DNA from: Hordeum vulgare subsp. vulgare | Taxonomy: Eukaryota; Streptophyta; Magnoliopsida; Poales; Poaceae | NCBI RefSeq assembly: GCF_904849725.1 | Contig: NC_058523.1 | Coordinates: 174,574,689-174,638,688 of the forward strand | Length of the DNA: 64,000 nt | Reading direction: 5' to 3' | Part shown: positions 1 through 64,000 of the stretch, one piece after another | Numbering within the stretch: the first letter of the stretch is position 1 | Layout of the letters: each line of letters begins with the position of its first letter | Made by a program: the position numbers and the translations under genes | The notes under the pieces: generated by a model | What the model was told of the DNA's origin: nothing | Seen by the model: only the letters and a program-made list of their open reading frames with translations | Databases searched by the model: none

Positions 1-649
1 TTTCTAAATTATTTAGTGATTAAAATCACCTTGAATGGAGGTGAAACTTGGCATGGTCACCAAATATAGCATGTGGGACATGCTAGAATTTTCTGGGAAT
101 TTATTGAGAATATCTCCTTTGAAAATACTTCGAAGATCAAAACATACAAAAATGGTTTTCAACGATTTGCTCAAATATTTTGAATAGGACAAGGGGTCGA
201 AACTCTTATGTATGGAAAATATATGTCCTCTTAGTATTCCCAAGTTTTCTCAGATTTTTCTCAGGTTGAAAACTATTTTTTCACCGAGAAATACCATTTC
301 TAGCCTTCGAAAAGGATATATAAATAAAAAAGAAAAATAACTTTAAAATAATTATTTCATGGTTTTGAAGAGTTATAATCATAGTAGAATCAAAATAAAA
401 TCTTTGGGTGAATGCACTGAATTAAATTCAGGGACTTGGAGTGCAACCCCCAAAGCAAGGTTTTGGTCTACCAAAATAATTAAAAGGATTTTTGTGGAAA
501 TAATATTTTATAAAAACTGTTTTTAGATATCTACTCACAAGCACACCTTCAATAATGACATTCAAGGCACTCATGGCATTCACTTAAAAAGTTTTAAGTC
601 ATACCAAATTTTGAAAGAAGACACAGTGAGAGGAAAACAGGGTGTGACA
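1..649 (-). repeat. Element C 3' LTR, partial (runs off left edge)
   Basis: Positions 1-649 align along their whole length with 51212-51861, the outer end of element C's other LTR, in the same orientation. On the - strand the LTR starts TGTCACACCCTG at 649. Differences from the 5' LTR copy are frequent, several percent by eye, so C is clearly older than the LARDs nested in it. The rest of this LTR (roughly 2.9 kb if the two LTRs are equal) lies left of the window. No ORF here looks real. Confidence 0.88.
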
Positions 650-664
650 GACCTATTCCCCTTA
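650..664 (-). promoter_or_regulatory. Element C polypurine tract (PPT)
   Basis: On the - strand a purine-rich AAGGGGAATAGG stretch lies directly before the LTR start TGTCACACC. This is where the primer for second-strand DNA synthesis is expected. The sequence just before it contains GGGGACGAGATT, the usual tail after the end of pol in this group. A similar tail is kept in both LARDs. Confidence 0.65.
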
Positions 665-803
665 CAAGAATCTCGTCCCCTAGATTCCTAAGCTAGGTGC
701 TAAAAAGGTACGGAAACTCGGATCTAAGGTAGTCTTCGCGATCCCATGTTGCTTCTGCCTCGGTGTGGTTTCTCTACTACACCTTGAAGTACTTGATGGT
801 TCG
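665..803 (-). pseudogene. Element C pol, chromodomain C-terminal remnant
   Basis: On the - strand, starting at 803, translation gives a chromodomain end with the motifs IKYFKV, RNHTEAEATW and REDYLRSEFP. The aromatic residues and the EATWE-type core are those that bind methylated histone tails in chromoviral integrases and guide insertion to heterochromatin. A stop follows KYFKV. The piece is cut off from the rest of the integrase (13133 onwards) by LARD A. Once LARD A and one copy of the GTTCG duplication are removed, the reading frame joins at 803/13133. Confidence 0.8.
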
Positions 804-1463
804 TGTGACAGCCCGATGCCGACGATCCAGAAGCTTCCCCTTTTCTTTCCATTTTCGTCGTGTGTCTATTTATATTGGTCGCATCATCATCGCATCATGC
901 GCTTCATCAGCATTGCATCGGCATCTCCGTTGCCGCCAGTTTTAAAAACTTGCATCCGTTGTTAGTTGCCGGTTCGCGACGTCGTCCGTTCTGAGTTCAA
1001 CCGCACTCGCACGCGCCCGCGGCACCGTCGAAACCCTGTTTTTAAAGTGGGCGTAAAACTTTCTATGATCGAGGTGAAACTTGGCACGCGGTCGCGATTA
1101 GATTTAGCTAGGCCGCCTGTCGAATTCCGTCGCGATCGGAGTCCGTCTGGTACCCGAACAGTCGACCGTAGAGGCACCGTATTCGGTCTATCGTCGGACG
1201 TTTGACGGTGTTTCAAATCGCGTTGCCGTGCTGCCCGTTTTCCCTCTCATCTCCGCCTAGCCTCTCTACACAATGCACCAACCTGCTCGCAGCCCAGTCC
1301 GAAAACCTCCCGGTACCCGGAACACACGGTCGTAACCGTTAGGTCCTGATCAACCCCGTTTTACCCTAAATCATCATCGGTTTGTCCATTGGATACCCTA
1401 ACCTTTATTTCTCGGCCGTCCGATTGAATCGGAGGGTCCGGATCAGCCCTATCCAAATCCACC

Positions 1464-1475
1464 TATTTATTTAAG
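1464..1475 (+). promoter_or_regulatory. LARD A 5' LTR TATA-like box
   Basis: TATTTATTTAAG lies about 660 bp into the LTR. LARD B has a clear TATATATAG at the equivalent place (38502-38510), and the solo LTR has CTATAAAAA (58422-58430). A GC-rich, CT-rich leader follows directly, as in plant pol II promoters. The same site in the 3' LTR is 9478-9489. Transcript start was not measured. Confidence 0.5.
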
Positions 1476-2295
1476 CAGTCAAATCCTAGTCCTACCCTTG
1501 TCCCATCCACCCATTCCCTCATAGCCGCCACCCGACCAACCTCCTCCTTCCTCGGGATCCCCAAGATCCAGTTCGCGTCCAACCCCTCGCTAGCCGTCGA
1601 GCCAACCTCCTCCCTTGCATCCTGAACGTGTGCGGATGCCCGTAGTTCCCTTCGTCCGCGCGCAGTAGCAGCAGCCAGGAGCGCGAGCTCCTCGTCGGCC
1701 TCGACGAATCTCATCCGCGTCCAAGCCATGTGGGTCAACAACAACAATAGCACCACAAGGTCATGTCCGCGCCCCTGTTTTCCTCCTACCCTCCGTATCC
1801 TCTTCTCAGGTCTCTCTCTCCCTCGTTTCATTTCTCTCTCTGTCTTGCAGCAGCAGCACCTGCAGGAGGTGGAGCTCGCCCATGTCTGCGTCAACCTCAG
1901 GGCCTCTGAAGTCGTCCACACATCGCGGGATCTGGCTATGCCTCGTCCGGATTCGGCGAGTCCAAGGCCTCCGCTTCCCTCTGGGACCTCGCTCCTCTCC
2001 CTCCTGTAAATCGTTCTGTCTCTCTCATGCTTTCTTCTTCGTCTCTCTGCAGGGACTAACCGCTCCCTCACCAGCGCCAGATCCGCTGGGAATGGAGTCC
2101 CTTGCCCTGGATCCGGCCATTCCAGCATGCGCAGCCCCCTCCTCGACGTCGGGCTGGCTTGTGGTCGCTGTTCCCCTGCCATGGCCGCCGGCCTCTTCCC
2201 CTGCTGTGAGATTCCCGTATCTGAACCTTGTGTGTTAGTTTCAGAGCCGTTCGGTGTCGTGTGTTGTTAGGATACTACTGCTTTGTTTCACAAGC

Positions 2296-2375
2296 AGGTT
2301 ACTAGTCTAGCTGGTAGCCGATCCACACCTAAACCAAGCGATCTCGGGTTCGAATCCGAGCCAAGCCTATTTTTT
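2296..2375 (+). ncRNA. tRNA-like module 1 in LARD A 5' LTR (relic, pol III A/B boxes)
   Basis: An A-box match TAGTCTAGCTGG (2303-2314; 11 of 12 to TRGCNNAGYNGG) is followed 44 nt later, start to start, by a perfect B box GGTTCGAATCC (2347-2357). This is the spacing of a real tRNA gene. CCAAGCC follows, then a six-T run (2370-2375) that would stop RNA polymerase III. The 7-bp acceptor stem does not pair convincingly, so it is unlikely to make a charged tRNA. It is better read as a tRNA-derived relic that may still have an internal promoter. The 3' LTR copy is 10311-10390. Confidence 0.6.
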
Positions 2376-2452
2376 GTTTTGTGTTATTTAGATTAGAGCC
2401 TCGCTGTGACGCTGTGATTTATATCAGCTATATATCCACCTTGTCCCAAAGC

Positions 2453-2533
2453 CTCAACACAGCGCAGTGGTTGGACTATTTTTCCCTGGTCCAGGAGGTC
2501 GTGGGATCAAATCCCATGAGTGCCAAAAATTTT
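2453..2533 (+). ncRNA. tRNA-like module 2 in LARD A 5' LTR
   Basis: The A-box match CAGCGCAGTGGT (2460-2471; 10 of 12) and B box GGATCAAATCC (2504-2514) are again 44 nt apart. The T-arm pairs over five positions (GTGGG with CCCAT, one G-T pair) around a seven-base loop. A T4 run at 2530-2533 follows. The acceptor stem is not recognisable. The module lies 157 nt downstream of module 1 in the same orientation. The 3' LTR copy is 10468-10548. A tRNA-derived SINE head is an alternative, but no SINE body or tail follows. Confidence 0.58.
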
Positions 2534-3735
2534 GCTGGCTATGGGTTTATTTTTTTCTGTCTTGCACACAGCTTTCTTGGGCCTATTTCATCCCTGGGCC
2601 ACTGCACTATGGTGCAATTCGGCCCATTATGTTTTTTTTAAAACGTCGTGTGATTTTTCCAATTCTCAGGGATTTTGTGAATTTCAGGAAAAGGCGTTGT
2701 TTTTCAAACGAGCGTAGTTTCTAAACCATGCATCGAATTAAAATGATTTCAACATATAAGTTGCTTAGAATTTTCTGTAGTTTCACAAAAACCAACTCTC
2801 ATGCATAATTAGATCCGTTTAGTGTGCTGTTTGCATTGGTTTGCGTCTCGACATGTTGAAAACGGTTTAGGACGTAACTACTTGTCCGTAGCTCCGTTGG
2901 AGTTGTGCCATATATGTAAATGGACCAGCACGTCGCGTAGCATCACGTGAACCACTTTGTTTTGCTGTTTAACAAACTTAAAATGTGATTAGGACAAATC
3001 TGGACAGAATTAAGTTTTAACACGTGGGGTCATTTCGGAGATGCTATATGTCGTTTCCGACCTCATTTAAAATGCCTAGATAGGTAGTTTAATTTCCGCT
3101 TCACCTCTTGCATGTTTAACAACATTAATATTGCCGTGTAAATAACCGGGATAGAACTAAATAATAAACGTGGAGTTTCGTCAATATGCAACTCGTTGCA
3201 TATTGAACTTCACTTAATGTGTAGTGTTTGATTGTGTGAATTGTCATGCCGTGACTTGCATGTATCCAGCTGCTCATGCATCATTTGTGTTGTGCATCGT
3301 GTGGTGAAATTCGTGTGTTGATTCGTGTTTCCAGTTTGCTTCGTCTCGATAGAGTACCACAAGCGTGTCGGATGTGAGGACCCGTTCGACTACCTCGGCT
3401 CGTCTGCTTCACGGAGGCATACTTCTTCCAAGCGGGATCTCAGGCAAGATGATTATTTCCCCAGATACCATTACTATCATTGCCATGCTAGTTATTTCGA
3501 TGCTATCGCTTATGTCTCGTTGCCTACCACATGTTAAATCTCAGCCTCTCAACAATGCCATGAAACCTTCAACATGTTCAACCTAGCAAACCACTGATTG
3601 GCTATGTTACTGCTTGCTTAACCCTGTTGATAGCGTTGCTAGTTGCAGGTGCAGTTGCTTCCATGTGAAACATGGGTTCCTTGTCATATCACCATATTAA
3701 ATGTTATTTAATTTAACGGACCTATATACTTGGTA

Positions 3736-3783
3736 AAAGGTGGAAGGCTCGGCCTTTCTAGCCTGGTGTTTTGTTCCACCTTT
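3736..3783 (+). other. Conserved 48-nt hairpin, LARD A 5' LTR
   Basis: Ten-base arms AAAGGTGGAA and TTCCACCTTT are perfectly complementary around a loop with its own small inverted pair (AGGCTCGGCCT). The element has the same arms and length in all five LARD LTRs of the window (also 11751, 40905, 48780 and 60995), including the diverged solo LTR. It would be part of the transcript leader (R/U5 side). A role in packaging, dimerisation or 3' processing is a guess. Confidence 0.6.
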
Positions 3784-5119
3784 GCCCCCTTTAGTTACCG
3801 GCTACCGGTGTTATGTTCCATAAATGAGCGCTCCTAACACGATCGGGGTTGTTATGGGGACCCCCTTGATAATTCGTTTTAGATTAAATCTGGACTGGCA
3901 AGGCCCAACTTTGGTACTACATTTGCCTAATAACCTAATAATAATGCATAGGGACCCGCCGGCACCCGCGGACTATTTTAATCAACCCCCGGGCCAGTGC
4001 TCCTCATGAGTGTTGGTCCAAAACAGAGCAGCTTATTAACGCTACCCGGGGCAACTCAGTGTTTGGCGTGGTAACCATAGCTCATCCGTCGTGTCCTGAG
4101 AACGAGGTACGCGACTCCTATCGGGATCATCGACACGTCGGGCGGCCTTGCTGGATTAGTTTTACCTTTGACGAGATATCTTGTGCATCGGGATTCTGGT
4201 GATGCTTTGGGTAATCTCAGAGTTGAGGTTTTCCACTAGGGAATCCGACGAGATCGCGAGCTTCGTCATTGAGGATTTCTATGCGGCTTGTGGTAATTTG
4301 TGATGGACTAGTTGGAGCACCCCTGCAGGGTTAAATCTTTCGGAAAGCCGTGCCCGCGGTTATGTGGCAACGTGGAAACTTTGTTTAACACTGGTTCTAG
4401 ATAACTTGAAGTTAAACATAATTAAAACATGCCCACTGTGTGCGTAACCGTGACTGTCTCTTTCGTGAGTTCTTACTCCGATCGAGGACATGGTGGGGTT
4501 ATGTCTGACGTAGGTAGGTGTTCAGGATCATTCTCTTGATCAAGCGTAGTTCACGTCCGTTATGCGTAGTTCATTCCCCTCTTTATTCTTGTACTCGTAA
4601 GTTTAGCCACCAAATATATGCTTAGCCGCTGCTGCAACCTCACCACTTAACCATACCTCACCCATTAAGCTTTGCTAGTCTTGATACCTTTGGAAATGAG
4701 ATTGCTGAGTCCCCTGTGGCTCACAGATTACTACAACACCAGTTGCAGGTACAGGTAAAGGGTACTTGACGCGAGCGCGTTGATTGTTCATTTGGAGTTG
4801 CTTCTTCTTCTTCTTCTTCATCGGTCTAGGGTGGGTTCCAGGCCGGCAGCCTGGGATAGCAAGGATGGACGTCGTTCTTCTTTTGCCGTTTATTTTCGTC
4901 CGTACTCGGACCCTCCTCTTACTCATGATGAATATGTAATGTACTGAGGTGACTCTAATGTAGCTTGTGGCGAGTGTAAGCCAATTCTATATATCTCTTC
5001 TTTTCAGTACATGTACTTGTAACGATATCCATTCTTGCGACACGACGAGATGCGCTTCTATCCCTGACAAGGCCCTCGTGCCAAATTGAGGATAGGGTCG
5101 CATCTTGGGCGTGACAAGT

Positions 5120-5132
5120 TGGTATCAGAGCC
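5120..5132 (+). promoter_or_regulatory. LARD A primer binding site (tRNA-iMet type)
   Basis: TGGTATCAGAGCC begins three bases (AGT) after the 5' LTR end. It matches the plant retrotransposon PBS complementary to the 3' end of initiator tRNA-Met. An intact PBS means the RNA could still prime reverse transcription if enzymes are supplied by another element. Confidence 0.9.
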
Positions 5133-8100
5133 TGTACCGACCTAGGAGCCCCCTTGATTGATCGAACTTGGACGAGTCGAGTCTAGTGAAAAACTATTTG
5201 AGTGTTAGTTATATATCGGAGAGTAGGATTCTTTTTCTCCTCTTCTATGCTCTGGTGAGGAATCCTGACGTAATAATTTATTCTACTCCTCTTCTCACTC
5301 AAAAAAAATTTAGGATCACGCGGATATTTTTGAAATCTATATGATGTCGATGTGACGGAGTTCTGTCTTGGTGCCTCCTGTCTGACTTGATTTTCTTCCG
5401 GGGAGTTGAGCTCCAGGGGATTCTTGAGCACATCGTTATCATTCAGATTTCTTGGTATCTAAGAACGAAGGATGTTCGTAGTTGCTTCAATACTAGTAGT
5501 GGCGAGATAACCCCGATGTCCCCAGTACTGGTGGAGATTGTTCAGGAGTACTGCCATACTTTGTATCGTTGTGATCACGAGGGTCTGTTGTAGATGAAGG
5601 TCCGAGATTCTGGTCGTGTGTTGACGGATGTGATACAGGTGACGGGTTAGTATAGGAGTTGTGTGAATATTACTCCTTGTATCCGTGTACCAGATTGCAT
5701 GACCAGATATTTCGGGAATTCATAGGTGGGAATTCTAGTAGTTTCTTACAGGACAATCTTCCAACAAATGCATGATGTTAGGTTGGGGTTCGACATCTAG
5801 TGGATTCGTTTGTTCACGGTCGACTTACAGCGGCACACGTTGTGTCTTAAAGAGTCCTTGTAGCTTGCTACGACTCGGGAACGCTTCGTATGTCGGGTGC
5901 ACTGCCTTGCACTTGATGGCTACTGTAAGGTTCGAGCCCGTGCGATCCTGTCCACGAAAATATCGGACGAAATCTTTCTCATGAGTTTGTTCTGGCTTGT
6001 TTCTTAAGCCTCACCCTTTGTTTTGTTGGAATGTGGTAATTCGTGTTGCTTCGATGTCAAGTGGTGATTTCAGATCTTTCCTAGTCTGTGTTCTCATATT
6101 TTTTTTGTGAGAATGCAAATACTTTTGCTTAATCAATTCTCTTGTTAATTCTTGTCAACCGGAGTCGTCATGTTAGGTGCACTGCCTTGCACTTGATGGC
6201 TACTGTAAATCGTGCCCGTGCGATCCTGTCCACGAAAATATCGAACGTAAATCTTTCTCATGAGTTGTTCTGGCTTGTTTCATAAGCCGCACCCTTTGTT
6301 TTGTTGGAATATGGTAATTCCGTTGCTTCGATGTCAAGTGGTGATTTCAGATCTTTCCAAGAGGTGTTTTCATATTTTTATATGAGAATGCAAATCCTCT
6401 TGCTCAATCAGTTGTCTTATCAATTTTGTCAACCGGAGTCGCCATATCAATTCTTTTTCAACCGGTGTGCTTCTCCTCTAGTGGATTCAATCCTCTCCAA
6501 TTTTTGCAAGATCGCTCTCTCATTTCATCCGGAGTTCATCTCATCTGTCCCAAGTCGTCTTTGTTTTTTCCCGCCCTCCCGCCCTTTTCTTCGATGATTG
6601 GATTTCATCCAAGCGCATTCATTTCATGGTGCTTCACCTGTTTTTTTTTTTAATTCTGTGTCCTATCTGGTGTTTCATCGTGAAGATTCTCAGCAGATTC
6701 GTGTCATATTTGTTCAATCTTGTCATCCTTACCGATGATTTTAATTCAGCTATCCGTGTTCATCATATCCATTCATCCCTGTAATTATTTCCTATGTTGG
6801 AGATTCGTTTCAGCCTATATTTTTATTATTATTCAGTTATCGCTATTCCACCCGGAGCGTTGGAGATACCTCAGACTTTCTTGTTCAGGTCTTTCATTAT
6901 TTCAAGGTTCTCAACCTCATCTAGTTTTCTTATTCCGGTGCAATATCTCTCGTTCTAGTTATTGTTTCAACGGTGATTTTCTTCGAGTGGGCCCATAACC
7001 CACAGGTTCTTCCCAGGATCTTACCTGGCTCTTTAATCTTTTCCCGGAGTTCTCTATTTATTTTAACTATGACGTAAGTATGAATTTCATCAGTTATATC
7101 CCTTCTCCAAGGCCTATTCGAATTAATTCTCATATTTGGTTCAACCTTTCATTCCTCATTATTCCGGAGTGTCTCAGCTATTCTTGGTGTTGTTTCTCGT
7201 CATCATTCTCACCTTGCAATTCGAAGGAGTGTTTCTCGTAAATCTTGGTTCATTCTCTTAAATATTCATCATTTCAGCCTTGTGTTATCATCGGTATTTG
7301 TTTCCAATCATGAGTATCCCTTTCTTGCTATCCGGTGCATATCTGAGTTGTTGTCATTCTCGTTCCTCCGAAGGCCATCATTTCAGAAGATTCTTCGTTC
7401 TCAGCTTTCAGCTTTCATCCTCAATTCTTCTCAATTGTTGTCTCTTCGTTGTCTCTCGTTTATCCGGTGCCTTGTTCTAGTTTTCTCTAAGGTGGCTCAT
7501 GATCTCTTCTTTCTCATGTATCTCCAGTCATTCAGGGTTGGCTCATTCATTTCAATTCTCACCGGTGCCTCTTTCAAGATTTATTCTAGTTTGTGCTCAT
7601 ATCTCTCCTCAATCTTTTTAGACGAATAAGTGATATGCTAAATCCGTTGTTTGTCATCAGTTTAACTTGATGAAGGATAAGCATAACATAATTCTTATTC
7701 TTGTTCATAGTAATCTGAATTCTTCTTCCGGAGTGGCTCGTGATATCAATTCTTTTCTCGTGTACTATCTTTGTTTTCCGGAGTTCCAAGTTCTTTTAAG
7801 TATCTCTTTGTGAAGCTTCATCTAAATCTTGGCAAGGTCATAATCTTAGCCTTTTCTACCTTCATATCTTTGCATCGTTCATTTGTATACGGAGGTCCTT
7901 CTTCGTGGTTCATCAAGGATGTGATTCATTCTCATGTGTTCTTCAAGATTCTTGTTGGAGTACCTCAAGCATTCTTTCCCTTGCATTTCGGTGCAATTGT
8001 TCTTCCTTTATCCTTTGAGGTGGTATTATAGCCTTCTTGTTAGTGTAGGAGCCTCAAAGAGTTTTCCTTTCAAGAATGAGATAATTAAACCCACCAATTC

Positions 8101-8817
8101 TATGATCATGAGATATTTTAACCCATGATTTCTTCTTTGAGCTATCTTGGTTTGGACTTCACCTAAAACTTTTCCGATGGATTGTGCTATCATGGTGCTT
8201 GTCATTAATCCAAGTTCTCGTTGTATCCTCTTGGTGTAAGAAATTGTTCATATCTTGTTTCTCCCAATCAATCCTTGTTTCTTTTAGTGGGTGGTTGTCA
8301 CCTCATAGATGTTGAGATGATTTTCATAAGCCCACTACTATCTTGTTCTTTTCATTGTTGTTTGTCCAACAACTTCGTCCAATTCTTCTTGCAAGGATGC
8401 TTGTCAAGTTCATTGGAGTTAGTAGTTGTCATTCTTTTCTTCATACTCTTCTTCCGTATGAGCTAGTTTCTATTCTCTTGTTCCGGAGGCATTGTGATGT
8501 TGCTCTTTCGGGTCTGTCTTGTTGTTCTATCAAGATCATGGTGTTCCCTTGCTCTATTTACTTGTCTGTTGTGAATATTGTCTATTTCTTCCATCTTGTC
8601 AAATTTTTTGTCCCTTTTCCTACCGAAGTGCTGCCGAAATTTTCCGTGAATTCTTCCTTCTTTCTAATATCATTCTCATCTCTTTGAAACCTTCAAGGAT
8701 CGTTGGTTTCACTCGTTTGTCAAAGAAGCGACTAAGTTTTTACCTCTTGTGCTTCTCATCCTCTCCCCCTTTCATTCTTGGATCTCGGGGCGAGATCCTC
8801 TTGTAGTGTAGGAGTGT
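5133..8817 (+). other. LARD A internal domain, non-coding
   Basis: About 3.7 kb without any polyprotein. The sense strand is T/C-rich. From about 6150 to 8490 it carries at least 14 scattered CCGG-centred motifs, mostly CCGGAGT or CCGGTGC, often preceded by TTC or AT. The first part (about 5130-5900) is less patterned and close to LARD B. The 3' end has CTCGGGGCGAGATCC, then TTGTAGTGTAGGAG before the 3' LTR; this resembles the post-pol tail of autonomous gypsy elements such as C. No purine-rich PPT is strong. Short ORFs of 60-115 codons occur on the + strand, but they reflect T-rich composition and are not kept in frame in LARD B. Confidence 0.8.
5897..6456 (+). repeat. Tandem duplication (about 280 bp unit) in LARD A internal domain
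   Basis: The stretch beginning GTGCACTGCCTTGCACTTGA at 5897 recurs at 6177, offset 280 bp. Both copies run through the same landmarks (GATGTCAAGTGGTGATTTCA, then the CCGGAGTCG motif) with scattered differences. LARD B has a single copy (from about 43061), which accounts for nearly all of the 274-bp length difference between the two internal domains. The copies already differ, so the duplication is not brand new. Confidence 0.8.
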
Positions 8818-10310
8818 TGTGACAGCCCGATGCCGATGATCCAGAAGCTTCCCCTTTTCTTTCCATTTTCGTCGTGTGTCTATTTATATTGGTCGCATCA
8901 TCATCGCATCATGCGCTTCATCAGCATTGCATCGGCATCTCCGTTGCCGCCAGTTTTCAAAACTTGCATCCGTTGTTAGTTGCCGGTTCGCGACGTCGTC
9001 CGTTCTGAGTTCGACCGCACTCGCACGCGCCCGCGGCACCGTCGAAACCCTGTTTTTAAAGTGGGCGTAAAACTTTCTATGATCGAGGTGAAACTTGGCA
9101 CGCGGTCGCGATTAGATTTGGCTAGGCCGCCTGTCGAATTCCGTCACGATCGGAGTCCGTCTGGTACCCGAACAGTCGACCGTAGAGGCACCGTATTCGG
9201 TCTATCGTCGGACGTTTGACGGTGTTTCAAATCGCGTTGCCGTGCTGCCCGTTTTCCCTCTCATCTCCGCCTAGCCTCTCTACACAATGCACCAACCTGC
9301 TCGCAGCCCAGTCCGAAAACCTCCCGGTACCCGGAACACACGGTCGTAACCGTTAGGTCCTGATCAACCCCGTTTTACCCTAAATCATCATCGGTTTGTC
9401 CATTGGATACCCTAACCTTTATTTCTCGGCCGTCCGATTGAATCGGAGGGTCCGGATCAGCCCTATCCAAATCCACCTATTTATTTAAGCAGTCAAATCC
9501 TAGTCCTACCCCTGTCCCATCCACCCATTCCCTCGTAGCCGCCACCCGACCAACCTCCTCCTTCCTCGGGATCCCCAAGATCCAGTTCGCGTCCAACCCC
9601 TCGCTAGCCGTCGAGCCAACCTCCTCCCTTGCATCCTGAACGTGTGCGGATGCCCGTAGTTCCCTTCGTCCGCGCGCAGTAGCAGCAGCCAGGAGCGCGA
9701 GCTCCTCGTCGGCCTCGACGAATCTCATCCGCGTCCAAGCCATGTGGGTCAACAACAACAGTAGCACCACGAGGTCATGTCCGCGCCCCTGTTTTCCTCC
9801 TACCCTCCGTATCCTCTTCTCAGGTCTCTCTCTCCCTCGTTTCATTTCTCTCTCTGTCTTGCAGCAGCAGCACCTGCAGGAGGTGGAGCTCGCCAATGTC
9901 TGCGTCAACCTCAGGGCCTCTGAAGTCGTCCACACATCGCGGGATCTGGCTATGCCTCGTCCGGATCCGGCGAGTCCAAGGCCTCCGCTTCCCTCTGGGA
10001 CCTCGCTCCTCTCCCTCCTGTAAATCGTTCTGTCTCTCTCATGCTTTCTTCTTCGTCTCTCTGCAGGGACTAACCGCTCCCTCACCAGCGCCAGATCCGC
10101 TGGGAATGGAGTCCCTTGCCCTGGATCCGGCCATTCCAGCCTGCGCAGCCCCCTCCTCGACGTCGGGCTGGCTTGTGGTCGATGTTCCCCTGCCATGGCC
10201 GCCGGCCTCTTCCCCTGCTGTGAGATTCCCGTATCTGAACCTTGTGTGTTAGTTTTCAGAGCCGTTCGGTGTCGTGTGTTGTTAGGATACTACTGCTTTG
10301 TTTCACAAGC

Positions 10311-10390
10311 AGGTTACTAGTCTAGCTGGTAGCCGATCCACACCTAAACCAAGCGATCTCGGGTTCGAATCCGAGCCAAGCCTATTTTTT
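10311..10390 (+). ncRNA. tRNA-like module 1 in LARD A 3' LTR
   Basis: A box TAGTCTAGCTGG at 10318-10329, B box GGTTCGAATCC at 10362-10372 (44 nt apart) and T6 at 10385-10390. No change from the 5' LTR copy was noticed in either box or in the T-run. Confidence 0.6.
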
Positions 10391-10467
10391 GTTTTGTGTT
10401 ATTTAGATTAGAGCCTCGCTGTGACGTTGTGATTTATATCAGCTATATATCCACCTTGTCCCAAAGC

Positions 10468-10548
10468 CTCAACACAGCGCAGTGGTTGGACTATTTTTCC
10501 CTGGTCCAGGAGGTCGAGGGATCAAATCCCATGAGTGCCAAAAATTTT
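10468..10548 (+). ncRNA. tRNA-like module 2 in LARD A 3' LTR
   Basis: A box CAGCGCAGTGGT at 10475-10486, B box GGATCAAATCC at 10519-10529 (44 nt apart) and T4 at 10545-10548. One change from the 5' copy (GTCGTGGG to GTCGAGGG) breaks the second T-stem pair, so this copy is slightly more decayed. Confidence 0.57.
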
Positions 10549-11750
10549 GCTGGCTGTGGGTTTATTTTTTTCTGTCTTGCACACAACTTTCTTGGGCCTA
10601 TTTCATCCCTGGGCCACTGGACTATGGTGCAATTCGGCCCATTATGTTTTTTTTAAAACGTCGTGTGATTTTTCCAATTCTCAGGGATTTTGTCAATTTC
10701 AGGAAAAGGCGTTGTTTTTCAAACGAGCGTAGTTTCTAAACCGTGCATCGAATTAAAATGATTTCAACATATAAGTTGCTTAGAATTTTCTGTAGTTTCA
10801 CAAAAACCAACTCTCATGCATAATTAGATCCGTTTAGTGTGCTGTTTGCATTGGTTTGCGTCTCGACGTGTTGAAAACGGTTTAGGACGTAACTACTTGT
10901 TCGTAGCTCCGTTGGTGTTGTGCCATATATGTAAATGGACCAGCACGTCGCGTAGCATCACGTGAACCACTTTGTTTTGCTGTTTAACAAACTTAAAATG
11001 TGATTAGGACAAATCTGGACAGAATTAAGTTTTAACACGTGGGGTCATTTCGGAGATGCTATATGTCGTTTCCGACCTAATTTAAAATGCCTAGATAGGT
11101 AGTTTAATTTCCGCTTCACCTCTTGCATGTTTAACAACATTAATATTGCCGTGTAAATAACCGGGATAGAACTAAATAATAAACGTGGAGTTTCGTCAAT
11201 ATGCAACTCGTTGCATATTGAACTTCACTTAATGTGTAGTGTTTGATTGTGTGAATTGTCATGCCGTGACTTGCATGTATCCAGCTGCTCATGCATCATT
11301 TGTGTTTTGCATCGTGTGGTGAAATTCGTGTGTTGATTCGTGTTTCCGGTTTGCTTCGTCTCGATAGAGTACCACAAGCGTGTCGGATGTGAGGACTCGT
11401 TCGACTACCTCGGCTCGTCTGCTTCACGGAGGCATACTTCTTCCAAGCGGGATCTCAGGCAAGATGATTATTTCCCCAGATACCATTACTATCATTGCCA
11501 TGCTAGTTATTTCGATGCTATCGCTTATGTCTCGTTGCCTACCACATGTTAAATCTCAGCCTCTCAACAATGCCATGAAACCTTCAACATGTTCAACCTA
11601 GCAAACCACTGATTGGCTATGTTACTGCTTGCTTAACCCTGTTGATAGCGTTGCTAGTTGCAGGTGCAGTTGCTTCCATGTGAAACATGGGTTCCTTGTC
11701 ATATCACCATATTAAATGTTATTTAATTTAACGGACCTATATACTTGGTA

Positions 11751-11798
11751 AAAGGTGGAAGGCTCGGCCTTTCTAGCCTGGTGTTTTGTTCCACCTTT
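11751..11798 (+). other. Conserved 48-nt hairpin, LARD A 3' LTR
   Basis: Arms AAAGGTGGAA (11751-11760) and TTCCACCTTT (11789-11798) are perfectly complementary, with the same loop as at 3736-3783. Confidence 0.6.
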
Positions 11799-13132
11799 GC
11801 CCCCTTTAGTTACCGGCTACCGGTGTTATGTTCCATAAATGAGCGCTCCTAACACGATCGGGGTTGTTATGGGGACCCCCTTGATAATTCGTTTTAGATT
11901 AAATCTGGTCCGGCAAGGCCCAACTTTGGTACTACATTTGCCTAATAACCTAATAATAATGCATAGGGACCCGTCGGCACCCGCGGACTATTTTAATCAA
12001 CCCCCGGGCCAGTGCTCCTCATGAGTGTTGGTCCAAAACAGAGCAGCTTATTAACGCTACCCGGGGCAACTCGGCGTTTGGCGTGGTAACCATAGCTCAT
12101 CCGTCGTGTCCTGAGAACGAGGTACGCGACTCCTATCGGGATCGTCGACACGTCGGGCGGCCTTGCTGGATTAGTTTTACCTTTGACGAGATATCTTGTG
12201 CATCGGGATTCCGGTGATGCTTTGGGTAATCTCAGAGTTGAGGTTTTCCACTAGGGAATCCGACGAGATCGCCAGCTTCGTGATTGAGGATTTCTATGCG
12301 GCTTGTGGTAATTTGTGATGGACTAGTTGGAGCACCCCTGCAGGGTTAAATCTTTCGGAAAGCCGTGCCCGCGGTTATGTGGCAACGTGGAAACTTTGTT
12401 TAACACTGGTTCTAGATAACTTGAAGTTAAACTTAATTAAAACATGCCCACTGTGTGCGTAACCGTGACTGTCTCTTTCGTGAGTTCTTACTCCGATCGA
12501 GGACACGGTGGGGTTATGTCTGACGTAGGTAGGTGTTCAGGATCATTCTCTTGATCAAGCGTAGTTCACGTCCGTTATGCGTAGTTCATTCCCCTCTTTA
12601 TTCTTGTACTCGTAAGTTTAGCCACCAAATATATGCTTAGCCGCTGCTGCAACCTCACCACTTAACCATACCTCACCCATTAAGCTTTGCTAGTCTTGAT
12701 ACCTTTGGAAATGAGATTGTTGAGTCCCCTGTGGCTCACAGATTACTACAACACCAGTTGCAGGTACAGGTAAAGGGTACTTGACGCGAGCGCGTTGATT
12801 TTTCATTTGGAGTTGCTTCTTCTTCTTCTTCTTCATCGGTCTAGGGTGGGTTCCAGGCCGGCAGCCTGGGATAGCAAGGATGGACGTCGTTCTTCTTTTG
12901 CCGTTTATTTTCGTCCGTAGTCGGACCCTGCTCTTACTCATGATGAATATGTAATGTACTGAGGTGACTCTAATGTAGTTTGTGGTGAGTGTAAGCCAAT
13001 TCTATATATCTCTTCTTTTCAGTACATGTACTTGTAACGATATCCATTCTTGCGACACGACGAGATGCGCTTCTATCCCTGACGAGGCCCTCGTGCCAAA
13101 TTGAGGATAGGGTCGCATCTTGGGCGTGACAA

Positions 13133-13743
13133 GTTCGGCTTCGGGTACAACGCTCGGCTTCGTCCAGAATATGGATCGGTCTCTTGCGATAAGTGAGGTC
13201 GGGCTGAAGGTCAATAGCTTGGTGGTCAATGTCCTTATAAGGATCTGGATGGCTTGGCGCTTGAAGGCACTTCCATAGTTGTGACACGTGGAAGACGTTG
13301 TACACACCCGAAAGTTCTGGAGGTAGCTCCAACTGGTTAGCAACTTCTCCATGCCTTGCAATGATCTTAAAAGGTCCAATGTACCTTGGAGCAAGCTTTC
13401 CCTTGACGTGGAAATGCTTTGTCCCCTTGAGAGTCATGATGCAGAGGTACACGTGATCTCCAGGGTTTAGTTCCACTTCTCGGCGGTGTGAATCCGCGTA
13501 GCTCTTTTGTCATGACTTGGCAGCCTTTAGGTGCTCCCGCACGAGTTGCACCTTCTCCTCAGCTTCGCGGAGAATGTCTCGCCCAAAAATCAATCCTTCA
13601 CCAGTCTCAGACCATTTGAGGGGGGGTGCGGCACTTACATCCATAGATCACCTCAAATGGGGCCATTTGGAGACTGGACTGATACCTATTGTTGTAAGAG
13701 AACTCGGCAAAAGGTAGACGGTCTTCCCATTTGGTTCCATGTG
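13133..13743 (-). pseudogene. Element C pol, integrase C-terminal part
   Basis: Reading leftwards from 13743, translation gives the end of the integrase core (EFSYNNRYQSS, MAPFEVIYG), then the GPF/Y-type module (NPGDHVYL, HVKGKLAPRYIGPF, VFHVSQL) and the linker to the chromodomain (ILDEAER). Such C-terminal modules help target and join the element DNA. Defects seen: a frameshift at a run of seven G near 13621-13627 and a TGA in place of Trp about 70 residues before NPGDHVYL. The left side is cut by LARD A, the right side by element E. The piece continues in 665-803 and, upstream, in 29328 onwards. Confidence 0.85.
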
Positions 13744-14500
13744 TGTCGGTGTACTAAAGTTTGGTGTCTTAAGTACCCCATACTTGTGCATGGGCAGTTG
13801 TAGCCACACGAGCGGCAAGGCCTGCCGGGGGACAGCTGAAGGCTAATACAAAGACGACAAGAAAAAGTTCAAGTCAACAACCACAAGACAGAAGACCGAA
13901 GGCTGGGTTCCCGGCAAGATCCTTGCCGGGTAGCTAGCAGAGCCCCGGCAAGACATGCACCGGGCAAGATCCCGCCAACCTGCCACCGCGCCAGCGCAGC
14001 GACTAGCTATCGTTCCTCCTGGATATGTTTCAAGCAACATGGGGGTTGAGCAGTGCCGATGGGACAGGTCCCTGTCCCATGTCATAGGAGGTCAAGGACG
14101 TCTGGTGCAGGCATTTAATGCGTCTGTCTTTAGACGTCAGTGAACACTCTAAACTGTGCACTGCGTGTGTGCACTGTTCTCCACTATTGGTGACCCCTTT
14201 GACATATAAAAGGAGGCCAAAGGTGTAGCTCAAAAGGGGCAGATATTCTCAGATAGCATCGAGATCCGGGTTTACGGACTCTAGGGTTTTAGCCGTTGTA
14301 TACCACATAGCGCCCGTGGAGCTAGAACCCAAGAACACTCGGTACACTAAAAGCAGGAGTAGGGTATTACACTTCTCAACGGCTCGAACCTGGGTAAACT
14401 CCCCTCGCGTTGATCGTTGGTTCTGCTCTTGGTGTATCCCTCTCTCCCCGTCGAACCGTAAAGGGATCCACGCGGTCCCATAGGTGTCGTTTCCCCGACA
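13744..14500 (+). repeat. Element E 5' LTR
   Basis: It starts TGTCGGTGTACTAAAG and ends TTTCCCCGACA just before the PBS. It has a clear TATA box (14205-14212). It aligns with 28585-29327 with a few small indels. Confidence 0.92.
14205..14212 (+). promoter_or_regulatory. Element E 5' LTR TATA box
   Basis: TATAAAAG within GACATATAAAAGGAGG, about 460 bp into the LTR. The same motif is kept in the 3' LTR at 29032-29039. Transcription is expected to begin about 30 bp downstream. Confidence 0.75.
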
Positions 14501-14502
14501 TA

Positions 14503-14522
14503 TTTGGCGCGCCAGGTAGGGG
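14503..14522 (+). promoter_or_regulatory. Element E primer binding site (Tat type)
   Basis: TTTGGCGCGCCAGGTAGGGG begins two bases after the LTR end. This exact kind of site marks Tat-lineage elements in grasses. I do not assign the tRNA from memory. Confidence 0.8.
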
Positions 14523-14585
14523 GAAGAGGTTGCGCGAACTTGATCTAGCAACCAGCGTGTTATTTTCTTCATCATCTTCAACGCC

Positions 14586-15984
14586 ATGGCTCCCAAGAAG
14601 AGGTGTGCAATGGCGGTTGATCCCCCCGCATCCGGTATGCCTGTGACTGCATAGACGGGCGACGGTATGGACGCGAGCGGAGGAGGCGGAGGTCATGAGC
14701 CTCCACGACATTCTAGTGATCCAAGCCAAGCGAGCGGCATCATTTGCATCCACAATAACAACCCGCGCACTAGTGGGTCTAAGCATGAAGTTGCGCGCCC
14801 TACGGGCGGCGTGGCGAACTCCAAGGACGGAAAGGCACCTTCTGAGGCACCCAGCCGGCGAATACGCCACGGCCTTCCCAGGCCGCATGTGATGAGTGGC
14901 GTCGGGATGCCGGCAGCTCCAAGCATCCCCGAGGAAAGACTCCTAACCATCACTCTCGAGATGCGCATGGACAGCATGCACATCAAGAAGCTGGTGGAAA
15001 CGGTGTGCGATCACGGGACCGTGATGGAGTATGAGCACCTCACGTTCCTCGCACCTCTCGTTGCCGCCTACACCAGCGGAAGCGTTGGCACGAGCATAGA
15101 TGCTCCTGGGCTTTCCTTGTAAGGCGGAGAAGCTCGAAGAATGGAGAGCTACCATTTAGAACCTCATCAGCCTCGCTAATGGCGATGGGCCGCAGCAGGC
15201 TGGGCCTTCGAAATGACAGTCCACCAAGCCAGCACACGATAATGGAGAGAAGGCTGGAGGCGGCACGACCACGATACACTCTCCTCCACGGCAGCAGCAG
15301 CAGTCGCCGACCCTACGGATCGACGTCTCTGATGATTCGATGGCGTCGTCTGGCCCGCGGACCCACCGCAATCAGTGTCAAGGTCTTCAAGAACGACGCA
15401 AAGAAGACGCTCAGACCACCATTGAACGGCGGCGGGAAGCGCACCATCAATCTGATAAGCATGCAGCGACCACTGTCGATGAGCCTGCGCCAGGTTATCT
15501 TGGTGACCTACCTTAGGAGGTGGGTTGTCCGTCTTTTACTCGTGAAGTGCGGCAAGTCTAGTGGCCGAGTTCCCGAATGTTCAAACCGGATGTCCTAGAG
15601 AAATACGACGGCAAGACCCACCCGTCAGAGTTTCTGAGAATCTACACCACTGCGGTGCGGGCTCCCGGGGCTCGCGATGACAAGATACTCACCAACTACT
15701 TCCCATTGGTGCTTAAGCCCAACGTCAAGTCGTGGTTGATCCATCTGCCAAAAACTCCATTTCTTCTTGGGCAGATGTGTGCCATGATTTTGTTAGCACC
15801 TTTAACAGTGCCCACCGAGAACCTAGCCAAGAAAGTGACTTGCACCTCATCCCACAGAAAGAGGACGAGACCTTGCGCAAGTACATAGAGATATTTAGCC
15901 GTATACAACACAACATCCCAGACGTTCATCATGCCACTGTTATGAGCACATTCCATCAGAACATGCACAATCGGAAGATGCGCG
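14586..15984 (+). pseudogene. Element E gag, N-terminal part
   Basis: Translation from ATG 14586 (MAPKKR) follows the usual Tat gag start. A TAG stop follows within about 25 codons. The frame then resumes with a low-complexity N-terminus and the segment VMEYEHLTFLAPLVAAYTSG (around 15027-15085). The capsid-like region comes after a frameshift: FKPDVLEKYDGKTHPSEFL (from 15577), WLIHLPK and, in another frame, WADVCHDFVSTF, KYIEIFSRIQHNIP and VMSTFHQ, up to 15984. Gag forms the virus-like particle that packages RNA. At least three frameshifts or stops are visible, and the ORF is then split by a solo Angela LTR, continuing at 17759. Confidence 0.75.
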
Positions 15985-17753
15985 TGTTGGAAATATACCC
16001 TAGAGGCAATAATAAAATGGTTATTATCATATTTCACTATTCATGATAATCGTCTATTGTTCATGCTATAATTGTATTAACAAGAAACAGTGATACATGT
16101 GTGAATAAATAGATCAGAATGTGTCCCTAGAAAACCTCTAGTTGGCTGGCTCGTTGATGAATAGATGATCATGGTTTCCTGATCATGGACATTGGATGCC
16201 ATTGATAAGGGATCACATCATTAGGAGAATGATGTGATGGGCAAGACCCAATCCTAAGGATAGCACTAGATCGTGTTGTTCGTATGCTAAAGCTTTTCTA
16301 GTGTCAAGTATCTTTTCCTTCGACCGTGAGATTGTCCAACTACCGGATACCGTAGGAGTGCTTTGGGTGTATCAAACGTCACAACGTAACTGGGTGACTA
16401 TAAAGGTGCACTACAGGTATCTCCGAAAGTATCTGTTGGGTTGGTACGAATCAAGATCGGGATTTGTCACTCCGTATGACAGAGAGCTATCTCTAGGCCC
16501 ACTTGGTAGAACATCATCATAATGAGCTCAATGTGACTAAGGAGTTAGTCACGGGATGACGTAGTACGGAACGAGTAAAGAGACTTGCCGGTAACGAGAT
16601 AGAACAAGGTATAGGTATACCGACGATCGAATCTCGGGCAAGTTCTATACCGATAGACAAAGGAAATTGTATACGGGATTGATTGAACCCTTGACATCAT
16701 GGTTCATCCGATGAGATCATCGTGGAACATGTGGGAGCCACCAACGGTATCCAGACCCAGCTGATGGTTATTGGTCGGAGAGGTGTCTCGGTAATATCTT
16801 CATGCATCCCGAACCCGTAGGGTGTACACACTTAAGGTTCGATGACGCTAGGGTTATAGGGAATTGTTGTACGAGGTCACCAAAGCTTGTTCGGAGTCCC
16901 AGATGCGATCCCGGACGTCTCGAGGAGCTCCGGAATGGTCTGGGGGTAAAGGTTGATATATAGGATGCCTGGGTTTGGACGCCTGAAATGTTTCAGGCAC
17001 CACCTGCAATGTGGTGAGACCACCGGAAGGGTTCCGGGGGCCCACCGAGAGGGGCCACCAGCGTCGGGAGGCTACATGGGCCAAGTGTGAGAAGGAACCA
17101 GCCCCTGGGTGGGCTGGTGCACCCCCACACCCAGCCCAAGGCGCACCAGAGAGGGAAGGGGAGAAACCCTAGCGCTGGTGGGCCTAAGGCCCACCTAGGG
17201 GTGTGCCACCCCCCTCTCCTCCCCTCGCCGCCGGCCACCCCTCCCATCTAGGGTTGCCGCACCCTTTGGGGGTGGGAACCCTAAAGGGTGCGCACCCCTT
17301 CCCTTCCCCCTATATATAGTGGTGGTTTTGGCCATTGGAGACACGCAATTCTCTCTCTCTCGGCCCAGCCCTGCTTCTCTTCTCCCTCCTCTCCCAAGGT
17401 GCTTGGCGAAGCCCTACCGGGAGACCTCGTCGCTCCATCGCCACCTCGTCATCGTGCTGTCGGAGCTCTTCCCCAACCTATCCCTCCTTCTTGCTTGATC
17501 AAGGTGCGGGATACGTCATCGGGTTGCATGTGTGTTGAATGCGGAGGTGCCATGGTCCGGCACTACACCGGAATCACACCACAATCTGAATCGCAACGAG
17601 TACAACTCCATCAACCGCATTCTAGTAACACTTCCGGTTAGCGATCTTCAAAGGTATGAAGATGCTCTAACCCCTCTCTCGTTGTTGGTTTCTCCATAGG
17701 AAGATCTATGTATGGCATAGGAAAATTTTGAATTTTTGCTACGTTACCCAACA
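15985..17753 (+). mobile_element. Solo LTR, Angela/BARE-type copia element (+)
   Basis: It starts TGTTGGAAATATACCCTAG and ends TTGCTACGTTACCCAACA, the recognisable ends of Triticeae Angela LTRs; 1769 bp is the normal LTR length. An exact duplication GCGCG lies at 15980-15984 and 17754-17758. A TATA box TATATATAG is at 17311-17319. No PBS or internal domain follows, so this is a solo LTR left by recombination between the two LTRs of a full element. It splits element E's gag. Short ORFs inside it are not considered genes. Confidence 0.95.
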
Positions 17754-17758
17754 GCGCG

Positions 17759-18360
17759 AAGAGCTGGCGATGAACAAAGTCAGGGATATTGCCGTGCTCT
17801 ATGGTCTCGCTGATAAATGTTATCGGGCTAAAGAAGGGAGGAGGCTCCTCGGCAAACATGCCGGCACGGAAATCCATTGTGAATATGAAGACACCGACGC
17901 CACGGCAAAGAAAAGTCAACGGCATAACAAGAAACGCAAGGGCAAGGCCGTGTTTGCTGTCGAGGGATCCGGCAACCTCGACACCACCAAGAAAGCCAAG
18001 GTTGACGCCCCCGGCAAGGACATTGCTGGGGGCACCCCTGTCAGGCCTTGGTGGCTGCCGAAAAGCCGGAGGGCTTCGGCAAACAATATTGCAAGATCCA
18101 TCACACCAAGGGCACGATCTCCAAAACTGATGCAAGTTGAGCAGCTTGTCGAGAGGCGGAAAGCTGAGCATGAAAAGCAAGATAAGGAGAAGACCCAGGA
18201 TTGTGCTGAGGGGTCCGACAAGAAACATGGTGGCCGAGGTGGTCACTGCAGCAAGCGCAAGCAATAGAAGGAGAAGCCCACCCGAGGCCGCGACAAGGAT
18301 GAGGGCAATGACAGCCAAGAGGACGACGAGTCCAGTGATCATGAATTTCAGAGGGCTACA
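17759..18360 (+). pseudogene. Element E gag, C-terminal part
   Basis: It resumes directly after the GCGCG duplication with EELAMNKVRDIAVLYGLADK, the end of the capsid region. A basic linker follows (RHNKKRKGKAVFAVE) and a short zinc-finger-like segment in another frame (YCKIHHTKG, about 18087-18114), which corresponds to the RNA-binding domain of Tat gag. The original Cys/His set looks incomplete. The C-terminal basic stretch up to about 18265 stops at TAG, and the pol frame begins shortly after. Confidence 0.72.
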
Positions 18361-19205
18361 CACATGATGTGCATTGACGGGGGCGCCTCGTTGCATTCTT
18401 CCCACTACCGGCTTAAACAGTGGGCACACAAAGTTAATGCAATAGAGCCATCTATCGTTGCCCAGAAACCATTGAAATGGTCCAACACACCTATCATTTT
18501 TGACGATGAGGATCACCCTGACCACACAACAACCGTCGGGTGTCTGCCATTGTTGGTCTCACCAACGATTCGCAACCTCAAAGTGACAAAAATGATACTT
18601 GACGGTGGGGCCGGTTTGAACTTGATCTCGCCCGATGTGATCAAAAGGTTGCAAATTCCTGATGAGGATCTCGAGGAAACAGGCACGTTTTAAGGGATCA
18701 ATCCAGGGAGGAACCAGCCAAAGGGAAAGATTACGCTACCAGTAACATTTGGTAGCGACCTGAACTACAGAACAGAGAAGGTTTTCTTTGACGTCGCCAG
18801 GATTCCATTGTCATATAATGGGATCCTTGGTCTTCCAGCGCCGGCCAAGTTCATGGTGGCATCGCATTACGCGTACAATACGTTGAAGATGCCCGGGCCG
18901 ATGAGCGTCATCACCATCAACTCTCACAAGAAGGATGCGCTTATCTGCACTAACCAGCTTTACCGGGAGGCAGTTGTAGCGCCTGCCGCCAAGGCACCCG
19001 CTCCTGTTGCTGAAGCTCCCGGGGGAACAAGACCGGCAAGACCTCTTGCACACACTCTGGCAAACGCACCTCCTCGGAGTGTTGCACTGCTGTTGAGGAT
19101 GTACCAGAGAGCTCCACCGCCAAGAGCAAGAAATCCAAGGCAGCTCCACCATAGACCAAGAAGGTGCCCGCCAAAGAGGATGGTATGGGAAGAACTTTCA
19201 CCATA
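18361..19205 (+). pseudogene. Element E protease region of pol
   Basis: From 18364 the frame gives a pol linker (MCIDGGASLHSSHYRLKQW) and then a retropepsin-like core with the active-site motif LDGGAGLNLIS near 18600-18632. A single TAA near 18691 interrupts it. It continues with ITLPVTFGS, VFFDVARIPLSYNGILGLPA and FMVASHYAYNTLKMPGP, ending in an Ala/Pro-rich linker near 19200. The aspartic protease cuts the gag-pol polyprotein. DGGA in place of D(S/T)GA is seen in other Tat copies as I recall, so it need not be a defect. Confidence 0.78.
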
Positions 19206-19770
19206 AGTTCCACCCACGATGGCAAATAGGAAAGCGCGCTCATTGCCTTCCTACGGGCGAATGTCGATGTGTTTGCATGTCAACCATCAGATGTCCCTGG
19301 TGTTCCTAGGAATGTAATCGAGCACCATCTTATTGTCTGTCCTCAGCCATGGCCCGTCAAGTAGAAAGTTAGGAAGCAAGCCTTGGAGCGGCAAGACTTT
19401 ATTGTTGAGGAAATCAAGAAATTGGAAGAGGTAGGTTTGGTTAGAGGAGTGATCCATCCAACATGGTTGGCCAATCCGGTTTTAGTGCACAAGGCGAATG
19501 GGCAATGGAGGATGTGTATCGACTTTACAGATGTCAATAAAGCATGTCCAAAGGATCCATTTCCCTTATCGTGCATCGACCAGATTGTGGACTCCACTGC
19601 GGGCTCCGATCTGTTGTCATTCCTTGAGTCCTATTCAGGGTATCATCAGATTTTCACGGCTAAGGAAGACAAAGAGAAAACCGCATTTATCACCCCATGT
19701 GGCACGTACTGCTTCGTACGTATGCCTTTCGGGTTAAAAATGTCGGCTCGAGGCAGCGCTGCAAGATTTG
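19206..19770 (+). pseudogene. Element E reverse transcriptase, internally deleted
   Basis: The RT fingers and palm start are clear: RQDFIVEEIKKLEEVGLV, WRMCIDFTDVNKACPKDPFP, IDQIVDSTAG, SYSGYHQI, KTAFITPCGTYCFVRMPFGL. Directly after PFGLK (about 19740) the sequence jumps, with a frame change, to ALQDLKRYLSSPPTLVAPKP, which normally lies some 130 or more residues later at the start of the RNase H part. The whole YVDD catalytic box and thumb are therefore missing. The enzyme cannot have polymerase activity. This is a deletion within element E, as no inserted sequence lies at the join. Confidence 0.82.
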
Positions 19771-20760
19771 AAGAGGTACCTCTCCTCTCCGCCAACACTA
19801 GTCGCGCCTAAACCACAAGAGTCATTGTTGCTATACTTGTCGGGAATGAATCAAGTGGTTAGTGTTGCTTTACTGGCGCAGAGAGAAGACAGTGAAGAAG
19901 CAACCGTAGGGGTAGCACAATCGGGCGCAGGGCCGTCAAGCGATAAGCCAAGATTTTCCCCGACAGAGCCAAATGACGCAATACAGAAGAAGAAGGTGGT
20001 GCAGCGCCGAGTTTATTTTGTCAGCTCCCGCTTGTAGGGGGCTAGGTCAAGATACTCTAGCATGCAAAAGTTGTTCTTCGGCCTCCTTATGGCCTCGAGA
20101 AAGTTGCACCATTATTTCTAGGCACATGATATCACCGTCATCACTCGCTTTCCGCTGCAACGAATTTTGCAAAATACAGATGCGACCAGCAGGATTGTGG
20201 AGTGGGCTTTGGGACTGTTAAGCTTTGGTCTTAGGTTTGAAAGCACTTCAAGTATTCAGAGCAGAGACTTGGCGGAATTCATTGCAGAATGGACCCCAAC
20301 ACCGGATGAGGAGATACGAGAAACGACTCTCCCCGACAAGGAAACGAGTCCAGAATGGATTATCTATTTTGATGGAGATTTCTCGCTGCAAGGCGCCGGT
20401 GCTGGCGTACTGCTTCTCGCACCCACCAGAGAGCACCTCAAATACGTAATCCAGATGTGTTCTCCCCGGGACAAGTCGACAAACAACACTGCAAAATACG
20501 AAGGGTTGTTGTCGGTATCAGGATCGCGGCACGCCTCGGAATCAAGAAACTCATCATCAGAGGCGATTCTCAGCTTGTCGTCTGGCAAGTCAACAAAGAT
20601 TACCAGAGCCTGTTGATGGAAGCTTACGTCGATGAAGTGAGGAAGTTGGAGGAGCCCTTTGATGGTCTACAAAAAAAGCATGTTCCTCGTGTTGAAAATA
20701 GCATTGAGGATGAACTATCAAAGCATGTTACCCTCCAGTTAATTGGGAAACCAGGGACTT
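19771..20760 (+). pseudogene. Element E dual RNase H domains
   Basis: The first domain (about 19771-20250) has SLLLYLSGMNQVVSVALLAQ, RRVYFVSS and ITRFPLQRILQNTDATSRIV, the usual RNase H-connection region, with two stops. The second (about 20350-20740) has WIIYFDGDFSLQGAGAGVLL, then, after a frameshift near 20500, IRIAARLGIKKLIIRGDSQL, VVWQVNKDYQ and RVENSIEDELSKH. The second has the layout of the archaeal-type RNase H that Tat elements acquired. The catalytic Asp residues of FDG and RGDSQ and the distal D of EDELS are present, but the frameshift splits the domain. Confidence 0.75.
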
Positions 20761-21258
20761 TTGTGCTCCGGCTATCTCAACCATCCGTGGCACCACCAGC
20801 AAGGCCAGATAAAAGAAGGAAGTTGAATTCCGGGCAGTACTTTCCTGCAGAGTTACCAGAAGCTGTCGGAAAGAACATTGCCAGCAAGGAAGTTGCCGGG
20901 AACAAAACCAAGCCTGCTTGGGACCAACAGGCTCCGGCAGGACCTCGAGTCCTTGCCGTAGAGACAAATGCTCCCGTAGTAGAGGACATGCCTTTAGTCC
21001 TTGCCATCGAGCCTCAGGCTCCAGCATGGGCACATCACATTGTTCGGTTCCTCCAAACAGGAGATCTCCCTGAAGAACAGGAAGAAGCAGAGAAAGTAGC
21101 CCGTCGGTCCAATATGTACCAGTTTGTGGACAATGCCTTGTACCGAAAGCGATCGAACGGTGTGAAATTGATGTGCATTCCTTTGGAAGATGGAATGGAG
21201 ATGTTGGCAGAGATACATGGAGGCATATGTGGCTCTCACATAGGGTCAAGGTCTCTTG
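20761..21258 (+). pseudogene. Element E linker and integrase N-terminus
   Basis: A linker (LRLSQPSVAPPARPDKRR to AWAHHIVRFLQTGDLPEE) leads into the integrase start: NMYQFVDNALYRKRSNGVKL, then EIHGGICGSHIGSRSLV, carrying the first His residues of the HHCC zinc site. The frame is open from 20457 to the Angela insertion at 21259. The CEAC pair that completes the zinc site is on the other side of the insertion (about 23151-23162). Confidence 0.78.
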
Positions 21259-23075
21259 TGTTGGGGAACGTCGCATGGGAAACAAAAAAATTCCTACGCG
21301 CACGAAGACCTATCATGGTGATGTCCATCTACGAGAGGGGTTTTTCGATCTACGTACCCTTGTAGATCGCACATCAGAAGCGTTAAGAAACGCGGTTGAT
21401 GTAGTGGAATGTCCTCACGTCCCTCGATCCGCCCCGCGAACCGTCCCACGATCAGTCCCACGATCTAGTGCCGAACGGACGGCACCTCCGCGTTCAGCAC
21501 ACGTACAGCTCGACGATGATCTCAGCCTTCTTGATATAGCAAGAGAGACGGAGAGGTAGATGAGTTCTCCGGCAGCATGAGGGTGCTCCGGAGGTTGGTG
21601 GTGATCTAATCTCAGCAGGGCTCCGCCCGAGCTCAGCAGAAACGCGACCTAGAGGTAAAACCGTGGAGGTATGTGGTCGGGCTGCCTTGGAAAAGTTGTC
21701 TCAAATCAGCCCTAATAGCTCCATATATATAGGAGGAGGGAGGGGAGGCTTGCCTTGATGCTCAAGGAGCCCCAAGGGCTGCACACCAAGGGGAGGAGGA
21801 GTCCTCCTCCAATCCTAGTCCAACTAGGATTGGAAGGTGGAGTCCTTCTCTTCCTTCCCACCCCCTCTTTTTTCTTTTCTCTTTGATTTTCTATCCATGG
21901 CGCATAGGGCCTTCTTGGGCTGTCCCACCAGCCCACCAAGGGCTGGTGCACCACCCCCAAGGCCTATGGGCTTCCCCGGGGTGGGCTGCCCCCCCCCCCC
22001 CCGGTAAACATCCGGAACCCATTCGTCATTCCCGGTACATTCCCGGTAACTCCGAAAACCTTCCGGTAATCAAATGAGGTCATCCTATATATAAATCTTC
22101 GTTTCCGGACCATTCCGGAAACCCTCGTGACGTCCGTGATCTCATCCGGGAATCCGAACAACATTCGGTAACCAACCATATAACTCAAATACGCATAAAA
22201 CAACGTCGAACCTTAAGTGTGTAGACCCTGCGGGTTCGAGAACTATGTAGACATGACCTGAGTGACTCCTCGGTCAATATCCAATAGCGGGACCTGGATG
22301 CCCATATTGGATCCTACATATTCTACGAAGATCTTATCGTTTGAACCTCAGTGCCAAGGATTCATATAATCTCGTATGTCATTCCCTTTGTCCTTCGGTA
22401 TGTTACTTGCCCGAGATTCGATCGTCAGTATCCGCATACCTATTTCAAACTCGTTTACCGGCAAGTCTCTTTACTCGTTCCGTAATACAAGATCCCGCAA
22501 CTTACACTAAGTCACATTGCTTGCAAGGCTTGTGTGTGATGTTGTATTACCGAGTGTGTCTCGAGATACCTCTCCGTCATACGGAGTGACAAATCCCAGT
22601 CTTGATCCATACTAACTCAACGGACACCTTCGGAGATACCTGCAGAGCATCTTTATAGTCACCCAGTTACGTTGTGACGTTTGATACACACAAGGTATTC
22701 CTCTGGTGCCAGTGAGTTATATGATCTCATGGTCATAGGAACAAATAATTGACATGCAGAAAAACAGTAGCAACAAAATGACACGATCAACATGCTACGT
22801 TCATTAGTTTGGGTCTAGTCCATCACATGATTCTCCTAATGATGTGATCCCGTTATCAAGTGACAACACTTGCCTATGGTCAGGAAACCTTGACCATCTT
22901 TGATCAACGAGCTAGTCAACTAGAGGCTTACTAGGGACAGTGTTTTGTCTATGTATCCACACAAGTAGTGTGTTTCCAATCAATACAATTATAGCATGGA
23001 TAATAAACAATTATCATGAACAAAGAAATATAATAATAACTAATTTATTATTGCCTCTAGGGCATATTTCCAACA
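21259..23075 (-). mobile_element. Solo LTR, Angela/BARE-type copia element (-)
   Basis: On the + strand it starts TGTTGGGGAACGTCGCATGG and ends GGGCATATTTCCAACA, the reverse complement of Angela LTR ends; 1817 bp. The exact duplication TCTTG lies at 21254-21258 and 23076-23080. A TATA box on the - strand is near 21722-21732. A run of 14 C is at 21989-22002. No internal domain is present, so it is a second, independent solo LTR within element E, in opposite orientation to the one at 15985-17753. It splits the integrase N-terminus. Confidence 0.95.
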
Positions 23076-23080
23076 TCTTG

Positions 23081-24040
23081 TTGGTATGGCATTCCAGCAT
23101 GGTTTCTTTTTGCCCACAACCCTCCAGGATGCAACTGCACTAGTAACCAAGTGTGAAGCGTGCCAGTTCCATTCAAGGAAATTGCATCAACCAACCCAAA
23201 CTCTTCAGACAATACCTCTCTCCTGGCCATTTTTGGTGTGGGGGCTCGACATTCTCGGCCCTTTCCCCGCGCTACCTGGGGCTTTGAGTACCTGTATGTT
23301 TCAATTGACAAGTTCACAAAGTGGTCGGAAGTAGAACTAGTGAGGAAGGTGACAGCACAATCAACCGTCAAGTTCTTCAAGGGACTAGTTTGCCAATTTG
23401 GTGTTCCAAACAGGATCATCGCTAACAATGGCACACAGTTCACGAGCCACACCTTCATGAAGTACGTCCAAGACCTTGGCGGCAAGACCTATTTTTCTTT
23501 TGTTGCTCATCCAAGGCGCAACGACCAAGCAGAAAGGGCAAATGCTGAAGTGTTGCGAGGCCTCAAGACAAGAACTTTCAACAAGCTACGCAAGTGTGGA
23601 AGACGCTGGATTGATGAGTTGTAGGCGGTTCTTTGGTCAATTAGAACGACACCAAATCAAGCCACCGGCCAGACACCCTTCTCCCTAGTGTACGGGGCGG
23701 AGGCAGTTCTCCCCACAGAAGTCATATACGGGTCACCTCGAGTGCTCGCCTACGATGAGCCTGAGCAAGAGCATTTGCGGCAAGATGACGCTATGCTTTT
23801 TTAGGAAGATCGTCTTCAAGATGTTGTGCGAGCTACACGCTACCAGCAAGCCTTCCGCCGCTACCAAAGCCACAAGGTGCAAACCCGAAGTCTTGAGGAA
23901 GTTGACGCCAAAGTGGTAAGGCCCTTATCGGGTAGTATGAGTCACCAGGTCTGGAGCAGTCCACCTGGAGACGGAAGAAGGCGCAGTTGTCGGGTCTCTC
24001 GATAACCACCTTTTGTACAAGTATTGCCGGCAAGGCATGT
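23081..24040 (+). pseudogene. Element E integrase, core and C-terminus
   Basis: It resumes with GMAFQHGFF and TKCEACQFHSRKLHQ (the zinc-site Cys pair), then the DDE core: VWGLDILGPFP (first Asp), IIANNGTQFTS (second site) and QAERANAEVLRGLK (Glu). At the second site the usual TDN is read as ANN: the catalytic Asp codon GAC is AAC at 23424-23426, so the core could not join DNA. Further motifs are WIDEL (then TAG), [25 protein letters not shown] and PYRV, ending near 24040 (HLLYKYCRQGM). A frameshift lies near 23240-23280. Integrase inserts the cDNA into the genome. Confidence 0.82.
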
Positions 24041-24765
24041 AATCCTTTGTACAAAGCCAGGCACACACCATGTGCATAGTCGAATAAAGTTAAGCGTTTC
24101 ACAATTCTTGTCGATTTTCATGTTTTTTTATGTGTATGTTTGTCTGAGATTTGGTGTTACGCTTCTTTCCAGCAAGTACTAACGAATCTCCAAGGTTCCA
24201 TATCCCTATTTTTTCTTCCTTCTTTTTCTCAAAGGATAGAAGGCTCCCTCGTGTACATGTTTGCCGGGGGGATGATGGTATGGACACCAACAGGGGATGT
24301 TCAGGCGACGTTCTGTTCAACAGAAAGGAGTACAGCAAAAAAAAAAGCTAAGCTGCAAAAACTCTGAGTAAATTTTGAACTGTAAAGTTATTTTCCTTGG
24401 ACGGTTTCGACTTTTGTACGGAAAACCTGCACGCGAAGGAACCTTGTCATGATCAATTGCGCCCTTACTTTGTTTCGAGCCCGCTTAACAACTTAAGTGG
24501 CTGCACTGAGAGCGCCAAGGTATCTTGCCGGTAGCGACACCTCCAGCAGGCTGCTCAGGATATGTTTCTCGAAGCGCTCGCGAAAGGGCAGTGCGCACTG
24601 GCAAGTTTCCAATAAAGCGCAGGGCATGTACCATACAGGAAGAAATCAGACAAGAGGAATAGCATACATCCATTCAAAACACATCCAAGTATAATACATT
24701 AATAATTGTCGTGATTCTAACTTAAGATTAAATTATGTTTTAGATGGAATGGCAACGTCAAAACG
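24041..24765. other. Element E spacer between pol and the antisense gene
   Basis: About 700 bp with no supported gene. It holds T-rich and A-rich stretches (A9 near 24338) and GC-rich islands resembling other parts of E. The short ORFs here do not match anything I recognise. It separates the + strand pol from the end of the - strand gene, so it would carry the 3' ends of both transcripts. Confidence 0.5.
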
Positions 24766-26139
24766 AAGTGGAGCGGCTAGTCTCAGCGCTGGCCTTCAAC
24801 CCTCTTGACTTGGCCCACCTTGTCGATGATGGGCATGACAAGCTCCTCGAGTGCCTTGAGGTCCACATCCTTCGGCAAACGATCAAGCATGTTGGTGAGG
24901 TTGATGTCGGGGTTATTGTGCACCACTTTGGTGAGCACCTTGAGGAGGATAGCCCGGTAGAGCTTGCGGGATTCGTTGGCCAGACGGGTTGCTTGACAAG
25001 CGTGGAGCTGCTTCGGAGCATCAATCATGCTATCAAAGAACGGAGTTAGTCTGGCGCTCTGAGACGTCCCTGCGTTGCAAGAATAGCCAAAGTTCTGCAG
25101 GCCCATGGTGGATAGTTGTGTCGTAAACCTTTCAGCGACATTGACAAGGCTTTTAGTCCAGATCCTCACGCCTCCCACATAGTCACCATGGGCAGCGGCA
25201 ACACTCTCGAGTAGAGCCTTCTCGTCCTGGAGATCTTTGGCCAAGGCCCTCTCACGAGCCTTGCTGCTCTTAATGGTCTCTTCCAATGTGGCCAACTTCA
25301 GCTTCAGATCGGCAAAGGAATCATTGACTTAATTGAGTTGTGCGATCTTGTCGGATACGACGTTCTGCATCTCCGCCAAGCTGAAGAGAGTCTTCTCTCT
25401 TTCGACCTTGAGTGTCGAGATCTCCTTGCCAAGACCTTCAAGATCCATCTCCAACCTCTTCACCTTGTCAACAAGCTCGTTCTTGGCGGCCTCTACAGCA
25501 TCACCGGCATCTATGGCTGCCTTCAGCTTGCTGACATGATGTGTGGCCTGAGCCGCAAGGATTCCTTTGTGCTTTTGCTCCAGCTCCTGAGTCCGTTGCG
25601 CGGCAAGTTTCTGGATTTCTTCATCCTTGCCGCGAAGCTTGTCGGCGAGCGCCTGGAGCTGATGGGAGTTGTTGCTCATAGCCTAGAGAAGTTGTTATTC
25701 CTTGGATTGGCCGCTACCAGCTCTTTGTCTGCCAACGATGTTGAGCCAGCAGCAGTGGTGATTTCATCGTCGAAGGTTTCTCCTTTGGTGGGCGCCCTAG
25801 CGCTTGCCTCTCCTGGCATGGTGATGAATAGATTCTCGCCAGCTTCGAGGTATCTGCTTAGAGAGGGGGCTTCTGATGCTGACGGCTAATCCTCAATAGT
25901 CGCCCCACCGGCAACTGAGGGCCCTGTGGTCGGCGTAGCGCCTGGCGCTTCTGCGGCGGGAATGCCGTCAGTACGGCCACTGGACTCCTTGTCAGCCCTC
26001 TCCACAGACCCCTTGGCAGTCTCCTCTTGTACATATTTGGCGGCCTCATTAGCGGCAATGCTGTCGGCCTCGGCGGCGGCATCCCTGGCGATCTCCTCGA
26101 TGATGGAATCAACATCCATGTGTTCCATCAGAGGGGGAT

Positions 26140-26246
26140 CTGAAAACCAAAACAAGGGAGAAATATGAGACCAAGATAGAAGTTCAAGAAGACAAAAAAA
26201 AGGATACATAGACAGAACAACAAGTACTCTTGGGCAAACGGTTTAC
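26140..26246 (-). other. Putative intron 2 in the antisense gene
   Basis: On the - strand, donor GTAG|GTAAAC at 26246 and acceptor TTTTGGTTTTCAG at 26140 bound 107 bp of T-rich, non-coding-looking sequence. Upstream coding ends SQELGV; downstream resumes PPLMEHMDVDSIIEEI. Size and T-richness fit a plant spliceosomal intron. Not tested by transcript. Confidence 0.55.
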
Positions 26247-26674
26247 CTACGCCAAGCTCTTGAGAGGTGACTGCTCCTTTGCCGGCAACATTGGTTGCCG
26301 ATGTAGGACTGCCAGCCCCTGCACTTGCCGGATCATCCTTGATAAGGATGGGTTCGCTGGAGGGAGCCCTTGTCAAAGATCCGTCTCCAGGCGGCACGGT
26401 TGATGGAGGTAGCGCGTCACGGGCAACCTCTGATGGCTCTCCTTGTCGCCGATCTTCTCTTGCAAGCCCGGTGATATCAGTGGCGAAGATAAGCATCCCA
26501 ACACTCGCCAGTGGGAAATGAGTAATTGACCCACGTTGGGGGCTGAATTGAGGACTTGGTCGTGGGCTGAGCTCCGGGCTGATGGAAGTTCTCGCTGGAG
26601 CGCCTGTGGTGCTCGCCGGAGGCTCATCGCCCATCGTTGTCTTCGCCATCCTTTGCGCCAATGTTTTCGTATCT

Positions 26675-26756
26675 CTGCGGAGAAAGGCCGAAGCAAGATA
26701 AGCAAACTAAGCAAAACCAGAGATTTGGAAGCTAAAAGACGCGACAGGGCTCTTAC
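26675..26756 (-). other. Putative intron 1 in the antisense gene
   Basis: On the - strand, donor AAG|GGTAAGAG-type site at 26756 and acceptor CCTTTCTCCGCAG at 26675 bound 82 bp. Upstream coding reads MDTLAEVDFDLSALSSKQE; downstream coding is the MAQRMAKTTMGDEPPAS frame. It matches plant intron consensus at both ends. Confidence 0.55.
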
Positions 26757-28570
26757 CCTTCTTGTTTCGAGCTTAAGGCGGAGAGGTCGAAGTCGACTTC
26801 CGCCAAAGTGTCCATGTGAGGAGGTGGAGGAGTAGACCTGGGACGCTTGGCTGCGGTAGGAGAGGAAGGTTGCTGGGCTGGGGCACCAGAGGCGACTTTC
26901 TCAAGAACACGCTTTTTCTTCTAGGGAGCTGGGGGGCTCCTCGTGCAGGTGCTCCTCGATTGTGTCTTCGGCAGAAGGGCCCCCGGCAGCTGCGCCACTT
27001 TGCTCCCCGACAAGCTCGTCCTGCGGGAAAAGTGTTCCCTCCGGCACCATTTCCTCTTCGCTGGATTCTCCTCCCGTGAAGCCAACGCCCTCCTCGACCC
27101 TACTCGCGATGTACGCCACCTCTTCCTCAGTGGTGGGGCAGATGAGGGTCGTTTCATCCCAGATGGCCTTCTTCGACAAATTGTTGAAGAACTCTTGTGG
27201 CTTCTCTGCAGTTGGCTCATTCGAAGTGTTGTCAAGACCATGGGCATTGCACGCCGGCATCATGGCGACGATTGAGTTCAAGGGAGAGTTGTCACATAGG
27301 GGAATTATGTTTGTCGGCAGCTTGAATTTCCCATCAGTCCTGAACAATTTGTGGCAGAGAGCTGTGTGCTACACGACCGTCAAGTTCTTATTAAACCCAG
27401 GGCGCAGCCTCATGATATCTGCTGCATTCTTGAATTCCCGAGTTGGTCTCCCTTTGTTCTGTAGACGGGCGATGCGTCAACGAAGGAAATCAGCGCCAAC
27501 CATCTCTACTGTGAGCCCGACAGCCTTGAGGCGCAGGATTCTGGTAAAGGCGATTGTGAGCTTCTCGTATTGAGGATCGAGAGCGCTCCAATCACTATCG
27601 CGTGCCATCTTGGTTTTTCAGGGCAAGCAGAAAGGCTGGGGCTCCTCCTCCCGAATCCAGCACCACTTTGCCCGCCATTCTTTTCACTTCTCGCGGTAAA
27701 CCCCATCTGGGTATATATCCATGTTCCATGATCTTGGAATCTAGGTGATGGAACCAGAAAGGGCATCTCCCTTTTGAATACTGGGAATGAAGTAATGGCG
27801 GAAGAGGGCTGTGTTGGGGGTTACTTCGGCAAAGTTTTCGCAGAGATGGGCAAAGACAGACATGCATGTTACCGCATTCGGCATAAAATCTAAGAGTTGG
27901 AAGCCGTATGTGTACATGATCTTGACGAAGAAATTAGAGAAAGGGGGACAAATCCCGCGGTAAAAGTAGTCGGCGAAGAAACAAAATTTGTCCGGGCCAC
28001 CACCGGAAGAACCTGGATTCATGCGAGTAGCGGGGTGCGCCTTCATCTCCCTCGCCCACATGAACAGATATCGATCCCTCACAGCTGTCGCATCAAGCCC
28101 TGGGGGAAACAACAAGCTCCTTCCGCATCTTCGCCAGCACATTCTCTGGGATGCCGCCTTTCACCTTCTTTCCCTTGCTTGCCTTCGGCACCATGGCGAT
28201 GATGGGAGCACAGGCCGAAGATGGTGGGGATTTGGAAGCGCCGGATGGATAGGGAAACTCTATTTCGCGCTCGAGGAAGAAGACGATGGTGGTTACAAGA
28301 TTGGAAAGGGGCAGGAGGTAATAGGTAAGATCCTCTGCGGTCTCCCCTTTATGGGGAAGACGCGGGGCCGCCTCCTGGCTAGCCAGAAAACGCTTCTGCA
28401 CGCACGCAGTCGTTTAGGCCGCTCCGTGCACGTCTCCCACGTCGCGGATTAAATGTATGTCGGGGGAGGGGCGCATTAACAGAAATGATTACAACCGCAC
28501 ACTCCTGCCATGCGTGCACATGCACTGTTTGGGCCTAGTCCAACAACGTGTCGCACCCGTGTATGGCCTA

Positions 28571-28584
28571 GGCCTGGGGGCTCC
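28571..28584 (+). promoter_or_regulatory. Element E polypurine tract region
   Basis: GGCCTGGGGGCTCC lies directly before the 3' LTR start TGTCGGTG. A GGGGGCT tract at this place is usual in grass Tat elements. It is only partly purine but is the position expected for plus-strand priming. Confidence 0.55.
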
Positions 28585-29327
28585 TGTCGGTGTACTAAAG
28601 TTTGGGGTCTTTAGTACCCCATACTTGTGCACTGGCAGTTGTAGCCATGCTAGCAGCAAGGCCTGTCGGGGGACAACTGAAGACAAATACAAAGACGACA
28701 AGAAGAAGTTCAAGTCAACAACCAGAAGACAGAAGACCTAAGGCTGGGATCCTAGCAAGATCCTTGCCGGGGTAGCTAGTGGAGCCCCGGCAAGATCCCA
28801 CCAACCTGCCACCGCACGAGCGCAGCGACCAGCTGTTGTTCCTCCTCGATACGTGTCAAGCAACAGTGGGGGTTGAGAAGTGCCGATGGGATGGGTTCCT
28901 ATTCCATGTCATAGGAGGTCAGGGACGCCTGGCAAAGGCATTTAATGTGTCTGTCTTCAGATGTCAGTGAACACTGTAAACTGTGCACCCCGTGTGTGCA
29001 TTCATCGCCACTGTTGGTGACCCCTTTGACATATAAAAGGAGGCCCAAGGTGTAGCTCAAAACGGGCAGATATTCTTAGATAGGATCTAGATCCGGGTTT
29101 AGGGACTCTAGGGTTTTAGCCGATGTATACCACATAGCGCCCCTCGAGCTAGAACCAAAGAACACTCAATACACTAAAAGTAGGAGTAGGGTTTTACGCT
29201 TCTCAGCGGCCCGAACCTGGGTAAACTCCCCTCGCGCTGATCGTTGGTTCTGCTCTTGGTGCATCCCTCTCTCCCCGCCGAATCATAAAGGGATCCACAC
29301 GGTCCCATAGGTGTCGTTTCCCCAACA
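28585..29327 (+). repeat. Element E 3' LTR
   Basis: 743 bp, starting TGTCGGTGTACTAAAG and ending TTTCCCCAACA, followed by the ATGTG duplication. The TATA box TATAAAAG is at 29032-29039. It differs from the 5' LTR by several percent and a few short deletions. Confidence 0.92.
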
Positions 29328-30344
29328 ATGTGCCAAGACACAAGCGTGGAGCATATCCTCAAGTATCTGATTTACTCGCTCCGTTTGCTCGTCGGTCTAA
29401 AGGTGGAAGGCGGTACTGAAGGAGAACTTGGTTCCCAAGGCCTCTTGAAACTACTTCCAGAATCTCAAAATGAATTGTGTGCCTCGGTCAGACAAAATCT
29501 CCTTGGGATCTCCGTGGAGGCTCACAATACGCTCAATACAGAAACTGGATAAGGTGTTCCCCTCATATTTGGTACTGACGGGAATGAAATGGGACACCTT
29601 GGTCAGATGGTCAACAACGACCCATATGGAGTCGTGTCCCTTGCCTGACTTAGGTAGACCGGTGATGAAGTCCATACCGACTTTATCACCCTTCCATTCA
29701 TGCACTTGAAGAGGTTGTAGCAGCCCAGCAGGTTGCTCGTGCTTAGCTTTGACTCGCTGGCATACGTCACACTTGGCGACATATGAAGCTATTTCTCTCT
29801 TCATGTCGTGCCACCAGAATCTTTCTCTAAGGTATTGATACATCTTGGTCCCGCCAGGGTGAATTGAGTAGGGAGTGTCGTGGGCTTCTTGCAAGATTAG
29901 ATTCTTGAGTTCAGCCTTGTTGAGCACGCATATGTGATTCCCAAACCACACAACTTCATGTTCATCCACTGAGAATCCTGGGTCCTTGCCTTCCTTGATC
30001 TTCCTCTTAATGCCTTCGATGCTCTTGTGTCCCTTCTGGGCCTCTTTAATGTCGTCCATCAGCATGGGTTTGGCTTCAAGGTTTGCTAGGGATCCTTGTT
30101 CAACTAGCTCCAACCTGAAGCTTTCCAACTCCTCATATAGAGCTGGCAGCCTTTCCTTGATCATGGCATTCAAGGTGCAAGCCTTTTGGCTCAAGGCGTC
30201 TGCCACCACGTTGGCCTTACCGGGATGGTATTGAATGCTGGGGTTGTTGTCTTTAATCAACTCCAACCACCTTCGATGCCTCATATTCAATTCCTTCTGG
30301 GTAAAAATATACTTCAAACTCTTGTGGTCGGTGTATATTCCGCA
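29328..30344 (-). pseudogene. Element C pol, integrase zinc site and core with end of RNase H
   Basis: Reading leftwards from 30344: [20 protein letters not shown] and [16 protein letters not shown] close the RNase H region. Then comes the integrase zinc site ([31 protein letters not shown]: the H, H, C, C set is present). The core follows: [18 protein letters not shown] (first Asp) and ILSDRGTQF (second Asp), with the Glu (QTERVN) downstream near 29368-29385 in a shifted frame. A long frame is open from 30317 to 29451. Element E cuts it at 29328, and the sequence resumes at 13743. This is the best preserved piece of C; the core frame breaks just after RFWK. Confidence 0.87.
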
Positions 30345-31012
30345 TCACTTCCCCAAAAGGTAATGCCGCCATGTCTTCAACGCATGAACTACGGTCGCCA
30401 ACTCGAGGTCGTGAGTTGCGTAATTCTCTTCATGAGGGTGCAGTTGTCGTGATAGATAAGCCACGACCCTACCGTCTTGCATTAAAATGCGACCGAGCCC
30501 GATTCTTGATGCATCACAGTATATCACAAACTCCTTGTTGATATCTGGAGTGGCCAGTACTGAGGCGATGGTTAACCTCTTCTTCAGTTCTTGGAAGCTT
30601 TCTTCGCACTCCAGCGTCCATTCGAACTTCTTGCCCTTCTTCAGGAGCTGAGTCATTGGTCGGGCGATACAAGAGAATCCTTCCACGAACTTGCAGTAAT
30701 ATCCCACGAGCCCAAAGAAGCTTTTGACTTCCTGCACATCGATTGGCGACTCCCAGTTTGTTACCATAGTAATCTTGGTGGGATCGACTGCCAATCCATC
30801 TGCCGTCATGGTATGACACAATAATCCAACTTCGTGTAGCCAAAATTCGCACTTGCTGAATTTCGCATAAAGTTAATGCTCTCGAAGTTTTTCCTACACC
30901 ATCTCAAGTGTTGCTAATGATCTTCTTTGGACTTGGAGAATATGAGTATGTCGTCGATGAAGACGACAACAAACTTGACCAGGTATTCCATGAAGACCTT
31001 GTTCATGAGATA
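30345..31012 (-). pseudogene. Element C pol, RT C-terminal half and RNase H
   Basis: From 31012 leftwards: LMNKVFMEYLVKFVVVFIDD supplies the FIDD catalytic box of RT, then ILIFSKSKEDH and a stop/frameshift. A second frame (30821 to 30345) gives [37 protein letters not shown] (RT thumb), then RNase [21 protein letters not shown] and [20 protein letters not shown] with the D and E residues. RT copies the RNA into DNA and RNase H removes the RNA. Solo LTR F separates it from the RT fingers and palm at 32533 onwards. Confidence 0.86.
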
Positions 31013-32532
31013 TGATAACCCACAAGTACAGGGGATCAATCGTAGTCCTTTAGATAAGTAAGAGTGTCGAACCCAACGAGGAGCAGAAGGATCTGACAAG
31101 TGGTTTTCAGCAAGGTAAAATCTGCAGGCACTGAAATTGTCGGTAACAAGTGATTGTGTGGTGAGATGATTTGTAGCAAGCAACAAGTAACAAAAGTAGC
31201 AACGGTGCAGCAAAGTGGCCCAATCCCTTTTGTAGCAAGGGACAAGCCTGGAGAAAGTCTTATAGGAGGAAAAACGCTCCCGAGGACACACAGGAATTTC
31301 TGTCATGCTAGTTTTCATCATGTTCATATGATTTGCGTTCGTTACTTTGATAGTTTGATATGTGGGTGGACCGGCGCTTGGGTACTTCCCTTACTTGGAC
31401 AAGCATCCCACTTATGATTAACCCCTCTCGCAAGAATCCGCAACTATGAAATAAGAATTAAGACAAAGTCTAACCATAGCATTAAACTAGTGGATCCAAA
31501 TCAGCCCCTTACGAAGCAACGCATAAACTAGGGTTTAAGCTTCTGTCACTCTAGCAACCCATCTACTTACTACTTCCCAATGCCTTCCTCTAGGCCCAAA
31601 TAATGGTGAAGTGTTATGTAGTCGACGTTCACATAACACCACTAGAGGAAAAACAACATACAACACATCAAAATACCGAACGAATACCAAATTCACATGA
31701 CTACTATTAGCATGACTTATCCCATGTCCTCAGGAACAAAGTAACTACTCACAAAGCATAATCATATTCATGACCAGAGAGGTAATGAGTAGCATCAAGG
31801 ATCTGAACATAAACTCTTCCACCAAATAATCCAACGAGCATCAACTACAAGGAGTAATTAACACTACTAGCAATCTTACAAGTACCAATCGGAGTCGCGA
31901 GATGGAGATTGGTTACAAGTGATGACCTAGGGTTTGGAGATGAGATGGTGCTGATGAAGATGTTGATGGTGACGAGTCCCCTCTGATGAGAGGACTGTTG
32001 GTGATGACGATGGCGACGATTTCCCCCTCAGGGAGGGAAGTTTCCCCGGCAGGATCGTCCTGCCGGAGCTCTAGATTGGTTCTGCTCAAGTTCTGCCTCT
32101 TGGCGGCAATGAATCCACGAAAAAGCTCCTCCGTGATTTTTTTCTGGACGAAACCCTTCATATAGCAGAAGAGGGGGGCCAGTGGGCCAGCAGGCTGCCC
32201 ACAAGCCCTCATGGCGCGGCCTGGGGGGGTGGCCGCGCCGTGCAGGCTTGTGGCCACGTGCACGTGCCCCTCTGGCACTTCTTCGGCCCAGTATTTTTTA
32301 TAAATCCGAAAAAAATCCTCGTTGATTTTTACGGCGTTTGGAGTTGCGCAGAATAGGTATCTCAAACTTGCTCCACTTTCAGGCCAGAATTCCAGCTGTC
32401 GGCATTCTCCCTCTTCATGTAAACCTTGCAAAATAAGAGAGAAAAGGCATAAGAATTGTACTGTGAAGTGAAATAACAGCCCAAGAAGTGATAAATATCA
32501 ACATGAAAACATGTTGCAAAATGGACGTATCA
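31013..32532. mobile_element. Solo LTR F, 1520 bp, TGATA...TATCA, unnamed family
   Basis: Bounded by TGATAACCCACAAGTACAGG at left and GGACGTATCA at right, with an exact 5-bp duplication AGATA at 31008-31012 and 32533-32537. TG...CA ends, size and 5-bp duplication fit an LTR with no internal region, so a solo LTR. I recognise the sequence as very common in wheat-type genomes but cannot name its family. By its usual description it probably reads on the - strand. It inserted in element C's RT, just before the FIDD catalytic box. No coding function is apparent. Confidence 0.8.
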
Positions 32533-33480
32533 AGATACATGATGTAGGTTGGGGCATTGGTCAACCCAAATGACATGACTGTGCACACGTACATGCCATA
32601 CCTTGTCACAAATGTCGTCTTTGGTATATCTTCGGCCCGATTCTTTTGTTGGTAGTACCGAGATCTGAGATCTATCTTGGAGAATACCTTGGCACCATTT
32701 AACTGGTCGAATAGGTATTCAATCTTGGGGAGTGGATATTTATTCTTTATTGTGACTTCATTGAGAGAACGGTAATCAACGCAGAGCCTGATAATCCCAT
32801 CCTTCTTGGACACGAATAGAACAGGTGATCTCCAAGGTGAGTCACTAGGATGAATAAACCCCTTCCTGAGCTGCTCGGCTAGCTGCTTCTTTAGTTCTGT
32901 CAGTTCCTCCGATCCCATCCTATGGGGCTTCTTATAGATAGGCCTAGATCCGGGCATGAGCTCAATGATGAACTCGGTGTCTCGATCAGGAGGCATCCCG
33001 GGCAGTTCATCGGGGAAGATGCCTGGATATTCACATACCACTGCCACTTGATCCAACTTGTTTCGTGATAGCCAGTTAACCAGAGGGACGTGAGGGAAGA
33101 TAGACTCGGAAACATATTTGACTTTGATTCCTTGGTCATTGGTCATGATGACGGCCCTATTGGCGCAGTCTAGTATGCTCTGGTGCTTGGCCAACTAGTC
33201 CATGCCAAGGATCACATCCAAGCCTTGTGACTTAAGAACGATGATATCTGCTACAAAGTCTACTCCGTTAATGCTGATTCCAACTCCCCTACATCCTATG
33301 TTGGTCCTCAATACTGCACCCAGGGTTTGTACCGTCATTTGACCATTTAGGAATGTAGGTTTCAAACTACTCTTCGTAGCAAACTTTTTGGTGACAAAGG
33401 AATGTGAAGCACCTCAATCAAACAATATTATTGCTCGAGTGGATTGACGAGGAATGTAGCCAGTATGCAGTCCGAGTCTT
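32533..33480 (-). pseudogene. Element C pol, protease and RT N-terminal half
   Basis: Starting near 33480, retropepsin begins with IILFD, a stop, then GASHSFVTKKF: the Ser of the DSGA active site is TGA at 33414-33416. It continues with GVDFVADIIVL and GLDVILGMD and another stop. RT follows: [92 protein letters not shown]. The last residues meet the AGATA duplication of solo LTR F, and the FIDD box lies beyond it at 31012. The RT frame is open from 33194 to the insertion. Protease matures the particle; the stop at its active site makes this copy dead. Confidence 0.86.
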
Positions 33481-34685
33481 CCTGGGCTTCCTCCACGGAG
33501 ATGTGGTTTATATGACCCCTGTTGTCGTATTGTTGGTTGAGGGAAGCCTGATTTTTGTTGGGTGCTCCATGACCTCTTGTCCATGATTGGGCGCATTGGG
33601 GCGCGATGTATCGGTCTTCTTGTTTGGGCATTGCCTGGAGTAGTGTCTAGGCTGTCCACACCCGAAACAAGTTACCTGCCCATGGATGTTGGGCTTGCCC
33701 TCATTGTTGTTGGGAGGGTTGAACGCTGGCTTGGAGTTGGCATACTGTTGCGACTGAAAAATTAGGCGACGTGCAGGGGTTTTGTACTGTTGTTGCTGAT
33801 AGTTAGGCCTTGCTGGGGCTGTCTACCACGAGCGAGCTTTCTGATTGCTCGAACCACCATTGCCTGTCTGCTTGCGTTTGCGAGTATTATCCATAGCACG
33901 GAGCTTGTCTTCAAGCATGAGAGCCTTATTCACCAGATCAGAAAAGGTCCGCAGTCACACACAACAAGCTGATATTAGAGTGATTGTTGAAGCCCTTCCA
34001 TGAAGCGTTCTACCTTGGCGGCTTCAGTGCTGACATCATCACGCACATACCTCGACAAGAGGTTAAACTTTTGCAAGTATTCCTTGACTATGCCACTGCT
34101 TTGCTTCAGTGCACGGAACACCCGCTTCTTGATAGTCATCATTCCTGGGGGAATGTGAGCAGTGCGGAACCCGTCCTTGAAGACAGCCCAAGTGATAATT
34201 TGTGCGCCTTGCATGAATTGGAACCCATCCCACCAAGCCGTGGCACTGCCTCTGAGACAGTGAGAGGCATAGAGAAACTTTTCACGGTCGTCGGTGCAAA
34301 TAACCAGCGCGAGGAGGTGTTCAATGGTGTGGATCTACTCATCAGCATCCAGGGGCTCAGTTGTCTCAGTGAATATTGGAGGCGTAGTCCTCATGAACTC
34401 CGACAGAGTGGAGCAACCATTTCCATTTTTGCCCTGCGGTGGGTTGTTTGCTAAGGCCTGAGCTATCTGTTTGATAGCGGCATTGTTGGCCCGGTGTTCC
34501 TCATGGAGAGCCTGGAGGAACTGAGCCAGAGTCAGGTTCTCCGGAGGAGGCGGTGGCGGGGGAATGTCGCCTTGCGGCTGCTCCTAGTGAACTCCAGCTT
34601 GAGCACACCCACCGGCTCCTAGCTGCTGGCTAGATTCGCCAGTGCTGGGGTGGCCGAAGGTACCGGTGCGAGTAGCAATCACCAT
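33481..34685 (-). pseudogene. Element C gag
   Basis: The likely start is ATG at 34685 (MVIATRTGTFGHPSTGESS). A Pro-rich stretch (PPPPPPPENLTLAQFLQALH) precedes the retrotransposon gag domain: TPPIFTETTEPLDADE, LYASHCLRGSATAWWDGF, GAQIITWAVFKDGFRTAHIP, EYLQKFNLLSRYV and AKVERFMEGLQQSL. A C-terminal zinc knuckle follows (CFGCGQPRHYSRQC, about 33631-33672), then the protease. Stops: TAG at 34584-34586, TAG at 34336-34338 and TAA at 33975-33977; a frameshift lies before the protease. Gag packages RNA in the particle. Confidence 0.85.
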
Positions 34686-34994
34686 CCTATCTGGAGCAGT
34701 CAGGTCAATATCCCAAAATGGCCGAGAGGAAAGCATAAGGGATAAACGTGCCTACATAAGGGCGTGGTTTGGCATGGTACAAGTGTGTCAAACAAGAAGG
34801 ATCAAAGAACCCTATGAAAATACATTAATTTGAGATAAGTGATGTAGTCGCTTACATGTTTCCTACGGCAAAAGCACGACTTGCATTGAGAAACAAACAT
34901 AAAGCACACATTACAAGCATGCATGGTTTCATATGAACCATTACACGGACTCAACTTCACATGGGGACTCCTAGTTTGCCTTAATACGTCCATA
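34686..34994 (-). other. Element C spacer between upstream ORF and gag
   Basis: About 310 bp without a supported gene, rich in T on the - strand near 34810-34860. In elements with an upstream ORF such a gap can hold a second start or splice site for gag. I see no clear signal. Confidence 0.45.
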
Positions 34995-35765
34995 CTAAGT
35001 AACGGATTGCTCGGTTTCATACTCACGCTCCTCGGGGTCCTCCTCCTCGTCATCATCTATGCGGGCATCACCTCCCGTCAAGGGTGTGGGGGAAGGAATA
35101 AGTCCATCATGACGGTGCTTCATCAAAGAAGCGGTGAGGAGCTCTGTATACTCCTCAGCGGTCATGCGGCGACTCTGAATAGGGGTGACCTTATGTAGTG
35201 GTATTCCTGTTCTGGATGCGACAGTAGGATGTCCTCTGAGTGCTCCTTCTTTCTTGATCTTGGTTGCCTTCATCTTTTCTTGGCGGAGTAGCTCCTTGAT
35301 ACGATGGAGTTCTTGGCGAATCCCCACTAATTCCTTGATCAGGTTGTGAACCAGGTTGTCGGCATAGAGGCTGAAGTAGGTCTGAAACATGAGTGGAGTA
35401 CCTCCTTCCGGGGATGGGTTTAGCGTCCAACTCCCGTACGCCTCATCCTTAACAAAACGTAGGTGGCGGGTTACTGGCTCATCAGCCATCTCTGGAAGGA
35501 AGTCACAGATGTGCACGAGCGCCTCTCGTGTTGCCGTCTCAGCTGCCAATACTAGAGTCTCCATCTATGGCCCTTCAAAGAACCAACTCGTTGGAGACTC
35601 ATTTGCCTTCACAATCACATCCACGTGATATTCCTTTGTGCTGGCATTGACCCAGTGCTCGTTGTAGAGGTAAACAGGCGTTCGACGTACTTGACATTTC
35701 TCCAAGCTGTCCCCTAGAAGTAGGGGAAAGCCAGTTTCCAAGAGTGTCTCAGGTATGATGGCCAT
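34995..35765 (-). pseudogene. Element C extra ORF upstream of gag (orf0-like)
   Basis: Two abutting frames, 35765-35565 (66 codons, MAIIPETLLETGFPLLLG) and 35564-34995 (189 codons, METLVLAAETATREALVHIC), lie in the same phase, separated only by one TAG at 35565-35567. Without it the product would be about 256 residues. The C-terminal part has a Lys-rich helix (HRIKELLRQEKMKATKIKKE) and an acidic tail (DDDEEEDPEEREYE). I recall extra ORFs named orf0 before gag in RIRE3/RIRE8-type rice elements. I do not recognise a catalytic domain, and function is unknown. It is far better preserved than gag. Confidence 0.72.
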
Positions 35766-35992
35766 CTATAAGGTTTTAGGAGAGAGGTCAGAAAGTTGTG
35801 AATGGTATCGAAAGGTTGTAGGGGTGTAGAAAACCCCAAGTGTAAGGACTGTGTGTGTTATTCGTCCCGGCTAATGTCCATGCTACCTAAGGCTTCCTAC
35901 ACTCAGGATGGCTCCTATACTAGCTCTATGGGGACCCCGACTTACGAGTCAAGATCTCCGAATGAACGTGTACAATGAGCCCAGATATCAAT
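35766..35992 (-). promoter_or_regulatory. Element C untranslated leader and degenerate PBS
   Basis: On the - strand a PBS-like TTGATATCTGGGCTC (about 35992-35978) follows an LTR-end-like GTGAGCA. It matches 9 of 12 core positions of the tRNA-Met PBS TGGTATCAGAGC. About 210 bp of leader follow up to the ATG at 35765. The mismatches could be mutations in an old copy. The LTR border is therefore approximate. Confidence 0.45.
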
Positions 35993-37834
35993 GCTCACTA
36001 AACACACATATACTGAATAACAAGAGTCTTACATCCATGATTAACGTCTGATACAATTAATGAACGTTATGGTCAAGTCTTACATAGATAGGGCCATGAA
36101 GGCCAAACATAGCTACTCAACTACTAGCGGAAATCTTGGTAGTAAATGTGAACCTGTGCCATCAGCCTTAACCAACACGCATTCTGACTGGGAAGCGTCC
36201 TAGTTCACGTGTCCGTCTCCAACGACGAATTCTTCTCCATATTCTGGTTCCTCCATGTCTGGTCAATAAAATAACCCGTGGCAAGCCAATGAGTACTTTT
36301 GAATGTACTCGCAAACAGCCCATGATACGGATTATGCAATAAAATGAAATATGAAGTATAATGCAGTCGTTGCCGAAAGCAGGGTTTATTAATGCATAAA
36401 CATGGTCAAGTATCTATATGGTCATGCATCACTAGGTAAATAGTAACCGTAAGAACAGGTTACAGACATCAACATAAATAATTCTGAGGGCCGAACATCT
36501 CATGTTCACCCTCCATGTCAAGACATCAGACTTGACCCAAGTATTCACTTTCTCTTGTAACACCTTTATACACACGCACACTTGGTTTATGCAGAAACGA
36601 CTAGACGTAGCCTAAGCGGGATTATCCAACTCTGCTTGACCGTGGACATGGCTATTCAAATAGTTTTACACTCTGCAAAGGTTGCACGCTGTACCCACGA
36701 GATCCGGTAAACTTCTGTGTCATCCATGACTCGCGGTATATAACATACTTGAGGTAAGTACCCGATCTATGCCTTTCCCCTGGCGACACTAGACAAAGAG
36801 TCCACTCGACTGGTACCTAGCCTGCATGATGTACGTCTTACGAGCACCAACTCTAGACCGTATCATCCATGCAGGGACAAACAGTGTACCCGGAACACGT
36901 AAAAACGGCATACTCACTCTACCTGGCACGACCCCATCACGAGAGTGATCATATCACTCTCGCCACTACTAATGCAGGCTCCTTGCTAGAACAGCGAGAG
37001 TAATCAACACAACCCCGTCCCATAAAAGGGTATCGTGGTTGCACATGTAAGGTTGGGATGGTCAGCAAATCTTAAATCTAATCCCATTTCCGAAACCACT
37101 CACGCAAAACCTTTCCAGTACACCACTTCTTTCTCAAGTGGTCACCCATCTCAACACCATCACCCTCGGGAATTAGTGGCACCTGATGGGGTTTTCGAAA
37201 AACCTTCAATCTCACCTTTGTGTTACCCCCACAATGCATAGGCTTATCCTATTCGTAGCACTACTATCTACTTGTGAAATTCTGTCAGCGTGACCCTCAT
37301 AGATGGTAAGGTCATGCTCAAATGCAAGTGCTCCAGAGGAGCCATCGGTAACACCATACCGAGGGTGTACCGATTAACCATGATCATATGCATCGAAATA
37401 AAGTATTCAACATGGCATGCATAAATATTTTCTCATACAAGGTCAAAGGGATGCTTGCCTTGATCAGCTAGGTATCCGGGGTCTTCAGGTCTTTGGGTCC
37501 AATTCCTTCATCAAACGCGTGATTTATCGTCGTAATAGTAATAATATTGATAAGGACCACAACCAAAAACAGAGTACAAACTCACATCAAAAAATGTTAC
37601 CCTATACTGTAAAATCCTATTATTATTCATCCAAACTTTTGTTTCTGGTACAACATATTTGGGAAGGCATCGAAATTGATGTTTTGAGCAGGGAGAAGGA
37701 CGAGGGAGTGGTGAAGAAGGCTCGGAAGGCCTTTGCGGTCACATGGGGGGTGAATGGGGCTCCGGAGCATGCCTGTAGCCCGAGTTAGATAGAGCCCCGA
37801 TGCGGCAGCGCCTTGGTCGATCTCGAGTACCTGG
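35993..37834 (-). repeat. Element C 5' LTR, inner part
   Basis: Sequence between the PBS-like site and LARD B, continuing at 50159-51861 beyond it. Together the two parts give an LTR of about 3.5 kb, normal for Tekay-like elements. The inner border is inferred only from the PBS-like site, since the matching part of the 3' LTR is outside the window. No convincing gene. It ends in the CCTGG duplication (37830-37834). Confidence 0.65.
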
Positions 37835-38501
37835 TGTGACAGCCCGATGCCGATGTTCCAGAAGATTCCCCTCTCTTTCTGTTTTCGTCGCGTGTCTATT
37901 TTTATTTGTCGCATCATCATCGCATCATGCGCATCATCAGCATTGCGTCGGCGTCCTGTTGCCGCCAGTTTTTGAAAACCTTGCATTCGTTAGTAGTTGC
38001 CGGTTCTCGTCGTTGTCCGTTCTGAGTCCGACCGCACATGCACGCGCCCACGGCATCGTCGAAACCTTGTTTTAAAGTGTACGTAAAACTTTCTCCGATT
38101 GAGCTGGAACTTGGCGTGCGGTATTAATTTAGTGTAGGTAGGCCGTCCGTCAAATATCATCGCGATCGGAGCTCGTCTGTTACCCGTGTCGTTTATTATA
38201 TAGCGGCACTATAGCCGGTCAATTGTCGGACGTTTCGGTATTTTAAACTCTGTCACCGGGTTGCCCGTTTTCCCCCTCTTCTCTGCCTAGCCCCTCTGCA
38301 CAGTGCATCGACCCTACGCGCAGCCCAGTCCGGGAACCTCACGGAACCCGAACCCGGCGGTCATGTCCATTGGATCTGGATCAACCCCGTTTTACCGCAA
38401 GCAGTCATCAGCTTGTCCATTGGCCTCTCTAATCTAGTTATTTTTTTTCGACCGTCCGATCCGAATTGGAGGGTTCAAATAACCCCTAATCTAACCTACC
38501 T

Positions 38502-38510
38502 TATATATAG
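38502..38510 (+). promoter_or_regulatory. LARD B 5' LTR TATA box
   Basis: TATATATAG about 670 bp into the LTR, directly before a CT-rich leader. The same box is at 46375-46383 in the 3' LTR. Confidence 0.72.
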
Positions 38511-39461
38511 TCCACCTAATCTAACCTAGCCCTAGCTGTCCCATCCATCAATTCCCTCTCCGCCGCCACCCACTGAAAATTTCCCCTTGGCATCCATCCC
38601 CATCCAACCACATTGTTGAGACCACCTTCCTTGTTTTCCGCCGTCGTCCAACCTGCAACATCCTCCCTCTTCCCCGAGTGGACCCGTCCGCCTCCCTTGG
38701 ATCCGTGCGCCAGCGCACCTCGTCTCCAAGCAGCAGGCAAGAGCTGGCCTCCAGCAGCACTCATGGCACCCGTGATTCAACTAGCTCCACCCGTGCGCCT
38801 CCGTGCTCGACCCTGGCCCCCAGCAAGCGGCGCCGTCCACCTCTCCTCTCGAGCCCGAGCCAAGCCGACCCCGCCGTCGTTCCAGCAAGTTGCCGGCAGC
38901 CACAGCTCCGCAGGCCGGACCAGGGTCCCTCCCTTCTCCTTCTTCCTGCTCTCTTCCATCTATTCCTGACTCTCTCTCTGTCTCATCTCTCTCTCGTTTC
39001 TTTCAGCAGGCCTCCATGGTCGCCTCCCCAAGAAGCTCCCCGTCGGCCGGCCTCGCGGTGCCAGACGCCGCATCCACCGGGAATGGAACCGCGACACCAA
39101 GGTCATCTAGATACGACTAGAGCTCGCCTTCCTGCCCATCCGTGACGCGTGTCATCCTCCATGGTCTTCTCCTCTGCTCCTGTTCGTCAGAAAACGAGCA
39201 GAGCCAGGACGTCGTTGCTTCGAGCGAGCGTGGTGCTCGCATGCCCAGGCAGGTGCCCCGCCCCCTCGTGCGCTTCTCCCTCCTCTCTTCTCGGCCTCCT
39301 CTCCCCCCTGACTTCTCTCTCTTGCAGGAGTCCATGCCCTCCATGGACAGGAGCTGCGTTCCCCACCTGGCAACAGAGATATCTCTGTTTCACATTTCAG
39401 TTTCGTCAGGTTCGGCTCAGATATGGTTCATCTTGCGGAAACCCCTTTTTGCATCACTGAT

Positions 39462-39537
39462 TCGCTTGTATCCCAGTGTCAGCGCGCTTGGTAGCAAACC
39501 TGAGGTCCAGGGATCAAATCCCGCCGGCGCCTCCTTT
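39462..39537 (+). ncRNA. tRNA-like module 1 in LARD B 5' LTR
   Basis: The A-box region TATCCCAGTGTC starts at 39469 and has lost one base compared with the 3' LTR copy. B box GGATCAAATCC is at 39511-39521, 42 nt away, and a T4 run is at 39534-39537. The stretch between the boxes ends TGAGGTCCAG, much like a tRNA variable loop. Acceptor pairing is not convincing. Confidence 0.57.
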
Positions 39538-39616
39538 TGTTTATTTCATTTTTTTCCTGTTGCACCAGCAGTAGATTTAGTTTAGCTATGCTAAGTCCTC
39601 ATCTATGGTCAGTTGT

Positions 39617-39694
39617 GCTGCAGTAGCATAGTGGTGTGGAGTTGTGCTTATGGTACCCTAGGTTCAGGGTTCGAATCCCCTTGCACCCCATTTT
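39617..39694 (+). ncRNA. tRNA-like module 2 in LARD B 5' LTR
   Basis: A box TAGCATAGTGGT (39624-39635; 11 of 12) and perfect B box GGTTCGAATCC (39668-39678) are 44 nt apart. A T4 run (39691-39694) and then a T8 run follow. GTGC before the A box could pair with GCAC after the T-arm, a trace of an acceptor stem. Of all modules this has the best combined boxes and terminator. Confidence 0.62.
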
Positions 39695-40904
39695 ATTTTT
39701 TTTAGGTGTGTGGTGAAGTAGTTGGGGTGTGTGTATTGTGGGGGTATGGCCCACTTGCATACACCCATTAGGGGCCCTGGTGAGTATGACCAGTGGGACC
39801 CCCTGATGTTTATATGTATTTTTTGTTGTTGTTGCTTTGTTTTGGTTAGGTTTGTGATGTATTTCCAAATCTGGAATATTCTGTAAGAGGAATATGCCAA
39901 ATCTGGCATATCAAGAACAACCCCTGTTCTTGTTATTAGCGGAGTTTGATCTTGTGTAGTTTTTCCTTTGCTGTTTCTGGTGTTTTCTGCATGCATATAT
40001 AGCAGTGTAATATATGAATTTGGGGTAGAAGAACCCAATGAATCCAATGGTGGCACTGGATTCCAGTTGTGAGCAGTTTTGCAGAAGTGGCACTTTGTGA
40101 TGAGGTGGCACTATTTGACCTCGTAGGTTGGTGTAAGTGCGTAGTTAGGGATTGAGCATACATGCATCATTTTAGTTAGTGCTTCCTGTTGTGCATGTCT
40201 CTTGATTGTAGCTCCGTTCTATGTTCCACGTGTGAACCGGCTAAGATGACATGTAGAATCACCGCTTCACCCCTTGCCATGTTAACAACATTTAATATTG
40301 CCGTGTAACTAATCGGGATAGAACTAAATGATTAATGTGGAGTTTCGTCAATATGCAACTCCTTGCATATTGAACTTCACTTAATGTGTAGTGTTTGATT
40401 GTGTGATTTGTCATGCCGTGACTTGCATGTATTCAACTGTTCATGCATCATTTGTGTTGTGCATCGTGTGGTGAATTCTGTGTGATGATTTGTGTTTCCG
40501 GTTTCCTTCGTCTCGATAGAGCTCCGCTTGCGTGCCGGATTGTGAGGACCCGTTCGACTACGTCAGTTCGTCTGATTCACGGAGGCATTCTTCTTCCAAG
40601 CGGGATCTCAGGCAAGATGATCATTTCCCCAGATACCATTACTATCATTGCCATGCTAGTTTTACCGTTGCTATCGTTTACGTCTCGTTGCCTACCACCT
40701 GTTAAATATCAGCCTCTCTACAATGCCATGAAGCCATCAACCTGTCCGATCTAGCAAACCACTGATTGGCTAAGTTACTGCTTGCTTAACCCTGTTGATA
40801 GCGTTCCTAGTTGCAGGTGCATTTGCTTCCATGTGACAACATGGGTTCCTTGTTATATCACCATATTTAAATGATATTTAATTTAATGCACCTATACACT
40901 TGTT

Positions 40905-40952
40905 AAAGGTGGAAGGCTCGGCCTTTCTAGCCTGGTGTTTTGTTCCACCTTT
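40905..40952 (+). other. Conserved 48-nt hairpin, LARD B 5' LTR
   Basis: Arms AAAGGTGGAA and TTCCACCTTT, with the same loop as in LARD A. Confidence 0.6.
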
Positions 40953-42283
40953 GCCCCCTTAGTTTCGGCTACCGGTGTTATGTTCCATAAATGAGCGCTC
41001 CTAACACGATCGGGGTTGTTATGGGGACCCCCTTGATAATTCGTTTTAGATTAAAGCTGGTCTGGCAAGGCCCAACATTGGTACTACATTTGCCTAAACA
41101 CCTAATAAAATTGCATAGGGACTTTCCGGACCCCGAGGATAATTTAATCAACCCCCGGGCCAGTACTCCTCATGAGTGTTGGTCCCACCTGAGCGTTGTC
41201 CGGCGCCCCTCTGGTCACCCGGAGGTTTAGCGATCCCGACGTCTAGCTCATCCGCCGTGTCCTGAGAATGAGGTACGCGACTCCTATCAGGATCGTCGAC
41301 ACGTCGGGCAGCCTTGCTGGATTAGTTTTACCTTTGACGAGATATCTTGTGCATCGGGATTTCGATGATGCTTTGGGTAATCTCAGAGTTGAGGTTTTCC
41401 ACTAGGGAATCCGACGAGATCGCGAGCTTCGTGATCGAGGATTTCTATGCGGCTTGTGGTAATTTGTGATGGACTAGTTGGAGCACCCCTGCAGGGTTAA
41501 ATCTTTTCGGAAAGCCGTGCCCGCGGTTATGTGGCAACGTGGAAACTTTGTTTAACACTGGTTCTAGATAACTTGAAGTTAATCAATTAAAATATGCCAA
41601 CTGTGTGCATAACCGTGACTGTCTCTTTCGAGAGTTCCTTCTCCGATCGAGGACACGGTGGGGTTATGTCTGACGTAGGTAGGTGTTCAGGATCATTCAT
41701 TTGATCATCAGTAGACACGTCCGTTATGCGTAGATCTTCCCCCTCTTATTTCTTGTACTCGTAAGTTTAGCCACCAAATATATGCTTAGCCGCTGCTGCA
41801 ACCTCACCACTTAACCATACCTCACCCACTTAGCTTTGCTAGTCTTGATACCTTTGGAAATGAAATTGCTGAGTCCCCTGTGGCTCACAGATTGCTAGAA
41901 CACCAGTTGCAGGTACATGTAAAGGTTACTTGACGCGAGCGCGTTGATTGTTCATTTGGAGTTGCTTCTTCTTCTTCTTCATCGATCTAGGATGGGCTCC
42001 AGGCCGGCAGCCTGGGATAGCAAGGATGGACGTCGTTTCATTTTCTCGTTTGTTTTCGTCCGTAGTCGGACCCTGCTCTTACTCTTGATGATTATGTAAT
42101 GTACCGATGTGACTCTGATGTAGCTTGTGGCGAGTGTAAGCCAACTCTGTATATATATCTCTTCTTTTCAGTACATGTACTTGTAACGATATCCATTCTT
42201 GCGACACGACGAGATGCGCTTCTATCCCTGACGAGGCCTTCGTGCCAAATTGAGGATAGGGTCGCATCTTGGGCATGACAAGT

Positions 42284-42295
42284 TGGTATCAGAGC
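42284..42295 (+). promoter_or_regulatory. LARD B primer binding site (tRNA-iMet type)
   Basis: TGGTATCAGAGC begins three bases (AGT) after the LTR end, with the same spacing as LARD A. Intact. Confidence 0.9.
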
Positions 42296-45200
42296 AAGGA
42301 CCGACCTAGGAGCCCCCTTGATTGATCGAACTTGGCCGAGTCGAGTCCAGTGAAAAACTATTTGAGTCTTAGTTATATATCGGAGAGTAGGATTCTTTTT
42401 TCTCCTATTCTATGCTCTGGTGAGGAATCTTGACGTAATAATTTATTCTACTCCTCTTCTCACTCAAAATTTTTTTTAGGATCACGCGGATATTATTGGG
42501 ATCTATATGATGCCGATGTGACGGAGTTCTGTCTTGGTGCCTCCTGTCTGACTTGATTTTCTTCCGGGGAGTTGAGCTCCAGGGGATTCTTGAGCACATC
42601 GTTATCATTCAGATTTCTTAGTATCTCAGAACGAAGGATGTTCGTAATTGCTTCAATACTAGTAGTGGCGAGATAACCCTGATGTCCCCAGTACTGGTGC
42701 AGATTGTTCGGGAGTACTGCCATACTTTGTATCGTTTTGATCACGAGGGTCTGTTGTAGATGAAGGTCCGAGATTCTGGTCGTGTGTTGACGGATGTGAT
42801 ATAACTGACGGGTTAGTATAGGAGTTGTGTGTTATTACTCCTTGTATCCGTGTACCAGATTGCATGACCAGATATTTCGGGAATTCATAGGTGGGAATTC
42901 AAGTAGTTGCTTATAGGACAATCTTCCAACAAATACATGATGTTAGGTTGGGGTTCGACATCTAGTGGATTCGTTTGTTCACGGTCGACTTACAGCGGTA
43001 CACGTTGTGTCTTAAAGAGTCCTTGTAGCTTGCTACGACTCGGGAACGCTTCGTATGTCGGGTGCACTGCCTTGCACTTGATGGCTACTGTAAGGTTCGA
43101 GCCCGTGCGATCCTGTCCACGAAAATATCGGACGAAATCTTTCTCATGAGTTTGTTCTAGCTTGTTTCTTAAGCCTCACCCTTTGTTTTATTGGAATGTG
43201 GTAATTCGTGTTGCTTCGATGTCAAGTGGTGATTTCAGATCTTTCCTAATCTGTGTTCTCATATTTTTTTTGTGAGAATGCAAATACTTTTGCTTAATCA
43301 ATTCTCTTGTTAATTCTTGTCAACCGGAGTCGTCATGTTAATTCTTTTCCAACCGGTGTGCTCCTCTTCAAGTGTAATCAATCCTCTCCAATTTTTGCAG
43401 ATCATTCTCTCAATTATTCCGGAGTTCATCTCATCTGTCCCGAGTTATCTTTGTTTTTTTCCCAACCTCCCGCCCTTTTTCTTAGTGATTCAATTTTCAT
43501 CCAAGAGTTTTCTTTTCATTGTGCTTCCGCTATCTCTTCTTCCTTTTTGTAGCCGGTGATTCATTGTGAACATTCTCCGGAGTCGTGTTCATCATTTCTT
43601 CATTTTGTTCCTTCCCGGTGAATTTAATTCAGCTATTCGTGTTCATCATATCCTTTTTCATCCTTGTAATTCTCTTTCATGTTGGAGATTCTTTCAGCCT
43701 ATCTTGGTTATTCATTCCTCTCTTTTCATCCGGTGCGTTGAAGATATCTCAGAGTTTCTTGTTTCAGATCTTTCATTATTTTGAGGTGCTAACCTCATCT
43801 AGTTTGCTTATACCGGCGCAATATCTCTCGTTCTAGCAATTGTTTCAACGATGGTTTCTTGAGTGGGCCCATAACCCACAGGTTCTTTCCCAGGATCGTA
43901 CTTGGCTCTTTTATTCTTTTCCGGAGATCTTTAAATCTTTTCAACTATGACGTAAGTATGAATTTCATCAGTCATATTCTTTATTCAAGACCTATTTGAA
44001 TTAATTCTCATATTTGGCTCAACCTTTCATTCTTCATTATTCTGGAGTGTCTCAATATTCTTGGTGTTGTTCTCGTCATCATTCGCAGCTTGCAAATTCC
44101 AAGGAGTGTTTCTCTCAGTCTTGTTCCATTCTTGTGAAGACTATCACCTCAGCTTCGTGTATCCTCTCATTTGTTCCAATCATGAGTGATCCCTTCTTGC
44201 TATCCGGTGCTTCTATGAGTTGTTTTTATTCTTTATCCTCCGAAGGCCATCATTTCAGAAGATTCTTCGTTCTCAGCTTTCAGCTTTCATCCTCAATTCC
44301 TCTCAATTGTTGACTCTTCGTTCGTCTCTCGGTTATTCCGGTGCCTTGTTCTAGTTTTTCTCTCAGGTGGCTCATGATCTCGTCGTTCTCATGTTTCTCC
44401 ATTGATTCTTGGTTTTCCATTCAACAGTGAATTCTTTCCGGTGCTTCCTTCAATCACGCCTCAAGCGGTGCTTATCTCTCTGTCTCTTCAATATTCTTTC
44501 AAGAGGAATAAGTTGTATGCTAAATCCGTTGCTTGTCATCAATTTAACTTGATGAAGGATTAGCTTAACATAATTCTTATTCTTGTTTCATCAAATGATT
44601 TCAATTCTTCTTCCGGAGTGGCTGTTGGTATCAATTTCTTTTCTCAAGTGTTCTTATATTTTCTTTTCCGGAGTTGCAAGTTCTATCAAGTTTCTCTCCG
44701 TGAGGCTTCATCTAAATCCTGGCAAGGTCATAATCATATTCTTTTCTACCTTCATATCTTTGCATCGTTCATTTGTATACGGAGGTCCTTCATGGTGGTT
44801 CATCAAGGTTTCAATCCATTCTCAAGTGTTCTTCAAGATTCTTGTTGGAGAACCTTAAGTATCATTTCTCTTGCATTTATATGTGCAATTGTTTTTCCTT
44901 TATCCTTTGAGGTGGTATTATAGCATTCTTGTTAGTGTAGGAGTTCGAACAGTTTTCCTTTCAAGAATGAGATAATTAAATCCACCAGTTCTATGATCAT
45001 GAGATAATTCCAACTCATGGTTTCTTCCTTGAGTTATCTTGGTTTAGGCTTCACCTAAAGCTTGTCTAAGGATGTCGCTATTATGGTAATTATCATTCAT
45101 TCAAGTTCTCAATATATCCTTTTGGTGTAAGAAATTGTTCATATCTTGTTTTTCCCAATCAATCCTTGTTTCTGTTAGTGGCGGGTTGTCACTTCATTAG

Positions 45201-45707
45201 TTTGAAAAGCTTTCCATAAGCCCACTACTGTCTTGTTCTTTTCATTGTTGTTTTTCCAACAACTCCGTTCAATTCTTCTTGCAAGGATGCTTGCCAAGTT
45301 CATTGGAGTTAGTAGTTGTCATTCTCTCTTCATTCTCTTCTTCCGTATGAGCTAGTTCCTATTCTATTGTTCCGGAGGCTTTGTGATATTGCTCTTTTGG
45401 GTCAATCTTGTTGTTCTATCAAGTTCATGGTGTTCCCTTGCTCTATTTAGTTGTTTGTTATGTATATTGTCTATTTCTTCCACCTTTTCGAATTTTCTGT
45501 CCCATTTTCCTACCGAAGTGCTGCCGAAATTTTCCGTGAATTCTTGCTTCTTTCTCATATCTTTTCTCATTGCCTTGCAACCGTCAAGGATCGTTGGTTT
45601 CACTCATTTGTCAAGAAGCGACTAAGTTTTACCTCTTGTTCTTTCTCATCCTCTCCCCCTTTCATTCTTAGATCTCGGGGCGAGATCTTCTTGTAGTGTA
45701 GGAGAGT
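42296..45707 (+). other. LARD B internal domain, non-coding
   Basis: T/C-rich on the sense strand, with at least 15 CCGG-centred motifs (CCGGAGT, CCGGTGC and similar) between about 43325 and 45375. It is collinear with LARD A's domain but lacks the 280-bp tandem duplication. It ends CTCGGGGCGAGATCTTCTTG, then TAGTGTAGGAGAGT before the 3' LTR. No polyprotein homology; ORFs of up to about 100 codons follow composition only. Confidence 0.8.
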
Positions 45708-47334
45708 TGTGGCAGCCCGATGCCGATGTTCCAGAAGATTCCCCTCTCTTTCCGTTTTCGTCGCGTGTCTATTTTTATTTGTCGCATCATCATCGCATCA
45801 TGCGCATCATCAGCATTGCATCGGCGTCCTGTTGCCGCCAGTTTTTGAAAACCTTGCATTCGTTAGTAGTTGCCGGTTCTCGTCGTTGTCCGTTCTGAGT
45901 CCGACCGCACACGCACGCGCCCGCGGCATCGTCGAAACCTTGTTTTAAAGTGTACGTAAAACTTTCTCCGATTGAGCTGGAACTTGGCGTGCGGTATTAA
46001 TTTAGTGTAGGTAGGCCGTCCGTCAAATATCATCGCGATCGGAGCTCGTTTGTTACCCGTGTCGTTTATTATATAGCGGCACTATAGCCGGTCAATTGTC
46101 GGACGTTTCGGTATTTTAAACTCTGTCACCGGGTTGCCCGTTTTCCACCTCTTCTATGCCTAGCCCCTCTGCACAGTGCATCGACCCTACGCGCAGCCCA
46201 GTCCGGGAACCTCCCGGAACCCGAACCCGGCGGTCATGTCCATTGGATCTGGATCAACCCCGTTTTACCGCAAGCAGTCATCAGCTTGTCCATTGGCCTC
46301 TCTAATCTAGTTATTTTTTTTCGACCGTCCGATCCGAATCGGAGGGTTCAAATAACCCCTAATCTAACCTACCTTATATATAGTCCACCTAATCTAACCT
46401 AGCCCTAGCTGTCCCATCCATCAATTCCCTCTCCGCCGCCACCCACTGAAAATTTCCCCTTGGCATCCATCCCCATCCAACCACATTGCTAAGACCACCT
46501 TCCTTGTTTTCCGCCGCCGTCCAACCTGCAACATCCTCCCTCTTGCCCGAGTGGACCCGTCCGCCTCCCTTGGATCCGTGCGCCGGCGCACCTCGTCTCC
46601 AAGCAGCAGGCAAGAGCTGGACTCCAGCAGCACTCATGGCACCCGTGATTCAACTAGCTCCACCCGTGCGCCTCCGTGCTCGACCCTGGCCCCCAGCAAG
46701 CGGCGCCATCCACCTCTCCTCGCGAGCCCGAGCCAAGCCGACCCCGCCGTTGTTCCAGCAAGTTGCCGGCAGCCAGAGCTCCGCAGGCCGGACCAGGGTC
46801 CCTCCCTTCTCCTTCTTCCTGCTCTCTTCCATCTATTCCTGACTCTCTCTCTGTCTCATCTCTCTCTCGTTTCTTTCAGCAGGCCTCCATGGTCGCCTCC
46901 CCAAGAAGCGCCCCGTCGGCCGGCCTCGCGGTGCCAGACGCCGCCTCCACCGGGAATGGAACCGCGACACCAAGGTCGTCTAGATCCGACTAGAGCTCGC
47001 CTTCCTGCCCATCCGTGACGCGCGTCATCCTCCGTGGTGTTCTCCTCTGCTCCTGTTCGTCAGAAAACGAGCAGAGCCAGGACGTCGTTGCTTCGAGCGA
47101 GCGTGGTGCTCGCATGCCCAGGCAGGTGCCCCGCCCCCTCGTGCGCTTCTCCCTCCTCTCTTCTCGGCCTCCTCTCCCCCCTGACTTCTCTCTCTTGCAG
47201 GAGTCCATGCCCTCCATGGACAGGAGCTGCGTTCCCCACCTGGCAACAGAGATATCTCTGTTTCACATTTCAGTTTCGTCAGGTTCGGCTCAGATATGGT
47301 TCATCTTGCGGAAACCCCCTTTTGCATCACTGAT

Positions 47335-47412
47335 TCGCTTGTATCCCAGTGGTCAGCGCGCTTGGTAGCAAACCTGAGGTCCAGGGATCAAATCCCGTCG
47401 GCGCCTCCTTTT
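47335..47412 (+). ncRNA. tRNA-like module 1 in LARD B 3' LTR
   Basis: A box TATCCCAGTGGT (47342-47353; 10 of 12) and B box GGATCAAATCC (47385-47395) are 43 nt apart, followed by T4 at 47409-47412. The order CAGTGGTCAGCGCGC resembles a tRNA D-arm. This copy is better preserved than that in the 5' LTR. Confidence 0.6.
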
Positions 47413-47491
47413 GTTTATTTCGTTTTTTTTTATGTTGCACTAGCAGTAGAGTTAGTTTAGCTATGCTAAGTCCTCATCTATGGTCAGTTGT

Positions 47492-47569
47492 GCTGCAGTA
47501 GCATAGTGGTGTGGAGTTGTGCTTATGGTACCCTAGGTTCAGGGTTCGAATCCCCTTGCACCCCATTTT
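47492..47569 (+). ncRNA. tRNA-like module 2 in LARD B 3' LTR
   Basis: A box TAGCATAGTGGT (47499-47510) and B box GGTTCGAATCC (47543-47553) are 44 nt apart, with T4 at 47566-47569 and a longer T-run after it. No difference from the 5' LTR copy was seen in either box. Confidence 0.62.
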
Positions 47570-48779
47570 ATTTTTTTTAGGTGTATGGTGAAGTAGTTGG
47601 GGTGTGTGTATTGTGGGGGTATGGTCCACTTGCATACACCCATTAGGGGCCCTGGTGAGTATGACCAGTGGGACCCCCTGATGTTTATATGTTTTTTTGT
47701 TGTTGTTGCTTTGTTTTGGTTAGGTTTGTGATGTATTTCCAAATCTGGAATATTCTGTAAGAGGAATATGCCAAATCTGGCATATCAAGAACAACCCATA
47801 TTCTTGTTATTAGCGGAGTTTGATCTTGTGTAGTTTTTCCTTTGCTGTTTCTGGTGTTTTCTGCATGCATATATAGCAGTGTAATATATGAATTTGGGGT
47901 AGAAGAACCCAATGAATCCAATGGTGGCACTGGATTCCAGTTGTGAGCAGTTTTGCAGAAGTGGCACTTTGTGATGAGGTGGCACTTGTTGACCTCGTAG
48001 GTTGGTGTAAGTGCATAGTTAGGGATTGAGCATACATGCATCATTTTAGTTAGTGCTTCCTGTTGTGCATGTCTCTTGATTGTAGCTCCGTTCTATGTTC
48101 CACGTGTTAACCGGCTAAGATGACATGTAGAATCACCGCTTCACCCCTTGCCATGTTAACAACATTTAATATTGCCGTGTAACTAATCGGGATAGAACTA
48201 AATGATTAATGTGGAGTTTCGTCAATATGCAACTCGTTGCATATTGAACTTCACTTAATGTGTAGTGTTTGATTGTGTGATTTGTCATGCCGTGACTTGC
48301 ATGTATTCAGCTGTTCATGCATCATTTGTGTTGTGCATCGTGTGGTGAATTCCGTGTGATGATTTGTGTTTCCAGTTTGCTTCGTCTCGATAGAGCTCCG
48401 CAGGCGTGCCGGATTGTGAGGACCCGTTCGACTACGTCGGTTCGTCTGCTTCACGGAGGCATTCTTCTTCCAAGCGGGATCTCAGGCAAGATGATCATTT
48501 CCCCAGATACCATTACTATCATTGCCATGCTAGTTTTACCGTTGCTATCGTTTACGTCTCGTTGCCTACCACATGTTAAATATCAGCCTCTCTACAATGC
48601 CATGAAACCATCAACCTGTCCGATCTAGCAAACCACTGATTGGCTAAGTTACTGCTTGCTTAACCCTGTTGATAGCGTTGCTAGTTGCAGGTGCAGTTGC
48701 TTCCATGTGACAACATGGGTTCCTTGTTATATCACCATATTTAAATGCTATTTCATTTAATGCACCTATACACTTGGTA

Positions 48780-48827
48780 AAAGGTGGAAGGCTCGGCCTT
48801 TCTAGCCTGGTGTTTTGTTCCACCTTT
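48780..48827 (+). other. Conserved 48-nt hairpin, LARD B 3' LTR
   Basis: Same perfectly paired ten-base arms and the same loop as the other four copies. Confidence 0.6.
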
Positions 48828-50158
48828 GCCCCCTTAGTTTCGGCTACCAGTGTTATGTTCCATAAATGAGCGCTCCTAACACGATCGGGGTTGTTATGGG
48901 GACCCCCTTGATAATTCGTTTTAGATTAAAGCTGGTCTGGCAAGGCCCAACATTGGTACTACATTTGCCTAAACACCTAATAAAATTGCATAGGGACTTT
49001 CCGGACCCCGAGGATAATTTAATCAACCCCCGGGCCAGTGCTCCTCATGAGTGTTGGTCCCACCTGAGCGATGTCCGGCGCCCCTCTGGTCACCCGGAGG
49101 TTTAGCGATCCCGACGTCTAGCTCATCCGCCGTGTCCTGAGAACGAGGTACGCGACTCCTATCGGGATCGTCGACACGTCGGGCGGCCTTGCTGGATTAG
49201 TTTTACCTTTGACGAGATATCTTGTGCATCGGGATTCCGGTGATGCTTTGGGTAATCTTAGAGTTGAGGTTTTTCACTAGGGAATCCGACGAGATCGCGA
49301 GCTTCGTGATCGAGGATTTCTATGCGGCTTGTGGTAATTTGTGATGGACTAGTTGGAGCACCCCTGCAGGGTTAAATCTTTTCGGAAAGCCGTGCCCGCG
49401 GTTATGTGGCAACGTGGAAACTTTGTTTAACACTGGTTCTAGATAACTTGAAGTTAATCAATTAAAATATGCCAACTGTGTGCGTAACCGTGACTGTCTC
49501 TTTCGTGAGTTCCTTCTCCGATCGAGGACACGGTGGGGTTATGTCTGACGTAGGTAGGTGTTCAGGATCATTCATTTGATCATCAGTAGACACGTCCGTT
49601 ATGCGTAGATCTTCCCCCTCTTATTTCTTGTACTCGTAAGTTTAGCCACCAAATATATGCTTAGCCGCTGCTGCAACCTCACCACTTAACCATACCTCAC
49701 CCACTTAGCTTTGCTAGTCTTGATACCTTTGGAAATGAAATTGCTGAGTTCCTTGTGGCTCACAGATTGCTACAACACCAGTTGCAGGTACATGTAAAGG
49801 TTACTTGACGCGAACGCGTTGATTGTTCATTTGGAGTTGCTTCTTCTTCTTCTTCTTCATCGATCTAGGATGGGCTCCAGGCCGGCAGCCTGGGATAGCA
49901 AGGATGGACGTCGTTTCATTTTCTTGTTTGTTTTCGTCCGTAGTCGGACCCTGCTCTTACTCTTGATGATTATGTAATGTACCGATGTGACTCTGATGTA
50001 GCTTGTGGCGAGTGTAAGCCAACTCTGTATATATATCTCTTCTTTTCAGTACATGTACTTGTAACGATATACATTCTTGCGACACGACGAGATGCGCTTC
50101 TATCCCTGACGAGGCCTTCGTGCCAAATTGAGGATAGGGTCGCATCTTGGGCGTGACA

Positions 50159-51861
50159 CCTGGGCTCTCTTAGCTCAAATGGGGCACTAGGGTGGTCGAT
50201 TGGAGGTAGGAGGGAGAGGCCTGAGGTACTGGGAGAGTTGGTGTGGCCTATTTATAGGCCAGCGACAGTCACCGAAAGGTGGTGTGTCGGTGGTTTTGCT
50301 GCAGCGGCAAGAGAGGGAGAGAGGGCTCGAGCGCAAAACCGTGGTTTACGGATGTGGTTTAGGACCGCGTGGCATCTTCAGGAGGAGCGTGGGCAGCCTC
50401 TTGGGGCGTCGAGGTGGCGAGGTCCTTCTGGCCGCTTCGGCCACGCGGGGGCACGCGTCGCCAGGGGCAGAGGAGAGGGGAGAAGAGGGGCCCGTCGCTG
50501 CCCTGGATACGGTCGTTGGTGTAGTCAAAGAGGGGCAACGGGGGAGGCGAGAACCGGCCGGTGCTTGTCCCCTAGGGCTCAGGTGCGCCCTGTAGCACAT
50601 CCAGAGCGCCATTTTGGCATGCCACCACATGCTGGCACGATCTCGCGCGTCTTGGGCGTGCCTTGCGTGTCTGGGAGATGGAGTAGATGCCCTTTGGGCG
50701 CTAGGAACCGGGAAGAGTCAAGCTGGCCAAGGGGAGAGATTTAAAGTGGTTCTGTTAGCCTTGGTTCAGGAGCTAAAATGGAGATTTTGCCTCCCTCTCC
50801 TCTGCAGTTGAGGAGGGGCACAGGCCAAGTGTGACATGAATTTGGAGTGAAGGGAGTAAGTGTGGTGGTTGCTAGATGTTGTCTTACAAATCTGGCAAAA
50901 GGTGTTTGATGCATGTTTGGGGAAGTTAACCTCCTCCAAATTCATTGAAAGTTAACATGACTTGGTTTTTGGCATAATTAGGAGGCTCTAGCAAATTTGA
51001 GTTTCATTGGACAAGTTTGGCAATGTAAACTTGAAAATACCCACAAATGGGTTGATCTGCATTCTTGTGAGAAGATGTGAGAAAATCAATTCCCACAAAT
51101 TCCATTCTTGGCATGATCCCCTTATGTGAGGAGCACTCCTGCAAAGTTTGAGACCAAATGGACAAACTTCGCAATGTAAAGTTGCACCAACTTGATTCTG
51201 GATAGACAGGGTTTCTGAATTATTTGGTGATTCAAATCACCTTGAATGGAGGTGAAACTTGGAATGATCACCAAATATAGCATGTGGGACATGCTAGAAT
51301 TTTTTCAGAATTTATTAAGAATATTTCCTTTGGAAATATTTTGAAAGATCAAAACAGACAAAAATGGTTTTCAAAGATTTTCTAAAATATCTTGAATAGG
51401 ACTAGGGGTTGAAACTCTTATGTATGGAGAATATATGTAATATGAGTATTCCCAAGTTTTCTCTGATTTTTCTAAGCTTGAAAAATAATTGTTCACCTAG
51501 AAATACAATTTCTTGCCTTAGAAAAGGACATATAAATAAAATAGAAAAATAACTTTAAAAATATTTATTTAATGGCTTTGAAGAGTTATAATCATATTAG
51601 AATCAAAATACAATATTTAGGTGAAGACACTTCCTTAAATTCAGGGACTTGGAGTGCAACCCCAAAGCAAGGTTTTGGTCTACCAAAATAATTAAAAGGA
51701 TTTTTTTTGAAATAATATTCTATAAAAACTGTTTTTAGAGATCTACTCACAAGCACACCTTCAACAATAACATTCAAGGAACTCACGGCATTCACCTAAA
51801 AAGTTTTAATTCATACCAAATTTTGAAAGAAGACACAGTAAGGTGAAAACAGGGTGTGACA
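50159..51861 (-). repeat. Element C 5' LTR, outer part
   Basis: On the - strand the LTR starts TGTCACACCCTG at 51861. Positions 51212-51861 align with the 3' LTR at 1-649. The remainder to 50159 is the U3 part, joined to 35993-37834 across LARD B. A TATA box TATAAATAGG on the - strand lies at 50247-50256. ORFs on the + strand near 50200-50740 are GC-rich shadows and are not called. Confidence 0.87.
50247..50256 (-). promoter_or_regulatory. Element C 5' LTR TATA box
   Basis: TATAAATAGG on the - strand in a GC-rich setting, about 1.6 kb from the LTR start. LARD B lies about 90 bp downstream in the direction of transcription, so C's own transcript would run into LARD B antisense. Confidence 0.65.
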
Positions 51862-52676
51862 TTGTGTTAACGAGAATTTTATACTACATAAATCTATGCA
51901 CTTGTGTATGATCAGGTTTATTTATAACACAAGCATTGAAGGAGCAATGGGGCTCGTTGATGAGGATGGCAAGCATGAGGAAGATCAGGGACGAAGTGGA
52001 GCCATCAAGGGCAAGAATTTCAGTTCGGACTACCAAAAGTCCTGAATTTGAAACAGACGTGGATTCTTCATACGGAGTCAAAATAAAGCAAATAAGAACT
52101 TTTTGAAGAGGAAATTACAAGAGCTTTCCAATGGGTATGGCCCCATGGACCGGTTCAACTCGTACTGGGCGCGGAGACCGAAACAAGTCACGAATCATTT
52201 TCTATCTGTTTCCAAACAGAGTCCGTCTAGGTTAGGGACGTTAGAGATATTATTGTTTTCGACTCCAACACAATGTTGGACGTCCAACAGCCTTTATCAG
52301 GTTTGTAATTTGGAGTTTTTGGGCTAGACCACGTTTAAACAAAACCCTAGATCGAACTGCTGCAAGCATTCATCTGAAATCGAGTTCCTCTTTGTTGCGA
52401 TCAGGAATTCACCCTCTCCACTTTGCTGTGATCTGGAGAGTTTAGCTACCAAAGTTTGAGTGTGATCTGTTGTTCCATTGAGAATTAATAGATTGCGAAA
52501 CCGCTTCGTGGTCGGCAGCTACGTTGCACCAGCGTGTGGTAATATCCATTGGGTTGAAGAGTTCTTGCATTGGCAACGGGGAAACAGCCGGAGAGTTCGA
52601 GAGCATCCGCGAGTTATCTTCATCATCCATCACTTCCACCATCGGCTCACTAAGAAGATCGGGCCACCCCTTATCA
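51862..52676 (+). repeat. Element D 5' LTR, partial
   Basis: TTGTGTTAACGAGAATTTTA (51862) to CCCCTTATCA (52676) aligns with 63072-63891. The first five bases, TTGTG, are the likely target duplication of element C, whose other copy is off the window. The TATA region reads CCTTTATCAGG here against CCTTTATAAGG in the 3' LTR, so this copy's promoter is mutated. Confidence 0.85.
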
Positions 52677-52678
52677 TC

Positions 52679-52690
52679 TTGGTATCAGAT
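52679..52690 (+). promoter_or_regulatory. Element D primer binding site (tRNA-Met type)
   Basis: TTGGTATCAGAT lies three bases after the LTR end TTATCA. It matches the tRNA-Met PBS core TGGTATCAGA. Confidence 0.8.
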
Positions 52691-53725
52691 TTTCAGCGTT
52701 TACTCGGTGAGCAATCCATACCTGTAGTTTTTGTTTTCGTCCTATACAAAAAAAACCACAAAAGTATTAGGGTTAGAATAGCCATAGACTAGATAGCACT
52801 GATTGTATCTTCTATTTGTAGTTCATGTTGATCTATTTTTTGCGTCCCTCTTTGTCCTTTTTGTGTCGTCGTTGTCTAGGACTAGTTTTAGGTTTCAATT
52901 TTCATAGTCGGTCTGTTTTTCACTTTTGTTTGGAGTCTAAACATGAAAAACAAATTATCGAGTTGGTCTCCTAGATCTAATCGAACTCGGAGTCCTTGCC
53001 CTGCTGCGGCACAAAAAGTGCAATTTCTCTGCCACAAGTCGAGTATACATAGAACTCGTTTCTTTTGCAACTTTCTTAGGACTTCCAATCCGTGTCTTTG
53101 TGAGACTTAGCTACAACCTATCTACAACATATGTTCAGGAGCTTACCCATTAGACTAGCTAATATTGTGCTCTAAGGCTGCTCAATAGGTTGTTGCACGA
53201 CTTTGTTTTCTGAATTTTTTGCTCGGCGATGCGACATTTTGTGGGCGAAAAAAACAAGAAGAAAGAAAAAGATAGAAAAGAGGCCTGAAAGTTTGTGATA
53301 ACTACTGCAATTTTGGAGTTGTTTTACATTGTTGTTTGCACTCGTAGTTTGAGCAATCTTGTGTCTGTTATAGTGAGCTATTTGCTAAGTGTCTTTCTTG
53401 TGCATTGCAACACCAGCTATACTACGGACATACATATTACATTTCCTGCTCATTCCTATAGTTGCATTGCTCCATTTTTTTCCACGTGTGTGTTTCCGGT
53501 GAGTTGTGTGTCACATGAGCAGCAAATAGGATTTGTCTTTGACGTTGTTAGGTATCTATTCCAAGCCCCACTAAATACCCTGATTTTGTCGTGTGACTCT
53601 TTGAGACCCATAATATTCGCTACATCACATCCGTGCACGTGCTGCTATTACAAGCTAGTAAGTTTTGCTAATTCACTTTGGAACGGTAAGATACACAATT
53701 TCTTTCGGGTTTTGAGTGAGTTGAG

Positions 53726-53804
<79 letters not shown>

Positions 53805-53821
53805 TCTTGTGTGCACTAATC
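52691..53821 (+). other. Element D leader
   Basis: About 1.1 kb between PBS and gag with no supported gene. It is T-rich and contains the TA microsatellite just before the gag start. A 174-codon frame at 53295-53819 is partly built from the TA repeat and is not considered a gene. Confidence 0.6.
53732..53803 (+). repeat. (TA)36 microsatellite
   Basis: 72 bp of uninterrupted TA repeats ending 18 bp before the gag ATG. Perfect long repeats mutate fast, so its length probably varies between individuals. In RNA it would fold on itself close to the start codon. Confidence 0.95.
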
Positions 53822-55225
53822 ATGTCTTCAGGTGATGAGAATGCAAGTGTGGTGCAACAAAATAAGGAGGATAATGGTTCGGTTAGTTGGTTCGAGTATG
53901 TGGCTCTTCGTGATCATCTCTCAAGTCAAATTGGGGAACAATCTGAAAAGTTGCACTCTGATTTGGTAATACCAATGTGAAGGTTGTTACTCTTCAGCGA
54001 TCTATGGCAGCCCTTCAGCAATCTATGGATACTATGAACCGAACTATGCAGGTGATGATACAGCGTCATGGACGGACAGCAGATGTTGCTTGTGCGCATG
54101 GTGAGCATGAGGACCAGTTTGGTGAGTATGATGATGCTTACGAGGAGGAGGATCCGCAAGCTTCTGCTGCTACTGTGCCTTGTGACAGATTGCTACAAGC
54201 TAATGCTGCTCATGTTGGGAGTGTCGAGGGCCGAGGTGCTGCACCTCCGGGCCGTGGATTGGTACCACTTGGTCGTTCTCGTCGTGTTTTACACAATGTT
54301 GATCATGCAGCCAATCGTGATGATGATGGGTTGGGTAAGCCAAAATTCAGCATCCCCAAATTTGAGGGCTCTATTGATGTGGAGGAATATATTAATTGGG
54401 AGTTGAAGATGAACAATTGTGGCATTTGCATGATTACACTGAAGATAGAAAGATCAAGCTTGCATCCTCTGAATTTGATGGTTATGCTTTGCTTTGGTGG
54501 CATGGACTTGTTAATGCGAGGCTTGAAGCTGATGATCTGCCTATTCGTTCTTGAAGAGAGATGAAAGAAGAGATGCGGCATCGTTTTGTTCCGCATAACT
54601 ATAGGCGTGCATTGTATGACAAGTTGCAAACTGTGAAGCAAGGTACTTCTTCTGCGGATGAATATTACAAGGAGATGGAGTTGATAATCCAGCGTGCTAA
54701 AGTGAGAGAAGAGCATGAACAAACCATCCAGCGTTTCTTGTCAGGTTTGAATTTTAATGTCAAGATAATTGTACGTCACTACCAATATGTTGATATAGAG
54801 GATTTGTTGCATCAAGCACGTGAAGCTAAATTACAAGTGGTCGGAGATGCCAAATATTTGTCTCGTTATTCCTTTGGTCGAGGCAGTTTTTCATCATGAG
54901 CTACATCTAGTGTTGTACCAAGTTCTCGTGGAGCTGCACCAACTAAATCAATTTCAGTTGCACCATCTCACAAGCCTACAGCGCCACCTACGGCTAGTGC
55001 TACTGGTTTTTCGAGTTCTACAGCCCTCGCACGTGCTATGAACTGCCATACATGTGGAGGGAAGGGCCACTTCAAGCGTGATTGTCCCAATACGAAAGTC
55101 GTGCTAGTAAATGAAGAAACCGGTGAATATGAGAGTGGTGATGAGGTGGATCATGAATCTGATCTTGTGGAGGAAGATGACAGCGATTTGGTATACGTTG
55201 ATGTTGTTCGTTTGCCTTATATTGT
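53822..55225 (+). pseudogene. Element D gag
   Basis: ATG 53822 begins MSSGDENASVVQQNKEDNGS, then WFEYVALRDHLSSQIGEQSE. A frameshift near 53970 leads to VKVVTLQRSMAALQQSMDTM, a coiled-coil-like stretch. Then comes the gag core: KPKFSIPKFEGSIDVEEYIN; a 1-bp loss near 54409; LWWHGLVNARLEADDLP; TGA at 54552-54554 (Trp expected); EMRHRFVPHNYRRALYDKLQ; DEYYKEMELIIQRAKV. TGA at 54897-54899 precedes a Ser/Ala-rich linker and the zinc knuckle CHTCGGKGHFKRDC (about 55044-55085), followed by an acidic tail. Gag forms the particle; CRM-type gag is usually fused in one frame with pol. Confidence 0.82.
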
Positions 55226-55940
55226 TTGCACGCGAAGAGCATTGAGTGTGCACCAAGCCCTCTAGAGGAGCGCTGCAATTTATTTCAGACCATCGCTGCG
55301 CTTGGTAACGGTAAGTCGTGCAAGGTGATAATTGATGGTGGTAGTTGCCACAATTTGGCTAGTAAAGAGCTTTCTCAAAAACTGAATCTGAAATATTTAC
55401 CACACCCTCACCCATATTATATTCGATGGTTGAGTGATAGTGGGGAGATGAAGATCAACCATATGGTGCGTGTGGAATTTCAGATCGGACCATATAAGGA
55501 CACTGTGGAGTGTGATGTTGTTCCTATGACGGTGTGCCATTTATTACTGGGACGTCCATGGCAGTTTGATAGAGATGTCCGCCACAATGGGAGAACCAAC
55601 ACATACCAGCTCAATTGGCAAGGAAAGGTGATCATGTTGAGGCCTATGTTACCGCAAGAAGTTGTGAATCAATCCCGTCAAAAAATTGAGGTTCCCCGTG
55701 GGGATGAGCGTGAGAGTTTAGATAGGAGAGAGACTCCACTTTCGGTGAGTGAGGGCTAGAAGCCAAATCTGAGTGGCAAAAAGAAAGTGAGGGACAGAAA
55801 AAATTAACATTATTGGCCACCAAATCTGATTTGATAGAGTTTCGTGAGGATCCCACTCTAATACCTCTAGTGCTTATGTACAAGGGGAAATTCTTATTTC
55901 TAACGATATAACTCCTCTTTCTATTGGTGTTTCTAATGTT
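55226..55940 (+). pseudogene. Element D protease and linker
   Basis: CNLFQTIAALGNGKSCKVII leads to the active site IDGGSCHNLAS (about 55331-55363). It continues with LKYLPHPHPYYIRWLSDSGE, VECDVVPMTVCHLLLGRPW and FDRDVRHNGRTNTYQLNW up to TAG near 55757. The retropepsin fold looks complete within one open frame. From 55760 to 55940 the linker to RT has stops in all frames. The start of the frame overlaps the end of gag's acidic tail in another phase, so a frameshift separates them. Confidence 0.83.
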
Positions 55941-57270
55941 TTGCAGGATTTTGGTGATGTGTTTCCTGAGGAGGTACCCGCTGGTTTGCCACCATTGCGA
56001 CGTATTGAGGATCAAATTGATTTGATTCCAGGAGCAACACTACCAAACCGAGTTCCCTATAGGACAAACCCCGAAGAAACAAAGGAGATTCAACGACAAG
56101 TACAAGAGCTTCTTGATAAAGGTTATATTCATGTGAGCTTAAGCCCTTGTGTTGTTCCTGTTATTTTAGTTCCTAAGAAAGATGGTACATGGCGCATGTG
56201 TGTAGATTGTAGAGCAATTAATAATATCACTATTCGTTATCGTCATCCTATACCATGTTTTGAAGACATGTTAGATGAATTAAGTGGTGTTGTTATTTTC
56301 TCAAAAAATTATTTGTGTAGTAGTTATCATAAAATTAGGATGACACAGGGTGATGAATGGAAAACAACCTTTAAAACTAAATTCGGTTTATATGAGTGGT
56401 TACTCATGCCGTTTGGGTTAACTAATGCACCTAGTACTTTCATGAGATTGATGAATCATGTTTTAAGTCATTTCATTGGTAAAATTTTGGTTGTGTAATT
56501 TGATGATATATTAATCTACAACCGCAATGAATCTGGACATTATGATCATATTAGACAAGTCTTGCATGTGTTGCGTGAAAATAAGTTATATGGTAATCTT
56601 GATAAGTGCACATTTTGCAAAGATAAGGTCATATTTCTGGGATATGTTGTTTCTAAGAATGGAGTTGAGGTAGACGAATCAAAAATTAAAGCTATTAAAA
56701 ATTGGCCTACTCCTATGAATGTTCGTCAAGTATGAAGTTTTCATGGTCTTGCTGGTTTTTATAGACGCTTTGTGAAAGACATTAGTACTATTGATGCACC
56801 TTTAAATGATCTCACTAAGAAAGGTATCGAATTTCTGTGGGGCAATGCCCAAGACATTGCATTTGATGAGCTGAAAAAATGCTTTATTAGTGCACCTTTA
56901 CTTGTACTTCCTGATTTCAATAAGCAATTTGAGATTGATTGTGATGGTAGTGGTATTTGAATTGGAGGTGTATTGATGCAAGAGGGTAAACCGATTGCAT
57001 ATTTTTCTGAAAAATTGAATGGTGCACAATTGAACTACCATGTTTATGATAAAGAATTGTATGCGCTTATTAGAGTTCTTACGGTTTGGCAATATTATTT
57101 GTGGCCAAAAGAATTTATCATACATTCTGATCATGAGGCATGAAAATTTCTGAAAAGCCAATCTAATCTTAATAAACGTCATGCTAAGTGGGCTGAATTC
57201 ATTCAGTCATTCACATACATAATTAAGTATAGGAAAAGCAAAGATAATATTGTTGCTGATGCTCTCTCTA
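55941..57270 (+). pseudogene. Element D reverse transcriptase and RNase H
   Basis: RT: QDFGDVFPEEVPAGLPPLR, LDKGYIHVSLSPCVVPVILV, WRMCVDCRAINNITIRYRHP, MPFGLTNAPSTFMRLMN and GKILVV, then a stop and FDDILIYN. The Tyr of the YFDD box is TAA at 56496-56498. Thumb: CTFCKDKVIFLGYVVSKNGV and SFHGLAGFYRRFVKDI, after a TGA. RNase H: FEIDCDGSGI, a TGA at 56958-56960, then [31 protein letters not shown] and HSDHEA plus a stop, closing with SKDNIVADALSRK. Phase is kept nearly throughout, so decay is mainly by stops (at least four) rather than frameshifts. Confidence 0.88.
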
Positions 57271-57856
57271 GGAAAAGTATGTTATTGACACAACTAGATG
57301 TTCAAGTTCCTGGTTTAGAGAGTTTGTGTGATTTATATGCTAATGATACTAATTTCTCTATGCCTTTTCCTCAATGTTCTACGTTGAAAGCACGGGAAAA
57401 ATACCATATACATGATGGATACTTATTTCAAGCTAACAAATTATGTGTGCCCGAGTTGTCCATGCGTTTGCTATTGTTGCAGGAGTCGTAGAGTGACGGT
57501 TCGATGGGACACTTTGGGCGTGAGAAGACGTTGTTGATGTTGGCTGATCACTTTTATTGGCCACGGATGAGGCATGATGTGGACAGGTTTGTGAAGCGAT
57601 GTATCACTTGCAACAAGGCAAAGTCCAAACTTCAGTTTGTATACTCCTCTACCTGCACCTACATCTCCATGGGAAGATATTAGCATGGATTTTGTATTAG
57701 GATTGCCTAGAACAAAGAGAGGACGTGATTCGATTCTTGTGGTAGTGGACAGATTTTCTAAGATGTCACATTTTATTGCCTGCCACAAAAGCGACGATGT
57801 GTTGCATATTGCTAATCTGTTTTTCACGGACATAGTGCGCTTACATTGAGTACCCA
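57271..57856 (+). pseudogene. Element D integrase, zinc site and first part of core
   Basis: HIHDGYLFQANKLCVPELSM, then a stop and [37 protein letters not shown] form the HHCC zinc site. After a frameshift near 57632 the core follows: [20 protein letters not shown] (first Asp), [37 protein letters not shown] at 57848-57850 replaces the Gly before VP. The solo LARD LTR then cuts it, flanked by ACCCA, and the core resumes at 62214. Confidence 0.86.
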
Positions 57857-59499
57857 TGTAACACATCGACGCTTCAGAAGATTCCTTTTTTATTCCCTTA
57901 CCGCCATGTGTTTTATTTGTTTGTTGCATTCATCATGTCATCATGCCATCCCGTATTAATGTTTTTGCAACTCAAATACATAAATGGTATGGATCCTTGA
58001 TCCATTTAAATCAAGGAAATTCACATGGTGATTTATCTATATAACATATCCTCTCAATATTATTAGGGGGCTATAATGAAATATTCTAATCATAACACAC
58101 TTGCAATTTAACTCCATTCTTTTCTATCTTAATTCTTGCCTTCAACTTTGCCCATAATTCTTTTGCTTTATGTCCATCCACCCTCTCAAAATTCTCCCCA
58201 TCCGTAGTTCATTTAAAAGGGAGTTTGAATTCAAACATAACGAATCTAATTCATTATGTTTGGTATTTTTTTACTTCCTTCATAAATGTTCATCTTATTC
58301 CCATAAATCATATTTATTATGTAGGGTGACCTCCAAAATTTCATTCCATTTGGCATTGGTTTGGTTAGGTTTTAAATTCAGGCAAGCGTGAGTTAAATTC
58401 AAACTTGTTTAAATTTGTTTCCTATAAAAATCCCCAAACCGATTGTATAAAATAGAGTACATTTTTATGGTTCCAGAAAAATAATTCTCCAACTCTATTT
58501 CTCTCTCTACCTCTATTTTTCTTATTCTCTAAATCTGTTTATTTCATTAATGGCTAAGGAAAGAATATGAGACAGATCAGGCCCAACTCTTACCTGTTTG
58601 ATCTTAGCCCATCAAGCCCACCACTCCTTCTTCTTCCTACGTCACCTGCTATACTAACCAGGGGATCACCATTGATCTCCTAGAGCTCGATCAGACGGCC
58701 CTCCCTTCCTCCTCTAGTCATATTAGAGCAACCCACGGGCCTAGGGTTCCTTCCTCCTTCCAGTTTCCCCTTCTCTTCCCCCTGCCGCCGCCAAGAGAGG
58801 CCTCCTCCACGCCTCGCCATGGTCTTGAGCCAAGTTGGAGCTCGCGCTCGGTTTGATCTGAGCCACCGTCTCCTTCCTCGGGGGCATCAAGATCTTCACC
58901 GTCGTCTTCCTCACCCCCGCACCCGACCACAAGGACTTCTCTGCTTCCCCTACTTCGTCTTCGTCACGCCCTCGAACACCTCCTCCTCGCCTCCTCGTCG
59001 CGTCCCCGGCCTCCTCGTCTAGTCCCACGGGACCATGGTGAGCCCCTTCTCCTCCCCATCTTCGTTTCCCCTGTGTTCTTGTCATGGTAGCACCGTTCAG
59101 GACCGCCCCGAGCTCATCCGCCATGGATGTCCTCGAGTTCGAGCACGCGCACCCGCACATCTTGCTGCCGCCCCTGCTACACCCTTTCACACTCACGCAC
59201 ACCATCACGCATGCGTCGTAGCACCGCAGTTCGCGTCCCAAGGTCCGAGTCATAGGCACCGAGGTGAGCACGAGCTCGTCCCCGAGCTCCCGCCGCCTTG
59301 CAAGCGCATGCCCGCGGCAGCAGCCAGTCGCTTCGCGCGCACGCGCCCTATTTTCCGCACGCCCGCTGACGCCTAGCAGCAGCGATCGTCGTTGCATTTG
59401 CTCGCCGTGGCGTAAGCTTCCCCGGCGCATCAATGGCTGAAGCTCGTTTTTTGTGTGTGTTTCGGTTATCATGGTAGGGAGCTTAACCCGTGCACGAGA

Positions 59500-59576
59500 A
59501 TTTTGCCAGTCGAGCTGGCCATCACTGCGCAGAATTATCCCAGCACTGGGGTTCGAATCCGACGCGTCCCTTTTTT
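59500..59576 (+). ncRNA. tRNA-like module 1 in the solo LARD LTR
   Basis: The A-box match CAGTCGAGCTGG (59507-59518; 10 of 12) and perfect B box GGTTCGAATCC (59550-59560) are 43 nt apart, and T6 (59571-59576) follows. The A box resembles that of LARD A module 1 (TAGTCTAGCTGG), and the module sits at the same LTR depth (about 1.65 kb). Acceptor pairing is absent. Confidence 0.6.
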
Positions 59577-59705
59577 ATGTTGCTGTGGTTTTCCATTTTG
59601 CTCTGCACTCCACCGCGAGCACAGCCAGCCTAGCTTTGTCTTTCGCAGGTTCGTTTGTTAGAGTTTCTGGTACAGTTAAGTTAGCTCTGCTAATTTGACA
59701 GGAAC

Positions 59706-59746
59706 ACGCCGCAAGCCTAGTGGTAGGCACTCCACGCATTTTTTTT
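59706..59746 (+). ncRNA. Truncated tRNA-like module 2 in the solo LARD LTR
   Basis: AAGCCTAGTGGT (59713-59724) resembles an A box (10 of 12). The B box is missing; the sequence goes almost directly to a T8 run (59739-59746). Position and order match the second module of LARD A and B, so I read it as a deleted version. Weak on its own. Confidence 0.35.
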
Positions 59747-60994
59747 GTTTTGTTTAGATTCTTTTTAGCATTTGGAGACAAGTTAGATATGTATGTTGAT
59801 CAGTTTTACGTCTACTTTCAGGTTACGTAATATGTTGGTCAGTTTTACGTCTACTTTCAGGTTATGTAAATTTTTGGCCATGTTAGAAACCTTTAACCAG
59901 CTGTTGTTATGTTGCATTATAGACAACATGATTAAATTAATGGCAGAATTAACATGGAACTTTGCATGATCTTAATTTGAGGTTTACAAAAACACTTTGG
60001 CATGATCTTGGTGTGTATTCTCATCAAAATTTAGTGTACTTTACAATGGGAGGTTTTGTTCTCAGCTTTGAGCAAGCCAACCTCATGTTTGTCTCAGATT
60101 TGTGCACAAACCGTTTTCTCTTGCATGTATCACAACTTTCGCATCGTAGCTCTAAATATTATAAATTTCATATGTATTTGGCACCGCTCTTTCTATTCCA
60201 TCCGGTGGCATACTTGGGTTGTCGAGATTTTGCCCATGTCCTATTCTCCTTCCTGGTTACCATGTTTTCCCTCCCGTAATCACTTTGTTTGCTCCGGTAG
60301 AACCGTAACTTCGATCATACCATTCTTTATATGCATTTATTGTAAATTGAGTGTAGAACATGAACATTGCCATGTCATGCATTGTATCATCACCATGATC
60401 ATGTTCTGACCAGATTATATAATTCACCTAACTGCACACGAATATCACTTGATCCACTCCACTAGTGGAACCAAGGCTTCCTTTAAACTTGTTGTATTTT
60501 GTTGCCATGTTACAACATTTAAAAATGACATGCATGCATTTGATTGAAGCATCTATGCCTTGTCTCGTTTGTTTATCGTGTTGTTTGTTGTTTTCATATC
60601 TTTTTCTCCTCTCTAGAGTTTCGAAAGCATTTCAGAGTGTGAGGATTCGTTCGACTATGTTGGTTCGTTCGACTATGTTCTTCTTCTAAGCGGGATCACA
60701 CGCAAGATGACCATTTCACAAGATACCATTAGTATCATTGTCATGCTAGTTGTCTCGTTTCTTTCGTTATGTCTCGCTGCCTACCACCTGTTAAATGGCA
60801 GCCTCTCAACATTGCCATGAAAACCTTCAACCTTTCTACAACCTAGCAAACCATTGGTTGGCTATGTTACCGCTTGCTTAAACATAGGATAGCATTGCTA
60901 GTTGCAGGTACAGTTGCTTCGATGTGATAACATGGGTTCTTTGTTATATCATCATATTAATGCTATTTAAATTAATGCACTTATATACTTGGTA

Positions 60995-61042
60995 AAAGGT
61001 GGAAGGCTCGGCCTTTCTAGCCTGGTGTTTTGTTCCACCTTT
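60995..61042 (+). other. Conserved 48-nt hairpin, solo LARD LTR
   Basis: Arms AAAGGTGGAA and TTCCACCTTT and an unchanged loop, although flanking sequence differs from LARD A and B. Confidence 0.6.
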
Positions 61043-62213
61043 GTTGCCTTAGTTTCGGCTACCGATGTTATATTCCATAACTGAGCGCTCCTACCACAAT
61101 CGGGGTTGTTATGGAGACCCCCTTGATAATTCGTCTAAGATCAAAACTAGCTTGGCAAGGCCTAACTTTGGTATTACATTTGCCTAATAACTAATAAAAA
61201 GCATAGGGACCCGTCGGCACCCGCGGATAATTAATCAACCCCCCGACTAGTGCTCCTCATGAGTGTTGGTCCAAACTAGAGTCGTGTGCGGGGCTAACCC
61301 AGGGCAACTTGGGAGATCTCTATCAGGCCACTGTACGCTGTGCTCATCTGATTGTGCCCTGAGAACGAGATACGCGTTTCCTATTGGGATCGTCGGTACG
61401 TCGGGTGGCCTTGCTCGGCTTGTTTTACCTTTTACGAAATATCTTGTGCATCGGGATTCCGGTGATACTTTGGGTTATCTGAGAGTTGAGGTTTTTCACT
61501 AAGGAATCAGAGTAGATCACGGGTTTCGTGGTCGAGGCTTTCTATGCGGCTTGTGGTAATTTGTGATGGACTAGTCGGAGCACCCTTGCAGGCTTAAATC
61601 TTTAGGAAAGTTGTGCCCGCGGTTATGTGGCAACTTGGAAACTTTGTTTAACATTCGGTTTCAGATAACTTGAATTAAGCTTAATTGAAATGTGACAACT
61701 GTGTGTGTAACCGTGAATGTCTCTTTCGTGAGCTCCTTCTCCGATTGGGGACACGGTGGGGTTATGTCTGACGTAAGTAGGTGTTCAGAATCATTAATTT
61801 GATCACCATTAGTTCATGCCCGATTATGCGTAGACCATCCCCCTCTTATTCTTGTGCGCGTAAGTTAGTCACTCAAATAAATGCTTAGTCACTTGTTGCA
61901 GTCTCACCACTAAACCATATCTCACCTATTAAGCTTTGCTAGTCTTGATACATTTGGAAATGAGATTGCCGAGTCCCCTATGGCTCACATTTTACTACAA
62001 CATTAGTCTTCTACATGATGACTGTATATTGTTGTATTGACGTAGTCTTGATGTAGTTTGTGGCGAGTGTAAGCCAACTCCTTATACTCATATTTTCAGT
62101 ACACGTACTTTTAACGATATACATGCTTTTGAAATGATGAGATGTGTTTCTATCCCTATCGAGGCCCTTGCGCCAAAATAAGGATATGATCGCGTCTTGG
62201 GCGTTACAACCCA

Positions 62214-62920
62214 AGACTATTGTTTCTGATCGTGATGTGAAGTTCATGAGGTACTTTTGGAAGACACTTTGGGGGAAGCTGGGAACGAACTTGTTATTCA
62301 GTACTACTTGTCACCCCCAAACCGATGGTCAAACGGAGGTGGTGAATCGCACACTTTTAACATTGCTCTGAACCATGATCAAGAAAAATATACGTGACTG
62401 GGAAGAATGTTTGCCGCATGTGGAGTTTGCTTATAACAGGGCGGTGCATTCTACCACGCAACTTTGTCCGTTTGAGGTGGTGTATGGTTTCAAACCCATT
62501 ACCCCACTTGATTTGTTGCCGCTTCCTATTCAACAAAGAGTCAACATGGAGGCATTGAAGCGTGCAGATTTTGTGAAGAAGATACATGAGAAGACAAAGG
62601 AAGCAATTGAGAAGAAGGGCAAGCATATAGCTGAGCAGGTTAACAAGAAGCGCAAGAAGGTGTTATTTCAGCCGATTGACATGGTGTGGGTACACTTTCG
62701 GAAGGATAGGTTCCCCAATCTGCGCAAGTCCAAGTTAATGCCACATGGTGCTGGTCCATATAAAGTGCTTACAAAAATCAATGATAATGCATATAAGATT
62801 GATCTTCCTACGGATGAGTTTGGCGGGAGTAATTCTTCCAATGTTGTTGATTTGACGCCATATACTGGAGATGACCTTGACGCGTCGGGGTCGACGCCTA
62901 TTCAAGGGGGGGGGGGGATG
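62214..62920 (+). pseudogene. Element D integrase, second part of core and C-terminus
   Basis: It resumes with [20 protein letters not shown] (second Asp), then [18 protein letters not shown] (Glu). After a stop (TGA near 62369) it gives NIRDWEECLPHVEFAYNRAV, CPFEVVYGFKPITPLDLL, the C-terminal module FQPIDMVWVHFRKDRFP, LMPHGAGPYKVLTKINDNAY and the tail VVDLTPYTGDDLDASG. The frame then enters a run of 12 G (62906-62917), which is also the PPT, and shifts. In another phase the tail continues into the LTR as RIGPMTKARAKLLEQHVNSR, ending at a TAA or TGA near 63156. Confidence 0.85.
62904..62918 (+). promoter_or_regulatory. Element D polypurine tract
   Basis: AA followed by 12 G and A directly precedes the inferred LTR start TGATGATGACATCC. 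It is both coding and the expected primer for plus-strand DNA. Confidence 0.75.
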
Positions 62921-63891
62921 ATGATGACATCCCTAATCCTTTACCATCTTTTCCTATTGACGATGATGCTGCTCAAGATAAGCTCAATGAAGTGAGGATT
63001 GGTCCAATGACAAAAGCTCGTGCAAAGTTACTTGAGCAACACGTAAACTCTCGCTTAGTTGAAAATAATGTTTGTGTTAACGAGAATTTTAAACTAGCTA
63101 AATCTATGCACTTGTGTATGAGAAGGTTTACTGATAACACAAGCATTGGAGGATAAATGGGACGCGTTGATGAGGATGGCAAGCAAAAGGGAGGCGAGGG
63201 AGAAAGTGGAGCCATCAAGGGCAAGAATTTCGGTTCGGACTACCAGAAGTGCTGAATTTGAAACAACTGTGGATTCTTCATACGGACTCCAAATAAAGCA
63301 AATAAGCACTTTATGAAGAGGAAATTACAAGAGCTTTCCTATGGGTCTAGCCCCATGCATCGGTTCAACTCGTACTGGGCGCGGTGACCGAAACAAGTCA
63401 CGAGTCGTTTTTTGTCTGTTTTCAAAGAGAGTCCCTTTAAGTTAGGGAAGTTAGAGATATTATTGTTTCGACTCCAACACAATGTTGGACGTCTAGAAGC
63501 CTTTATAAGGCTTGTAATTTGGAGTTTTAGAGCAAGATCATATTTAAACAAAGCCCTAGATCGAACTGCAGCAAGCATTCATCTAAAATCGAGTTCCTCT
63601 TTGCTGCGATCAGGAATTCACCCTCTCTACTTTGTTGCGATGTGGAGAGTTTAGCTATCAAAGTTTTAGTGTGATTTATTGTTCCATTGGGAATGAGTAG
63701 ATTGCAAAACCGCTTCGTGGTCGGGGGCAACGTTGCACCAGCGTGTGGTGTTGCGAATATCCATTGGGTTGAAGAGTTGTTGCATTGGCAACGGGAAAAT
63801 AACCGGGGAGTTTGAGAGCATCCGCGAGTTATCTTCATCGTCCATCACTTCCACCATCGGCTCACTGAGAAGATCGGGCCACCCCTTATCA
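62919..63891 (+). repeat. Element D 3' LTR
   Basis: Inferred start TGATGATGACATCCC (two other TG choices lie 3 and 6 bp further on); end CCCCTTATCA at 63891. Length is about 973 bp. 63072-63891 align with 51862-52676. The TATA box TTTATAAGG is at 63502-63510. The first 240 bp or so also encode the end of the polyprotein in one phase. The flanking five bases at right are TATAA; the left partner is outside the window. Confidence 0.82.
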
Positions 63892-64000
63892 TATAAGGCC
63901 AACTCCAGCGCACGACCCCATCCCGTCTGTCCTTGTCCATTTGGGGCAAAACGGACAAACCCCACGGCCAAGCGCGCGACGGCCTGGATCCATCTTGTCC
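63892..64000. other. Flank right of element D, unclassified
   Basis: 109 bp (TATAAGGCCAACTCCAGCGC onwards) that are GC-rich and look repetitive, with a short inverted theme around CCGTCTGTCC and GGACAAAC. It probably belongs to another mobile element that continues beyond the window. I cannot name it. Confidence 0.3.

Follow-up and report, generated by a model that had tools for sequence, protein, structure and literature searches.

Pol III promoters in LTRs are known already. Cassandra, a non-coding plant TRIM of less than 1 kb, carries a 5S-type Pol III promoter in its LTRs and, as presented in those parts of PMC7215508 and PMC10886601 that deal with it, has its element RNA made by Pol III from LTR to LTR. 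Helenus (TRIMp3), with a length of 311-1263 bp and one tRNA-like sequence, has a single plant family, from Selaginella, in the relevant section of Kojima 2024 (PMC10886601). In both Cassandra and Helenus, Pol III presumably synthesizes the element RNA, which limits the size of the element. In foamy viruses, the LTR combines its Pol II promoter with several short A/B-box Pol III units, as outlined in a part of PMC8674446. Kojima (PMC10886601) also points out that a fair number of LTRs look like a portion of a tRNA, and individual cases of the kind described below may therefore have been noticed earlier. As for tandem terminated units in LARDs, no earlier report was found, and among the matches listed from the open-licence PMC literature none describes Pol III units in the LTRs of LARDs.

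The window (the whole 64-kb stretch of barley DNA that was analysed) contains three elements with LARD-type LTRs, here called A, B and C (Table 1). Elements A and B have LTRs of 4.3-4.5 kb, an internal part of 3.4-3.7 kb in which no ORF of at least 120 aa was found, and a whole length of 12.3 kb; the long LTRs, non-coding interior, PBS and 5-bp TSDs (with one extra base in A) are those of LARDs. Element C is a solo LTR, because ACCCA is present on both flanks and a second LTR is absent from the window. The interior of element A contains a direct repeat of ~285 nt (89%, 5886-6171 and 6165-6445, self-BLAST). Directly downstream of element C lies a 206-aa ORF (62375-62995), which we take to resemble the end of an integrase, element C apparently sitting inside a gypsy-type pol gene.

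Table 1. LTRs, primer binding sites and box A/box B modules of elements A, B and C in the window
Feature	Position	Strand	Details
Element A 5' LTR, LARD type	804..5116	+	self-BLAST; 98.9% identical to 3' LTR; TSD GTTCG 799-803
Element A 5' LTR, module 1	2303..2375	+	box A TAGTCTAGCTGG 2303; box B GGTTCGAATCC 2347; T6 2370-2375
Element A 5' LTR, module 2	2460..2533	+	box A CAGCGCAGTGGT 2460; box B GGATCAAATCC 2504; T4 2530-2533
Element A primer binding site	5120..5131	+	TGGTATCAGAGC
Element A 3' LTR	8818..13131	+	self-BLAST; GTTCG again at 13133-13137, one extra A before
Element A 3' LTR, module 1	10318..10390	+	box A 10318; box B 10362; T-run 10385
Element A 3' LTR, module 2	10475..10548	+	box A 10475; box B 10519; T-run 10545
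Element B 5' LTR	37835..42280	+	self-BLAST; TSD CCTGG 37830-37834
Element B 5' LTR, module 1	39469..39538	+	box A one base short, A-B 42 nt; box B GGATCAAATCC 39511; T4
Element B 5' LTR, module 2	39624..39694	+	TAGCATAGTGGT, then GGTTCGAATCC 39668; TTTT and further T
Element B primer binding site	42284..42295	+	TGGTATCAGAGC
Element B 3' LTR	45708..50158	+	self-BLAST; TSD CCTGG 50159-50163
Element B 3' LTR, module 1	47342..47412	+	box A TATCCCAGTGGT; box B 47385; T4
Element B 3' LTR, module 2	47499..47569	+	box B 47543
Element C, lone LTR	57857..62208	+	ACCCA both sides (57852-57856, 62209-62213)
Element C, module 1	59507..59576	+	CAGTCGAGCTGG 59507; GGTTCGAATCC 59550; T6
Element C, module 2, broken	59715..59747	+	box A-like AAGCCTAGTGG, then T8; without box B

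The initial annotation had described two tandem modules in each LTR of element A, each with 44 nt from box A to box B and a T-run behind the pair, and this description holds: both modules are present in both LTRs where it had placed them, the start-to-start distance is 44 nt in 4/4 modules, and a T-run follows all four. The second box A of element A departs from the consensus by 1-2 mismatches, all mismatch counts being relative to box A and box B consensus strings that are short and degenerate. Together, box A, box B at tRNA spacing and T-run make up the anatomy of a type-2 Pol III gene. When the window was scanned for box A (at most 2 mismatches) with a strict box B at 43-45 nt and a T4, 8 full units were found on the + strand and 0 on the - strand, compared with an average of 0.015 and never more than 1 for the same scan of both strands in 600 dinucleotide shuffles; the 8 units cannot be counted as independent, given that the 5' and 3' LTRs of an element are copies of one another. 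All 8 fall in the three LARD-type LTR families A, B and C; the original listing, confined to element A, is correct for the A units but incomplete, as B and C units also occur in the window.

Like Cassandra, elements A and B are non-coding LTR elements whose LTRs contain a putative Pol III promoter and a terminator, and their PBS TGGTATCAGAGC is also the one quoted for Cassandra; the parallel to Cassandra drawn earlier is borne out, in that some LARD LTRs have Pol III-type units of their own. Unlike Cassandra, which by the parts of the sources concerned with it has a single 5S-type promoter, these 12-kb elements have tandem arrays of two or three tRNA-type promoters, every one of them with a terminator of its own. 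With Helenus, as characterized in that section of PMC10886601, they share a PBS and tRNA-derived boxes A and B in both LTRs (of A and of B), with tRNA function not kept; by contrast, the TRIM size of Helenus/TRIMp3 (below ~1.3 kb) is far from that of A and B, with their 12.3 kb, LTRs of 4.3-4.5 kb and 2-3 terminated units. The scheme described for Cassandra and Helenus is inapplicable here, because terminated units cannot give genomic RNA. Foamy viruses, in the account given in part of PMC8674446, make hairpin microRNAs from U3, whereas here conservation extends neither to the product sequence nor to its fold, and the presumed Pol II start is upstream of the units. With LARDs such as Sukkula the elements share long LTRs, a non-coding internal domain, a PBS and thousands of LTR candidates in this genome; in this comparison by description, the part of PMC7215508 devoted to LARDs mentions no Pol III units in their LTRs.

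The position of the modules within the LTRs is conserved where the surrounding sequence is not. The LTRs of A and B are 77% identical over the first 730 nt and ~92% identical from 3096 onward (self-BLAST), and their middles (1.5-1.7 kb) give no match in ordinary BLAST. The modules of both elements sit in this unalignable middle, ~1.5-1.8 kb from the LTR start; a TATA-like sequence precedes them in both elements, at 661-670 nt from the same point. Successive box B sequences are 157 nt apart in the 5' LTRs of A and B and 158 nt apart in the 3' LTR of B, and they lie 749/751 nt and 592/594 nt (A/B) upstream of the shared 3' block. In sensitive comparisons of the middles, module A-1 is the top match between A and C (102 nt, 65%, E 3e-5), the leading matches between A and B include A-2 with B-1, alongside CT-rich stretches, and no module is among the top matches between B and C, which have little in common beyond box B. 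Element C relatives have ~40 nt extra at the module 2 site, with a box B there in most of the C-like relatives fetched.

Tandem modules of this kind could be taken for SINE insertions. A tRNA-derived SINE has a tRNA-type head with boxes A and B, whereas here no body was seen around the modules (TSDs around them being sought by eye), the T-run comes directly after the tRNA-like part, and placement in the LTRs is conserved. Scattered late SINE insertion was rejected, because the modules occupy the same LTR place in A, B, C and their relatives while the surroundings barely align; the prospect raised beforehand, that the modules are unrelated late SINE insertions at different sites, was not realized. 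An ancestral SINE or tRNA is a possible ultimate source of the modules. As a separate observation on LTR structure, LARD LTRs look like mosaics, with common 5' and 3' parts and a type-specific middle of 1-2 kb (1533-3096 and 38571-40262 in the window, and loci L103-L114). Between the presumed TATA and the modules (1780-2230 and 38900-39340), GC-rich stretches are parted by CT-rich tracts ending in GCAG, a layout that by eye resembles the exon-intron boundaries of a captured gene leader.

Related loci were collected from the barley genome of the window (4.21 Gb) with the modules of A, B and C as queries, which gave 181, 165 and 74 first-look candidates, respectively; 40 of each were scored, and 32, 20 and 20 loci were fetched, in a few cases both LTRs of a single element. 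The 120 main match positions include 27 same-strand pairs 6.1-9.9 kb apart, as would be expected for LTR pairs of such elements. Under a filter that accepted a strict box B, or a one-mismatch box B with a box A within 3 mismatches, 67/72 fetched loci have two or three modules, a count that gives no frequency, because the loci were picked by likeness to the modules. The exceptions have none (L052), one (L056, L060, L067) or one plus a weak one (L068), and seven C-like loci have three (L055, L061, L062, L063, L065, L066, L069). Longer stretches taken at 13 loci contain three modules in five cases (L115-L119, the same places as five of the seven three-module C-like loci); there are two modules in each of L120-L122, and a single clear one in each of L123-L127. 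The claim of two tandem units is therefore right for element A and too narrow elsewhere, where the number is two or three.

The frequency of modules was estimated from samples blind to them, with three LTR pieces from A, C and B downstream of the modules as queries. The A, C and B pieces gave 3971, 9408 and 3311 first-look candidates (overlapping sets), of which the best 40 each were used, and 20 LTR segments per piece were fetched from the 38, 39 and 38 best-scored matches outside the window; since only the best-scored 40 entered, these samples are biased towards LTRs that resemble A, C and B most closely. One module or more is present in 1/20, 3/20 and 8/20 segments for the A, C and B piece (12/60 in total), and at least two in 1, 3 and 7 of the 20 each. 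Antisense controls gave 0/60 and block-shuffled controls 5/1200; box pairs in other family members are far above background, and not at its level as had been allowed for in advance. Eight segments (L128, L129, L133, L144, L160-L163) gave no alignment to the reference LTRs over the fetched stretch and were kept in the denominator; they may be truncated or of other LTR types. The commonest LTR type sampled (L103-like) has similar ends, a different middle and no modules, and in the ~3.7 kb upstream stretches of this type a strict box B is absent in 11/12, the remaining one (L109) having two modules. Further module families, in L148/L150/L153, L151, L154 and L156, lie in sequence unlike any reference at the modules, with the exception of the first module of L154. 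The modules mark some LARD lineages, not LARDs in general, and are dispensable for LARD spread, because 48/60 module-blind segments lack them. The suggestion in the initial annotation that LARDs carry their own Pol III units stands for these lineages, where the units are putative, and does not extend to LARDs at large.

For the comparison across lineages, 135 sequences were pooled, comprising the 72 module-chosen loci, 3 sequences from the window and the 60 module-blind segments. With strict box B and T-run as the criterion there are 138 sense instances in 79 sequences and 0 antisense instances, the one antisense match found in the longer stretches (L121) being outside the 135. Flank clustering was ungapped with a measured null, and gave 13 clusters at threshold 0.55, 17 at 0.62, and 26 at 0.56 for the larger set, the upstream flanks of the 138 instances; deeper relationships may link clusters that the threshold keeps apart. 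Box A, which was unused for this selection, has at most one mismatch in 22/26 clusters, compared with 3.5% of random positions, and box A-box B spacing is 43-45 nt in 24/26. With the boxes only as the criterion, 120 modules lie in 22 mutually unalignable flank clusters of the same 135 sequences, and the T-run, here unused for selection, begins 10-17 nt past box B in 119/120 modules, compared with 16% of random positions; it lies 8-20 nt after box B in 21/22 clusters and ranges from T4 to T9. The median distance between consecutive modules is 157 nt. Across clusters, conservation is highest in box B, on which the instances had been selected, and the columns between the boxes and in the flanks are mostly uninformative, bar a few positions directly before box B. 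Upstream CAA (0.32, background 0.19) and TATA-like sequences (0.41, background 0.30) are in slight excess only across the 22 clusters. The sense bias may be plain common descent. Chance matching, in favour of which one may cite the shortness and degeneracy of the consensus strings, has a negligible probability, being refuted by the shuffle, random-position and antisense controls.

Within subfamilies the picture is less sharp. In a per-column test of the A-like subfamily, box B2 ranks among the best 1% of windows, box B1 among the best 10% and box A1 at the average. Most B-like and C-like boxes are average; C-like box B2 scores lower than that, in part through variation at consensus-free positions. 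The test gives little support for stronger constraint on the boxes, and is a weak one because copies decay after insertion. This weak conservation within subfamilies, the visibly mosaic LTRs and the fact that most sampled LARD LTR segments manage without modules all favour the idea of functionless passengers, that is, of captured tRNA genes or SINE heads that were duplicated and swapped between LARDs by template switching, with boxes persisting by descent. Neutral descent, however, would blur the boxes like the spacer. Across clusters the spacer carries next to no information, yet in 22-26 clusters with unalignable flanks the two boxes and the T-run have retained both their consensus and their distances, so that passengers of this kind are an unlikely explanation.

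The fold of the RNA that the modules might yield seems not to be kept. Pairing of the acceptor and outer T-stem is no better than with 5' and 3' halves swapped among clusters, ARAGORN (bacterial setting) predicts 0 tRNA in the window and in 75 loci (60 + 15), and Rfam gives no match to the tRNA family in the window and the loci submitted. Functional tRNA genes were rejected as candidates, there being no cloverleaf (0 ARAGORN genes, pairing at null), and the tRNA-like RNA proposed in the initial annotation is unsupported as a fold on all three counts. Folding energies compared with shuffles give z -2.7 for A-1 and z -2.4 for A-2, and are ordinary for four other modules (B, C). Among Rfam matches far below the cut-offs, the middle modules of L061 and L069 show weak mascRNA/menRNA matches (E 0.42 and 0.64), and the first module of L138 a weak tmRNA match (E 0.2).

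These observations bear on the view that a tRNA-like fold in the Pol II RNA of the element serves processing, packaging or priming. The exclusive sense orientation, the stable folds of A-1 and A-2, and the weak mascRNA-like matches in two C-like relatives and tmRNA match in L138 are in line with it, but acceptor and T-stem pairing equals the null, the other four modules fold like shuffles and no tRNA is predicted, making it highly improbable. Because pairing is at null and ARAGORN finds none, the boxes and terminator seem to be kept as DNA features and not as an RNA fold. A DNA role might be filled by TFIIIC alone, at insulator or tether sites like extra-TFIIIC sites without Pol III transcription. 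With box B the most conserved part (though selected on) and an RNA product that is not conserved, such sites would be conceivable; a box-B-only site, however, would need neither box A nor terminator, and both box A at tRNA spacing and a nearby terminator are also kept. We regard TFIIIC-only sites as distinctly unlikely.

We consider it probable that some LARD lineages carry in mid-LTR a sense array of two or three putative type-2 Pol III units, an old component kept for recruitment. On sequence evidence, the tandem terminated boxes suggest that a second RNA polymerase is recruited at the LTRs of these lineages. The array would be an ancient part of the LTR that was passed on by descent and reshuffled by recombination, and what maintains it may be the recruitment of TFIIIC, TFIIIB and Pol III, not the transcript. 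Assuming a start ~12 nt before box A, each unit would give an RNA of ~80-86 nt. In A and B the presumed Pol II start would be ~0.8-1.1 kb upstream of the modules, placing them in the transcribed part of the LTR, and since each unit has its own terminator, the ~8-kb genomic RNA is beyond these units and has to be made by Pol II. Because promoter and terminator are kept and product sequence and fold are not, we favour the act of recruiting Pol III as the function. The likeliest benefit would be local, in the form of a factor-occupied, open or insulated patch in otherwise silenced LTR chromatin. Counting against this explanation are the inconsistent conservation of the boxes within subfamilies, the lack of modules in most sampled LARD segments, module 2 of element C, which lacks box B, and one element B copy with a damaged box A.

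A more tentative proposal, about which we are rather doubtful, is that of an exchangeable Pol III cassette in which only boxes and terminators are selected, so that recruitment or termination, and not the RNA, would help the element. Such a cassette could act as a Pol III helper promoter beside the Pol II promoter, uncoupled from genomic RNA synthesis, and might for instance hold the LTR open or insulated within heterochromatin.

Terminated Pol III-type units in a 12-kb element break the link between Pol III and element size described for Cassandra and Helenus, and raise the question of the role of Pol III in such elements. With thousands of LARD LTR candidates, the modules could constitute a large unannotated set of Pol III/TFIIIC sites in repeat-rich DNA. 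The same LTR ends occur in LARDs that have modules and in LARDs that lack them, providing a natural comparison.

Searches with a LARD 21-mer gave 0 matches in IMG/VR contigs and 2 in GTDB contigs, both in marine Pelagibacteraceae, which were taken as chance. The window contains further repeat pairs, namely 13744-14500/28585-29327, 1-649/51212-51861, 51862-52677/63072-63892, and 15985-16967 inverted with 22081-23075, which are probably LTRs or parts of other elements.
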